The position numbers and the translations under genes were made by a program. Below the pieces are notes generated by a model. The model worked only from the letters and a program-made list of their open reading frames with translations. It made no database searches and was not told the DNA's origin. Shown piece by piece: positions 1-64,000 of a stretch of DNA of 64,000 nucleotides; position 1 is the stretch's first letter, and each line of letters begins with the position of its first letter. The DNA is from Rhytidiadelphus loreus (Eukaryota > Streptophyta > Bryopsida > Hypnales > Hylocomiaceae). The stretch covers positions 46,995,025 through 47,059,024 of the forward strand of contig OX344763.1 of NCBI GenBank assembly GCA_947034895.1. Direction: 5' to 3'.

Positions 1-1059
1 AGAAATTTACCATCCATAATTCTTACGGTTGTGTTTTATTTTCCAATGCAATCTCTATTATGTTTAGTTTGAATTTGTATGGTGAATCCATTATAAAACA
101 AGATCCAACTATGAAGAATGTGGGATTTTTTATCAATGTAGACCACTTTCAGAGAGCTCCAAAAGAAGGGGTTTGGGAATTTAGGGGTTAATACCTTTTA
201 TTCGTTTATGATGAAGTGTGATTGACACATTATAAATTGCGTAGGAGAACAAAACTCAATATAATCAATTATGCATTGCAATATACAATGCATAGGATGG
301 GTGTAGGAAGATGGTTGTTCAAATATCCCATAAGGATTGGATGTGACAGCATGAGCTCCTATATAAGTTTCATCATGTGCTTCATCAAGCACCGTGAAGG
401 TGCAGCTGGGAACTAATTGTCACAATTAATTGTCATAGCTATTTCCCAGTTGATTTCATGATTTTGTTCAAATTTTATTTATGTGTACATTCATAAGTAC
501 CCAAACAATAAAACTTGTTTCATATTCATTAAACATGGTTTTGTTCAAATTTTATTTATGTGTACATTCATAGGTACCCAAACAATAAAACTTGTTTCAT
601 ATTCATTAAAAGTGTAGCCATCATATTTACAAACAAAGGGATAAAATCAAGGGCATACATTTGTACATTTTCAATATTTGGGGATTTCAAACTTGTGAAC
701 CAAGAATAACGGGGCACAACATTTATGGGTATATATTTTTTGAGGGGGTTCACAAATATAAACCATTGAAGTATTGGGCCCTAACCAATTAAACATTCAT
801 ATACCACGGACTGTTTAGCAAAATATGATCATCCATCTGAGATAAACAATCCATGTATTGTTTAGCAAAATCATAGTATAGAAATGTAAAATGAAGTTCT
901 TTGTCAAGCACATTGCCATTTCACATGTCTAGCATGACTTTAGTACTATTATCTTCATAAATAACTTATTTCTTTCTATGATCCCACTTCAAAAATCAAA
1001 ATAGGTACTTATGCCATGATACAAGGCTGCCATTTGATGCACCACAACAATGTCTCCAG
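1..1059. other. AT-rich stretch without a recognised gene
   Basis: I see only short spurious open frames here. The one clear structure is a tandem duplication at 462-610, listed separately. Confidence 0.5.
462..610. repeat. Two-copy tandem repeat, 77-bp period
   Basis: The segment starting ttttgttcaaattttattta at 462 recurs at 539 with one clear mismatch (aagtaccc versus ggtaccc) over about 70 bases. The near identity indicates a recent local duplication. No coding role is visible. Confidence 0.85.
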
Positions 1060-1874
1060 TCACAAACGATTTGCCCGTGGCACAAGGTTGTCCAAGTTTG
1101 CCCGCGCTTGGTTTAACCTATTATTGGTCCGCTCAAAGATATCCGTGGTGTTGATTTGAATGCTCAGAGATTGTGTAAATGCGCATTCCGTCCCGTGTTC
1201 ATCATCCTAAGATGGAATTGTCATTAGTACATATGATATTCACAGAATGGGGTAAAAACAATATTAACCTAGCAGGTATATTTACTCGTGTTGTACTATC
1301 TACACATTGCACTAACCTTAATGAGTTGTAACAACAAGCATCCATTCTCAGACTCGGAAAGTTTCTCGACATTCTCAAATTCTTCTAATAAAGCCCTGCA
1401 TCTCCCAGCTCCCCATATCAATGAATATTAAAACATAACAACTAAATATGGGTATTTTTAGCATATAATCTTATAATACAAGTTCTATACTAGAACAACC
1501 GAACCTAAGGTTTGTGCAATCTTTTCCTTGCCAAACCCACACATATTCTTCCATTATGGCCCATCCCTCCCTAATGGCCTCATCAATCTTGGCTCCCCAA
1601 ACAATATCGCATGTGTTTTGTATCAAACACATCACTCGTCCTGCAACAAATAAGCACTAAAAGTGAGATGAAATGTCCACCACCAACTATCCATCTAGAA
1701 TTGTTCATTAATACATGTTCATTTCATTATTCAAGGATTCAAATCACCTACACAAAATGAAGGGTAATATTTTACTCACCCATTTTGCTGGCTTGGAAAT
1801 GGCCTTTGAACTCATTGCATTGGCCATAATGAGCAAAGCAATACAATTTGAAGCCTTTCCAAAAGTCCTTAATC
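1060..1874 (-). CDS. Unrecognised multi-exon gene, 3' part
   Basis: Four minus-strand exons can be joined with GT/AG borders and matching phases: 1780-1874, 1504-1640, 1317-1401 and 1060-1206, ending in TGA at 1060-1062. Each exon is open in the required frame. Donors include AAG|GTTAGT and G|GTGAG; acceptors include TTGCAG|GA and TCTTAG|GA. The predicted tail is polar and rich in charged residues (for example LLEEFENVEKLSE) with a Trp-rich stretch EEYVWVWQGKDC. I do not recognise the family. The 5' end is unresolved: an ATG-led open segment near 1920-2020 has a donor but the wrong phase. It could be a host gene or a transposon-derived gene. The phase agreement is the main support. Confidence 0.45.
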
Positions 1875-2579
1875 CTATTTCAAAGATCACAAATCAATTC
1901 CAATAGAATAGTCATTGTCATGGTGATTCTCCCACCTATTAAAAAGACATTGTCTACAATACAAGTGGACGACAATAAGGAAGGCAAAGGCAAACTAAAC
2001 AAATTTTCACCGGAAATATTCATGGTCGAGAATAATTATGACTTCCTCTGAGCACTTGCTAAATTGGACACTTGCCATTAAGCCTGTAAGGAGCCAAATA
2101 ACTAATCATTAGCAATGCAAGAAGATTAAATTTGAATAGGCTACATAACAATTGAGGCCCCCCTACATTACTATAGCACCCAAAAATAAAAGAGAATCAA
2201 TGAATAGCCAAATGAATCATTTTCATTTGAATTGCTAATTGTTTTAAATGTAGATTCAATTTACACTTTTTAGGTGGCTTCACACCCATTTGTATGTGAA
2301 TCCTTATTATTCAACTACTTTGCCACAATGAATGCAATTGCCGTTTCAAGGCCCTCTACATCAAATGGCTTTGATATTCTCACTATCCTAAACTAATGGA
2401 AAAGATTTTGGGTTCATTGAAATATACAAGAAGTGTCTGCTGGACAATTGGCGGTTTGTTACAAACCAAAAACTGACTAGACCTCCACAACATTGGGCCC
2501 ACATTCAGCCACTACAAGGTAGGTGAACTACAAGGCGCAGTCATGGAAATTATAGACCACAGGCTGGAACAACCCATGA

Positions 2580-3200
2580 AATACCCACGTTCGCCTGGGG
2601 CGCATGCGCTAATCCTAACAAGGATACTAGGGCGACTACGCGTAGGGTGACCGCGGATCCGGTCTAAAGATCCCTTGCGTCTTTCAAGGGCAACCTCGGA
2701 TCCTCGAGGGGGAAACACATTTCAAAATCCCCCCCCCCTCCATCAGGGCGACTGCGCATAGGGGGCGACTGTGGGTCAAGGAGAAAATGCAAATTCTTTG
2801 ACCCGCAGTCGTCCCCTACGTGCAATCGCCCACATGGAGGAGGAGGGAGACACCAAATAATTTTCCGCCCTCCTCAATCAGGGCGACTGCGCATACGGGG
2901 CAACTGCGGGTCAAGGTGAGAGATAATAAAAAATTTGAAAATGCAATCTCCCCCCTTCCATCAGGGCGACTGCGCGTAGGAGACGACTGCGGGTCCTCAG
3001 ATCACTTTCAAAATCATACCCGGGGTTCTAGGGCGACCGCGCTTGGGGTGATTGCGGGTCAAGGTGGGAGACACCAAATAAATTGAAAATCCCATCGCCC
3101 CTTCCATCAGGGCGACTGCGCGTAGGGGGCAACTGCAGGTCCCCAGATCATTTCCAAAATCATACCTGGGGTTCTAGGGCGACTGCGGGTATGGGCATGT
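2580..3200. repeat. GC-rich degenerate tandem array (GGGCGACTGCG family)
   Basis: Repeats of the type ggcgactgcgcgtaggg alternating with ggcgactgcgggtcaagg recur irregularly, separated by similar spacers such as ggagacaccaaataa and ccatcagggcgactgcg. The array is far more GC- and CpG-rich than its surroundings. Together with 3835-4330 it lies upstream of the kinase-like pseudogene at 4522, in the position where the paralogous kinase at 36414 also has a GC-rich array. Confidence 0.8.
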
Positions 3201-3530
3201 TTCACGAGATGGTGTTTTTTGGGACCCCTCTCCCATATTGTTTCTAATTCCCTTTGATCATATGTTACTTCCTCTTTTTTCTTTACAAATTCAACAAGAC
3301 AAAAAAATCCTAGGTTTTGTATTAGCTCTCCAACACTCCTTTTGCAAGAAGTTCCAAATCAAAGTTTTATGTACGTTGAAATAATGGGGAGGTGTAATTA
3401 GATATATTTGGGCATGTTTCACGAGATGGTGTTTTTTAGGACCCCTCTCCCATATTGTTTCTAATTCCCTTTGATCATATGTTACTTTCTCCTTTTTCTT
3501 TACAATTTCAACAAGACAAAAAAGACATAA
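3193..3530. repeat. Direct repeat, two copies
   Basis: The segment beginning gggcatgtttcacgagatgg at 3193 recurs at 3410 and stays nearly identical for roughly 100 bases (through the ctttgatcatatgttact region). A 34-bp run of TTTAGGG units follows at about 3637-3670, an interstitial telomere-like tract. Confidence 0.8.
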
Positions 3531-3636
3531 TTCTGCATTAGATCTAAAACACTACATCTCGTGTAGGATGTGCAAGTATTTTATGTAGATTTAATGATTT
3601 GATTATAGATAAATGTTTTATTATTGTTTTCTAAGG

Positions 3637-3670
3637 TCTAGGGTTTAGGGTTTAGGGTTTAGGGTTTGGG
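3637..3670 (+). repeat. Interstitial telomere-like tract
   Basis: About four consecutive plant-type TTTAGGG units. Shorter tracts occur at 16440-16458 and, as the complement, around 55950-55970. Such tracts are common in plant promoters and at repair scars; they do not indicate a chromosome end here. Confidence 0.8.
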
Positions 3671-3834
3671 AACTCCTTCACATTGTGAGAATAATTCTTC
3701 CATTGCCTTGCCATGTCTTTGATATGAACTGACGCCTAACATTTATTACCAATTTAGTAAGTGAAATAAGGAAAAATCAATTAGAATCTACTCCAGATGC
3801 TAATTAGTGGGGTCAGTTCTTTGAAATGGTTGTT

Positions 3835-4330
3835 GGTTTAGGGCGACCTCGGGTCAGGGGCGACTGCGGGTCATTGAGGAAGAGAGAAACACATTTGAAT
3901 CAAGGCGACTACACGTAGGGGGCGACTGCGGATCAAGGAGGGAGACACCAATTTTTTGGAAAATGCAAACTCAATCTCCAGTAGGGCGACTGCGCGTAAG
4001 GGGCGACTGCGGGTCCTAGAAGAAGACACCAATTTGGCGGAAAATGCTCAACGAGGGCGATTGCGTGTGGGGGGCGACTACGCATAGGGGGTGACTGTGG
4101 GTCAAGGAGACTTCCTTTGTGGACGATCGCGAGTGCAAGTTTTGGAATGGTTTAGTTGGTACCCGCGGTCGCCCACAATCTGGAGTTGCCCTTGATGCAC
4201 AGTCGCCCATTTCCGCGCTCCAAAAACCCGCAGTCGCCCATTTCCGTTGTCTTGAAATCCACAATCGCCCTTTTTTTGATCCGCAGTCGCCCCCTCCGAC
4301 CCGCAGTCACCCAAACGCACGCGCCCTGAG
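3835..4330. repeat. GC-rich degenerate array, second block
   Basis: The same ggcgactgcg(cg)tagggggcg family as at 2580-3200, continuing in the plus orientation to about 4100 and then in the reverse orientation (gcagtcgccc, gcgcccatttccg) to 4330. The orientation switch makes it a candidate hairpin former. It ends about 190 bases before the kinase-like start at 4522. Confidence 0.75.
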
Positions 4331-4521
4331 GCGACTTTGGGTACTTAAGCGTTAGCCCCACTTCCAATTCTCAACTTACTTTAGCCTTGCGCACTGTCTT
4401 TCACTTACCTTCAAGTAGCTGGATGGGTGTCCGTGGGCTAGGGTCTCAATTGAGGGGGGAATTTTTGCCCTTTCAATCTACGAATTTTGAACTGGGCTTT
4501 TGAATTATTTTGAAGTACAAC

Positions 4522-6069
4522 ATGGCTTTTCCACATGAAGGCAACACTACAAGGAGAAAGTCTTTATGGGATCTGGACCTCGATGATCCAATTTTTTTCG
4601 AAGTTCTGATAGCTGTAAATGAAAACAAAGAAAGAGGGAGTGAAGAGTGTCAGAAGGGCAAGAAGCAGAAGTCTGCACATGACAAGGACTCCAACTATCC
4701 TCCCCCCAAGTTATACCCGATATGCATACGAAGCGTGTCTCTAGTGGTACGCAGGGAAAAGTGTACAATTCTTGGAGGCAAGCTATTTGAGGTGTCCTAC
4801 AACTGGTAGTGTGGCCTTGTCAAATGATTTACAGGCATGGATTTTAACCAAGCTAAAGGGATCCGATGATTTTGCAGATATTGACTTAACGTATTCTTCG
4901 AGACTATTTGAATGGCTTGATAACACATTGAAAGCGGTGATGTTCAATACCAAAAAATTGATGAAGGAACATCGACCATTACTTCCAATAGTAGAGGAAT
5001 CAGAAGACATCAAGGCATTCCGACAAAAGATGGAGTGGTGGTCCAGCACAGTGAAGAAATAGGCAAGAGGCTCAGCAAGGTTTTTTAAGTGGAAAAATGC
5101 AACAGTGTAGGCAGCATTTGCATGAGATGGTGGATTGTATGTCACATGGATCCCCGATACGGCAAAAGTGGTGCCCCTTAGTGCTTTTGAATGTGAAGGG
5201 GGGTATGCAAAAGTGCATAAGGTACGCATTGAAGGAATGGATACAATTCCAAGCTACATCGCTTTTGCAGGGAAAATATCCAAGGCAATAAGCTCACGCG
5301 AGGGGAGAGCGCAACAATCCATGGAGGCCCTTGCATGCCCCTTAAACCACCCTAGAATCATTAAGTTTTTTGCCATTCATTCTCGTACAAATGAAGCGTA
5401 CACTTTGTGGTGGAATGGGGGCCATTTGAATGAGTTGAGGCATTTAGATCATTCTGTATCACCAACCATTGACTGGTATGAAATGCAAAAAGCCACAAGA
5501 CTTCCTAAAGAGAAACAAAAAGAACTTGGTCTCTTCCGAAGGCACAAGGCAAAGTTAGCATGGGCTTTAGTATATGTGACAAATCTCATGCACAAGTGCC
5601 GCGTGCTACACAATGACTTGTCTCCCATGAACATCATGTTGCATTTTCCGGATTATTCAAACGACATAATCAACATTGGAATTTGTGATTTTGGAGTATC
5701 AAGTCGTTTTGACGAAAACATGCCTTCACATTATGGAAGGCCATCTGAGGCCGAGAGGGATCAATATCGAGAAGGTCATTGGTGGGTTGCCCCGGAGTTG
5801 TTTTATGCATATGGACCTCCAAATTCCGATACAAGCATACCGATCATGCAACAACGGTATAAATATATGCAACAGTCAGACTCGTATTCTATTGGAAAGT
5901 TGACCGAATGGATGAAATTGGTGATATGGACGACTGGGACAAGGATTTGTTCAAGAGCCGCGAGGGATCAATGTACTTCGGAATGAAGTTGCGTGAACTC
6001 GTGAACCCTGACCCAAAGAAGAAACCAACATGTATAGAGATCACAAATTCCCTTATGTCTCCACCATAG
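4522..6069 (+). pseudogene. FunK1/CRN-like kinase-domain pseudogene, copy 1
   Basis: The ATG at 4522 opens a frame whose start resembles the paralog at 36414 (MAFPHEG...SLWDLDLDDPIFFEVL versus MAGQGSG...SVFEDLDAIFEVV). A kinase domain follows at about 5135-6069: a degenerate glycine loop (GGYAKVHKV), a CFAG-like FAGK region with the beta-3 lysine, TLWWNGG, the catalytic loop HNDLSPMNIM, the metal motif DFG (CDFGVSS) and an APE-like APELF. The loop resembles fungal FunK1 and atypical plant kinases rather than receptor kinases. The frame breaks near 4770-4800, at a TAG at 5060-5062, near 5130 and near 5900; the last segment (MDEIGDMDDWDKDLF...) is in another frame, ending in TAG at 6067. The catalytic residues survive, so decay looks fairly recent. 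Confidence 0.8.
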
Positions 6070-7860
6070 TCCATGATGCCCCCCAAATTGGTGTTCCAAG
6101 ACTCACCTTTGTAATAGAATAGTCCAGAGCAAGACTTTAGTGGTACAAGCAATGAGCTTGGTGGCCAATTATGTGTTGCTTACTTTGTAATATTTTCCTA
6201 TAATATATGAAGCAATTTTAAACCACGCGCATTGTCTTTAGAAAAACAATTACTCAATGGGCTATTTGTCAAATTATATATATTGAATATGGCCTTTAAA
6301 CATTGTTATGCAAAGTGTAACAACTTTTGAATTCAAATGTTCTTGGTCCTTTTTGATTCCATAGTATATAATGGATGCAAGGAAAATAAGAAAATGAAAA
6401 TAAATTAGTTGGTAATTGATGTTGAAGATTTGTATTATTTCTCAAGTAAAACGTGCTAGTATGCAATTGAAATGAGTTTTACTTCCATGGTCATTGAATT
6501 CAAATAGTTGTGCTTTCAATCCCTAAAAAAATCTAAGTCATACATCATTTACATTATCTTATTATTTTCTCTATTCCCAAAAAATAAAAGCGAGTTGGGT
6601 TTTTTTTCCTATTTATTCTAATTCAAATATAGGAAAAATAAATTGTATACTTTTTTAGACTTTTCCTTTTTATTCGTACTTTACCTATTTCAAAATAGAA
6701 GAGAGATGTTTTTTATTTATTTTTTTAACCTTTTTCGCTCTCTTCCTATTTTTTCTATTTGGAAAAAAGGAAGTTCATTGACTTCTAGCCACCATTTTCT
6801 TTTTTTTTGACAATGAAACAAGAGTTGATATTGCAAAATAGATATGTAGTCCCATAATTGTTGTCATTTATTAAACACACAATTTGAGAAAACTTGAATG
6901 AATTCAATAATAAATGTAAATCAGGTTTTACCACATATATTATTTCTAGTAGCATAATGTTTCTCTACAATATTCTTTTTTTTGGTATATGTCATCAAAA
7001 TTGATAAAAACACACATTCTTTCATAGATGGTTGGAGTATGATATAAGTCCAGCAATGACTTTCATTTATAGATTTGTATCCGTACAAGAAATTTAGTTA
7101 TGAGGCATGTAATTTACCAAAATTAGTGTCTGTAACATAGTATGTAATTTGAGTCTACATCAAAAAAAATACATAATGAACATCTCATGTCAAAACAATT
7201 ACAAAGACATTATTGTTACAATTGCAATGGTTAATAATCATAACATTGGTTATTAACAATTAAATTAGTTATTAACAATAAAATTAGTCATTAACAATAA
7301 AATTAATAATTAACAATAAAATTAATAATTAACAATAAAATTAATAATTAACAATAAAATTAATAATTAACAATGAAATTAATTAATAACAATAAAATTG
7401 GTTAACAACAACTTCTTTTAAAACAATTGCAAAGATTTAACTTCTGTTCAGATAATCAATAAGGAATCCATCTGTACCACAACCCACCTCAACCCTAATG
7501 GCTCCCCAAATATAGTATAAACTAGTATTCTATAAATTTAGCAACACAAATGGGATTGAGCTCACAATCCATTTTTTTTTCCTAGCGATTTGGTGCTCAA
7601 AAGCAACAAAAAATTTAGGCCAACTACAAGCTATAGGAATTTTTTAGTAAAATTTGGATGAAATCGCCACAATGTAAATGAAAATAGAATTATAGATACG
7701 TAGTATCACATTTTCTATCCAGTACGTGGATGAATGTTGAAGCTTGGAGCACCCCCCTAACATTTAATATCGCCACTTTGCCATTTCATGAAAAATGAAA
7801 AAAAAATGTCACAATCTATAAACATGTATTAAGAAAGAAAAGAAAAGTCCATGCATTAAT
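6070..7860. other. AT-rich intergenic DNA
   Basis: No gene recognised. It holds homopolymer runs and the tandem repeat at 7255-7395. Confidence 0.6.
7255..7395. repeat. AT-rich tandem repeat, about 18-bp period
   Basis: Units of the type attaacaataaaattaata recur about seven times with small variations (ttagtt, ttagtc, ttaata). A simple minisatellite. Confidence 0.8.
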
Positions 7861-7929
7861 AGACGGACCCGTGGTTGCCCACTCGCCCTAGCTCCTTGGA
7901 CCCGCGGCCAACATTGTTGCCTTTTTTAG

Positions 7930-8219
7930 GGCTCGGTACAATTATATCGCTAGAGAGAGGGGCTGAGAATAATCGAAACGTGTATCGAATTTCTTTGGGT
8001 ATGTATCCGTCATGCACGTGCCCAGACTTCACCAACATGGCAATTTCAGCTATTGGAGGACAACAACAGTATGTGAATTGCAAACACTTGTATTACTTAT
8101 ACCGGTATTTCTGTAAAATGGACATCCATGAAGATAAGTTCATTCATGCACCGAGTTATAGCTTGAATGAGTTGAAGGTTCTTCTAGTTAAAGTAGGAAT
8201 CATCACACTTGTAGAGTAG
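7930..8219 (+). CDS. SWIM zinc-finger protein fragment
   Basis: The frame ends at TAG 8217-8219. It carries a SWIM-type metal motif: CTCPDF, then after about 22 residues CKHLYYLY, matching CxCxnCxH. SWIM fingers occur in MULE/FAR1-type transposases and in nuclear DNA-binding proteins. A plausible splice acceptor (CCTTTTTTAG) precedes 7930, so this may be a 3' exon; no upstream exon was found and the frame is also open back to 7875. About 50 residues follow the finger. It is probably a remnant of a transposase-derived gene, but the host family cannot be fixed. Confidence 0.5.
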
Positions 8220-10044
8220 TAAAGACAATATAGTTTTATGTATTTCTTTTAATAATATGAAATTGGATTGGATTGGATTGAAGTTGCTTGTTGTATATGA
8301 ATTGGGAAAACATTTATGCATTTTTAATATATGGGAGTATGTTTGACGACTACATTTTTTTGAAATATGCAATTATGAATGTATGAGTACAAAATTTGGG
8401 AATGGACATATGAATATGATTTTCCTAAATTTTATGTGTATTTGCTAAACCATTTTATGTCTTATTTTTTTCCATTGTAATCCATTATTTGTTCTATTTG
8501 ACCTTTTAATTTTTTTTTCCATTTATATATATATATTTTTTTTTTAAATTTTTACTTTTTCCATTTCATTCTCATTTCTTTCCATCACTCTTTAATTTTC
8601 ATTTCATTTCTTTTGAAAACCCTATTTTATTCGTCCTTCACTTTCCTTTTCTTTAAGCATTATATATTTCTTTTTTACTAGACAGTCTTGTTTTACCATT
8701 TGTTTTTGTTTGGGGGATGAACCCTTCTGTCATTTCAATTCTTTTTCCCAAAGAAACCCTAAATCCTTTAAGTTGGAGTATATTTGTGAGAGGGCAGTGA
8801 GACTTGATCCCTAAACTCTAAACCGTTTGGCTTCGTCATAAAGGAAGTGGATGCAATCTCTGTAATGATCTTCCAATTATGGAATCACTTCTGTAGCAAT
8901 AGTAGAGACTACCTTAAACTTTAGTTTATTCTTGTAAATATTAGTTGCTTAAGAGAATACATTATGTTCCTAAAAAAATATTGTAAGCAGATACTACACA
9001 TAACTTGTAGTGGCTGACCTAAACAACTTCACTGTGAAAAAAGGTTTCATTTTTTTTTCCCACAGGAAATGACAATTGTCTACCCGTGGACAAAACATTT
9101 AATCATCCATGGTAATAGTTGTCGCGGTCATAGGTACTAAAATTTACTAAATATAGTAAGTTCTGACACATTTTTGTATGAAAAATTTTCAAAAAAAAAA
9201 ATTCTTGCTAAAAATTTTGAAATCTGTTTTTTAAGGTTCCCTGGCTCCCCGCTCGCAGCTCACAAGCTCGCATGCTAGCGACGTTGCCTTAATTTGTAAC
9301 TAATTAAAAAAAATAAAATTATGAGTCCCAAGTGACAAATTTGGGGCTCACACACCACAAGAAGTAGGAGCTTGTACGAACAAGCAAAGTGGATCATACT
9401 AATAGGAACCCTAGCCAAAAGAAGAGCATATAATCAAGTGGATAATGCATTAAGTGTTAGGACAAGTGACTTCACCAACCTTGAGCAAAAGTAGTTTATC
9501 TTCCCGGCAGAGCCAAGACTAGAGTAGAAAGCAGGCTAAGAAGATAGACACAACGCTATTCGAGTAAGAAGCAAGAAAGAGAAAATCCTAGTTTGCCCTT
9601 AATAGTCTATCATTCGTGCGTGGAATGAAGCATCCAACAAGCCATCGCATGAATCCCTAATTGTTCGACTGAGATAAACATAAGGCAAACGCCCCAATTC
9701 TAATGATCACCCACACATGTGCAAGAGCATCAGGAACGCGGTTGAGATAAACATAAGGCAAGCGCCCCAATTCTAACGATCACCCACACATGTACAAGAG
9801 CATCAGGAACGCGGTTACGATTACCAAACGACGACCAGGTGACAACAAACCGGAAGTACTTGAACCTTAATCCTTCTATTTCTCCTCATTTCTTATCCAC
9901 CCTATTGTTAGTACGTCTAGAGTTTTTGTCATGTAGAGTGCCTTGTTGATAATCTGAAATTCAAGTGGAAAAATTCAAGCAAAATCTGAAAGTGTTGAGG
10001 CTAAACCAACCCCATTTTTTGTTCGTCTGACTTTTGTGACTTAG
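8220..10044. other. AT-rich intergenic DNA with a local duplication
   Basis: No gene recognised. At about 9669-9815 a unit containing gagataaacataaggcaa, cgccccaattcta and acaagagcatcaggaacgcg occurs twice in tandem (period near 69). Part of it (acacatgtgcaagagcatca) recurs at about 13033-13057. Confidence 0.6.
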
Positions 10045-10281
10045 ATTGCCATTGCATTAAAGCCAGGGGTGAAGAAAATCCGTTTGTGGAAGTCGGTTCG
10101 AGCCATTGCAAGATTGTACGAAGTGTTCATGGGAACCATCGTGTTCATTCCCATTGCACTACTCTCTTGGTTTCCTTTCGTCTCCACCTTCCAGACACGC
10201 CTCGTCTTCAACCAGGCTTTCAGTCGGGGACTAGAAATCTCGATACTTTTGTCTGGCAACAATCCCAACAAGGATATGTAA
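10045..10281 (+). pseudogene. Callose synthase, terminal exon fragment
   Basis: After an acceptor (TTTTGTGACTTAG) the exon encodes 78 residues ending in TAA at 10279-10281. The stretch FVSTFQTRLVFNQAFSRGLE is the hallmark C-terminus of plant glucan synthase-like (GSL/CalS) proteins, membrane enzymes that polymerise UDP-glucose into 1,3-beta-glucan. Hydrophobic residues before it (VFMGTIVFIPIALLSWF) form the last membrane helix. No other GSL exon is visible upstream or downstream, whereas complete genes encode about 1,800-1,900 residues. It therefore looks like a duplicated or captured 3' exon. The frame itself is intact, so a very distant upstream exon outside the window cannot be excluded. 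Confidence 0.75.
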
Positions 10282-11690
10282 CTTAGCATTTGTATTCTGA
10301 TTTCCCCCTAGATACTAAAACTAGTTATTGGTGAATTAGTCTTTCCATGATCATTTATTGTGAATTGGGGGGAGGGGGGGTTCCAAATGTTTTACCCGTT
10401 AGCATTTCTGTTACTTTTGAGCAAAACTGCCTTAAAACAACACATGTTGAAATCAATGTGGAGTGGGACAAATTTGTTGTCTCTTTTGCAACATTTAACT
10501 TGTACCATTTCTTTAAATTTATTAAATTCTTTTTCTCCTACCAAATTTCAGAAAACGAGATAAACTTTTTACTACAAACTTGTTTTTTTGCAAAGTGACT
10601 CCATGGAAAGCTAGAGGAACTACCCTCTGCATAATAATTTCAAGTAATACACACAAAAATTGCTCATAGGAACTAGCCAAAAGAAGTGAAATAACCCAGT
10701 TTCAATTAACGAAATGCTGTAGCGATTTAAAAAAATTAATTCACATCTTTATTTAACATACAATAACGTTCTCCAGTTCTTTACCTGGTTGGTCAAGATG
10801 GATTGTAGCAGGCTATTTTGGATCAGCTTTGCTCCAGTTCTGGATTGCGGAGGAAAGAGATTCTGCAATTGCTGCAGAATGTAGTGCGTGGAGATATTAC
10901 TGTAGCTCTTCGATCTAGCTGAGAGCTGTACTTTGAAGAAAGCAACTAAGTTAACGTGAGGGACCTGCCGTGTCGCTTGCCAATGAGAGCTCAGTCATGA
11001 TTGATGTAGGCTTCATTCATTCATTCTCCTTTTCTAGGATGAATGTGGTTTCATCGGCAGATCAAAGATTTGCACACTGTTTGTGAGAGATTTTCTTTTT
11101 GGTTATTAGTTTTGAAACTTTGGTGACGATCTTTGATGCATTCTGAATACCATTGTTCTATAATTGACAGGGAGCGCTGTGAATAACAAGAAATTTTGGG
11201 AGATCATTATCACAACGCCATGGTGAAGTTCATGTGGGCAGAGAAAGTTGCGTTTGCCATTCAGAAATCGATGGGAAACAGTTTCAAATGATGCTCCAAT
11301 TGGTATCGACGCAAGGTCGCCAAAGAACTGAAGACAACAAATGAAATTCCTCCCTTATTATAGCATTGAAACTAGATTTCAAAGTATATAACTCAGCAAG
11401 TATGCAAGGAGCAGGCGACAAAGTCTTCTACAATAGACTATGGAATTCTTCTTTATAGGTTCAAGGTAGAGAGGTGATTTCAGTACCAGGTCTCTTTATG
11501 AGGGCCCATCCTATTCAAAGTCATGAGAAATAGCTAAAAGGGCCTATACTTTCGCAAGCTTTAGTCGTTTGATACCTCCAAGATTCCATAAGCTAAAATA
11601 GATCTGATACCATCTCTTGTTGATTTCTAGCAGCACTGCGAATAACATTCACTTGCGCTAAGAATTCCTCATTTCCACACCCTTCAACTT
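10282..11690. other. Intergenic DNA, no gene recognised
   Basis: Base composition is closer to 42% GC at 10780-11330 than in the flanks, but no open frame there resembles a known protein. Confidence 0.5.
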
Positions 11691-12915
11691 TCAGTTTCTC
11701 CGAACAGATTCCTTATCCTCACTAATATTCTGTCCCTCCCGACCTCGGACTGGTTTCTCATGATTATCCAAGATATCTCGTACACATTCATCCTTTAGGA
11801 ATGCTGCAATCTTGTCCATAGCTTGCGCAAAATTCAACTTTGCCCAACACACCATCTCCCTGTCCTTCAATACAATGACAATGTTCTTATCGTAGGAGGT
11901 GAGCAAAAAGATGCATGTTGGGTAATCAGAGTGAGCATACACTACCAAAGCCTCCATCACAGGGTTGTCTATCCGGACGTGACGTGGGCTTTTCACGTCT
12001 GGATGTCATGACGCGTCGGTATTGCCGTCAATCAAAAAAAAAAAAAAAAAAAATTTTTTTTTTTTTGGGGACGGCTTGTCCATCAACCTGGACGGCCAAT
12101 TCGTCCACCATCCAGGTCGACAATCTGACCGTCCAGGTGACGGCCCGACCGTCCCAATGGACGAACTACCCGTCCAGGGAATTTTTTTTTTTTTTTTTTT
12201 TTTTTTGTAATCCCAACGGACGCCAGGTTGAATCCTGACGGACGGACAGGACGTAACAGGGAAAACCTTGCTCCATCAAAGCTTGCCCTGGGACAGATCC
12301 ACTACTATTTGCAATATCATCTGTAGGAGCAGCGTGCTTAAATTGTTTTTTGTGTGCGGCGGAATGCTTCACTTCAATACCCCCAAGCAAAGATTGCCTA
12401 TATTGCAAGAGACCACATTTCGGAGGAACAAACACTGCATCCAAATTGCCCATTATCTTTAACGTTTGATCACCCAATGCAGCTTCCAACTCCAGCACCT
12501 CCCCCTTGTGTACATCTAGTAGTCTACAACAACCAATTCCACAAGGATATGGTAGATCTTTTCGAATTTCCACATTGTGTACTCTATTCAAATAGTTCAC
12601 CATGTGATTGAAAAACGGTCCATAACAGTCCTCTTCGTTGGTATACTGTCCCATATCAAATTCCCACTCACTCGAAACGGATACTTCCTCAGGAGCCTCT
12701 ATTGCTAAACCATCAATTATATAGAAGCCTGCCATTTCCAAAACGTCGTCCGCTACCTTGGTGGAAACTGAACTCATCGACAGATTTTTGACCGAGCTAT
12801 CACGTCCGACAGATTTCATTGCATCTTTGAGTAGTTTCTTCATGGTTTCCTCCGGGATAAACGGTTCTGCAGACAAGGCGGTTTCGGTTAACTCAAGTAA
12901 ATTACCAACAACCAT
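11691..12915 (-). pseudogene. PD-(D/E)XK-like nuclease gene split by a MITE
   Basis: The ATG is at 12913-12915. The first part runs to 12279 and the last from 11959 to the stop near 11691; the hAT MITE at 11960-12270 separates them. Leaving the MITE and one target duplication out joins the two parts in frame (QALMEALVVYAHSDY across the junction). Residues 155-183 show MGNLDAVF followed by GGIEVK, that is D159, E181 and K183, matching the D-(x)n-ExK core of the PD-(D/E)XK superfamily. A beta-rich tail (NIVIVLKDREMVCWAKL) follows. Similar folds occur in restriction-like and CRN-type proteins. I infer a nuclease fold; substrate and function are unknown. Apart from the insertion no lesion is visible, so the gene may have been active until recently. 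Confidence 0.65.
11960..12270 (+). mobile_element. Non-autonomous hAT element (MITE), 311 bp
   Basis: The 5' end is CAGGGTTGTCTATCCGGACG and the 3' end, read in reverse, starts CAAGGTTTTCCCTG, giving an imperfect terminal inverted repeat (8 of the first 10 bases). The 8-bp target duplication CTCCATCA lies at 11952-11959 and 12271-12278. The termini match those of the 15-kb element at 24005-39032. The interior has long A and T runs around a GACGG/CCGTC-rich core. The insertion splits a nuclease-like gene, and the in-frame fit of that gene without the insert confirms the borders. Confidence 0.85.
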
Positions 12916-15894
12916 CTAATCTGGGGGGCTCCAACAACACTGCTCATACTTGTAGCCCTTTATAAACCGAACCTTAGCCATCAAGACAAAGAAACAAGGC
13001 AATCTGAACAGAGGAAAGAAAATGTACCATGACACACATGTGCAAGAGCATCAGGAACTAGCTGTGCCAACGAGCTGAAGCCTCACAATACTTCTCAATA
13101 ATCCGGAGCCTAGCATTGATTGTATCCGACAACACTCGCTAGCTTCAATAACTTGAAGTCTCAAGATACTTTTTAATATTCTGAAGCCTCACAAATTTTG
13201 CATTGAACAACACGCACGAGCTTCAGTAATCTAATGCCTCATAGTACTTTTCAATAATCTAAAGCTTCACAGTGTGGGCATTTAGCAATGCACACTAGCT
13301 TTAGTAGTCTGAAGCTTCACGACAATAACCTGACTTCAGTATCAAAGGGTTTGCATTCAACAACAAATAGTAGCTTCTAATAGTATTTAACACCTATTCT
13401 TGTTCTTAACCTACGTAGCGTTTCGCTGTGTACGAAGTCAACAACACAAGCTTCGTACACGAATTGGTTGAGCTAATGGAGGACTCACAACGATTGCACA
13501 CCCTAATTATTTTCCTACTCAATCTTAGACACTGCCATGGACATGGTCGGCATCACTAGAAGGTTGTAACCGGGGCACTGTTGTTGACGCACAAGCAACT
13601 TACACCGGGAATCATGTGAACTCCGAGCTCGAAGGACCCTCCAGCAAGCACGAGCGGAAATGGAAAGGCAAGAGTGACAACGGGAAAGCACGAAAAAAAA
13701 AGCTAAGGCAACGGTGGGAGAGAAGAACCCTTGTCCGTGTGGCCCAATGATTTTCAGACACATCAGCCCTATCTTAGCCTAAGACCGTGGTCAGCCCCTA
13801 CTAAACCTATGACTGTGGAAGACTTAATTGTGGGGTACCCTAAAGCCGCACTAAGGGAGGTACCGTAACCCATTTCCAACCACTTCAACAATTACACAGA
13901 TTTTTGTGTCGTGGAATTTTTCTTTTGTACAGAAATACAGTTTTGAATAATTGCATGTTTTTTCCAAATTCTATTACACAAAAGATAATTACATATTTTT
14001 TCGGTGAAAGATTTTATTTGAACTCTATTGGTGTCTAAGACCTTCCTATTTTTGACCACATGTAAAAAGAGAATAACGTATAGATAGAAAATGCAACAGC
14101 AATCAATAATGGGTTGCCTTTCTTACTTAAATTTCCACAATGTCAAAGATATATGTAATCCTTTATATGGTTCAATGCCCTATGAAATAAGTCCTCCTAT
14201 TTTGTGGAATAAACCATAATAAAAACATCATTTAAGGATATTAAAAATTGTACCTTCCATAAACTATTTCAATTTAACTCTTCAAAGTCCGAACATCCCA
14301 AAAGTAAATGTGCCTTGGTCAACTGTGATTGTAAATTAAAAAACCACTTCAAAAAATGGAACCTATACAATGAGAAAATGGAGCTTTATAAGTTCTCCTT
14401 TTACTTTATTTGAAAAATCTAGAAAAAGTCAAAAATTGAAACTAAGAGTTATTTAAATCAAAAGCTCCATGTGGTAAAATCCTAAACCCACAATGCGTAT
14501 GATTGTTGTATTTTTCATTTTTCTATATGGATCCAGTCATGGGCGGAGTTGGGATATCCATGCAAAATGTTCTGAAAGATGATGACTATTTACATGCAAG
14601 AAGCCAAAGTTCTAAATTGAGTCCGGAATTGAGTCCTGAAATTTATTTTGCCCTTCAGAAGTATGATGTCTAATTCAAGTTTTTCTTGGCGTATGATGTT
14701 CTTGACTCATTTTGTGGTACAAAAATCTGGTCGTTTTTGGCGTAGGGTTTGGAGTTTGCCACGTTCAATGCTCTCTTGCTAGTTGCTGGCACCATGGAGT
14801 TTGTTTTTGGGGGAGGGGGGGGAATTTGAAGTACTTATCTCCCATCTTATCTTTGATGTCCTGTGTGCTCAATTTGCTTTCGTTTATTTGGACTTGTTGG
14901 TCGGCCAATTTGCAATTTCTTGTTTCTACTTGTTGGTCTGCTGGACTGACCTAAACTTCTTAGGGGACACTAATTGTACTTTCCTTACTTGTCAAGTTAC
15001 GCAAATTGTAAATTCCTATACATGTTTTGCAATTGCTCAATGAAAAAAATTCTTTTAGCTTTAGACTCTATCTTGGTGTATCGAGCTTGTGTCCATAAAA
15101 TTTTTGTTGATGCTTCTCGACATCACGATGTTGCAAATAAGCCCAATAGGTTGGGATGTATCAGTCTTGAAGTAGACGACCTGCATCATACAAACCTGCA
15201 TTCACGTCAAAGTTAGCACCCAATCATAGACACAACCGCAAGCTTAATCCAACCACGTAAACCAAATCATTCTCCAGTAACGAAGCTCACCTCCACACAT
15301 AGAACTCGAGAGAAGCTTGGCGCCACGGATGCACAGTACCCCGCACACACAACTTTCAAGAGTTGAGGCAAATGAGAGATTGAAAGAGAACAACAAGTAT
15401 CCCCAAATCCTAAAACGCCCATAGCCGTAGGATCCTTAGACTTGATCCAAGCCATTCGTAATTATAACCATTAGATCAGATGAAGAGATCCAAGCCATCC
15501 ATCACTCCATGAGGAAAATTGGAACTATAGTTTTGTAATATTGTACTGTATATAGTACTGTGTTAATACAAAAATAACAATAAAAGTATTTTAATATTGC
15601 ATTTCTACTACATTAATAATGTGTTTGTATAAAATACAATGTTAACTAATACAAAATATTATTATTGAAATATATAACTAAATAGTCCTTTTTCAATACT
15701 TTTTCAATACTACATTTGCGCTACCATAATAGTAGACCAACAAAGTATATAATTTGTCTTCTTGCAATATTACATTTTAATAATATTATATATGTACTTT
15801 TGGTGCATTGCAATAAATCTCATCAATTGAAGCATTGCTACCGTATTCATCTTCCCATTTTGATGTGTACATGTGCTTTTTCAATCAGGAAGCT
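12916..15894. other. Intergenic DNA with degenerate repeats
   Basis: At about 13065-13330 a degenerate unit of roughly 60-70 bases (ctgaagcctcacaatacttt, caataatc) recurs four to five times. No supported gene was found to 15894. Confidence 0.5.
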
Positions 15895-16206
15895 CAAATC
15901 ACCCAATCTTGGAGGACGCAAAAAATGAGGGAGTTTGCGGAAGGCAAACTTTTAACCAAAGATGAGGCATTAGATCGATACATGTTCAACATGGCGCTTC
16001 TTGAAGAGGTTTTTCTTCCTAAAACAACCACACCAATGGGTCTCTCTCTAGATGGCAAGTTGTTGGTTGCAGGAGGCGAGACACTTAATGAAATTGACGA
16101 CAAGGATGTCTCTGATACTTTGATGGTTGTGGATGGTTTGCGCTTACGGAGGGCAATGAATGCAACTAAGAAGGAGGCAAGTCAATCGCACTTGAAAACA
16201 CTATAA
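15895..16206 (+). pseudogene. Unrecognised coding fragment truncated by a MITE
   Basis: The frame follows a pyrimidine-containing acceptor-like sequence (TTTTTCAATCAG at about 15889) and encodes a hydrophilic, Glu/Lys-rich segment (EFAEGKLLTKDEALDRYMFN). Its stop codon falls inside the CACTA-type MITE that begins at 16199, so the original reading frame was longer. I do not recognise the family. Nothing resembling its continuation was identified beyond 16434. Confidence 0.35.
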
Positions 16207-16434
16207 GAAACTTGTGTTTTAGGTGACGTTTTGTAAATTTTTCAAATGGATTTTAGGTGACATCAGAAAAAACAACTTATGTTTTTTTGTCGAAAATCAC
16301 ATCAAATATAACATGTGGATGTTATATTGAACGTGATTATTGACAACAAAACACAAGTTGTTTTTTCTGACGTCACCTAAAATCCATCTAAAAAAATTAC
16401 AAAACGTCACCTAAAATGTGGGTTTCTTATAGTG
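16199..16434. mobile_element. CACTA-type MITE, 236 bp
   Basis: The ends are CACTATAAGAAAC and GTTTCTTATAGTG, perfect 13-bp inverted repeats. Similarity continues inward (TTTTAGGTGACGTTTTG against CAAAACGTCACCTAAAA). The 3-bp target duplication AAA flanks it at 16196-16198 and 16435-16437, as expected for the CACTA/En-Spm superfamily. It has no coding capacity. It would fold into a long imperfect hairpin. Confidence 0.9.
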
Positions 16435-16949
16435 AAACTAGGGTTTAGGGTTTAGGGTTACATGGGTATCCTATGGGTTCTTGACTTTTTATTTTTGGGT
16501 TTTTATTTGATCTAGCCCCCCCATTTTGGGGATCTACAAATCCAATGGTGGTAGTTTGAACCCATCCAAATGCTTAGATTGTGAGATATAACAACTTTGA
16601 CTTTAGAGTCCATAGGTTTGACTTGGCTATTGTAGATTCAATTTCAAGTATTTCAAATTGAGAGTTATGTTTTTGGATTGGGCTCTATGAGGGCTTTCCA
16701 AATTTTTTTTGTTTAGTTAAAAATAGAAACTTTCATTTTTGACCCTATAGTAATAAGTGACAATATTGTGGCACATTCGGTGTAAATCAAGACACCAGTT
16801 AACAAAAGGGCATACATCGTGTAATTTTCCTTTGTTAATCTGGGTTGACTTTTGCAAATCTATGCGTTTTGGGGCCTATCTTGATTGATTTTTCCTCCTC
16901 TTTCCAACGGTACCAATCTCGCATTCTAATTCCTTACCATTGAAAAGTT

Positions 16950-17465
16950 ATTGTTTTTGGAATGTTTTTGGATTGTTTTTGGAATGTTTTTGGATTGTTT
17001 TTGGAATGTTTTTGGATTGTTTTTGGAATGTTTTTGGATTGTTTTTGGAATGTTTTTGGATTGTTTTTGGAATGTTTTTGGAATGTTTTTGGATTGTCTT
17101 TGGAATGTTTTTGGATTGTTTTTGGAATGTTTTTGGATTGTCTTTGGAATGTTTTTGGATTGTTTTTGGAATGTTTTTGGATTGTTTTTGGAATGTTTTT
17201 GGATTGTTTTTGGAATGTTTTTGGATTGTTTTTGGAATGTTTTTGGAATGTTTTTGGATTGTTTTTGGAATGTTTTTGGAATGTTTTTGGATTGTTTTTG
17301 GAATGTTTTTGGATTGTTTTTGGATTGTTTTTGGATTGTTTTTGGATTGTTTTTGGATTGTTTTTGGATTGTTTTTGGATTGTTTTTGGAATGTTTTTGG
17401 GTTGTTTTTGGAATGTTTTTGGATTGTTTCTGGAATGTTTTTGGATTGTTTCTGGAATGTTTTTG
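16950..17465. repeat. 11/22-bp minisatellite
   Basis: About 46 units of TTTTTGGAATG or TTTTTGGATTG, mostly alternating, with rare variants (tcttt, tttct). The unit contains no stop codons on either strand in several frames, so long open frames appear in parallel; these are not genes. Confidence 0.95.
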
Positions 17466-19489
17466 AAATCTTTAAGAATTTTTCAAAAATTATGAATTTA
17501 GAGTTCAAATTGTATTTTATTTTCAATTAAATTTTGAATTTGATTGAAGTTCTAATTAAATTCATAATGTAATTCAACTTTGATTTTGAAACTTTGATTG
17601 TATCCAGGTTTTCAACATATGAAAGGCCCATAATTGTTTCTAAATATTAATCTTCAAAGCAAGGCAAAAATCTTCATTTATGTTTATTTTTTCAATAGAT
17701 TTAACTAGATGATCTAACTTGTACTTATTTTGACCTATTTTTCCCTCTTGAAATTGTAAAATAAAAAACTTCACCAATTGCAACATTATGATGCTTGGAT
17801 TTTTAAAGATTAATGTTTCATTCATACCAAATGATTATATTTCATTTTTTTTAAAAATTTTATCTGAAAAATTTAGGTACATATCAATTCTACAATTTGT
17901 AATTTTCCATCATATGTTGAAAAAATATATTGGAGAATCTATATTAAAAATTGCAACAAAAAATATTTTATATTCATGCTTGGAGAAAATAATAAGTGGA
18001 TATAAATTGAGATTGATTTACAACATTCAATGAAAAGAATTCTAATAATGAAACTAAAGATTTCCAAACCTAATGGTTGCAATGTACTAATGTACATGTT
18101 GTAGTCAAGAATTTGCATCCTATTTTTGAAATTTAAAAAAAAAAATTTGAAATTGCATTCAATAAAGAAATTCAAAATTTACTTTAGAATAGAAATTCTA
18201 CTTTAAATTGGAAATTGAAATTCTTCATGAGTTTCACCTCCCTAATCTATATAGAACAATCCAAAAATTCTCACAAGATTAATATTTTAGAAAACCAATT
18301 TGAAATTCCTATTTATTTGAAAAATACATTCAAATCTACTTGGCTAACATGCATACATATCTAGAAAATCTATACATCATACAATAACTTTCTCATGATG
18401 TAATCAAAAGTTATAGAAATTGTGAGTCCTTCAAACTATCCCTTCACCACATGTTGTGTAAAAATTTTAAAGGAAAAAAAAGGGAATTAAATTTCTAAAT
18501 ACATGAACAAAAACACTAGCAATATTGTCAAAGAATTCTACTTTGTTCTTTAGGGGTCTAAATTTTAATTTTAATTTTTCTGACCCCTAAAGGACCATTG
18601 TCTCCTCGGTGGACAAAATGGATTTTGGGCAAGTTTGTAACTTTGTATGATCTAAATTTTTAGTTAAACTTTTTGAAACTTTCTCATAAGATAGAAAAAC
18701 TTATTAGCTTCGTGGTAATATAAATTTTATTTCAATTGGTGCTCAGGAGCAAAAATTATGGCATCTTAACCATAATTTTCATGTCATTGGGCAGAAAAAG
18801 AAATCTACAAAAATTTGAAATTAATTTTTTAATTTTTTCCTTCTTGAAAATCATATTTTTATCTACATGTGAAGCTTTGATTCATTCAATTTGATTAGTA
18901 CTGTGAAAGTTACAAACAATCTTGTTTTTCGGGCAATTTGAGCATCTTCTTAAGAAAATAACTTATTGGATGCAATTTTGGATGCAATTCTCACAATTTT
19001 TCAAAAAAAAATGTTTAACAACTTTAAGTTTCCTATTTAGAACAATCTCACCGTTGACATTATTGTATTTCAATTCCATTTTAGAGCTATTAACACTTTA
19101 GTTTTTCTTTCAATCTTGAACCTACTTCTACTTAATAATTTAAAAAAAAATGAAAATCAAGCGTGTTTTTTAATTTTTAATTTTTTAATTCTAAACTTTC
19201 AACACAATTCTTGAACACAAAAATTTTTAAATATTTAAATTCTAGATGAGCAATTTCCAAATTCTAATTTAGAGCTATTCAAATTGTATGTTCTACATTA
19301 CAAAAAACTTGAATATAAATTGTGTCCAAATCACCTCCTAGTAAAATGTTTGCCAAATATTTAAAAATATCTTTAATTGAATTGAAGTTCTTATCACTAA
19401 AATTTCATGTGGAAAATTTTTAGACCACCAAGTTTGACATTCTATAAGCAATAGGAATATTTTCTATTAACCAAGTAATTCACAATTCA
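17466..19489. repeat. AT-rich repeat block related to 32150-32900 and 38200-38940
   Basis: No gene recognised. The part at 18560-19120 shares blocks with 32160-32580: acccctaaag...ccattgtc, atttcaattggtgctcagga (versus atcggtgcctgga), and gaacaatctcaccgttgaca...attgtatttcaattcc. A weaker copy lies at 38390-38940 and fragments at 60700-60950. It is an ancient dispersed repeat family of unknown type. Confidence 0.55.
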
Positions 19490-19870
19490 GTCTTTTTTCA
19501 ATTCAGCAGACTTTGGAGGCTGTTTTTGCATAGTATAGTCCCATTTTTCAAAAAACTTCAAACTATTAAAAGTTGGAGAATCAAGTTAACTTTCATCTCC
19601 AACAATAATTTTGTGATTTAAAGTCTCCAATTAAAAGTTATGAACAAAATTCAGAGAGGGTTTGGAATGAAATTTCTTTTTGATATTTACAAACACTCTC
19701 TCTGAATTTTGCCCATAACTTTTTATTGAAGACTCAAAATCACAAAAGGATTTTTGGAAATGAAAGTTTACTTGATCTTCCAAGTTTTACTAGTTTAAAG
19801 TTTCTTGAAAAAAGGTACTATACTATGATAAATCAGCCTCCAAATTCTGTTGAATTGAACCAAAAATGAC
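19490..19870. repeat. Fold-back inverted repeat
   Basis: The arm at about 19496-19660 (caattcagcagactttggag, catagtatagt, aaaattcagagaggg) reappears reversed at about 19687-19862 (actctctctgaattttg, actatactatg, cagcctccaaattctgttga). The arms are about 165 bases with mismatches and a short loop. No target duplication or terminal motif was identified. Confidence 0.75.
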
Positions 19871-19924
19871 AAAAAATTGAAAACCGAAATAAATAACTAT
19901 TTTTTCTCTCTATAGTCATGTACT

Positions 19925-20050
19925 CTCACACATGGTTCAATGGATAGGACCTTGCACCCCTAGCCAAAGGGTGCAAGGTTCAAACCCCATTGCACCTCGC
20001 TTGCGTGGCGGTGCCACCTAGGTAGTTTGAAAAAAAAAAAAAAAAAAAAA
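19925..20050 (+). mobile_element. tRNA-derived SINE
   Basis: An A-box-like TGGTTCAATGGATAGG and, about 35 bases later, a B-box GGTTCAAACCCC match the internal RNA polymerase III promoter of tRNA genes. A tail of at least 20 A follows at about 20029. The cloverleaf is not complete (the arms after the B box do not pair as an acceptor stem), so I call a SINE rather than a tRNA gene. Confidence 0.7.
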
Positions 20051-20059
20051 ATTTTAATT

Positions 20060-20280
20060 TAATTTTTAAAAAATCAACAAAATTTTATTGAAATATTTGT
20101 CCAAATCAACAAGTTTTAGTTGGAATTTTTGTCCAAATCAACAAGTTTTAGTTGGAATTTTGTCCAAATCAACAAAAACTTGTTGATTTTTGTCCAAATC
20201 AGCACGTCCAAATCAACAAAAACTATTTTGTCCAAATCAACACTTTTTTGTGAATTTGGACACTAAATTTTCTACTAGTG
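20060..20280. mobile_element. CACTA element terminus with subterminal repeats
   Basis: The sequence ends TTTTCTACTAGTG at 20280, which read in reverse begins CACTAGTAGAAAA, typical of CACTA termini. Inside it GTCCAAATCAACA and its complement recur at least six times between 20095 and 20250, as in the subterminal transposase-binding repeats of this superfamily. It abuts the LINE sequence at 20281. The partner terminus was not found in the window. Confidence 0.6.
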
Positions 20281-20542
20281 CTTCAGTTGGTCATTTTTCA
20301 AGCTTTTAATGGTTGTGGCTATGGATTGTTCCTTCACTGCCTTGAAAAATTCTACGGATATGCGGTCCCCTACATTTTTCTAGCAGATCCTCGCTCGTAC
20401 ACGCTTGCCCACAACTATTTTTTCCTTGAGTTTTTGCAATGCAATGCAAGTAGTCAGAAAATTTTGTTGCATGATAAGACATTCTTGGGTTGCATCGAGG
20501 AACCTTGTTGTCGTCTAAAGGGTCGTTCTCACCTCCAATTCA

Positions 20543-21501
20543 TCAGCCTAGAACGCCGCTACTCGGTTCTTGCAGATGATGCGGTAGACCTTGGTAGTTG
20601 GTTTGAGCTTGTGGAAGAATAGGGCACCTATTGGGAAGGCTTCCCATACTTGCCTTAACCTCTTTGGAGTCGTCCAACCATTGTGTGGACATTTTCCATC
20701 TACTGCGGCGAGTGGGGCCTACTTCCAGTTGGATGTTGACGGCCACTAGATTATGGTCCGACAATGCACAATCTCCTCGGATCAAGTATTTTAACATTTT
20801 GCATGTGTGGTTACCTGTGTTGCTAGTGCTGAGATAACACCTATCCAACCTGGCTAAAATGCGTCGACCATCCCATCTAAAATTGTCCCACAAAAATTTC
20901 AGACTTCCTAGGGCCTTTGGATGTTTAGTCACTCGAAGGTGTCGCTTGGGCCCATTAAACAATAGTCTCTCGTTGGCTTGAAGTAGGCAGCCACAAGGAT
21001 TTGTCTTGTCCTGCCTTGCCTCCACCATGTTGAAGTTGCCTATGATTATCCATTGACAGGTGGTAGGGAGCACCGCCATTAATTTGCGCCATAGGTGCGA
21101 TCGGCCTTGGGTGTCGTTCGGGGTATAGATGTTCACAAGTCCAAGCGCTCCTCCTTGAATCTCGTCTATAATGACCCAGTGGGCCCTATTACTCATAGTT
21201 ATTCATGAGCTGGTCACTAATGTCTTCCATCTCGATAAGATTAGGGTTGCTATCCCACCTTTGCTAGCTCCTTGGCTGTCATGGCTATTCCCATATTCTA
21301 GGTTGGCTTTTGCCACCCATGCCATTGCTTGGGGCCATAAGTTCTTGCCTAACCTTTTTGCTGCCTTGCCATGCAATTTGTACTCCTAAAGATAGATGAT
21401 GTCCAGTTGTCCACTACTGAGATGCTATTGATGTACTGGTAGAGAGTTGGGATTGAGGTTGGGTCATTGAGTCCTTGGACATTTAATGAAATGATTTTCA
21501 T
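20543..21501 (-). pseudogene. LINE ORF2, endonuclease domain
   Basis: The frame starts ATG at 21501 with MKIISLNVQGLND, the usual start of plant LINE ORF2, an apurinic-type (EEP) endonuclease that nicks target DNA for reverse transcription. The segment below 21196 keeps WIIIGNFNMVEA and the terminal catalytic motif LSDHNLVAV. A frameshift separates the two parts near 21190-21240. Further downstream (about 20310-20360, minus) GDRISVEFFKAVKEQS matches the linker that precedes the reverse transcriptase in this family. The polymerase itself is absent. Confidence 0.8.
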
Positions 21502-21639
21502 ATATATCATGATTGGAAGGTTTTTGAGGATGGATTCTTAGCATCCTCTCCACTTTGATTAGAAAAAATTCTAAAGCTCCAACTGTTTAGCCTTGATTAT
21601 GACTGTTGGACTTTTGGCCTTTTGAGTTGTTGTTCAATT

Positions 21640-24004
21640 GGGCCCAAACCCTTCGCTCACGCTACTGCACGGGTATTGCGGATTGAGAGGGGGCTTTGTA
21701 CCAGGATGCCGCTTGTGGTTGGTGGGGCGACTCTTTCCGCTTTTATTTGGAGCAAGTGACGGGCAATACAGGCGTTGTCTTCTGCTTCCCTCGTAACTCT
21801 CATCTTGGTCACAAACTCTAGCAAACCTTGCAATGAAGCCTTGCTGGAGGAGACGGATACCTGGCCCGTACTTGACCCCATGCCCAAATTCTCGAGGCCA
21901 TATGCGTATATCCATGGGAATTGTGGGCTTGGTGCACTGTCTAAGTTTAGGCTGTGTGAGGAAGCAAGTTTAGTAGGGGTGGGTGGGTTCAAGTTATCTT
22001 TCATCGCTAGAGAGGGAGAAAGGCCCGTTGGGGTGTCCACAAATTTTTTTGATTCTTGGTAAACTAATAAGTCTTCTATTGCAGTCTCGTGCGCTTCCAT
22101 CTTGTCCCTTGAATCTTTTCCCGGATGGACGAAAATTATATTGCTAGAAGATGGCACAAACCCTAGTAATCTCAATGTCCTCTTTGCTGGTTCAGTTGCT
22201 ACCGCTGGCTGCGCTCGTGCCCCACTGTGTCTACTTCTGGCCCCTTCCCTTGGCATTTCGTCAGGGACCTTTGCTTGAGTTTTTGTCCCCTAGCTCATAG
22301 GAGATTGAAGTGTGGATTCGGGACTCATTAGAGGAGCACTCCCCTTGTCTCGTGTGATTCCGGGGTTGATGGTCGGCTGGAGGTTATTTGGCGACCTACC
22401 TTCATACTTTTCCTTGTCTTGGATCACCGCTTCAAGCATTGCGTAGTCATCGATGTAAAGTGGAAATTGGTATGGTTGAAGGATGGGAGGGGGGGGGGGA
22501 GGATTGGGGAGGTTACCACCTCGGGGGGGGCACTTAGTTCTACTATAACAAACCACGTGCGAACAAGTGGTTTCTGATAAACTATAATTTCAACCTAAAA
22601 TTTTGAACATTGTTTAATAATGACTATAGCTTTCTATTGCCAAAATTTCCAACTCATATAAAATATGAAATGATTTCTAGAAGAGAATGAAAATGAACTA
22701 AAATGGCATGTTTTTCAACTCAAATAATTATAGAGGACACATTTAGATGACCATTGAGTCAATATTCAACTCAAAATGAGCTTTCAATAATGAGTTATTT
22801 TTAGAAATTTTTTGTTCATTTTTTAGACAATTTTTTCTTAGGGGTGTGAAAGTTATTTTTCAGTTCTATAATGTATCTTTTTACTTCAAAAATTTGTAAC
22901 TAATTATTATTAACAAATAAAAATATCAATAATTCAAAACATAAACTTTCAAAGTAGGAAAATCTATTCATATTTTTTTAATTTTTTTTAATTTAAAAAT
23001 TCAAAAAGTATATAAGGGGTCCAAAGTTTTGTTTGCACGTGGTTTCTAATGGACACTCTAAATGACCCCCCCGAGGTTACCACATCTAGCCAATCTTTGA
23101 CACTTTGTTTTGCGATCAGGGCTTTGTGGACTCTGTTGTGAGTCGGCCCAAGCTTTAGGATGTCTCCAAGCATTAGCTGTAGGGGTCTCTATACTTCTAT
23201 TGTGTATTGGAAGTCCATTGGTTGTATTCCCTCCTCGCTTGATGTCTTGCCTTCCACGGCTCCTACATCTTGCGAATGTTGTGCTCTCAATGGGATGCTT
23301 GGACCTTCTCGACCGCAATAATTGTTCCCTTGGGGCGATCGATCGCCTTCCACCCCTCCGTTCTCTATTGTATTTTGCTCTCACCTTCATTGGTTTCTTG
23401 TTGTGGCGCCGCTCAATCACTGTGAAGCCAATCACGTCACTGTTCTGGTCTGACTCTTCCCTATGATTTACGTGGTGACCTCCATTTGCGGTGTTGGTCT
23501 TACGTTGCGGTTGTGGGCGGGAGTGTGATTGGGGTGGAGGAGTAACCTTTGATCTGCCTAGTGTTTTGCCTTGAAGCAGACAATCTGTCTTTTGTATGTG
23601 TATTTGTAGCATCTCAAGCAACGGATTTCTTCTTGGTCGTAGTTCACGAGAACTTCGATTGTTGTCCTTGAAATGTAGGTAAGTTCTAGGGATGAGATTC
23701 AAGCTTTGTTTGGGTCCAGTGCCACTTTGAACCTTGAGTCACCATGGGTACCGCCCTCATAGTCGGCTTCCACCTCCATGCCGATCGTGGTGCCGATGTA
23801 TCCTATAACTTCCTTGGCTTTTTCCAAGAGATCCAACTCAAGAAGCTCAATGAGATCCATACTGGATCAAACAATGTTGGTGGATTCCTAGGGTTGAACC
23901 CTAGGATCCTGTTCTAAAATACAACCTACCCTTGCTTCACCTTAAGTCGGGAGAGGCGTAGCACCTTGCGGGCATTCTCTAAAAAGTTGAGTTTGGTGTA
24001 AGTG
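21640..24004 (-). pseudogene. LINE ORF1 (DUF4283/zinc-knuckle type), decayed
   Basis: Broken minus-strand frames encode a DUF4283-like region near 23700-23990 (GYIGTTIGMEVEADYEGGTH), then INYDQEEIRCLRC-like residues near 23600 that replace a Cys-rich knuckle, then a low-complexity Pro/Arg/Ser tail to about 21650. Such ORF1 proteins bind the LINE RNA. The N-terminal part continues beyond the 15-kb insertion at 39041-39170 (DYWLNELEKFMGRDAILLAK). Multiple stops and frameshifts are present. The 556-bp element at 22520-23075 interrupts the tail. Confidence 0.65.
22520..23075. mobile_element. Non-autonomous TIR element, 556 bp, in the LINE
   Basis: Terminal inverted repeats start CTCGGGGGGG on both sides and extend to a shared AACCACGTGC at about 40 bases. 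The 8-bp target duplication GTTACCAC lies at 22512-22519 and 23076-23083. The 8-bp length fits hAT, although the termini are not the usual CAGGG. The interior is AT-rich and noncoding. Confidence 0.75.
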
Positions 24005-24029
24005 CAGGGCTGTCATACCGGACTATTCA

Positions 24030-24165
24030 GAGTGATCGGACCGGACGGACGGACGGTCCGGACGGTCCGGACACCTTTCATTTTTGAAATTTTCCAACAC
24101 TGAAATCAGGGCGCGGACGTTTCCGTCACGGCGGGGATGTCTTGGACAGGGCGGGGACGCATCAG
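24030..24165. repeat. Subterminal CpG-rich repeats, left end
   Basis: Runs of CGGACGGACGGACGGTCCGG and related words follow the left terminus, with ggggcggggacg-type words at 24110-24150. The mirror block at the right end is 38975-39015. hAT transposases usually bind short subterminal repeats, so these are candidate binding sites. Confidence 0.6.
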
Positions 24166-24209
24166 TTTAATCCGAATTTTTGTAGAATTTTTGTACTTCA
24201 TTTACGAAT

Positions 24210-25165
24210 TCTTGCTTTCATAGGGTGAAAAACATTCTCTGCTGCCATCTTTGATGCCCTACCTAAGGCTAAAAAATTGCTATTTTAACATGAATTTTTT
24301 TTCATAAAATGACCTCTTTGCTATTAATATGTTGTACCAAATTAGAAGGCCAAAAGATTTACATATAAAAAGATATTCACAATCTACCAACATGTGTACT
24401 TGTGTGGTTCAGACTTCAGAGAAACAATTTCAATGCTACCAACTCCCGGAAATTGAGAAATTAGAATTTGGCCATGAAATTTGTGGCATGAGATCATAAC
24501 TCTGTTGATAATATTTGTGTTAAATTTCAAGTTCAAAGGATTTGTCCATAAAAAGATATCAAAAATCTACCAACGGACAAATGTATTTGAGACTTGAGAG
24601 AAACAACTTCAGTGGTGCCCACTTTGACACCTTCCGAGGGACACAATTTTCTTTTTGATATCATGAAATTTTTGTCATGAGATCACCTCTATGTTCATAA
24701 TATGCGTGCAGAACTTCAAGTTCTAAAGATTTTTCTAGAAAAAGATATTTGAAATCTACCAACATGTGTGGGTGTGAAATAATTTCTAGGAACTACCTCT
24801 GTTGGTAGATTTCCAGTATCTTTTTATAGGCAAATCCTTTGAACTTCAAATTTGACCCACATGTTATCAACATAGACATGATCTCATGCCAAAAAATTCA
24901 TGGCCGAATTTAGATTTCTCAATTTCTGGGAGTTGGTACTTGGTAGCATTGAAATTGTTTCTCTGAACCACACAAGTACACATGTTGGTACATTGTGAAT
25001 ATCTTTTTATGTGTAAATCTTCTGGCCTTGAAATTTAGCACACATGTTATTAGCAAAGAGATCATTTTTTCAAAAGAATTTCATGTTTAAATAACAATTT
25101 TTCAGCCCTTCAGAAGGCATCAAAGATGATAGTAGTGAATGTTTTTTTCTACGTGAATGCAAGGA
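24210..25165. repeat. Large inverted repeat with about 360-base arms
   Basis: The left arm (about 24215-24570) contains catctttgatgcc, ggccaaaagatttacatat, accaacatgtgtacttgtg and gcatgagatcata; the right arm (about 24790-25160) contains the same words reversed and in reverse order (ggtagatttc...ggcatcaaagatga). Similarity is roughly 80-85% by eye. A loop of about 200 bases contains a further partial repeat. It lies between the left terminus and the transposase 3' end. Confidence 0.85.
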
Positions 25166-25518
25166 TAGTAATAAATTAAGTACACCTTACTTACAACATT
25201 CAAACTATACAATATAACTACACTCATGAATGTCATCTTCATGCATGGCAAATGTGAGAATTCTACAAACACAATTGGAAACTTTTTTATTTTAGATAAC
25301 CAAAAACATTTTTATATTTCAAACGTTGTTCAGTACAATAACAAGTTCACAACACAATGAATATACTGCTCTCAAGATACGCCTCCTCTTCTACTGGTTA
25401 TCTAAGATTCTCCTTCTTCTTCTTGTAGATCTTCATTACTTCATGTTTCAATTGGTGCAACTGTCTTGAACTCATGATGAATGAAGGTCTACAGAACACA
25501 AATGCTGTCAGGTGCCCC

Positions 25519-28500
25519 TCAATTGTTGAAACGACTTGATCTGCGAACTTCTTGTATACCCGGATCTGGTAATGCAACATCTCGAATGACCACATCATCA
25601 TCTGCTGGTGCCTCATTACAATCAGGGTCGTCTTCATCATCACCAACTTCACTAGTTCCAAGTTCATCTTCTCCACAGTCACCGTCTGTGGTCCACTGGT
25701 TTTCCACTTCCGAGTTCTCATTTCGAAGCTCCACAGCTGTTTGACCATGCCTACGACTATGTTTAAACCTCTTGTGCCGTTGAGCTCTAGGTTCCTCCGC
25801 GTCAAAATTTATAATGGGGCCTCCTTGTACTCGAGGAACGACATACGCTAGAGTGGACAAAGTTGGTCCTGGGACATACGTATTCAAAAATGGCTCTATC
25901 ACCACGTTCGGGTCTCGGACCCCAATTCCTAGAAGAGGGCGTTTAGGGGGCCTCGATGATGACGCTTCGTTATTGTTTCGTCCACCTCTAATATCACGGC
26001 CTCCAATCGTTGCACGACCTCTTGCTCTTCCACGGACGAAACTCCTTCCACGTCCTTGTTGATATTCACCCATAGTGTGGTGAATTGCGGGTTGAAGGGC
26101 GGTATGGTGTCTACCACCCATTGTAACATTTGAAATGCTTTGAGGCGTCATTGCAACATTTCCCACTGAGCCTAGCACTTCTTCGGAAGGTCGACAAGGA
26201 GCACTTGAAGTTGCGGGAGATGAAGGGTTAGAAATAATAGTATGCACTGCAATTGGTGGTGGTATATGGGCTTCGTCTTCAAGTGGGTCAGTAAACGCAA
26301 AAACATCATTGTGATCTAAATGTTCAGGGTCAAAACGCGTTCCACTACTAGAAAACACTGAAATTTCAACACAACTCTATTGATTCGATCGCGTTGTTCC
26401 GGTCACTATACAACCAAACTTTGTTGATTTCAACAGAGTTTGGTTGTATAGTGACCGGAACAACGCGATCGAATCAACAGAGTTGTGTTGAAATTTCAGT
26501 GTTTTCTAGTAGTGTTCTTCCCACTACATTAACCTCCACAACATGTCTTGTGATTGGTCGTGCCATCCTTGTATTTCCAATGTTCTGGCCATGGCATCCT
26601 CCAACAACTTTGTTGCTATTGCGGCCCCCCACTCCTCTAGGCCCCCTATTGCCATCACGATCGCAAACGGATCCTTCAGTATTCTGAGTTGCATTGTTCC
26701 TCAGATTCTCACTGCCATTTCCATTTCCCCCTTCGTTTTCCAAAGGGAGGTTGTCGTCATTGTTCGAGATAACATTATCATCATCGGCGTCCACTGCGGC
26801 CGGATGATCACTCTCGAAAGACGATGACAAAGGTTGCACTTCAGAAACAACTACATTTTCATCGCCAATGGGTGTAGGACTTCGGTGAGGATCGGCTCCC
26901 CAAGGGCCCCAGCGATCAGGGAGGACTTCCTCTTCTACTCATGACCATCTCCGTAGTAATTTCTAGCTTCTTCAAGGTGATTAGCCCCCGCCCTCCACAA
27001 CTCTGGATTTGGTCGGTATTCTCGGGGTGCTCGGTTAGCTTCTACATCAGCCTCTTCCTCTTCCTCAGCTACCATCGCGTCAAATTCACGATTGCGTTCA
27101 GCCACTGGAACGGGGCCAAGGGCATCTGGATCAGAATCCTCCGAGAGGATATTAGCATCATACCAACGAACAGGATCGGCCCCTGGTCTTTGCTGAAGTA
27201 CACGGCTATTGGTATAAATATATACCAATGACTCAACCTTCTCGGGGGCTAACCGATTCCGGACCTTGTTGTGGACGAAAGAATACATACTCCAATTCCT
27301 TTCACATGAACATGCTGAACACGTCAATGACAAGATACGAACGGCAATCTTAGATAGTGCTCGATCTCCAACCCTATGCCACCATTGGTGAGGAAGCATA
27401 TGTGTCGCTCGGATGTCAGGTGTCTCTGCTGCATTGTATGACCCCGTGCCCTCCTCGAATTCTGTTAATTCCGCCAACACGTTGTTAAACTTCACACCCA
27501 CTACATTTTCCATTTTGCGGATGACTCGATACAATGCACGGAGGGCAACTCCATCAGCCCTAAGTGTCACGTTATCCAAGAGATACGGATTTAAAAAGGC
27601 CCCAGCATAGTGAACATCCGTGAATACCATGTCCCACCTGGATGTGAAAGACTCCTCCATGGTGGTGGCTATGTCATCTCGTAGGTTGAAGGGTGGCCCT
27701 CTTAAAGGAAACACATGGGTTCTCAAATTGTACATTACGAGCCATGCCCGACCCATAGCTGGTTCTCGGCCATCAAATATGCGCAATGCCTTCAACACGT
27801 CTTCAGTCATGTGCACGTAATTTGCACATCGTTGCCAGAAGCCCACGTCTTTGATAGTTGACACCACATTACGTGAAGCTGTAGCTGCTTGCTCCGCATT
27901 TTGTTTGTCTCGCAGACCATCAAAGTAATTTTGAACGCGCGCATGGTCTTTTAACCACAGCAGTACTCCGCAAAGTTTCTCCAATCGGTGCAACATGAGA
28001 AAATTACAAGCAAAGCGGGTTTCGTTGGGCACTACTAATTGAAGGGTCGGACTCAACTCCCGGAATACCGACATGGTGGCGTGATGGTTCCGAATGTACT
28101 GGCACAATCTTCTTGCCCTTTGAATTAAATCTTTGAATTCTGGTACTTTGGCCCAATCTTCCAACATGAGATCCAAAGCATGTGCTATGCACCCTGCTTG
28201 AAAATGTGTGGATACGTGCAAACGATATCATCCAATGCTCCAAGCATATTCGCTGCATTATCTGTACAAACCTGTGTCACGTACTTTGAACCCACTTTCT
28301 CAATGAATACCTTCATCTGGTCCGCTATGTAGCGCATGGACTTCTTTTGCCCGGTGGTGTCAATGGCCCCCAAAAATACATCACCAGTAGGGCACGACAT
28401 CATTACATTCATTAGAGGCCTCCGGTTCACGTCATCCTAGCCATCAGTGCATATTGTCACCCCATAATGTTTCACTACAAAACCAACTTTGGTTTCAATT

Positions 28501-29198
28501 TGCTTCTCGATTTGCAACCTCTTCGGTTCAATCAATTTCGTCCTAAACTGATGGTAAGAAGGTAGACTATATTCAAACCTTGCCATTGAGGTTGCCCTCA
28601 CTGCCTCAATAAAGGCTGGATTTCTTGCCACATTAAATGGCACGTTCGCCTCGTAAAAAAACGATGCCCACTTGTCATCCAATTCCTTCCTCTTCGCAAC
28701 ATTAAAAGCATCCTTCATACGTTGCTGAAGTAATGACCCAGATCTTGTGGAATTTGATGCAATGAGACTTTGGGACCTCTGTATTGCATCATTTCCTTCA
28801 GGGAGAGTAACCCCTTTAGCTTGGGCGTCACCTGAACCCCCTCCCGTCACTTCGTTTTGAAAGGATTGGCTTGAACTTGCAACTGGAGTTGCTCTTGATG
28901 GACCAGTGGGAATTGATTCTCCTTTATACATGTCCTCGGGGCTCAATCGTTGAGAAACAAAGTTTGCACAATTTGCAAATCGGTGGCGCACGGCTCGCGG
29001 TGCATTACGACAAATTGACCTCTCGGACTTCGCGCCATATCCAAAGTGAGCAAAAGCGCGCTCGCGTTTATAGCTGAATGTTGCATTGCAAAATACACAA
29101 CTCACTTTCCCCCCGTTCTCAGAGAAATTATACCACGGTTCCCATTCTTTTGTTTGCTTTCGTTGACTTCCCATTGCGTTCACGACGAATGCAAACAT
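25519..29198 (-). pseudogene. hAT transposase with BED zinc finger and long C-terminal tail
   Basis: The start is ATG at 29198 or 29174, after an acceptor near 29222. The order is: a BED-type finger (SCVFCNATFSYKRERAFAHF), a linker, the first catalytic region (TICTDG), TDNAANM, the CIAHALDLMLEDW segment, and the hAT dimerisation region (CSCERNWSMYSFVHNKVRN at about 27270-27310). An acidic, Gly/Arg-rich tail follows to 25519. The enzyme class cuts and pastes the element via its terminal repeats. Lesions: TAG at 28437-28439 in place of an expected Trp codon, a frameshift near 28190-28220, a frameshift near 26935, and a CACTA-type MITE at 26343-26514. The tail after the dimerisation domain (about 430 residues) is unusually long for hAT. 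Confidence 0.85.
26343..26514. mobile_element. CACTA-type MITE, 172 bp, in the transposase tail
   Basis: The ends CACTACTAGAAAACACTGAA and its reverse complement are identical, and nearly the whole element is one palindrome. The 3-bp target duplication TTC lies at 26340-26342 and 26515-26517. Outside it the transposase reading frame matches on both sides (VVGR on one side, TRFDPEH on the other), so the insertion is clean. Confidence 0.95.
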
Positions 29199-29434
29199 TT
29201 TCTTGGAGGAGGTAGAACTGTAGAAGAAGCTATTACACCAAATGAAAAGGACAAAATAGTAGTTAGCACCAATCAACTGCTTGAACTGACTTTTACATCA
29301 CCTCAACAGCTAACTAGGGCCATTTGTCACCCAAGTAGACTCCCAAGGAGCTCAAAGTGAATTGAAGTCCAAGATGATGAGGCCAAGATGACAAATGTAA
29401 AGAAGTCAATCCGACAAGCTTGGCTTTATAGCCT

Positions 29435-29570
29435 GGGAGTGTAGGGGCGCGGACCTCTTCTGCAGGGGCAGGGATGTCAGGGGCGCGGACGTCACACAAT
29501 TCCGACGCGTCCACGCCCCGAGCGATGCGTCCACGCCCTGGCGCGACGCGTTACCGGATGGCAGGGTGCG
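29435..29570. promoter_or_regulatory. GC-rich ACGT array upstream of the transposase
   Basis: Words of the type ggggcgcggacgtc and, reversed, gcgtccacgccc recur about six times. The array lies 240-370 bases upstream of the transposase ATG. GACGTC contains the ACGT core recognised by plant bZIP factors (established), but a promoter role here is inference from position. Confidence 0.5.
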
Positions 29571-29599
29571 GAGGGCCTACCATAGACTTTGGTATGAAT

Positions 29600-31130
29600 T
29601 CAGTTGTGGGATTCTTCCTTCCCATAGAGAGAGGAGAATCAACTAATGTAGTCAGCTCTTAATTTGAGCACGGGGAATATCTTCAAGTCAATGGCTGCAT
29701 TAAGAGGTCCAACTACTTTTTGAGTTCAATGACAACGTATTAAAGCATGTCACTCCCTTCTTGAGGCCAAACTTCAAGTTCTTGCCTTCATCAAGCACTT
29801 GAGAAGTAGGACCCATGTAAAGTTGGAACCCAAAATAAAAATAGAAAATGAAATTGAACTTCCAAATAAGAAGGACTAAATTTGTGTAACTAAAATCCCA
29901 AAGGATTTCGAGTCCTAATCAAAGTCAAGGTACATAATTGTTTAAATTCAAGTTCAAAGTTTATATTTCATTCTTATTAAGAAAAGGTATTTGTGATTTT
30001 GGATTTGAAGTTTACAAATCAAACTATTACCAACGTATACTTCTCAAGCTTTTGGTTTAAGTCTTCATTTTTTAAATACAAAGCTACAAGGTTTTGGATT
30101 TAAATCAAATACAAATCATAATGCTTTAGAATATGCTTGAAGGGGTTTTTTCCGTGAAAAAAGGGTACAAGGATTTAGGGCTTAAAGACTTTAACCAAAA
30201 TTTCTTGTAATGGGTAAAATAGGAGGGGTGGGTATTGAAATGAAATACTAGTTAAGTGATTTTTTAATTCAAGGGCAACGGTTCATTTCATTATTTTGGG
30301 TATGGGGATAGCAAAGCGGTTTGGGTCTTTGGGAATGAAATGAAGCAAAATTGTTTATGATTTCAAATATTCAATCATTAGACTCCACCCTCTAATTTGT
30401 GTAATGGGATCCTAGAGCTCTAAACTCTAAAGCAAGTCTAGGACTTAGGAGGGGTGGGTATTGAAATGAAATACTAGTTAAGTGATTTTTTAATTCAAGG
30501 GCAACGGTTCATTTCATTATTTTCGGTATGGGGATAGCAAAGTGGTTTGGGTCTTTGGGAATGAAATGAAGCAAAATTGTTTATGATTTCAAATATTCAA
30601 TCATTAGACTCCACCCTCTAATTTGTGTAATGGGATCCTAGAGCTCTAAACTCTAAAGCAAGTCTAGGACTTAGGAGGGGTAGGTATTGAAATGAAATAC
30701 TAGTTAAGTGATTTTTTAATTCAAGGGCAACGGTTCATCTCATTATTTTGGGTATGGGGATAGGAAACCCTTGGAGGGAGTTCAAGGAGGGAGTTCAAGA
30801 CTGGGTTCAAAATTGGAATTGGAATTGGAATTGGAATCCGCGCCCGGACGTCCGCGCCCTGTCGGGACGTCCCCGCCCTGACGTCCCCGCCTTGACGTCC
30901 ACACGTTCACGCCTTGACCCTCGGATGCAAGAACTCTCTCCACCAACGACGGGGGGGAATGGAATTGACCTTGAGATTTGAAATTAGCATGGGATTCTTC
31001 CTTTCCATGGAGAGAGGGAAAGAGGGAAACCAATTAATGTAGTCAGCCATTAATTTGAGCTCGGGGAATTTCTTGAAGTCAATGGCTGTATTAAGAGGTC
31101 CAACTACTTTTTGAGTTGAAAGAGAATTCA
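29600..31130. repeat. Duplicated promoter-like segment
   Basis: A block of about 130 bases at 29600-29735 (gggattcttcc, agagagag, atgtagtcagc, gcattaagaggtccaactac) recurs at 30984-31120 in the same orientation, each time just after a GC-rich ACGT array (29435-29570 and 30838-30915). Related blocks follow arrays at 58870 and 59460 in the second element copy. Confidence 0.75.
30221..30770. repeat. 226-bp tandem repeat, 2.4 copies
   Basis: Units start aggaggggtgggtattgaaa at 30221, 30447 and 30673. The first two are nearly identical; the third stops at about 30768, just before a short GGAATT run and a GC-rich array (30838-30915). Such high identity points to recent slippage or unequal exchange. 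Confidence 0.95.
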
Positions 31131-33625
31131 TGGAAAGATGTGTCTCCTTTCATGTATCGCCCTTGGTCTTCTTCGCTTCTCCAAGGACTTGAGAAATAGT
31201 CCCCACACCCCAAAAATGGGATTTCTAGAGAATTAAAACTAAGTTGCACACTTTCAAGAAAACAAATATAATAAGATGCTAGAAGTTTTAGGATTTGTAA
31301 CGGTAAACAAGGTACTCGTTTTTGAAAATTCAAGTTGAAGACTTAAAGGATGAATGTTATAGTTCTCCAAAATAGAAGCTAAAAGGGTTTGGAATTCCAA
31401 AAAAAAGGGTTTTAGAAATGTTTCGACGGAATTTAAGAGAATTTGAGCAATTATAGAAATTTGGGGTATTCAATGATAACAATTTCAGAAAATTTGAGCA
31501 AGTATGGAATGTATTTGAATTTTTTTATAGAAGCATACCAAAAAAAAGTCCTACTATATTTAGGATAGTAGGATGTGTGTAATTAATTATAACAAATATT
31601 GACTGTTCAAATTTTAGCTTATAAGAATTTCGGATGATGAATGGTGGAGGCAGAAAATGGTCGTTACTCTATGAATTCATTCTTCATGGCAAGTTGGCTA
31701 AATGAGTACATGACTACATGCTTCAACATTTTTACAACAATACAACTTTCCCAAAACAATTCCACCCTACATTCTTAATTTAAACTTTATACTTTACAGG
31801 CTTACAACACAAATTATGGATTACTCTAATATATATTTTGTAATTCATATAATTTTATTTCCACCTTTACCTTTAAGAAATCAGAATAATTTTACTTTTA
31901 TTCCTAAATTATTGTAAAAACAAAAAATAAGAAGAAAAATTATCGGAGGAACTAGCAAAATGTATATAAATTTTGTATATCAATTACATAAAAGGATTCA
32001 TTTGGTTTCAACTTCAAGTTTAGGACGTCAAGATGGAATTTGACTTCAAGTTGTTTCACTTAATTGATACTTTGATGTGGCTTTCTTTTGTGTGAAAAAT
32101 AAAATAAGCAATTGGATTTTTTTTTGGTTCACCTCCATTACTACTTGCACCTCCCCCCAAAATTTCAAATTTTAACCCCTAAAGTCCCATTGTCCCCTGA
32201 GGGGACACTTTAGAATTCGGGCAGGTTTCTATGGGCTGAAATTTTATCCTAATTTTGCAAAACTTTTTTTGAAGATAGAAAATGTAATAAGCTTTGTGGG
32301 AATATAATTTTTATTTCAATCGGTGCCTGGAAGCCAAAGTTATACCACAAGATGCGTAGAATTGAATTCGGTGGGCAGCAAAAGAAATTGAATCTTTAGA
32401 ATGCAATTTTCAGATTTTTGGTTTTTTAAAAGGTTATGTTTGCTTCCTAGAACAATCTCACCATTGGGATTATTGTATTTCAATCCCATCTAAGAGCTAT
32501 TAATTGTTTAGTTTTTCTTTCAATTTTGAACGTGCTTCTACAGTTCTACACTTCTACTTGACAATTTCTTGAAGTATGAAAATGAAGTTGTTATTTTTTG
32601 AATTTTTTTTCATAGACTCCCAACTCAATTCTTCAACACAATAAAATTTTAATTCAAATTCCATAGTACACATTTTTTCTACAAATAGCAATAAAAGTCA
32701 TCTAAAATTGCAGTTTAGTGTTGAAGAAAACTTGTTTTTTAAACTTTGAATGCTCATATAGTCATATCTCTCAATCTGTACGGTCAAACTTCATGAAATT
32801 TTAACCACATAATTTCAAGAAAGTAAATTTCAAGATCCTACGGTTCAGTTTCAAAAATAGAATTTTGTTGGAATCTTGGACAACGTAGTAGAAATGGCAG
32901 TTTTTATTGTTTTTAGACAAAAAAAATGGCATTAGGGGGGTGATTGAATTGTTTTCCTCTTTTTCCTCATATATGATTATATGCTGATTTTCTGCAATAG
33001 AAAGTTAGAAATGATAACAATTAGAAACATTCGCGAACAAAATTGCAATTTTTGTAAATGATATAGAATTCAAAGTTTTAAGCAGTAAAAATACCTGATT
33101 GTTATTCAAGCTAAAATAAGAAATTTTACCATTTTTGGATGGATCAACTCATTCAAAGGTTAATGTATCCCTTCATACATTAACATTAATATATTTGTAA
33201 CAAAATATACATTAATGTTAAATTGTTAATATTTTTTTATATACATACAATAATATTAATACATATATATTTACATGAATATATACCTTCATACACTCAA
33301 AATCTGAAATGCACTTATTCTTAGGCCATAAGTACATTATTATATCCACGCATCACACATGCCATATCATGCAAAGGAATTCAACAATTGAATATATGTA
33401 TTTCATATGCATCATGTAGTACAAAAATTGAAAAGTATACAATACTTTTTCCACGATAAAATATGCATATCCACAAGTCTTTGTCTAATACTGTTTGTAG
33501 TACCGAACTACCAAAGTAGCAATTCTATAAGCCTCGGTAATGATAAGTGCCAAAGTCTATAACTGTATATGCAAAACATGCTTTGCTAATTAGTAATTAC
33601 TAGTTTAGCACACTAAAAAATGCAC
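31131..33625. other. AT-rich noncoding interior of the 15-kb element
   Basis: No gene seen. The part at 32150-32900 is related to 18560-19120 outside the element and to 38390-38940 inside it. Confidence 0.55.
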
Positions 33626-35992
33626 TCAGTCGATGTTCATTGGACTGTTTGCAGTGCCACTAAGTCCAGCCTCGTCGTTGTGTGCGCCGCGTTGCATTGG
33701 AAAATCTTCGTTGGAGCCTAGTTGAAGTCTACGAACCACAGACCGAGTTCTCCTCACTGGTCCGTCTTCTTCTAGAATGGCCCTCATGATTTGTGATTGC
33801 TTGAGACTCTCCAGAGCTCGGCGTGTATCCGGGCTATGTTGTTCAAGCAAAAAATCCAGCCCTTCGTTTCTGAAAGTTTCCCTCCACTCAGATTCCGATA
33901 ATTGAGCAAGCTCCGCGGGGTCGGGCATGTCAGGGTCCTCCCCAATACGAATTCTATTGTCATCGGTGACTCGAACTCCATCAACGCCCCATAACCATCG
34001 CCGAGGGTGAGGTCCAAATTGAAACTTGAGTCCAACCTCGTCCCAATGTCCATTGAAGCATTGAAAGAAAAAATTCCGTCGTCTTTGGCTATGCTTGTCT
34101 TTCATCGGAATCAAATGGTGGCAGACTTGGACAATTTGATCGGGGTCAGTCTCCCAACCACATTCAGCAGCGACCTGTGTCTTGTCCAACGATGTCATTT
34201 GTAATTTCCAACTCCACACCAAGTCTGTTCCCCACATTCTACGGTGATCTGGGGCATTCGTGGCATTGTATTCCCAATGTGGTGGCATGTATGGGACCAA
34301 GCCAAACAACTCGTACAAGCGCTCGTGGAAGGGAGCCTTGCACATTGCGCACCGACGACGAACAATCATGAAACTGATGAGGCAAAATGGGTGGTATACA
34401 TGGTTGCACGTGCCCAACTGCATTCCACCTTCAAGGCCAAATGGATTCATACAAATGAGACATGTGGTCCCGTCGTGCACAAAACTTGAAGGATTTGGCC
34501 ACTCCAACAACGGGTTGCCTTTGTAGTTGACCTTCGACCCAAGTTGGTTTTTGAAATCCCAATTGTGTTTGGACCAATCAATGATTGTTTTTCCACCATC
34601 AAGCTCAATGATTGCCATGTTGGGACTGAAAAGATCATCTACAAGGGCCTATGAAGTCAAGCCAAACACCCTTTCTTGATTGTGCTCACTGTAGTAGTGG
34701 TCCAATTTCTTGAACTCTGCTACCAGTTGTCGTGTCTTGTCAACGGTGAACACGCATGCCAACTTCCACTAGTAGTACTGCTCCACCAAGGCATGCAAAC
34801 GATTTTGTAATGTTTGATTTTCGCCTCGCAAGTTGTTGAGCTCAAGGTTGTTGTCCATAACCATGCCCCGAACTTCAGTCTGCATTGGTACGTTGCCGGT
34901 GGCAATTACTTCGGGAAAGGCCAATGAATCTTCTTGTGTAGACATGGCAGCATCACCTGGAGCATTTTGAACCGGAATTTGAGAATCCCGAGGAGGTCCT
35001 TGTGCATGTCCTCGTGGATCCTGACCTTCGTTCATCATTTGTGCTGCTTGTAGAGCTTGCCGAAGTTCCTCTATGTCACGTGCTTGTTGAGCAATTACTC
35101 TGTCTTTGAGCGTGATGTCTTCTCGTAACTTGCCCACATCTTCATATAGAGAATGTAGTTCATCACCTCGGTCTTGTAACTGCACCCTCAAGCTTTGTAT
35201 GGTGTCTGCAACAGCCATGACATCAACAACTCCAAGAGTTGGTTCATCAGGTGCTTGGAATTGCGCCTGAGTAACTCCAAGTACTGGTTCAACGGGGCCC
35301 TGGACCTCTACACAAATATTTGTTTCTGGAAGTTGTTCACGAGGTGCACGTTGCGTCCTTCTCCTTTGTGCATGTTGTTGTCCTCTGGGGGTTAATTCCA
35401 CCACAACATGAGATCCATCAGAGTCATCGTCGGTAGTAGAATCCGCCGTCTCATATGTGTCAGGCGGCTCAATACATGTGTTGACCCTGCCCAGCCCTCC
35501 TTCGGGATATCTCATAACCCCCCTTGGAATCATTCCATTTGCTAGTGTTGGTATCTTGATACCATATGCTGTGGTTGGCGTGCCCTTCAAAGTGGACCAA
35601 TCCACCCGCTTGTTCAATCTCACCTCCACATGTACACCTCGTGCAATGAAAAGGTGAATTTCATTCTTTTTCACAGTGGGTTTTTTGTATAACACTTGGT
35701 ATACTTCGATGCATCTTTGTTTAAAGGCCTCATCGATGCAATGTTTCAAATTTGCTTTATGAAATCGGCGGTGGTAGTTGTGTCGCTCTTTAGGGAAGGC
35801 CTTGTCAATGTGGCACCATTCTATGTAAGTGATGCAAGTTTCGAAACTCCACGGTTCTGGCACGTCATTCCAGCCCCTAAATGCCAGTTTTTTGGGGTTT
35901 CGAAGTACATGTAACCTCTTCCGATGTTTGTTACCCGGCCTTAGTCGAGTCCTATCTCGTTCAGCTTTGTTGGTTCTTGGTGGTGTCACCAT
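33626..35992 (-). pseudogene. RING-H2 / coiled-coil gene carried by the element
   Basis: One reading frame runs from ATG 35992 to the stop at 33626, interrupted only by two TAG codons (34769-34771, after EQYY, and near 34650, after GLTS). The N-terminal part is basic (RTRLRPGNKHRKRLHVL), then a Ser/Asp-rich stretch, then a predicted coiled coil at about 34990-35200 (DRGDELHSLYEDVGKLREDI, IEELRQALQAAQ). The C-terminal part carries CLICMNPF, TCNHVYHPFC and CAMCKAPF, the spacing of a RING-H2 finger (C3H2C3), usually an E3 ubiquitin ligase module. If the TAGs were sense codons it would be one protein of about 790 residues. It may be two genes, but the shared frame argues for one. The family as a whole is unknown to me. 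Confidence 0.7.
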
Positions 35993-36413
35993 CGTGAATT
36001 TTTTTGGCAAAAACCTGTATACTGTAAAAGGCCCTGTACAACGCCAACGACCAGCTCAATGAAGAGGTGGAGGATATGGAATACGCAGGGCGGGGACTAA
36101 TGGGTCAGGGACAGACTTTTATAGTTCTCAAATTTGCCTGTCAGGGCGGGGACGTCTGGGGTCAGGGGCGGGGACGGCTTGGGCGAGGCGGGGACGTGTG
36201 GCGGCCAGGGCGCAAACGTGGGAGGGGCGGGGACTATAAATCCCAAAGGATCCCTCATTTCTTCTTTGCCAAGTCCACGCCCTACGCCTCACACCTTCGT
36301 TTGTGCAAGCGACCCTTGGAAGTGAGTTTGGTGGGTGATTGGGCTTGGTCCACATATAGCACCCGTTTTTTTTTATTTTCTCCGAAACTTTGGTGGTTCC
36401 GAAATATTGTACA
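35993..36413. promoter_or_regulatory. Bidirectional GC-rich promoter region
   Basis: The 421 bases separate the RING-H2 gene (minus) and the kinase-like gene (plus). Between 36085 and 36235 words such as ggggcggggacgt and gggcggggac recur about eight times. A TATA box (CTATAAAT at 36234-36241) follows immediately, 170 bases before the kinase ATG at 36414. The array with a nearby TATA recurs in the second copy at 58460-58900 (CTCTATATAG at 58891). Confidence 0.6.
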
Positions 36414-38031
36414 ATGGCAGGACAAGGGAGTGGGTCATCGGGTCACCGCTCGGTGTTTGAAGACTTGGATGCAATTTTTGAGGTGGTGCCTCCAACCACG
36501 AATGTGTCAGGGGCTTTAGGGTCATCCAATCCCTCATCATCCAGCAGGTCGAAGCGTAAAAACCAACCCAATCCTGACATGCCCCCTCACAAATATGTGC
36601 TTGAGGCTAGAGCAATAGCGGTCAATTTTTACACGCGACGAAGTGTGGGAATGATGTGTAGAGAATACGTGAATTTCAACGAAGAAGGGTACCACAAGTT
36701 GAATGCTGAAGTGCGGCGAGAGTTGGAGACCAAATTTAAAGCATCCGAGCGATTCAACAACTATCAAGATTACTGGTTGCACTCTGAGTGGTTGGATAAA
36801 CAAGTGTCGCAGTTGACCACCAATATTGTGGTGAATTGGTGTTATCACACAAAGAAGAAAGATAATGGTAGTGATTGGGACACGCATGACAAGGAATTTG
36901 CTTCAAGATTGTACCAAATTCAGAAGTTCTCCCAACAATTTTCTTCCTCGCGTAGAAAGAAACAAGCACCATGGAAAGCGACGCTTGAAGACCAAATACA
37001 AGCTCATTGTGTGAGCAGAACATTCAAGTGGTTGGAAAGTTGCGTGAAAGTGAATCCCATGCCGAATCAAACTATGACTGGATCATATGGGACTGTGAGG
37101 AAGGTGGTGCTCACGAGACTACAAAGCATTCCCAGTTGGATTTGCTTCGCCGGGAAGACTTTGAAGACCTCGAATGTGAAGGAGAAGCGCCAAGCTATTG
37201 TAAGCGAGGCGGGGGGGGTGTCCAGTGATACATCCTAGTATCGTAAGACTTGCGTACATCCATCCAAAAACAATGGAAGGCTATACGCTATGGTGGAATG
37301 GAGGGTCTTTGATTTCTTTCTTGGCCAAGTACAACTCAAAAGTGAATGAATCGTTGGATGTGGATGACATCACGAGACAACATGATGCAGGGTTGACGTA
37401 GGAAGAACTTGGTTGGGTTGCAACTTATTGCCGAAACCGCATGAATTTGGCTTTATCATTGCTTGTCATAGTGGAAAAATGCCATGAAGCAAAATATTTA
37501 CACAATGACATTACTCCATCCAACGTTTTGCTCCATTTTGATGAATGGAAAGAAAACACAGTGTACATTGGGATTTGCGATTGGGGGCTTTCTGGTCGAG
37601 TTGTAGAGAAGGAGCCATCAAGGTATGGTTATCAAACCATGGAGGATCTCCAACGGGAGAAAAAACAACGAAAACATGCAGCCCCTGAGTTGTTCTATAT
37701 GTATAGAGAGAAGGAGTCAGAGACCTCACTTGAAGTCATGCAGAAAAAACACTTCTACTCCATGGCTGCTGATGCATATGCAACTGGATGGATAGCATAT
37801 CAAATTTGAAAAGAAGAGTGGGATCCAAAGTATTTTACGACCAAAAACCCAGAGCAATATCAGCATTTGAGGATTCAACTACTGAGCCTCCAGAAAATAG
37901 ATGTAGGCAAGAGGGCATCTGTGCCTGATGTTCTAGACACTTTGAGGAAGGTACCTCACAGTTGGACTATGCCCGACTGTTGTTATCGTACATAATATAT
38001 TGTTTTTACTTTTTGAGCTCTAGTATGTGAT
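36414..38031 (+). pseudogene. FunK1/CRN-like kinase-domain pseudogene, copy 2
   Basis: ATG at 36414 (MAGQGSGSSGHRSVFEDL). About 200 residues of a helical N-terminal region precede the kinase domain: GSYGTVRKV (glycine loop), CFAGKTLK (lysine), TLWWNGGSL, YLHNDITPSNVLLHF (catalytic loop, HxDxxxxN), CDWGLSG (DWG instead of DFG) and APELFYMY (APE-like). Lesions: a frameshift in a run of eight G near 37205-37215, TAG at 37399-37401 (GLT-stop-EEL) and TGA at 37807-37809 (YQI-stop-KEEW). The frame then runs on to about 38031. The layout matches copy 1 at 4522-6069. The role is unknown; HxD and N are kept, so the ancestor may have been active. Confidence 0.8.
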
Positions 38032-38960
38032 AGTTTTATAGGCAAACCACACATTTTTGGTTAGAAGAGCATCAAGCATGTGTATTTCATGGTTGCTACA
38101 CATTTCATACATAAAGATATGGACATATGGTGAAAATCTTGTAATATGCAATTTGGTCTTTCTTCCATCAAGACAGTTGTATGACTTCTGTGAATTTGTG
38201 AATGTGTAGTAAACAAAGTAGTAAACAACTAATTAGATTTGAAATTGATTTTTTAGAGTTTGATATACAGAAAAAGGCAAAAAGCTTAGAATCATTTGGT
38301 TTTGATCAATGAGTCAAAAATTATGAGGATTATGAGGATTTTCTGTTTGCGGGCAGTTTTGGATTTCCTGCTCTAAAATAAACTTTGACATCCTTTATCT
38401 TATCCAATTTTCAATATTTTTGGACAAAAATAAAATTATAGGATGTACATACATTATTACAACATTTCGACCATTGGAATTGTAAATTTTCAATTCCATA
38501 TTTAAATTGTAAATAATTTAGTATTTTTAATCATTCTCTAGTACTACCTACTTACTATTTTTTTCCTATATGTTGTACTATTCCAAATGATCTGAAATTT
38601 TTCAAGCATGTGGCCAACTTGTCTAGGAAAACAAATCCAAAGAAGCACCACCATTTAGGTCATTTTTTCATAGAAATGTGAGCTTGTGAAGTGCAGCTGC
38701 CCTGCTTTTCGCAGGGTCAAAAAAATGATTTTAGTTAATTTGAAATTTTGAATGCTTATATCTTGCAATCCACCCGGTGGAAATGTCTGAAATTTTTACC
38801 ACAAGTTTTTGATACTATATAATACAACATCCTACGGTTAGATATGTCAAAAAAAGTTTTTTTATCAAAATTTTGGTAGTTGTACTAGAAATGACAGTTT
38901 TAGAGAGTTTTTGGTGAAAACATAGTGACGGTCCTTTAAGGGTTAAAAAAAGTCAACTTT
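38032..38960. other. AT-rich right-hand interior of the element
   Basis: No gene. Blocks at 38390-38940 resemble 32450-32930 (ggaattgta..tttcaattccat, atcctacggtt, agaaatgacagtttt). Confidence 0.5.
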
Positions 38961-39567
38961 AGTGTTGACCACATCAGATGGGCGAAACGGACGGACGGGC
39001 AAACCGGACGTCCGTCCGGTATGACAACCCTGTGTAAGTGTACCAAACCATACCTCCTTTGCTAGGAGGATGGCATCCCTGCCCATAAATTTTTCCAATT
39101 CATTGAGCCAGTAATCTAACCTGAGGCTAGAAGATGACTCGCCTAGCCAGCATGCCAATACGACATATTATTTGAGATTTTGAAGTATTCATCTTGCTGA
39201 TGCACTACAAGTCCACTAAGCATCATGGCTGGAATCGCTTTCCGGTGACACAAGACTTTGCCTCCTTAGTTTCGAAACGTTCTTGGTGGAAGGACCTCTC
39301 TTGGTACTGCTTCAAACTAGATCATATAGCCACCTCGGCTATTGGCAGTTGTCTTCCATCCATGGGGCGCTCCCGCTCGTCTTAAGTGTCCTATCTCTAG
39401 GCGCTACTACTGCCCATGTCTCTCCTCCTTGTCTCTTCTCACTGGATTCCTCTATAACACCGCGCGGTAGTTTCGCGAGGTCATTTAAGGGTTAGGGTAC
39501 TGCGCAGTTTCTGACAACTGGATTGGTGAACCTATACGAAAACAGACCTAGAATTTTTTGTAAAGTA

Positions 39568-40135
39568 CTCCCTCTATTCCACTAAATACCTCCTAAATTA
39601 TTTTTTGAGGGATTAATTGTATTTTTAGTCATAATGCTAGCAATACATGTATTCAAGAACAAGTAAGCCTTCTATTAGATCTATGCAAAATCTTTAGCTT
39701 AGGTGTTGTCATTTAGGCACCTAAAATCTATGTGAAAAGTATGATATTTGAGCATAATTTGTAAATGTTGCCATCTTTGTCATTTTAGATGATTTAAAGG
39801 GTGGTGGCAATAATAGGATCCTAGAAATGTGTTTTGCAACCTAAATATGTTCAAAAAAAACCTAGCCCACTTTATGAATAAATTTTTTTAGCGTTGAAAT
39901 GGTCACTAAATGCATTGTCAACACTACTATCTAAGGAAGCAATTTGTACAAGGTATTTTATATGGGCAAGACCAAGCTTTCTAGGCCAAAAGAATGCTCT
40001 TAGATTGTTTCACTTGTCCTCTAGAGGTTGTTCAATACGGAAAACACATACTTAATGGTCAAAATCAAGAAATGGAGTTTATTAGTGGGACAAAATTTAT
40101 GCATGATTTGGAAGTTTTTAGTGAGACAAAGGGAG
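39568..40135. mobile_element. Stowaway/mariner-like element, 568 bp
   Basis: The left end is CTCCCTCTATTCCACTAA, and the right end in reverse CTCCCTTTGTCTCACTAA. TA lies on both sides (39566-39567 and 40136-40137), as for Tc1/mariner-type insertions. No transposase is encoded. The length and ends match the element at 44630. Confidence 0.85.
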
Positions 40136-41369
40136 TACATGCACAGTTCAAAAATTTCTAGCCTTGCATTAGGTTGGTCCAGAGTTTTGCATGTCATAGG
40201 CTCAATTACCTTATACTATCACAAGATATAAGTGTTTAAAGAGTATTTTCGCTCCTAGCTTGACTAAATAATAAGGTTGTGAATCTTCTTTACTGATGAT
40301 TATAAACGCTGAAAAAATCTTGATTACAAGATAATCTTTATAATGGTAAAATGATTATCTTGATATCTAAAATTTACCATGTATCATGGTTTACCATCAT
40401 GAAAAAGATTTACCATGGTTATCTTGAGATCATATAATGGGAAAAAGATTATCATGATATCTTTATGGATAATCTTATTAAATTTTATAATCTTTTCGTT
40501 TATTTTGGAGTGTCTTTTTTTATTGTTGCCAACTTTTACTTGTTTCTGTCAACGTGGCAATTTCCAATGTCTCTGAGGTACTAAATCTTTAAGCGGACTG
40601 TTTCTTACTTTGTCCGTGTTTTCTATATTTCAACAGAGACAGTCGGGTTCTAAACAAGAACGGTATAACCATGAGGTTTTGTCCTAAAATATTATAAAAA
40701 TCTATAAGTTTGAAAGGCAAGGTATGTTGCACTATGGTTTACAAAAACTTTAGGAAAATGAATAAATTAAAATTAATGCCTAAAATTTTGAAAAATTCTC
40801 TTCAAATTTTGTGTAAAATAAATACAAATTTTATAGAATGTTTGTCATTGTTTAAATATATATAAAAATCATTAAATACTATTATAAAACATAATTTTCT
40901 TAATTTCATTATAACTTGTTGAGTTTGGTAGTTGAGTTTATTTCATAGGTTATACATTACATTGTTCATTTAATGGATCATTGACATAGATGAATGTTGA
41001 TATTTTAATAAAAAAGTTTAAATATGTTTATTTCTATAATATTTTTGTTATCTACTTAATACATTAAGTTTCATGACATTTTATTGAATTTTATTTTATA
41101 AAATTTATTACAATATTGATATAGAATTACTAAATTTGTTTCATTCATAAAATGTTATGTAAAACAATATGAATGAAGTTGTCTTATATACTTTGCTAGC
41201 ATGTTAGGTAATTTAAAAGCACAATAAATAGGTTTGTGATAATCCGGCCAATGTGCATCTGTAACTCCATATTTGGTATCTGTTCCTGGAACGTTTGACC
41301 AAATATGAATAATGAAACTTAAATATACAAAAAGAAATAAAATATCTCATTTTATAATCAAATTTTAAG

Positions 41370-41612
41370 AGCACCAAATTAAATCACTAAATAGACTATC
41401 AACGCTACTATTTGACAAAGCAATTAGTACAAGTGTCTCATATCACCAAGGTCAACCTTACAAGGCCACGGAAATTCTTTTAAATAGTCTCACTAATCTC
41501 CAATAAGTTGTTCAATGCAAACATTTACTAAACAATCAAAAACACAAAAAAGAGCCTTTCTGTGGAACAAATTTTTTGCTTGTTAAAGAGGTTTTTAGTG
41601 GGACAGAGGGAG
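41370..41612. mobile_element. 5'-truncated Stowaway-like element
   Basis: The sequence is related to the right half of the 39568 element (caacactactatct.. versus caacgctactatttg; gttgttcaat; ttttagtgggacagagggag) and ends at the same terminal word followed by TA. The left half is missing. Confidence 0.7.
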
Positions 41613-42559
41613 TAATTAGCAATATCGTATACAAAAATAACCTTTCTAAAGCTATAAAAAATTAAAAAAAATATAAATTTAGGAAAAAAATAGATTGAAA
41701 GAAAGGTTTAAAAAGTATGTTCATAAAAAACTTTGTGAATGTAAAATGTACACATTGCTAAATCCAAATTTCAAACATTCAATGCAAATACTAATATTGT
41801 GAGTTTTGTGAATAAAATTTCCTAGTAGAAAGAAGCGAATGTAAAAATTGTGAAAAATTTGCAAATTAACCACAAATATGAAATGTTACGTATCAAAAGA
41901 ATAATGTAATAACATCAATGAATAAATTGCAACTATACATTTTCAAAATGAAAATGATGTGACATGTTTCAAATTATTTCAAAATATCATAAATATTGTT
42001 TAAAATAGAAAAAAAGTCAAACGTATAAAGATAGAAGCTTTTCCTATGGATATATATTGTTTGCAAAAGTTATATGATAAACAAGCTTCATAATATTTGC
42101 GATCATTGTAGGTCATTGCGAACATTGTGAGTATAAAGGAAAGGTGCAAAAGGATCAAAGGTGTACAGATCCAAGATGTACAAATAGTGTATAAAGATCA
42201 TGGAAAAATAAGAAAATACAAATGATCAAAAAATTTTAAAATAGAGGAAGTTAATGGTGAGTACAAATGAGGGCATAAAAAGTTTGAAGGTGTACAAATT
42301 GTACATGTACCAATATTCTGAAATTAGCAAAAGTTGAGAATGAACATATTATAGCATTGCAAGTATTAAGTGTAAAAATGGAAGGTGTAGAAGCTCATAC
42401 CCTGAATGCAATTGTATAAATGAAAGTATAAATGAAAGAATATAAATGTAAATTGGGAATATGAATAATGTATGTTAATGTAAAAATATCAAATGTATAA
42501 ATGGAAGTGTATAAATGAATGTATAATAAAAGTATATGAATGTAAAAATGTGGAAATAT

Positions 42560-42705
42560 AAATAGAAGCATATAGTGAAGTGTAATCGGAAGTAAATAAG
42601 TATAATCGGAAGTAAATGAGTAAGTATAATCGGAAGTAAATAAGGAAGTGTAATCGGAAGTAAATAAGGAAGTATAATCGGAAGTATAATCGGAAGTTTG
42701 TAGTT
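42560..42705. repeat. Tandem repeat of AATCGGAAGTAAATAAG units
   Basis: About eight units of roughly 12-22 bases (aatcggaagtaaataaggaa) in register. It lies directly downstream of a possible zinc-ribbon exon on the minus strand. Confidence 0.85.
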
Positions 42706-42819
42706 GTGATCGGAAATGATGGAAGCTTGCTCCATACCATTTCAAAACATGAGCAATATACAAACATTGCAATAAACAAAGCAATAGACAATGCATTATA
42801 CGAAAATCAGCTCGCACAT

Positions 42820-42931
42820 GAGCCTGTTTTAAAACTTCTTCTTGAATGCGGCAAACATTGCAATAAAATCCTCCTTCAGCAAGTATTAGATTAGACAATT
42901 TGCAACGAGTGCAAACTCTCGTAATTGACAA
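42820..42931 (-). CDS. Possible zinc-ribbon exon
   Basis: The start at 42931 reads MSITRVCTRCKLSNLILAEG and continues GFYCNVCRIQEEV, that is CxxC - 14 - CxxC with a Phe-Tyr before the third Cys. This resembles the N-terminal zinc ribbon of Rrn7/TAF1B-like RNA polymerase I factors. A donor-like site should end the exon near 42820; beyond it the frame runs into the simple repeat. No following exon was identified. It is probably a first exon or a fragment. Confidence 0.35.
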
Positions 42932-42984
42932 AGTCCCACGAATTGTTCATTTACCAGATTAAGAACTTAAATTTAGTCATGTAC

Positions 42985-43090
42985 TGACCTTAAGCAATCG
43001 CCTCCTCTCCTCAAAGTATTGTTTCTTTGTACCCTCAACAACGTTGTAATGGACAGCCCAAGCTTCTTTCCCGGTGAGGGTGCAATGCAG
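42985..43090 (-). CDS. Possible internal exon, family unrecognised
   Basis: The minus strand encodes AWAVHYNVVEGTKKQYFEER followed by RRLLK and a donor-like GTCAGT at about 42984. The dense charged pattern and in-phase donor suggest a true exon. It may belong with the zinc-ribbon exon at 42820-42931 or be an independent fragment. Confidence 0.3.
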
Positions 43091-44629
43091 AATGGAAAGG
43101 GAAGAAAACGTACTGGTAGGGTTGCCAGAGCGTAAAAATACGAATGAAGGCTGTAGACGGCCAGTGCTGGATCAACCGTCTTCGATGCAGCTCCTACAGC
43201 CTACAGCAAGATGACATTATCTATAAGTTTTTGCCTTCGAAATACAGATACAGATAGGAGGCCCTTTGGCACAACGGTGTGACAGGGGTTGCTGGTTCAT
43301 GTCTCCATGTGGATGCAGGAGAGGGCCATGGAGCTTGCTCATGTGGGATAACAATACAGGACAGGTGGTGTGAAAAGGAAATGTCAAGGAGGGACAGGAC
43401 ATGAAATAATCTGCCCTAATTCATTGCTTGTGAAATAGAAGGTAGAAACACAGTGCTTCTGTCGGTAGTTTGATGATCTTACCTCCGAGCAGGCAACGAT
43501 ATTATGACTATGAAGTTGCTTGCTTGGTTCAAGTTATGCTGCCAACTCCACAAGGCCCTCTGATTTTAGATAATTCTACTTGATGATTGTTTCTCTGTAA
43601 ATTGGGTCAAGATTGAAGGGTTGCATCTGCGTTCTATATCTTCCATTGAGCAAGACGGGACCATACCTCGTCCAAAATGATCGCCCTTGCTCAGAGAGCA
43701 TGATTCGATACGAGCCTCTCCTATCCTAATTTCAGCCTGTATACATGGATTAGAATCAACGCAAGACCTAATTCTTGTCTCTTGCCAACAAGCGAACTAA
43801 AAAAGAGCTCCGCTTCAGCAGATTTGGTCAATTGCAAAACCGCGCTTACCTGGCCCTACAAGATTATGTACAGTCCTGCACCCCGTTCGCCTATATAAAC
43901 TACCGACTCACTTGCCCCTGCAACCAGATATAGAACTCCTCCATTTCAGGAAAGACATCGTGCTACAAGAATAGTTAGCCAAATCTCTTCAGCATGATAC
44001 TCACAAGCTGGACTCACAATCTGGAAGTAGAAATGAAAGAAATAATCTAAGGGCCGGATACTCTACTCATCTCTTAACATCATATTTGCGTTTTAACCAA
44101 AGCATTCGTAACCCACCTGAGACAGTAGTGGAACGCCCAAAGAAGCATACAAACGCTTCATACGACTGCAACGATCTGCAGTGCTACGAACGAAAGTTAT
44201 TGTAGCAGACTCAGAAGTATCCAGGCACAGAAAGTGTACTCTTCCAGCAGCCCCATCAAATTCCCCACTGATTTGTTCATCATCACAAACACAGACAAAC
44301 CCTACATCACTGCCACACAGCAAAAGGAGGACGCCAGCCAGCCATGAGGTGGAGACGAAGAAGTACGGTGGTGGGGTGAAACCGTGGGCCCGCGCGGTGG
44401 TAAGTGGTGACTAGTTGCAGAACCGTACCAAGTCAGTGTGAAAAGGGTTTGAAATAGCACTTTGGATCTCAACGACTGCGTCGACGGGTAGTTCTGTCCA
44501 AAGGACAAAACCAACAAAAAGAAAGTTACGTGCTAGTTTAGAGCAAGACTGTAGAAACCTCACAGAAAGATATTCTTCATGAGAATGAGAACACACGCTC
44601 TTCTTCTAAGCATCAGCTCTATCTTTATA
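43091..44629. other. Intergenic DNA, no gene recognised
   Basis: It is less AT-rich than its flanks. A short minus-strand frame at 44093-44323 (MLCGSDVGFVCVCDDEQ) has no recognisable relatives. The hairpin repeat at 44436-44515 is listed separately. Confidence 0.45.
44436..44515. repeat. Hairpin repeat, copy A
   Basis: This 80-base segment (gtgtgaaaagggttt, atagcactttgga, actgcgtcga, gggtagttctgtccaaagga, caaaaccaacaaa) is shared with 48654-48734; the last 45 bases are also shared with 46315-46359. The core GTCC-aaa-GGAC is palindromic. Confidence 0.85.
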
Positions 44630-45196
44630 CTCCCTCCGTCCCATAATGATCTTCTTGTTGGCTTTAATTTTTTGTCCCAAAATGATTTTCCTATTGCATT
44701 TGTGATGTTGCAAATTGGTCGGATTCAATTTTTGATTGCTCTCTAGGATCAACAAAACAATTTTGAGGAATAGCTCCCCCTCTATGCATTCAATCATCAA
44801 TCAAAAGACACAAATAATGATTCAAGGAGTCAATCAACATTGTTCAATTTTATTTTTTTCATCTCTTTGAGTATTGTCTAATTGAAGGAGAAGAAACTTT
44901 TGGAGTCAATATTGAGGTCCACACATGGGCTTTGGCTTATTCTAAATGCCCATAAAATTATAACCTCACACTCAACAACTATATGCCCACTGGTGCTATT
45001 TAAAAATGCCCCCAAAATTATACTTTTCAATAATTTAAAACTGCACTTTGAAAAAGGCTTCTAAAGTCAATGTTTGCAGGACACTAAGAGTATACTAAAC
45101 TCTACCTACCATGCGAAATGGGTCTTAAAAAAGTTATTTTTAGCCTTAATCAAGAACATTTTGTCAAACAGGAAGATCATTTTGGGACAGAGGGAG
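44630..45196. mobile_element. Stowaway/mariner-like element, 567 bp
   Basis: Ends CTCCCTCCGTCCCATAATGA and, in reverse, CTCCCTCTGTCCCAAAATGA, flanked by TA at 44628-44629 and 45197-45198. It is noncoding. The length is within one base of the element at 39568. Confidence 0.9.
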
Positions 45197-46457
45197 TAAT
45201 TTATTGAGTTTCCTCCTCTAGATCATCTATAGTACAAACTAGACTAAAGGAGTTTCACTATATCAAAAGGAGTACCAATACCTAATACCTTTCAAAGAAA
45301 ATTTTTGAACAAAGATTGATGCTGTAAACCAATTTGGACTTTCTCTTGTGTTTTTGACCAACAGATTTAATGATCCTCGCTAGTCCAAGTGATATGAAAT
45401 TTGGCTCCATCTGAATTATATTCTTCAAAATATGACCAATTAAATTTGTCACTTTAAAACGGGTCCTAAGCATGTGAAAATCTATTTTACAAAATGTAAT
45501 CAAGTACATTTGCCAGTGCTTACATCTCACGATATGCAATGGGACATGAGCTATAGAACCAATAAGGCAAGCAAACCTAGTGATATATACAACAAGAAGG
45601 GGAAGATAGAAGAAGAAACATCGAAACACTAGATGTTGCAACCAAAGAGTCTGTTTTTAAGGCTAGAAAACTCACCCTAAAGATTTATGATCCATCTATG
45701 ATTGACTGTCGAATGTTGAGTGCAAACTGGTGCAGCCACACCACTCCTCCCACGGTCTCTTTCGCCTCGATAGTGGCCTGCTCACGTTATACCAGCGTTT
45801 CTTGCACACCGACAAAATAAGATGGTCTCGTAAATACTTGTAGAGAATTCGTGATCACAAACAGGAGTAATTCATGGATGCGCAGAAGCTGGGCCTTGTA
45901 TCCCTTGCAGGCTCCAAAAAATGAGAACTTCGGCATCCCCTAAATCACATCTCCATAAATCAAGCCAAACAGTAGTAGCAAACCCTAGCCAGTTTGCAAC
46001 AAATGCAAAATAGCCTTCCTCTCATCTTGATGCGATACCCTCTCAAATTTTCAAATTTCCTTCAAACAGTAAGAGTACAAGAAATCAACAACGAATTCCC
46101 TGACAAACCTGGATGACGGTGACAACTGCTTGGACTTCACTGGGAACCTCCTCGCAGCAGTAGACGCCATTGCCAGACCTAATTTCTTTCTTTCCAAAAA
46201 AAATATATGGACAACCTGCTTGGGTATGGGAAAACTGTGCACCGCGGAGAGCTGAAAGAGAGATCGAGGAAGAATCGCAGGTGAGAAAAGAATTTGGTCC
46301 ATTTCTCGGTTTGTGCGTGTCGATGGGTAGTTTTGTCCTCATGACAAAACCAACAAATGGGAGGGGGAAGATACAAAATGTTACAGGACTAGAAGTAGGC
46401 TTACACAAATTAAACAGAGAAATCAAATGAGAAGATGGATACATTATCATAATAGAT
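45197..46457. other. Intergenic DNA with hairpin repeat copy B
   Basis: No gene recognised. At 46315-46359 lies gtcgatgggtagttttgtcc followed by tcatgacaaaaccaacaaat, the second copy of the hairpin repeat. Confidence 0.5.
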
Positions 46458-47130
46458 CTACACGGGCATGTCAGGTTCGATGAAAGCTGACGACTCGGGA
46501 AGCAAGGGTTGAGTCTTGGAGTTGTGGTCCACGTTCAAGTCCACATAACGCAATGCTGGGTACAGGTACGCGTCATGAACGGAGTTCAGAATTTCCTCTC
46601 GCCCTGGTTCCTCGTCATCAATGTCCTTCATTGTGCTCTGCAAAAGTTGACCCCCAGAACAAACGAAAAAAACATCAGATATCATGCCTTCTAGGTCCAT
46701 GGATCTCAATTACCATAAAACTCGTACCATTCTTGACGAAGATAGGCATGTCCATACCTCGAGATTGTAGTTTTTGAAGATGGGGAGAAATCGATAGCGG
46801 CAGTACTGGTGAAAGAACCAGGTGAAAAAGGGCAGAGGGATGCAGCCCAGCAAAGCAGAACTGAGGCCTTTGAGTGAATCATCCTGATGAACAGCACATG
46901 CATGAACCCGATGCATATGGTCGTGCGGCTGTGAATCTCTGGCCAGAATTGTCCGCAGCATAAAAGGGGTAACCGAATATTCGATGTCCTGGCATTGTAC
47001 AATATTGTCGAAGCTGAATGCAATGTACAGTTGGGAATGGCAGTAATCCCTACCATGAAGGAATACTTGCTGCACAAGCCGTTTTGCACACACTTTCGAC
47101 ATGAGCTCTCGGTATCATTGAAGTAAATCT
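46458..47130 (-). pseudogene. ERD4/OSCA4-like channel, C-terminal pseudogene
   Basis: The last exon, 46458-46637, encodes STMKDIDDEEPGREEILNSV and then DAYLYPAL, matching the AYLHP region at the C-terminus of CSC1/OSCA proteins. The preceding exon ends at 46758 with RFLPIFKNYNLE, the conserved segment after the last membrane helices. Upstream in another frame is GQFWPEIHSRTTICIGF, another conserved block. The frame therefore breaks near 46850-46930. OSCA proteins are mechanically or osmotically gated cation channels of the plasma membrane, about 700-800 residues; only the last 170 or so are here. It is a fragment with at least one frameshift. Confidence 0.75.
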
Positions 47131-47209
47131 GCACACGCCACTCTCTTGTTTTATAGAGCAAACTTAACGGTCCGTCTCCTCATATACGCAATTGATTGAA
47201 AGGATGTAC

Positions 47210-48107
47210 TTAGCTAGTACTTAACAGTACTTGGGTGTGGAGATCGCCTTCAAGAGTAGTAGAATCTGCCAAATCCAGAACTTGATTCGTTGCTGCATTG
47301 AAGAATCTGAGGGTCTCAAGAACACCCATGGAGCCAATAGTCTTTGAAATCGATTCCCTGGCACTCACAAGTTGATGGTCAGGCAAACACGAGCAGCCGA
47401 GAATGTAATTACTGCTGGTGCGAAGGGAGTTTTGGCCCACAGTCACGGTACGCATCACAAGACACCGTCTGAACAGTGATGAACGTTTGCCACGAGACAA
47501 CGTCAATGACCCATATGTGCTGCCGCGCCACTCCATCAGGGTCCAGCCGCAACCTCTTCAGCGAGGTGTCGGCTATCAGAGAGCGCCCGACGGTCGTGTA
47601 CCTACGCCATAAGATTAGAATTTGAATCAACACGTTCAACAGAAATGCCCATCAAGAAAAGAAAGCGAGAGAACTTGAACTATGACTTACACATACACAA
47701 CTGGCCAGAAATCTGAAGTACATTCGAGTTGAACTTTACGAATTATAACCCTAATCACTTAACACGTTTTCGGCCACTTTCTAAGGATTCAATTCAAATG
47801 AGAGAAGTCCGGAGTAACTTAGTTCCTTTCAAAAAAGACCTGTTATGTACATAGACTGAACAAGAAGAGGACTGAAGAGTCTCAGTCTCGAGAGTGGGCA
47901 ACTTACCATATGCGGGGGCTTCCGGTGCTGTTGTCGTAGTAGAAAATGTTTGGGGGAGCGGCTCTTCCCAGTTGAGGAGGGTTGGTGTAGTGATCCACTG
48001 CCCATGGCCCACTGTTGTAGTACACCGCGGAATTGTTCCACATGAAGTGCAGCTCTCCGCTTGGCATGGTTCCGAACGTGTACAGTCTCAGGGACGCGAT
48101 CTCACAT
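47210..48107 (-). pseudogene. S-domain (G-type lectin) gene fragment
   Basis: Two exons, 47907-48107 and from 47601 downward, join with GT/AG borders and one phase across an RIW|Y junction. The first encodes GELHFMWNNSAVYYNSGPWA, the second RLRLDPDGVARQHIWVIDVV and CDAYRDCGP, all hallmarks of the S-locus glycoprotein domain of G-type lectin receptor-like kinases. After CGP an extra A in the run CCAAAAC shifts the frame; in the shifted frame NSLRTSSNYILGCSCLPDH restores the expected Cys-rich segment. No PAN or kinase domain is visible downstream, and no mannose-binding lectin domain upstream. Confidence 0.75.
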
Positions 48108-48653
48108 CTAAGAGCAGAGAACAGTATCAGCAACGAGATGAAACCGAAAAAGGAAATAAAAGACAATACTCAGGCCGATAACCTTCAAATTCGTCGGCAC
48201 TGCCAACACTCTACTCCTGAGTCCAGCACAACGTCAGCAACACGAACCTAATTTTTTTAGTGATCAACCCATGAAATACAAAATAATTGGCCTTGGCTCA
48301 TCGTGTAAAGCAGAATTAACGTTGAAACGAAAGGGTAAGAACAAGAGGCCGAGGAATGGCAAAACCGTAGACAGTAGAGCGATGTCAGGTACCCTACAAA
48401 TTGATACACAGGCCAAGGAGTGAACCCAGGTGAGCATGAGAATCCGTGAGAGAGCGAGGTAAGAAAGAGGGAATTGATTGATCTCTATGTTGCAAGAACT
48501 GGAGGAGGTTCGCAAATGTCGTGAGCTCGGCAGTGATCGTCAAGAGGAAGCTTCAACAGCGACTCGCGTCGCTCAGGTGTGGTGGACGTGGCTGTGAGTT
48601 TCGAGGGCAGTTTCCAGGGCAAAACCGTCAGTGTGAAAAGGATGTGAGGTTTA

Positions 48654-48734
48654 GTGTGAAAAGGGTTCACGATAGCACTTTGGAAATCGACTGCGTCGAT
48701 GGGTAGTTTTGTCCAGAGGACAAAACCAACAAAC
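48654..48734. repeat. Hairpin repeat, copy C
   Basis: It contains the best palindrome of the three copies, TTTTGTCC-aga-GGACAAAA. It is shared with 44436-44515 and 46315-46359. All three copies lie on the plus strand in the same orientation within 4.3 kb. Confidence 0.85.
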
Positions 48735-49132
48735 GAAGACATCAGCTAAGTTACATTAGCTGCCGAGGCGTACGATTCACAAATGCAGGGACAACCGCTT
48801 TTCCATCTGAAAGACTCACACAAGGTGTACAGTCGCTCCGATTACTTTTATGATTGTGCTAAACCCCTTGCAGGCATTGACCGAATTAGATTTTCTTTAC
48901 TACTGCAACAAATCACACGGACATTGCTGTACGTGGAGAAATTTCCATCTTAACTAGATTGAAGAAGCCGCAAGTACAATGTGGATGACATGGGCGGAAG
49001 TTTGTACTATACCCGGCTGGGTATCCCGGCTATAGCCTTACTTTTACTTTCTCATTCTCTCCGTTCTTTATCTCCCTGTTAACTTGACAATGTTAGGGTT
49101 TCTCAACAATATCGTTTATTGCGTTTGTTTAG
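48735..49132. other. Intergenic DNA, no gene recognised
   Basis: I see nothing supportable. Confidence 0.5.
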
Positions 49133-49465
49133 GCCGAACGAGAAAGGTTGAATTTTCGGAAGTATGAGTTAGACGATGCTGCAAGGAGAGAACAGCCACA
49201 CGACGTTGAGGTGAAATAATATACTCCCTTCTAATTTCGTGAAAGTTACTACCGTTTCTTCAAGTTCATTGATTACTGACGCTTGACCTGATGAGATGTG
49301 TTCGGTTTAATATAATTACTGCTTGTGTTGTAACTCAACGACGTCATTGCTTCTCCTCAATGGTGGCAGGCCGATATTGTGAAGTTTTTCCGAGAAGATC
49401 TCCAGAAGAAACTATTAAGTCCGGATTTCAAGAAGCAGATCGATGGCCTTGAGTTGCTGCAAAGG
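49133..49465 (+). pseudogene. MOR1/XMAP215 family, two-exon fragment
   Basis: Exons 49133-49210 and 49370-49465 are bounded by consensus sites (TTTGTTTAG|GCC, GAG|GTGAAA, GGCAG|GCC, AGG|GTATGT) and are both in phase 0. They encode ERERLNFRKYELDD and then VKFFREDLQKKLLSPDFKKQ followed by IDGLELLQ, matching the start of an internal TOG repeat region of plant MOR1/GEM1, a microtubule-polymerising protein of about 2,000 residues. The exons that should follow (the conserved LLRWF/CESNT region) are not found. The splice sites are intact, so this is a partial duplication; the coding fragment has no internal lesion. Confidence 0.75.
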
Positions 49466-49653
49466 GTATGTGTTCTACCATTTTCTATTTGAACCATTAT
49501 GAATTCAACAGTTCCACGAGAAGATTCTTCATAGAGTGGCTCCTGCCCTGCAATTGAGTTCTTCTGATTTGTAGCACTGGATTTGGTTGTCGTCTACTTA
49601 AACTGAAGGTTGGAGCCATACTTAAGCTTTACCAATGTTGATAGTTCTGTCTT

Positions 49654-50055
49654 TTGTGGATGATCCGCACACGCTGCTGTTCTGCTGTTCTTTGTGACAC
49701 ATCCAGCCCTGACGTCGAGCTTCAGATTGGGTGGCAGCAACGTTCCTACCACCTTGACCTAAAATCTGGAACAGAGGACGCAGCTGCTTCAGAGCGAGGA
49801 GAAGTCGAGATTGGAAATTCGGTGAGTGAAGAGGATTTGAGTTTGCCAGACGTGGTAGTGTCCGCATGGAACGAGCAGGTGCTGGAGTTGGACGAGCTCA
49901 CGCGGTGCATCCGCGGTAGTGAAACTGGGAATGCTATTGAGAGGTGGTTGAATTGTTTAGCGTCGCAAGAAGAAGAAGCACCTGCACCTGCTGCAGCTGC
50001 TTCCTTTGCCCTTAAACCCTCGCAAACCTCGGGCTCGGAGCAATCATCGATTTAG
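49654..50055 (+). CDS. Unrecognised open frame
   Basis: About 133 codons ending in TAG at 50053-50055. The composition is protein-like: acidic, with an Ala/Pro-rich end (APAPAAAAS) and VSAWNEQVLELDELTRCIRG, which looks amphipathic. It lies 190 bases after the MOR1 fragment and may be a chimeric 3' exon of the same transcript or an independent gene. I do not recognise it. The true start is uncertain. Confidence 0.4.
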   Translation: MWMIRTRCCSAVLCDTSSPDVELQIGWQQRSYHLDLKSGTEDAAASERGEVEIGNSVSEEDLSLPDVVVSAWNEQVLELDELTRCIRGSETGNAIERWLNCLASQEEEAPAPAAAASFALKPSQTSGSEQSSI

Positions 50056-50364
50056 TGATTTAGCTTAGCGCTTAATCGTCCTGCACTTGGAAAGCCTGGC
50101 TTCCTGTGCTCACACTTGGAAATTGTGAGAGTGGTGGAAGACGGGTTGCCCCACAAGCATAGCTTCGGATTCGCGCCTGCCTTTGTTTTCAAGCTTCCAT
50201 TCTCTTCCATTTCTCAATGCATAGAATTTTATATTCATCACAGACATGACCGATGAGAGTCTCGTTGGCTTGCTCGGATTCACAATTAGCTCAAGCTTAA
50301 GTTAAAGCTTATTACAAGTGACGTAATTTGAACATTCTCTCTAGTGTTTTGGTGCTGTGTAGCC

Positions 50365-51445
50365 GTGACGACGGACGACAGGGCGACTCAGTTAGCAAGC
50401 GTGAGCAGCAAGCACCCCGCCGGCCTCCTTCTCAGCAGCAACAGCAGACCGTGACCCAAATCCCGAAAATCAAATTGTCACCTGCCGCAGCTCATCCTTT
50501 CCCGCCACGGCGTCGGTGATTCGTCTGGTGAGCCTCTGAGTGATCACGCGACGTACTAGGGTTTCGATCTTGATTTCTCTTTTTTCTTTCCTGTTTGAAT
50601 TCTTTAGAGTTTAGCTTTGGAGACCTGACTAACTGGTGGAGTGATTAAGGACTGTTTGGGGGTTAGTTCTATTGCGTGAACGTTTGAGTATGCGTGTGGT
50701 AGGGTTTTGCGGGCGTGTGCTGTGTTATCCCCATCACGACGAAGACGGCCGAGAGCAGGCGTAGGCAGGTGTGAGCAGCAGGCACCCCGCCGGCCTCCTT
50801 CTGAGCACCAGCACCAGCAGACCGTGACCCAAATCCCGAAAATCAAATTGTCACCTGCCGTTGCTCATCCTTTGCCGTCGGTGATTCGTCAGGTGAGCCT
50901 GTGAGTGACCACGCGATGTACTAGGGTTTCGATCTTCATTTCTCTTTTCTCTTTTCTGTTTGTATTCTTTAGAGTTTGGCTTTGGAGACCTGACTTACTG
51001 GTGGATTGATTAAGGACTGTTTGGGGGTTAGTTCTATTGCTTGAACGTTTGAGTGTGCGTGTGGTAGGGTTTTGCGGGCGTGTGCTGTGTTATCCCCATC
51101 ACGACGAAGACGGCCGAGAGCAGGCGTAAGCAGGCGTGAGCAGCAGGCACCCCGCCGGTCCCCTTCTCAGCACCAGCGCCAGCAGACCGTGACCCAAATC
51201 CCGGAAATCAAGTTGTCACCTGCAGCTGCTCATCCTTTGCCGCCGCGGCGTCGGTGATTCGTCAGGTGAGCCTGTGAGTGATCACGCGATGTACTAGGGT
51301 TTCGATCTTCATTTCTCTTTTTTCTTTCCTATTTGTATTCTTTAGAGTTTGGCTTTGGAGACCTGACTTACTGTTGGAGTGATTAAGGACTGTTTGGGGT
51401 TTAGTTCTATTGCGTGAACGTTTGAGTATGCGTTTGTGGTCGAGT
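50365..51445 (+). repeat. Triplicated promoter/first-exon unit, about 365-370 bp
   Basis: Three direct copies; the word gtgagcagca(a/g)gcaccccg lies at 50401, 50771 and 51136. Every copy includes an open exon-like segment (TVTQIP(K/E)IKLSP), a donor-like (T/C)(G/A)GTGAGCCT, tactagggtttcgatctt and a common intron-like start. Differences are few. The units lie upstream of the gene at 52313, which has an acceptor just before its ATG, so they look like three alternative 5' UTR exons. Confidence 0.8.
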
Positions 51446-52312
51446 TTTGCGGCCGTCGGATGACTGTCGGGGTGCTGTGCTGTTATATCTGGTTTAGTGG
51501 GATTGAGGGGTTTAGGGGAGTAAGAATGATTTTGCTGAATTTCGAGGTTTCTTTTTTGTAAGATTGTATGTTGGGGAGGGCCGAATGTATTGAAGGGCTT
51601 TGTTGGTAGTGTGTTCGCTTGGTCTTCAACCTTACTGTTTCATGGTGTCGGTATGATGAGATTAGGGTTTTGAGTCGTGGGAAGTGTGCTAGTCGGATAC
51701 TTACTAGGACCTACTAGGACCTGAGGACCCGATTGAGAAGGAAAGAATGCGAGGGCGTTGTCTGTCTTACGAGGAGTTTTTTTTATAGTTGTAGGTATGG
51801 TCGTAGAAAGTGATTCATTAGAGATTCACTACCTTGAGCCCTGAGTTGTGGAGTAATAACTGAGAGTTGTCTTCAATTGGTGGTGGTGGACTGTTCATTT
51901 TTTTTTCTTAATTTGAAACCGTGTTTTTGAATGTCCTATATGATGGCGCTTATGTCAGTGTGGTTCATGTTCTTTTATAAAGCACTTGTGGAAATTCTTT
52001 TGAAGTTATTTGTAATAAGCACTATACGTGTACCCCTTTCTGTTATTCATGTGTGGTTCTCACGAAAAGCAACAGTATCACACAATGCGATTAAAAGAGG
52101 CTTGGATGTGTCATTTTTCCATTTTCTCTTTGAATCGGAACCTGGAGACTTTACCTTGGAGTAAAGTAGGAGGCCTTTCGTGCTGCAGCTTGCACATGGG
52201 GACAGAACTGGGAGTTTCAAGGGTTGTGTACTAGGTTACTCTGCTATGGTAGGTTTACTCTGTCATCTGTCTAATGACTATTGCTCTCTTTTGTGGTGTA
52301 GGAGATTCAGCC
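51446..52312 (+). other. Probable 5' UTR intron of the downstream gene
   Basis: T-rich DNA with no gene. It ends with an acceptor (CTCTCTTTTGTGGTGTAG at 52284-52301), followed 11 bases later by the ATG at 52313. A donor is available in each of the three upstream units. Confidence 0.5.
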
Positions 52313-53236
52313 ATGGCGTTGTTTGATGATGGGGATTATGAAGATGCGTTTTCTTCCAGATGTTTTTCGGAAAGTGACTTTGAGGAGACATCTTTTGAGA
52401 GATCTTTTGATCTCTCCAGCAGAGAGGAGCTTTTGAGTGGGTATGAGATTCCCAATGCTGCTGTCCATCACTTCTCGACCCTGAAGAATTTTAAGAAGAT
52501 ATGCATGGCAGAGAGAGGCTTGACATGCTACGTGGCGTTTGACCTTGTTGACAAGAGAAGCCTTCTGGCGATTGATAAACATCGGGAGACTAGGAGTTTA
52601 CCAAACATGCGGGTTTTGTATGATGAAGTATTGGAGCTCCTCATCATCAAAATTATGGTTGGTGCACATCATGAGAGCGCAGGTGGCTTGTTTGGGACGA
52701 TGGTGACGCATAAGCTCGGGATTGCTCAAATTGGTCCCCTCTCTCTTCGGTCGTTCCTATCAACAAGATTTGGGACCACTGGGAGGAGACAGAAAGAGGC
52801 TGACCTGTCTTTTCGCCCAGAGAGTCGGGATTTGGTTTCTGACTGGCCAACTTGGGTAGTTGAGATCGGAGTTTCCGAGTCGTTTCGACAACTACAAAAT
52901 GATGCTTTTTTTTGGTTGACCAAGAGTGGTGGTGCAACTCGGATCGTTCTGATCATCAAAATCTTCATGGATTCTGAGGAAATCAAGATGGAACATTGGG
53001 AGAATGTTCCAAGGACTCGACCACAGCGCTCTTCTACACCGTCTCATCATCCAGGGCTTGTGCATACGTTGACCCTGAAGAAGGGGGTTATGTACACGGG
53101 GCCTTCTCTTCTTATACCTTTTAGCAAGGTTTACGATGCTTTGCCACCAGGGGTGCTCCCAAGTGACAACTTGGAGTTTACTGCTGCAGATCTCAACTAC
53201 TACCTTGGGGACGCATATTGGCGAGCATTGCACTGA
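52313..53236 (+). CDS. PD-(D/E)XK nuclease-like protein (Uma2-like core)
   Basis: ATG at 52313 in a strong context (CAGCCATGG), 307 codons, no lesion, stop at 53234-53236. I chose this ATG over the in-frame one at 52274 because an intron acceptor ends at 52301. The first 45 residues are acidic and Ser-rich. The core is at residues 160-217: KEADLSFRPE, DWPTWVVEIGVSES, a helix with LQNDAFFWL, then RIVLIIKIF. This is the order of PD-(D/E)XK folds of the Uma2-like type, with D163 and E184 as likely metal ligands; the usual second-position Lys is replaced, so catalysis is unsure. The C-terminal 90 residues form a conserved-looking tail (TGPSLLIPFSKVYDALP). The function is unknown. It is the only full-length intact gene I can support in the window. 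Confidence 0.65.
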   Translation: MALFDDGDYEDAFSSRCFSESDFEETSFERSFDLSSREELLSGYEIPNAAVHHFSTLKNFKKICMAERGLTCYVAFDLVDKRSLLAIDKHRETRSLPNMRVLYDEVLELLIIKIMVGAHHESAGGLFGTMVTHKLGIAQIGPLSLRSFLSTRFGTTGRRQKEADLSFRPESRDLVSDWPTWVVEIGVSESFRQLQNDAFFWLTKSGGATRIVLIIKIFMDSEEIKMEHWENVPRTRPQRSSTPSHHPGLVHTLTLKKGVMYTGPSLLIPFSKVYDALPPGVLPSDNLEFTAADLNYYLGDAYWRALH

Positions 53237-54540
53237 TATATCAAAGGGTTTGTTAGAGTTTTTAATCAAAGGGTTTGATTAGGCAGATCTTCGAGATTTT
53301 GATGCCACAGAAACAGAGACGGTTCTCGTTCTTTGACAGTGACAGAGGCGCTGTTGCAATTGGAGTTTTTCCCGAGCTGTCGATTTCAAGTTTCAGCTCT
53401 TGAGGTGTGCCTGTCCATGGAATTCTAGGTCTTTTATGGATGGGTAACATCTGTTCTGGATGATGCTTGTTGATCCCCAGCCTCGCTTCTTTCGGTTCAG
53501 CGCTCGTTGTGTGTTGACGGCCTTGGAAACAATCGAGCTTCTTCAAGAGATTCAGTCTAGATCCTCGTGGTTTGGGTTGAAGAAGTATCATCGATGGAAT
53601 CTTTAGTCTTGTTGGTCGTAGGGTTTGAGTTGTTCTCCGTCTGCTGGAACCAACTTGTATGTTCTGTGAATTTTTTTTGAGGATGCAGCGAAGATGACGA
53701 GTTTCGTAATGTCAAGTTCCGTGTTTGAGGAATTTTGTGTCCCTGTGGTGTTCCCATATCATTGTAGCCCTTAAATCCACTAAAAATTGCAGATTTGGAC
53801 ATTCTTGATTGAGTAGATTGGGTATGATGTCCAATAATGCTGTTGAGCATTATGTAGTGTATCTTGCAATCCAACTCCATTAGCGCCTTGTCCTCCAATT
53901 TCTTGTGCAAGACTGTTCCATTTACAGTAGATGATCCTTACACGGGTAAGTAATGATCTGAAGTCAAAAGCTTGAGAAGTTCCAGGGGTTGAGGTCCACA
54001 ACGCAGCAAATAAGCAAATCAGATTCGGATGCATAAGCAGAGTTGATTTCATCTTGAGGATATGAGTCAAAGGGCTGTGATTTGAAGCAGACGGACAGTC
54101 AAACGTGGATGTAAACGTAAAATCGACGATTGAAGAGACCTTGGAGAGAGAAAAAGAAAAGGAACCCAATGAGCCTTGAAATAATTATTTTTCGTAATTA
54201 TTAATCCAAACAAATTGGTACAGTTAAGAGTGAACGGGCTTCAGTTATGGCATAAGCCTTCTCCCATCTACCACCAGCAACCAGCAGTACCGGTAGCACC
54301 AAATATTCTCACAAAGGAGTCTACAAGAATTTTCAACTACAACTAGTACAAAATATACCCAACCATTCCCACAGGTTCTAGGGTACACAAGTATGAAACC
54401 TAACATTGGAATGTGTAAGGTCATTTACACTACTTAAAACAGGGGCATCTCAGTCTGCAAGGAAGCTTTGGAGAACGAGTCTAGTAGCACACCAATCCTT
54501 CAAAGTGGTGACAGAAAGGGTAAATAGAAAATTGATGGCT
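53237..54540. other. 3' flank and intergenic DNA
   Basis: A minus-strand open frame at 53780-54169 has an internal Met followed by a hydrophobic, signal-like stretch (LICLFAALWTSTPGTSQAF), but nothing supports it as a gene; it could be a first exon. Confidence 0.4.
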
Positions 54541-55790
54541 TCATAATTTGAGGAACACAAACTCCTCGACAGCCGGAATGTCGCCCAATTTTTGAAGGGT
54601 AGCCTTGGAGGGCTCGTCGTCCACCCCGATCGCCATGACAGCATGCTGCGGAGGTGACTTCCTGCCCACACTCATGAAGGAGATGTTCACGTTGTCTTCC
54701 CCAAGAATCGTCTCCACCTGCCCAATCATGCCGGGTTGATCCACCTGTCGGTACAAGATGATGTTGCCTTACAGGCTCACATCCACGTCAAAGCTCCCCA
54801 CTCTAGACAGATATGGCACGCCGCCCTTCACCTTGCCCTCCAGATGAATGGCTCCGTCTTGCTCCGAGCTAGCGAACTTCGATTCAACGCCGGCAATGGT
54901 GACCTGATTGTTGTAACATGTAAAAATCATCAGTTAGCAAATGCTTCGCTAACCATCATAGGTGTCTCGAACGCAAACAGAGAAGTAAAAACTTTTAAAA
55001 ACTTTCTTTGAGAGAGCAATAGATCTCCAAGGTCTGACGACCTTCATCTAAGGTATGTACAACCATAATCAACACTGCCCAAACTGTGGCACTAAATGTG
55101 CATCAAAAAGCATCACAAATCACAAAAAACTAGATAATGATTATACAAGATGTACACAATCAAAACAGGAGAGTCTAGGAGAGCCTAGTCAGCCTACTAT
55201 TGATTTTTGGTGCACCTAGTGATAGTACTTTAAAAATCTAGAACTTATTCATACAATGTCCAAATAATGCAAAAGGGTGTTGGTATCCTCTATTAGTGGC
55301 CAACAAGATCCAATAAAAATAATTTATGTTTAATAATAGTAACTATACTCAGTTGTAATTAGTGACGATAATAGGTGCATACACCTCAGTGTGGAGGAGA
55401 GGGATATGCTCATATGCATAAACAAGAGCAACAAAGCAACAAAGAGGATAACACACTACGTAGTAAATACTTGGGGGAGCTTACCGCGATCGACTCCAAT
55501 GGGACTTTGATAGGACCATCGGTGGGCTATCTCTCCTCACTGATCTTCAAGCCACGTTGCTTGGCCACGTAGTCGGCATTCACAAGGTTAATGAATGCAC
55601 TCAACACTGACTCGATCAAGCCCTTGGTGATCATGGCTCTCAGTAGCCGAGTGTCCAAGTCCTTGTCAGCACAGGCGGATCTGTAGACCACCTTCACGGC
55701 CTTCACACCCGCCACACCCGACAGCAATTGCACTGCAAGCCTTCCAAGCCTCTCTGCCAGGGTCACATACGGGGCCAGCTCCGTGATAAC
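54541..55790 (-). pseudogene. D-3-phosphoglycerate dehydrogenase, 3' pseudogene
   Basis: Exons 55485-55790 and 54541-54903 join with good splice sites (CAACAG|GTT, GCG|GTAAGC, AATCAG|GTC). The first encodes PYVTLAERLGRLAVQL and LLRAMITKGLIE, the allosteric substrate-binding (ASB) domain; the second ends in the ACT domain with QVDQPGMIGQVETILGEDNV and the C-terminus EEFVFLKL. PGDH begins the phosphorylated serine pathway in plastids. A TAG after ISEER (near 55530) and a TAA after VDVSL (54769-54771) stop the frame. The catalytic and NAD-binding domains are missing. It is a partial gene copy retaining introns, so it arose by DNA duplication, not retroposition. Confidence 0.85.
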
Positions 55791-56418
55791 CTGTTGAAAA
55801 CAACAACGAAGAGGTTCAGAAAATCAGAGACACTGATTCTTCCCTCTCCATTAAAACATTTCAGGCGGTTGACTACGTTACTTGACCCCTGAAGGACCTG
55901 GATTGATGCTTTTAAAGCGACCAATTTCGATTGATCATGTTGAGAATTAGACCCTAAACCCTAAACCCTAATTCTGAATCACCAGAATCAGTGACGGACA
56001 TTACATACGCTGTTCAATCAATCAATCAAACTGGACGATAAAAAGCTTCCTAATGACCTAGTTTAAAACTGCTATAGAAGACAAGAGGTTCAATTTGGTC
56101 CTTTGGTAAATCCCTGTCTCCTTTCAAGCAGCGGTAGACGAGAAGTGTTCAACCGAGCTGGCGCCCCACGAGTGTTAGAGACAAATGCATTCTTTCATAA
56201 ACAAGCGTATCCGCAGCGCAATCAATCTCCATGCGTTGGTAACCAAGTTGCACCAGGCATGGGGCCAGTTGGTTATCATCCGCAAACTTACGGGGTTTAA
56301 CACCGCTGTTGCAGCTGCGCAAACTTACACTCCGCCTCCGAATCGCACGTACTTCGAGCAGCAGCCGTTCCGTGGACCACCGTTGTATGCTCTTAAAGAC
56401 AGTCTCAAGGGAATTCCT
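55791..56418. other. Flank of the PGDH pseudogene
   Basis: It contains a short reversed telomere-like tract (ccctaaaccctaaaccctaa at about 55952). An open frame at 56185-56442 is unrecognised and runs into the Copia LTR. Confidence 0.45.
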
Positions 56419-56605
56419 TGTTGGATACTCATATCGTATTAGTATAGTACACTGCCCGTATTATAGAGTATAGATATATAATACCTTTTAGGATCTCAGA
56501 TGTGACTGATCGTGAGAGATTGTAAGAAGTATCTCTTCGATTCAGATTGTGTAATCTATATCAACTTATTATTTTATTTTTAATATATGATATATAATTT
56601 CAACA
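56419..56605 (+). mobile_element. Copia 5' LTR, 187 bp
   Basis: It starts TGTTGGATACTCATATCG and ends TTTCAACA directly before the primer site. TG...CA ends and the TATA-like words fit a short Copia LTR. The partner 3' LTR is not in the window, so the start is inferred from the TG motif. Confidence 0.7.
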
Positions 56606-56617
56606 TGGTATCAGAGC
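56606..56617 (+). promoter_or_regulatory. Copia primer-binding site
   Basis: TGGTATCAGAGC is complementary to the 3' end of plant initiator methionine tRNA, the standard primer for Copia reverse transcription. It follows the LTR with no gap. Confidence 0.9.
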
Positions 56618-56866
56618 ATGGTTCAAGCATCCTCATAAAATCTTCATGACATATGTTCCATTGAATTTGAAAATGGAGAATAAAAACTTCAATAAATTAT
56701 TCTTGCAATTTTTTGTAAAAACTCCAAAGATATCAATAACAGAACTATCTCCTCTCATAGTCCTTCAAATCTATGGAGTTAAAAGTACAAATAATACTCT
56801 CAAATTTAAAATTGAAGTATTCTTACATGAAATTGATAATCATTTTGTAATATAATAGTATTGAAA

Positions 56867-58329
56867 ATGACACAGAAAATAGACTTAAGTCATATAAGCA
56901 AATTTGATGGATCATATTTCAATATATGGAAACATAGAATGACATTAACATTCAAAGCAGAATTTTTTTGGTTAATAGTAAATGGTGGAGAACCTTTACC
57001 AGTGGAGCCAACTGCGACTCAAATAGGTTTTGGAACCCACCAAGCTTTACCTACCGAAGGAGCAGAAAGTGTAAGCAACTAGGTGGATAAAAATGCCATT
57101 GCATTAACCATTATTACTAATTGCCTTGAAAATCATATTGTTCCACATGTGCAATCTTGTCTCACAGCACATCAAGCATGGACAGCATTGACAAGTGTAT
57201 TTGAATCACAAGATGTGATTACAAAAAATGCATCTCAAAGATATGTTACACACTCTCAAGATGAAAGAAAATGAGAGTATTATCAAACATGTTCATAAAT
57301 TTAAATCGTGTCTCCAATAACTACTAGCAGCAGGATTAATTGTCCCAGATGATGAGGCAATTATTACCTTAATGAGAAGCTTCCTCCAAGTTACACCACC
57401 TTTATTCATTCCTACAGGAGACAATAAGGCATTACTCTTCAAACATTAATCACTGATTTGATACAAGAAGAAACTTTGATGAAAGACATAGGCTCTACAT
57501 CAAAAAGTACATCAGCTCTTTATGTAGGAAAGAAAATTTCTAATAATGGCAAAAAGCCTTATTTTAATAAGAACTTTAATAAGTTTTCAAATCAAAAAGG
57601 TAAACGTAGCTTCAAACCTTTTGAGAAAAAGGATTCCAACACTATCAAAAAGTGTTTTTATTGCAAAAAATTGGGACATGTTATTTCTGATTGTAGAATC
57701 CGAATAGCTACTGAAAAAAGAACAAAACAAACTAATATTGTTTCAACACCTCATAAATTATATGTGGTTGCTTTGACAATAAAGGAAGGATCTATATCTA
57801 CATGGTATGTAGATTCTGGAGCTACACAACAAATGTGTCATGAAAGAGAAGCTTTTATTAATTATGAGCCATATGAAAATCAACAAGTTGTTTATTTAGG
57901 AGACAACTTGACATCTTATAAAATTCAGGGACATGGCAATGTCACAGTAAAACTTTCAAATGGTATGGAGAAAATCATACCTGAAGTGCTATATATTCCT
58001 GGACTTGTAAAGAATTTATTTTCCGCTAAACAATTAGATAAAGCTAGGGGAGAAATTCGAATAAAGTCAGGGATTTCAACTTTATACAATAAATTAGGTC
58101 ATGTAATTGCAAAATGCAGATTACAAAATGACTTGTACAAATTAGGTGATACAGTAATTCCTAATGAGAACATAGTTGCACTACCAGTCACTACAAATTT
58201 GCATAAAGCTGAGCTATGGCATCTTAGACTAGGTCATATCAATCAACACAGATTACAACAAATTCAATCAATATCAAAAGGAATGGACAAGTTTTCTATA
58301 AAAGAAACATTTTTCTGTAAACCTTGTAT
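56867..58329 (+). pseudogene. Copia gag-pol, 5' part, decayed
   Basis: Gag starts at ATG 56867 and shows the UBN2-type region (FDGSYFNIWKHRM), with stop codons near 57080 and 57272 and a further break before 57458. A CCHC knuckle (CFYCKKLGHVISDC) lies at about 57650-57695, the protease motif YVDSGATQQM at about 57810, and the GAG-pre-integrase region (AELWHLRLGHINQHRL, then FFCKPC) at 58205-58327. The frame ends exactly where the hAT-like terminus begins at 58330. Integrase, reverse transcriptase and RNase H are not present after it. It is a dead plant retrotransposon. Confidence 0.9.
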
Positions 58330-59515
58330 CAGGGTTGTCATACTAGACGGACTGACCGTCCGTCCATCCGTCCGATTCGCCCATCCGGTGTGGTCAACTC
58401 ATTGTTGACTTTTGGATAAGGTAAAAAAATACCAACGTGGACTTATCCTATCGCCACCTAGGACATTGGGCGGGGACCTAAGACGGTAGGGGCGTGGACG
58501 TAAGTTGGTGGGGGAGGGAATGGAAGTCAAGGCGCGGACATAATTTGATAGGGGCGCGGACAGAAGTCAGGGCGGGGACGTAAGTTGGTGGGGCGGGAAC
58601 GAAAGGCAGGGCGGGGACAGACGTTGGTAGGGGTGCAGATGAAAGTCAAGGTGTGGACGTAAGTTGGTGGGGCGTGGACAAAAGTGAATGTGGGGATAGA
58701 AGTTGGTGGTGCGTTGGGCGTGGACGTCTCCACTAGAGGACGTCTAGGTGGAGATGTCTCTATAGAGCGGAAATGACCAGGCGGGGACGTCTTCGCAAGG
58801 GGCATCTTGGCGGGGACGACTAGTAGGGGACGTTGGGCAGGGACCCTAGAGGTGCTCACGAACCTCCAAACTGGGAGCATGGTATTCTTCCTCTATATAG
58901 AAAGGGGAAACGCTTTAATGCTGTCATTCCCTTTTTGTAATGATTACTGACCAAGATCTTCAAGTACATGACGGTCAAATGCCCTCATTAAACACCACAC
59001 TTGCCTCAAGAAAGTGGGGGCTTGGGGAGAAAGTGCACTGCTTTGCTTGTAGTCTCCCTCTCCCATGTCAAATGTATTGTTTCATATCGGAGCGTAGACG
59101 ACGGGCGCAAACGGGACGGGAATGAGCTTCCAAGGCATGCGGTTGGGCGGGGACATCCCTAAGTTGCGAGTCCGTCCAGACCGGACGGGGACGTTGGGCG
59201 GAGACGTCTCCGCATTGCGGGGACGCTGGGTGGGAACGTCTCCACGCTGCGAGGACACTGGGCAGGGACGTCTGGGCGGGGAACTGGGCTTCTTTTTTGG
59301 CCCCGTGTCCCCCCTCTTGGCATCATTACAGTGGCTAGTTTTGGAAGGGACGAAACCATAGAGGTCAGATTTCTGACAGTCTGGCAAAATTTCGCCAGAA
59401 AAAAAAAGCCCTGGCGGGGACATGGGAGCGGTTTGGGAACCTTTGTCGTGCTCTTCGGGGCATGGGACTCTTCCTCTCCATAGAAAGGGGAAACACTTCA
59501 ATCATGGTGCTCTAC
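58330..59515 (+). mobile_element. Second large hAT-like element, terminal part
   Basis: The terminus CAGGGTTGTCATACTAGAC at 58330 matches the right end of the 15-kb element in reverse, and the match continues over about 90 bases (cgtccgtc, ttcgcccat, gtgtggtcaa, gttgactttt). It interrupts the Copia frame. GC-rich ACGT arrays lie at 58455-58860 and 59140-59290, each followed by a TATA-like block (CTCTATATAG at 58891, TCCATAGAAAGG at about 59477). No gene was recognised. The opposite terminus and target duplication (expected to be CCTTGTAT) were not found, so the element is truncated, or continues beyond 59515 and past the window. Confidence 0.7.
58455..58860. repeat. GGGGCGGGGACGTAAGTTGG tandem array
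   Basis: About 14 units of some 27 bases (ggggcggggacgtaagttgg followed by tggggcg or gtcagggcg) with many C/T and G/A differences. The same unit type is found at 29435, 30838, 36085 and 59140. Confidence 0.85.
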
Positions 59516-61579
59516 ATTGGAATTTTAGAAATTTAACCAAGGTTGTGCATTCTACAGGTTTTACATAGCACGCATAAATAATGTATACATATATGTATGT
59601 ATGTATGTATATATATATATATATATTAATATGTATAATATATTGCATATATGTAAATATTGTGTATATAAAAGCAGACACTAGAAGCAATGCAATTCGG
59701 TTTCCAATTGTTAATTTCTTCACACATGCTTGACATAATTTGGGGACATAATATTAGGACTATATTTGAGACATAAATTTGGGCCTAAAATCACATAAGT
59801 ATGAGGTGGCTTTTTCATAAGCCTATTTTGGATTCTTCCTTCCAAAATTTATATAAATTACCATCCATTGTAATTTCCTCTCACTCCTCTCTCACCTCTT
59901 GTCAATTTTTCTCACTTGTAAATTAGCCAATTAACTCCTTGTATATCAACAAACTAATATATAAGCTTTTTAGACTATCTATAGTTATTTAAAAAATTGC
60001 AAATTATTACTTCTATTATTTTTTATTTCTTGATTTCTAGGCTTCACTAGTTAAAACATTAAAATTTGTGGCAATAGAAATGGGAGAAGTCTATTTTTTT
60101 AGTAAAATTTGGTATGAGAGCTTCATTTGAATGAAAATTGCATCATTTGAAATAAGAAATTATAAGGAATGTTAAAGTATGTGGATTGGGACTGAAATAA
60201 AAACATGGATATTCTATTTTTAGAAATATATTAATATAAGGCCACAACGAAGAATGAATATTGCATCATTTGAAATTAGAAACTGTAGGGAATGTTACAT
60301 TATGCGAGTGGGAACATAAGTGCAAACATGTTGATTTTAGTTTTAGGAAACAATTGGTACAAGAGCTTGCTTCCAATAAAAATTCCATCGTTTGAAAGTA
60401 GGATCCGTAAAAAATATTGAATTATGTGTTTTGGGACTAAATACAAACATGCTATTTCAAATTTTTGTAAAAATGCTGTAGGAGCCCAATTTGAATGAAA
60501 TTTGCATCATTTGAATTACAAACTTTAGAAAATATCAAATTATGTGTTTTGAGTTTATTATTGGAACATTTTATTGCCATTTTTAGTAACTTTATCCGAT
60601 ATAGTGTTTCAGATTCCAAAGATGTCTAAGTCTCTAAGATTCCAAAGATGTCTAAGATTCCAAACACCCGAGGCAGTGTCTAAGATTGTAAGTGATTTTT
60701 AGATAAGTGATTTTTGAGTTGCCCAAGCTCCCTGCCGACCAATGAAAATGACATACCATGCAATAACTTTTTAACCATGTAGTCAAAAGCAATGAAAATT
60801 GTTGGGCCTTATAGCTACTCCTCGGGCACATCTTCTGGGAAATTTTCAAAGAAAAAAGTAAAAATTCCATTTGTAGTGAGCTGCCCAAAATTGCAAATTT
60901 GCAATGTTGTCAACAAACGGTGTTTGGTCCTTTATGGGTTAATATTAGGACCGCGTAGTACGTGAATAAAGATAGAAAGTACATGAACAACTGTAATTTA
61001 TAGAGTCCATTGTGAAAACAAAATATTCGAATACCTTCTTCGTAATTTTGTATTGTACACCTACAAATATATAAAATTAATGTAAAACATGAAAGTCAAA
61101 GGTTAAAGTGGGAGATGATATAGACAATGATAGAATGTCACATATACATAAAAATAAAAAAAATGGAAGTTAAAAAGAAATGTGAAATGAAATGCATGTG
61201 ACAAAAGCATAAACATGAAGTACAATTTTATTTTTTAATTTTTACTATTTTTAAATCTCAAAATTGTATCTTTAAATCATTTGCAATTTAAACTGCATAA
61301 ACATGTATATAACAAAACTCCTAATATAGAGTATATTGTAGACATATAGAAATATAGAATGAATAATTAAGTATAATTCTTATATATCATATATATAATT
61401 TAATATGTATCTATACATACCTACATACATATGTATGTATATATATATATACATATATTCACAATATATATTGTGTATATGTATATATATATATACATAC
61501 ATATATGTATACATTGTTTATGCGTGCTATGTAAAACCTGTAGAATGCACAACTCTGGTTAAATTTCTAAAATTCCAAT
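59516..61579. mobile_element. Element with about 115-bp terminal inverted repeats
   Basis: Left ATTGGAATTTTAGAAATTTA and right, in reverse, the same with few differences. The match continues through gtgcattctacaggttttac and atagcacgcataaa into TATG/TA-rich microsatellite. No target duplication was identified. The 2,064-bp interior is AT-rich and I see no transposase. The long inverted repeats resemble MULE-type or fold-back elements. Confidence 0.75.
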
Positions 61580-64000
61580 CACTACAAGGAAATCGGGGTA
61601 AATGTAACCATAGAAGAATGATTGCTTGTCCGGAACGACTTGAATATGACTCGTGTTCTCTAATTGCACCAAGGGTTTGGGGTTGTCATCATTAGAGTCA
61701 ATTTAGAGTCACATTCGCGACTACAGGATGACGGTTTAGCGGCAGGGAGTCTTCATCCATATTTTTACATCTGGAGCGTCGTAAGCTTACTAACATGGAC
61801 ACCAATTACTACATTCTTAATGACACAGTCATTTGTTGGTGATACAACATGACTTTTGAATGACTGAATCTGACTTGAACAGGACTTCTAAATGACTAGA
61901 AGTGTAAACAAGGGTTATTTACAAAAAAAAAATTCTTTCTGGACAGATAAAGAAAAAGAATGCGAACGTTGTCTTTATAGCAACGGTTTGCGAAACTTCC
62001 CTACGACTGCAGTTCAACTGATGATTCATTGTGGGATGACTTGATTTTCATGCACCTCCATATGCAAATTGCAACGGTAGTAGGGGAAAGGCAATATCTT
62101 ATTCATTCTATTGGTTGCTTGATTGGGCCAAAGGCCATCAGACAAAAGTCATCCACTAAAAGGATGAGTTGCTGATGACGCATATGAATACTATTGTTCA
62201 ATAAGTTTGTGCATTCGTGCCTCCAAAGCAAAGTATGCATGAACAGAAAGGGTTTAGGGTATGGAAGGATGCCCTCACCCTCACTATATGCACATTTCTC
62301 ACATTCACCGTGAGGAAGGGTGACACTGTAGAAGTCACCGCCCCTCTTACATGACAAATAGTTAGTCATCCTTCAGTTTTGGATTCTAAATTTCAATTGG
62401 GAACATGGCGCGATCTTGTATTTGAAGCTTCAGCGAAGTTAGTCGACTATTGTTTTTCATTCTCTTCAGGTAAGGATTTTCTACAAAGGCATAGATTCGG
62501 TGGTCTTGACATGCTACTTGGATTGCTGAAACTTCATAGAATATTAGTTGTGCCACAATTTGATCCTGCAAAACTGACGTGGACGAAATATTAGTTTTTG
62601 CAATTGCTCGAAACTAGAGAATTGTTTCTATAAAGCTTGGAAGCTAATGCTCACAACAACACACAAACTACAATAACAAATCACCAATTCCAGTAACTAC
62701 CCATCCTTCATTGGTTTGTCAAAATAGTCTTGCCAACCTTCACTCTGACCTCGAGTGTCCTTCGCTGTACGATTACGTTCAGCGACTTGCACAACCTTTT
62801 CCATTTCTCTAATGGTTCCATCAACAATATCCCCCATTTTCATGCACTTGAAAACAGAAAGTAAACATTGTGCTCACTACAAAATGACTTCTCTAGTCCA
62901 GTCAATCCTCATTCCTTGATTTGCAGTAGCAAATTCATGCAATAAGTTCAGCCGACATAACATGTACATAAATGCAAAAATTGTTGCACTCAAATTTTAG
63001 AATGGGGGGTGCTCGTCTCTATCCTATCGTTACTAAACCCCGTTCTGCCCAACAAACACTTATAGTTTGATTTGGGGTTTTAGGCCAACCCAGTCATCAG
63101 TGTCTAACAGCGTATTGTACTCCGTAAACACCAAAAATTGAAATAATGAAATATCAATAGGGTTGGTAAGCATGTCATTAATTAGGGATGTAAATTCAGG
63201 AGTTCATAATATAAAGAACACAACAACGAACCAGCAAAGCTCAGCGGTTATTTAATTTTAGAAGATTAAAAAATGCACTTTTTAGTTCATAATGAGCACT
63301 TGTAATTTCACTACAAGAGAAAGGGGTGTTTTAAGTGTGATTTTAAGGTAGAAAATGCATAATGAAAGGTCACATACTTTAAGTAATATTTTCTTAAAAT
63401 CATGTGTCTAGGACTTAACTTATTGTACTGTGCTTGAAGGTCACATGGCATCTTTTCAGTACAAATGTGCATGACTTATAAGCTTACATTTCTGTAAATT
63501 CAAAATGAAATTTTTTCCCCAATTTGGGAATTTTATTGGAGATTAAATTATAGACTTTTCACTTTTGACAACATGTTGACACATGTTGCAGTCTCCTAAT
63601 TTGTACATCTAGTAACTTATCAACTTACTATCTACTAACTTCCTAACTTACCATCTACTAACTTACTAACTTACACTTACCAATACAAAAATCAGAAAAC
63701 CAGAACCAATCCGTCAATCTCAATAAATTAAACGAAAGTAGTAAGTATAATAATAATAATAATAAAAACTCCAATCTTCAAAAGAGAAGACCGGCGTGAA
63801 TAAAGTGTCTGTTTGTAATGACAATGAGCTAATGTCCAATGGATCAAGAGCCATTGATAGTAAGTGTATCTTCAATCAGCACAGCAACGCCTCCTGATAG
63901 TTTAGCCAACCTTTGTTGCAAATCCTTCCTTGTCATAATCAGAAGTGGCATTGTTTACAACCTCTCAAATCTGTAGAGGATCAACATTTTTGTAGACAAT
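61580..64000. other. AT-rich terminal region, no gene recognised
   Basis: It begins CACTACAAGGAAATCGGGG at 61580, a CACTA-like word without a partner. A degenerate ctaacttac(t) repeat lies at about 63600-63685 and an ATA run at 63750-63768. Open frames at 62379-62594 and on the minus strand are unconvincing. Confidence 0.5.

What the first reader, a model, noticed from the sequence alone, without database searches (positions are those of the whole stretch)
24005..39032. A 15-kb hAT-like element that carries a kinase-like gene and a RING-H2 gene
The sequence shows 18/19 matching terminal repeats, an 8-bp target duplication (TGTAAGTG) in a LINE, and inside it a BED/hAT transposase gene plus two other genes. 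Known plant hAT elements usually encode a transposase only. The extra genes have their own array-type promoter, so they look like integrated parts rather than random captures. I infer a cargo-bearing hAT lineage in which a kinase and a ubiquitin-ligase-like protein may help the element or its host interaction.
Basis: partly seen in the sequence, partly recalled or inferred. Interest (0 to 1): 0.9.

Follow-up and report, generated by a model that had tools for sequence, protein, structure and literature searches.

The report
Multi-gene hAT transposon family in plants
A plant jumping gene of the hAT type carries, besides its transposase, a protein kinase gene and a RING ubiquitin-ligase-like gene, and this set recurs in dozens of copies across the genome, so the two extra genes are standing parts of the element rather than an accident of one copy.

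Summary
Window 24005-39032 is one copy of a ~15-kb hAT family: near-perfect terminal repeats, 8-bp target duplication, hAT transposase. In the window's own 407-Mb genome the would-be refutation fails. Three further copies are closed by matching termini and 8-bp duplications: two of about full length carry transposase, RING and kinase genes in the same places; an 11.4-kb one lost the transposase core but kept RING and kinase. Of 83 RING copies listed, 61 have the kinase within 5 kb, all 61 divergent; 56 have kinase and transposase within 20 kb. Four ~6-kb elements have the termini but none of the genes. The window's 'RING-H2 gene' is the C-terminal part of a longer gene; all three genes are broken in this copy. 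A second, more abundant repeat family carries relatives of both proteins, many in open frames, in another order; its transposase is not identified. Each family has its own short motif arrayed before the genes seen, as in the VANC/VANDAL anti-silencing arrangement. I infer, untested, that the extra genes form an expression or anti-silencing module; recent copies show no selection on them. New variant of a known kind.

The parts
23997..24004 (.). left copy of the 8-bp target duplication TGTAAGTG
24005..24023 (+). left terminal inverted repeat
24109..24160 (+). array of the GGGCGGGGACG motif near the left end
25519..29174 (-). hAT transposase gene (DUF659 and dimerisation region, long C-terminal extension), broken in this copy; frames of 1149-1240 aa without stop in 6 other copies
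26343..26514 (.). 172-bp inverted-repeat insertion (CACTACTAGAAAA termini, TTC duplication) inside the transposase gene; absent from L011
29445..29545 (.). motif array upstream of the transposase gene
30220..30767 (+). 226-bp tandem repeat, a region shared by full-length and ~6-kb elements
30841..30917 (-). further motif array
33626..35992 (-). RING gene: N-terminal Nd domain, coiled-coil-like middle, RING-H2; two premature stops in this copy
36088..36235 (+). motif array between the divergent RING and kinase genes (putative bidirectional promoter, not tested)
36414..37995 (+). protein kinase gene, one frameshift and two premature stops in this copy
39014..39032 (-). right terminal inverted repeat
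39033..39040 (.). right copy of the target duplication TGTAAGTG
1..7879 (+). partial copy of a second repeat family, with a kinase relative (about 4523-6114) and GGGCGACTGCGGGT arrays at 2630-4299
58330..58413 (+). terminus of another related hAT element (80% to the right end over 85 bp) inserted in a Copia-like ORF
58468..59270 (+). GGGCGGGGACG motif array behind that second terminus (12 hits)

Best explanation
SHOWN: a family of ~15-kb hAT elements that encodes, besides a hAT transposase, a protein kinase (526-aa frame in copy L006) and an Nd-coiled-coil-RING protein (~790 aa) as standing genes, lying head to head across a motif array, with short gene-less derivatives. INFERRED: the transposase moves the element by cut and paste at the terminal repeats. 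The motif arrays before the genes are binding sites of an element-encoded protein, most likely the Nd/RING protein (the transposase is the alternative). The RING and kinase proteins act on host chromatin or silencing factors at those arrays and keep the element's genes expressed, much as VANC does for VANDAL elements through its own arrayed motifs.
For: Recurrence with matching termini and different 8-bp duplications; near end-to-end colinearity at ~96%; 61 of 83 RING copies with the kinase within 5 kb, all divergent, and 65 of 83 with the transposase within 20 kb, all on the same strand. Open frames elsewhere, counted by me from listings: RING, 809-aa frame without stop in 7 of 122 rows; kinase, full-length match in a 544-555-aa frame without stop in 10 of 88 rows; transposase, frame of at least 1149 aa without stop in 6 of 102 rows. 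Kinase motifs in the 19 copies whose 3' part was read: HND 19, DWG 18, APE 17. Protein-level constraint between the two families: pN 0.53 vs pS 0.77 for the kinase, 0.48 vs 0.80 for Nd, third codon positions differing most. Motif arrays: 25 hits in the window against 0, 0, 1, 0, 0 in five shuffles, at the left end and before the genes, and a different motif in family 2. VANC binding to family-specific tandem motifs (PMC5735166, passages).
Against: Among recent copies there is no sign of purifying selection on the extra genes: observed over neutral missense/synonymous ratio for the kinase 3' part 1.67 (single-copy changes) and 0.97 (shared), kinase full length in 4 copies 1.60 and 0.34 (the latter on 5 changes), RING 0.88 and 0.81, transposase 0.75 for single-copy changes in 3 copies. 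By eye, no copy in the scored lists has all three genes open. The L006 kinase, though an open frame, has changed residues in two kinase motifs (NWG, APK). Gene-less elements have motif arrays too, so the arrays may serve transposition rather than gene expression. The Nd model (pLDDT 72.5) has no credible match in the PDB (best E 5.5), so DNA binding has no support from fold. Binding of any protein to the arrays was not tested.
Confidence: 0.6

Rival explanations
1. Passenger cassette: an ancestral hAT picked up a kinase/RING cassette once and it has been copied along without helping the element.
For: No purifying signal among recent copies; L007 and the gene-less ~6-kb elements show that parts are dispensable in a copy; a stretch at 32737-32904 resembles the right subterminal region at 66%, a possible fusion scar.
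Against: Relatives of the same proteins recur together in a second family, many in open frames; protein-level constraint between families; motif arrays before the genes, different per family.
Confidence: 0.22
2. Host-beneficial cargo: the kinase and RING proteins serve the plant and the element spreads them, as ToxhAT does with a fungal effector gene.
For: RING ligases and kinases are typical host regulators (recalled); ToxhAT is a hAT-like cargo carrier (PMC6737239, passages).
Against: Many scored family-1 copies are broken, which does not look like upkeep of a host function; 35 of 36 protein hits of the kinase lie at 35-72% identity and look like one family, the other is a generic kinase at 26% (candidates must share 5-residue words, so more distant host kinases would be missed).
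Confidence: 0.08
3. The kinase/RING genes come from an integrated DNA virus whose remnant became part of transposons.
For: A weak poxvirus kinase match (E 0.019); multi-gene layout with long single-exon frames.
Against: No relative confirmed in the viral contigs for either protein (9 and 28 pattern matches, none confirmed; records near this genome may be left out there); among the ORFs given to Pfam no capsid or polymerase match was seen in the element.
Confidence: 0.04

Closest known systems
Plant hAT transposons (Ac/Tam3-like, DUF659 type)
   Same: 8-bp target duplication, CAGGG-type inverted termini, DUF659 and hAT dimerisation domains, non-autonomous derivatives
   Different: about 15 kb, with two additional standing genes and motif arrays before the genes; Ac-type elements carry a transposase only (recalled)
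VANDAL elements with VANC (Mutator-like, Arabidopsis)
   Same: extra element gene plus a family-specific short motif tandemly arrayed in noncoding parts, diverging between related families (PMC5735166, passages)
   Different: hAT rather than Mutator; similarity of kinase, Nd or RING proteins to VANC was not tested; anti-silencing untested
ToxhAT (fungal 14.3-kb hAT-like element)
   Same: hAT-like element of the same size carrying several genes within inverted repeats (PMC6737239, passages)
Pack-MULEs and other DNA transposons with captured fragments
   Same: extra coding sequence inside a DNA transposon
   Different: captured fragments are usually partial and copy-specific (recalled); here long genes recur at fixed positions

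Membership tests
hAT superfamily | 8-bp target site duplication | tested here: met
   exact and all different in 8 of 11 elements examined (incl. the window copy); in L005, L006 and L012 no closed pair was found
hAT superfamily | short terminal inverted repeats | tested here: met
   first 14 bases: 14 of 14 in 7 of those 8, 13 of 14 in the window copy
hAT superfamily | transposase with hAT dimerisation domain and DUF659 | tested here: met
   PF05699 E 1e-8 and PF04937 E 1e-32 in L011, both above curated cut-offs
hAT superfamily | N-terminal BED zinc finger | tested here: inconclusive
   no Pfam BED match; cysteines and histidines are present by eye only
hAT superfamily | catalytic D/D/E residues | not tested
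   not aligned to a solved transposase; no PDB sequence match at E 0.01
VANDAL/VANC-like anti-silencing element | Mutator-type transposase | tested here: not met
   transposase is hAT
VANDAL/VANC-like anti-silencing element | family-specific motif arrays in noncoding regions | tested here: met
   family 2 read in two places only
VANDAL/VANC-like anti-silencing element | element protein that binds the motif and removes methylation | not testable with these tools
   needs EMSA, ChIP and bisulfite sequencing
Protein kinase with usual motifs | HxD, DFG-type and APE motifs | tested here: met
   HND 19 of 19, DWG (in place of DFG) 18 of 19, APE 17 of 19 copies
RING-H2 E3 ligase | RING domain above curated cut-off | tested here: inconclusive
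   window protein 23.0 bits vs cut-off 27.3; relatives P0064 27.3 and P0038 25.7 vs 27.3

The most novel reading that the evidence does not exclude
A kinase plus Nd/RING module with its own arrayed DNA motif is a self-contained regulatory kit shared by different mobile element families of this plant: in one it travels with a hAT transposase; in another, far more abundant and with many open frames, it is arranged differently and no transposase was found at a fixed distance. Each family has its own version of the arrayed motif, as expected if a module protein and its target co-evolve to give private anti-silencing or transcription control.
Probability: 0.3. Interest if true: 0.9.

Novelty: new variant of a known kind. 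Interest (0 to 1): 0.74.

Why it matters
hAT elements are usually thought of as transposase-only (recalled). A family that keeps a kinase and a RING gene over dozens of copies, shares relatives of both with a second family, and marks its genes with a private motif array is a testable case of accessory genes in a cut-and-paste DNA transposon, possibly a second, independent route to the sequence-specific anti-silencing described for VANDAL elements. Kinase and ubiquitin ligase would point to a post-translational handle on host silencing.

Tried and rejected
Random capture in one copy: rejected by recurrence. Kinase/RING as a nested insertion of this copy: rejected by colinearity. Viral origin: no viral relatives confirmed. 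Family 2 as a hAT: hAT dimerisation hits (148 of 150 rows used) show no fixed distance to 194 family-2 loci, though they cluster: 23 pairs within 45 kb against a random mean of 6.8 (maximum 16 in 300 draws), 7 within 20 kb against 3.0 (maximum 7). One hAT frame of 1149 aa (C2:61530979) lies about 2.6 kb from family-2 promoter DNA (C2:61533549 and on); I could not read it, so a hAT partner in some copies is not excluded. The hAT transposase group at 44-45% identity (11 rows) had no RING2 or KIN1 copy within 20 kb (KIN2 only partly pasted there). A SWIM-like ORF next to the family-2 copy (7863-8216) belongs to another abundant repeat; I did not compute its distances to family 2. Nd fold: moderate model, no PDB match; RING part model poor (pLDDT 45.7). 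Literature: (listings only: 1 of 1, 20 of 32, 20 of 103, 6 of 6, 10 of 50 and 10 of 64 papers shown) brought up no hAT with kinase or RING genes; preprints and most subscription papers are not held.

Rows left out before counts; 6 of 122 RING rows (five second pieces, one on contig C469); the 83 'RING1' copies include three at only 50-80% identity; 13 of 88 kinase rows (further pieces of listed copies; the window copy was added by me from window coordinates, making 76); 8 of 102 transposase rows (second pieces); only 54 of 136 KIN2 rows. One search used all 136 KIN2, 125 Nd and 34 RING2 rows and 148 of 150 hAT rows. One search left L014 out of the full-length kinase count (insertion). Genome listings score only the best candidates, so they are not censuses.
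Full report
THE ELEMENT. Window 24005-39032 is bounded by near-perfect inverted termini and an 8-bp duplication. It holds, left to right: a left end with a short motif array, a hAT transposase gene on the minus strand, an array upstream of it, a 226-bp tandem repeat, a further array, an AT-rich spacer, a RING gene on the minus strand, a motif array, and a kinase gene on the plus strand ending about 1 kb from the right terminus. The transposase core of copy L011 has DUF659 (E 1e-32) and the hAT dimerisation region (E 1e-8). The RING gene is longer than the finding says: relatives join its RING half to the ORF upstream. In this copy the RING gene has two premature stops, the kinase a frameshift and two stops, and the transposase frame breaks plus a 172-bp CACTA-like insertion.

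OTHER COPIES. The window lies in a 407-Mb assembly of 489 contigs whose five largest are 51-94 Mb; a TTTAGGG-type repeat at 3635-3667 fits a plant, the species is not known to me. A 101-base right end found 40 scored copies of 203 candidates. Of 30 right ends held, 19 match the 15-kb type over ~1.6 kb; 11 match the ~6-kb type, two of them (L009, L030) only over 0.8 and 1.1 kb. I fetched 20 kb inward from ten. With the window copy that makes 11; eight are closed by exact 8-bp duplications and matching termini: 15028 (window), 15118 (L014), 14615 (L011), 11402 (L007), 6640, 6617, 6031 and 5702 bp. For L005, L006 and L012 no such pair was found. L011 and L014 carry transposase, RING and kinase at 90-96% protein identity in the window's layout, with breaks of their own (L014 has a ~0.6-kb insertion in its kinase); L007 and L006 keep RING and kinase but have lost the transposase core; L002, L003, L004, L005, L008 and L012 have none. 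The window copy and L014 each align with L011 nearly end to end at ~96%, except ~0.6 kb of left subterminal sequence in the window copy.

GENOME-WIDE LINKAGE. Protein searches gave 122 RING rows (119 of 1211 candidates scored), 88 kinase rows (82 of 1159) and 102 transposase rows (98 of 1259). After merging pieces, 61 of 83 RING copies have a kinase within 5 kb, all 61 on the opposite strand at a median of 3.1 kb; 65 of 83 have the transposase within 20 kb, all on the same strand at a median of 6.6 kb; 56 of 83 have both within 20 kb. With 76 kinases in ~395 Mb, chance would give about 0.2 RING copies within 5 kb (my arithmetic). Frames without stop exist for each gene: RING 809 aa in 7 of 122 rows, kinase 544-555 aa in 10 of 88, transposase at least 1149 aa in 6 of 102 (counted by me), but by eye I saw no copy with all three open.

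SECOND FAMILY. The window's left part (1-7879) is a partial copy of another family with a kinase relative at about 4523-6114 (36% to the element's kinase in local alignment; 28-30% over full length for the L051 copy). Its kinase is abundant: 136 of 1477 candidates scored, most at 91-92%, about 72 rows with a 535-553-aa frame without stop (counted by eye). Stretch L051 shows kinase, then an array, then a gene whose N-terminus matches the Nd domain; that gene was scored in 125 copies of 2284 candidates at 97-100%, more than half of them with 501-aa frames without stop (by eye). Kinase and Nd lie on one strand 3-4 kb apart in 69 pairs (75 within 9 kb); Nd and a 42-44% RING relative lie on opposite strands 3.0-3.5 kb apart in 19; kinase and RING2 6.5-7 kb apart in 18, plus one at 10 kb. 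13 of 34 RING2 rows have frames of 838-866 aa without stop (counted by me). Its ends and transposase are unknown. Relatives of kinase, RING and Nd proteins also occur in other data sets: 36, 16 and 27 proteins, mostly on short metagenome contigs whose context I could not see.

ARRAYS. GGGCGGGGACG (one mismatch allowed) has 25 hits in the window against 0, 0, 1, 0, 0 in five shuffles: left end, before the transposase, at 30849-30882, between RING and kinase, and 12 behind a second related terminus at 58330. It recurs at the left end and inside the other seven elements read, the gene-less ones included (five shuffles each: 0). GGGCGACTGCGGGT (two mismatches) has 23 hits, all at 2630-4299 before the family-2 kinase (shuffles 0, 0, 1, 0, 0); L051 has 12 before the Nd gene and none of the first motif. 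So each family has its own motif, arrayed before the genes seen. VANC proteins bind family-specific motifs that form tandem repeats in noncoding parts of VANDAL elements (PMC5735166, passages seen). The likeness is in arrangement; similarity to VANC proteins was not tested. That gene-less elements keep arrays fits binding by the transposase as well.

SELECTION. Between families kinase and Nd are conserved as proteins while synonymous sites are saturated (pN 0.53 and 0.48, pS 0.77 and 0.80). Among recent family-1 copies no purifying signal is seen (ratios 0.75-1.67, one of 0.34 on five changes), as expected of decaying copies but giving no proof of use; kinase motifs are nonetheless kept (HND 19, DWG 18, APE 17 of 19), with the open-frame L006 copy altered in two of them. 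Mean pairwise divergence in the kinase 3' part is 2.1% (0.7-4.1%).

WHAT IT IS. A hAT family with a standing three-gene set. Shown: recurrence, linkage, termini, open frames in some copies, arrays. Inferred: cut-and-paste movement by its transposase, and a role of the kinase/RING module with the arrays in keeping the element expressed. I give the family about 0.95, the module's usefulness to the element about 0.6 and the anti-silencing mechanism about 0.3. Papers: passages of PMC5735166, PMC6737239 and PMC6431247 were seen; all others as listings. Statements on Ac, Pack-MULEs and typical hAT content are recalled.

Noticed in passing
58330-59290: A second, related hAT terminus inserted in a Copia-like ORF, followed by 12 hits of the family-1 motif; I could not delimit its other end.
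   Followed up: partly
1-7879 and L051: Second repeat family with kinase, Nd and RING relatives, many in open frames, at 194 merged loci among the rows scored; class and ends unknown.
   Followed up: partly
7863-8219: SWIM-like zinc-finger ORF fragment (motif recalled, no Pfam match) that belongs to another very abundant family (150 scored of 1550).
   Followed up: partly
26343-26514: 172-bp near-perfect inverted repeat with CACTACTAGAAAA ends and TTC duplication: a CACTA-like miniature element (family name recalled).
   Followed up: yes
32161-32904: Spacer of the element resembles 18567-19242 (70-74%) and, in 32737-32904, the right subterminal region (66%): possible relic of an older element end.
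   Followed up: no
12166-12915: 249-aa minus-strand ORF with a possible PD-(D/E)XK nuclease motif (recalled, not tested); no meaningful Pfam match.
   Followed up: no
50394-51456: 365-bp tandem repeat, 2.9 copies; also an 11-bp array of 47 copies at 16950-17465.
   Followed up: no
L002, L003, L004, L008: About 6-kb elements with the same termini, a shared tandem-repeat region and none of the genes: non-autonomous derivatives.
   Followed up: partly
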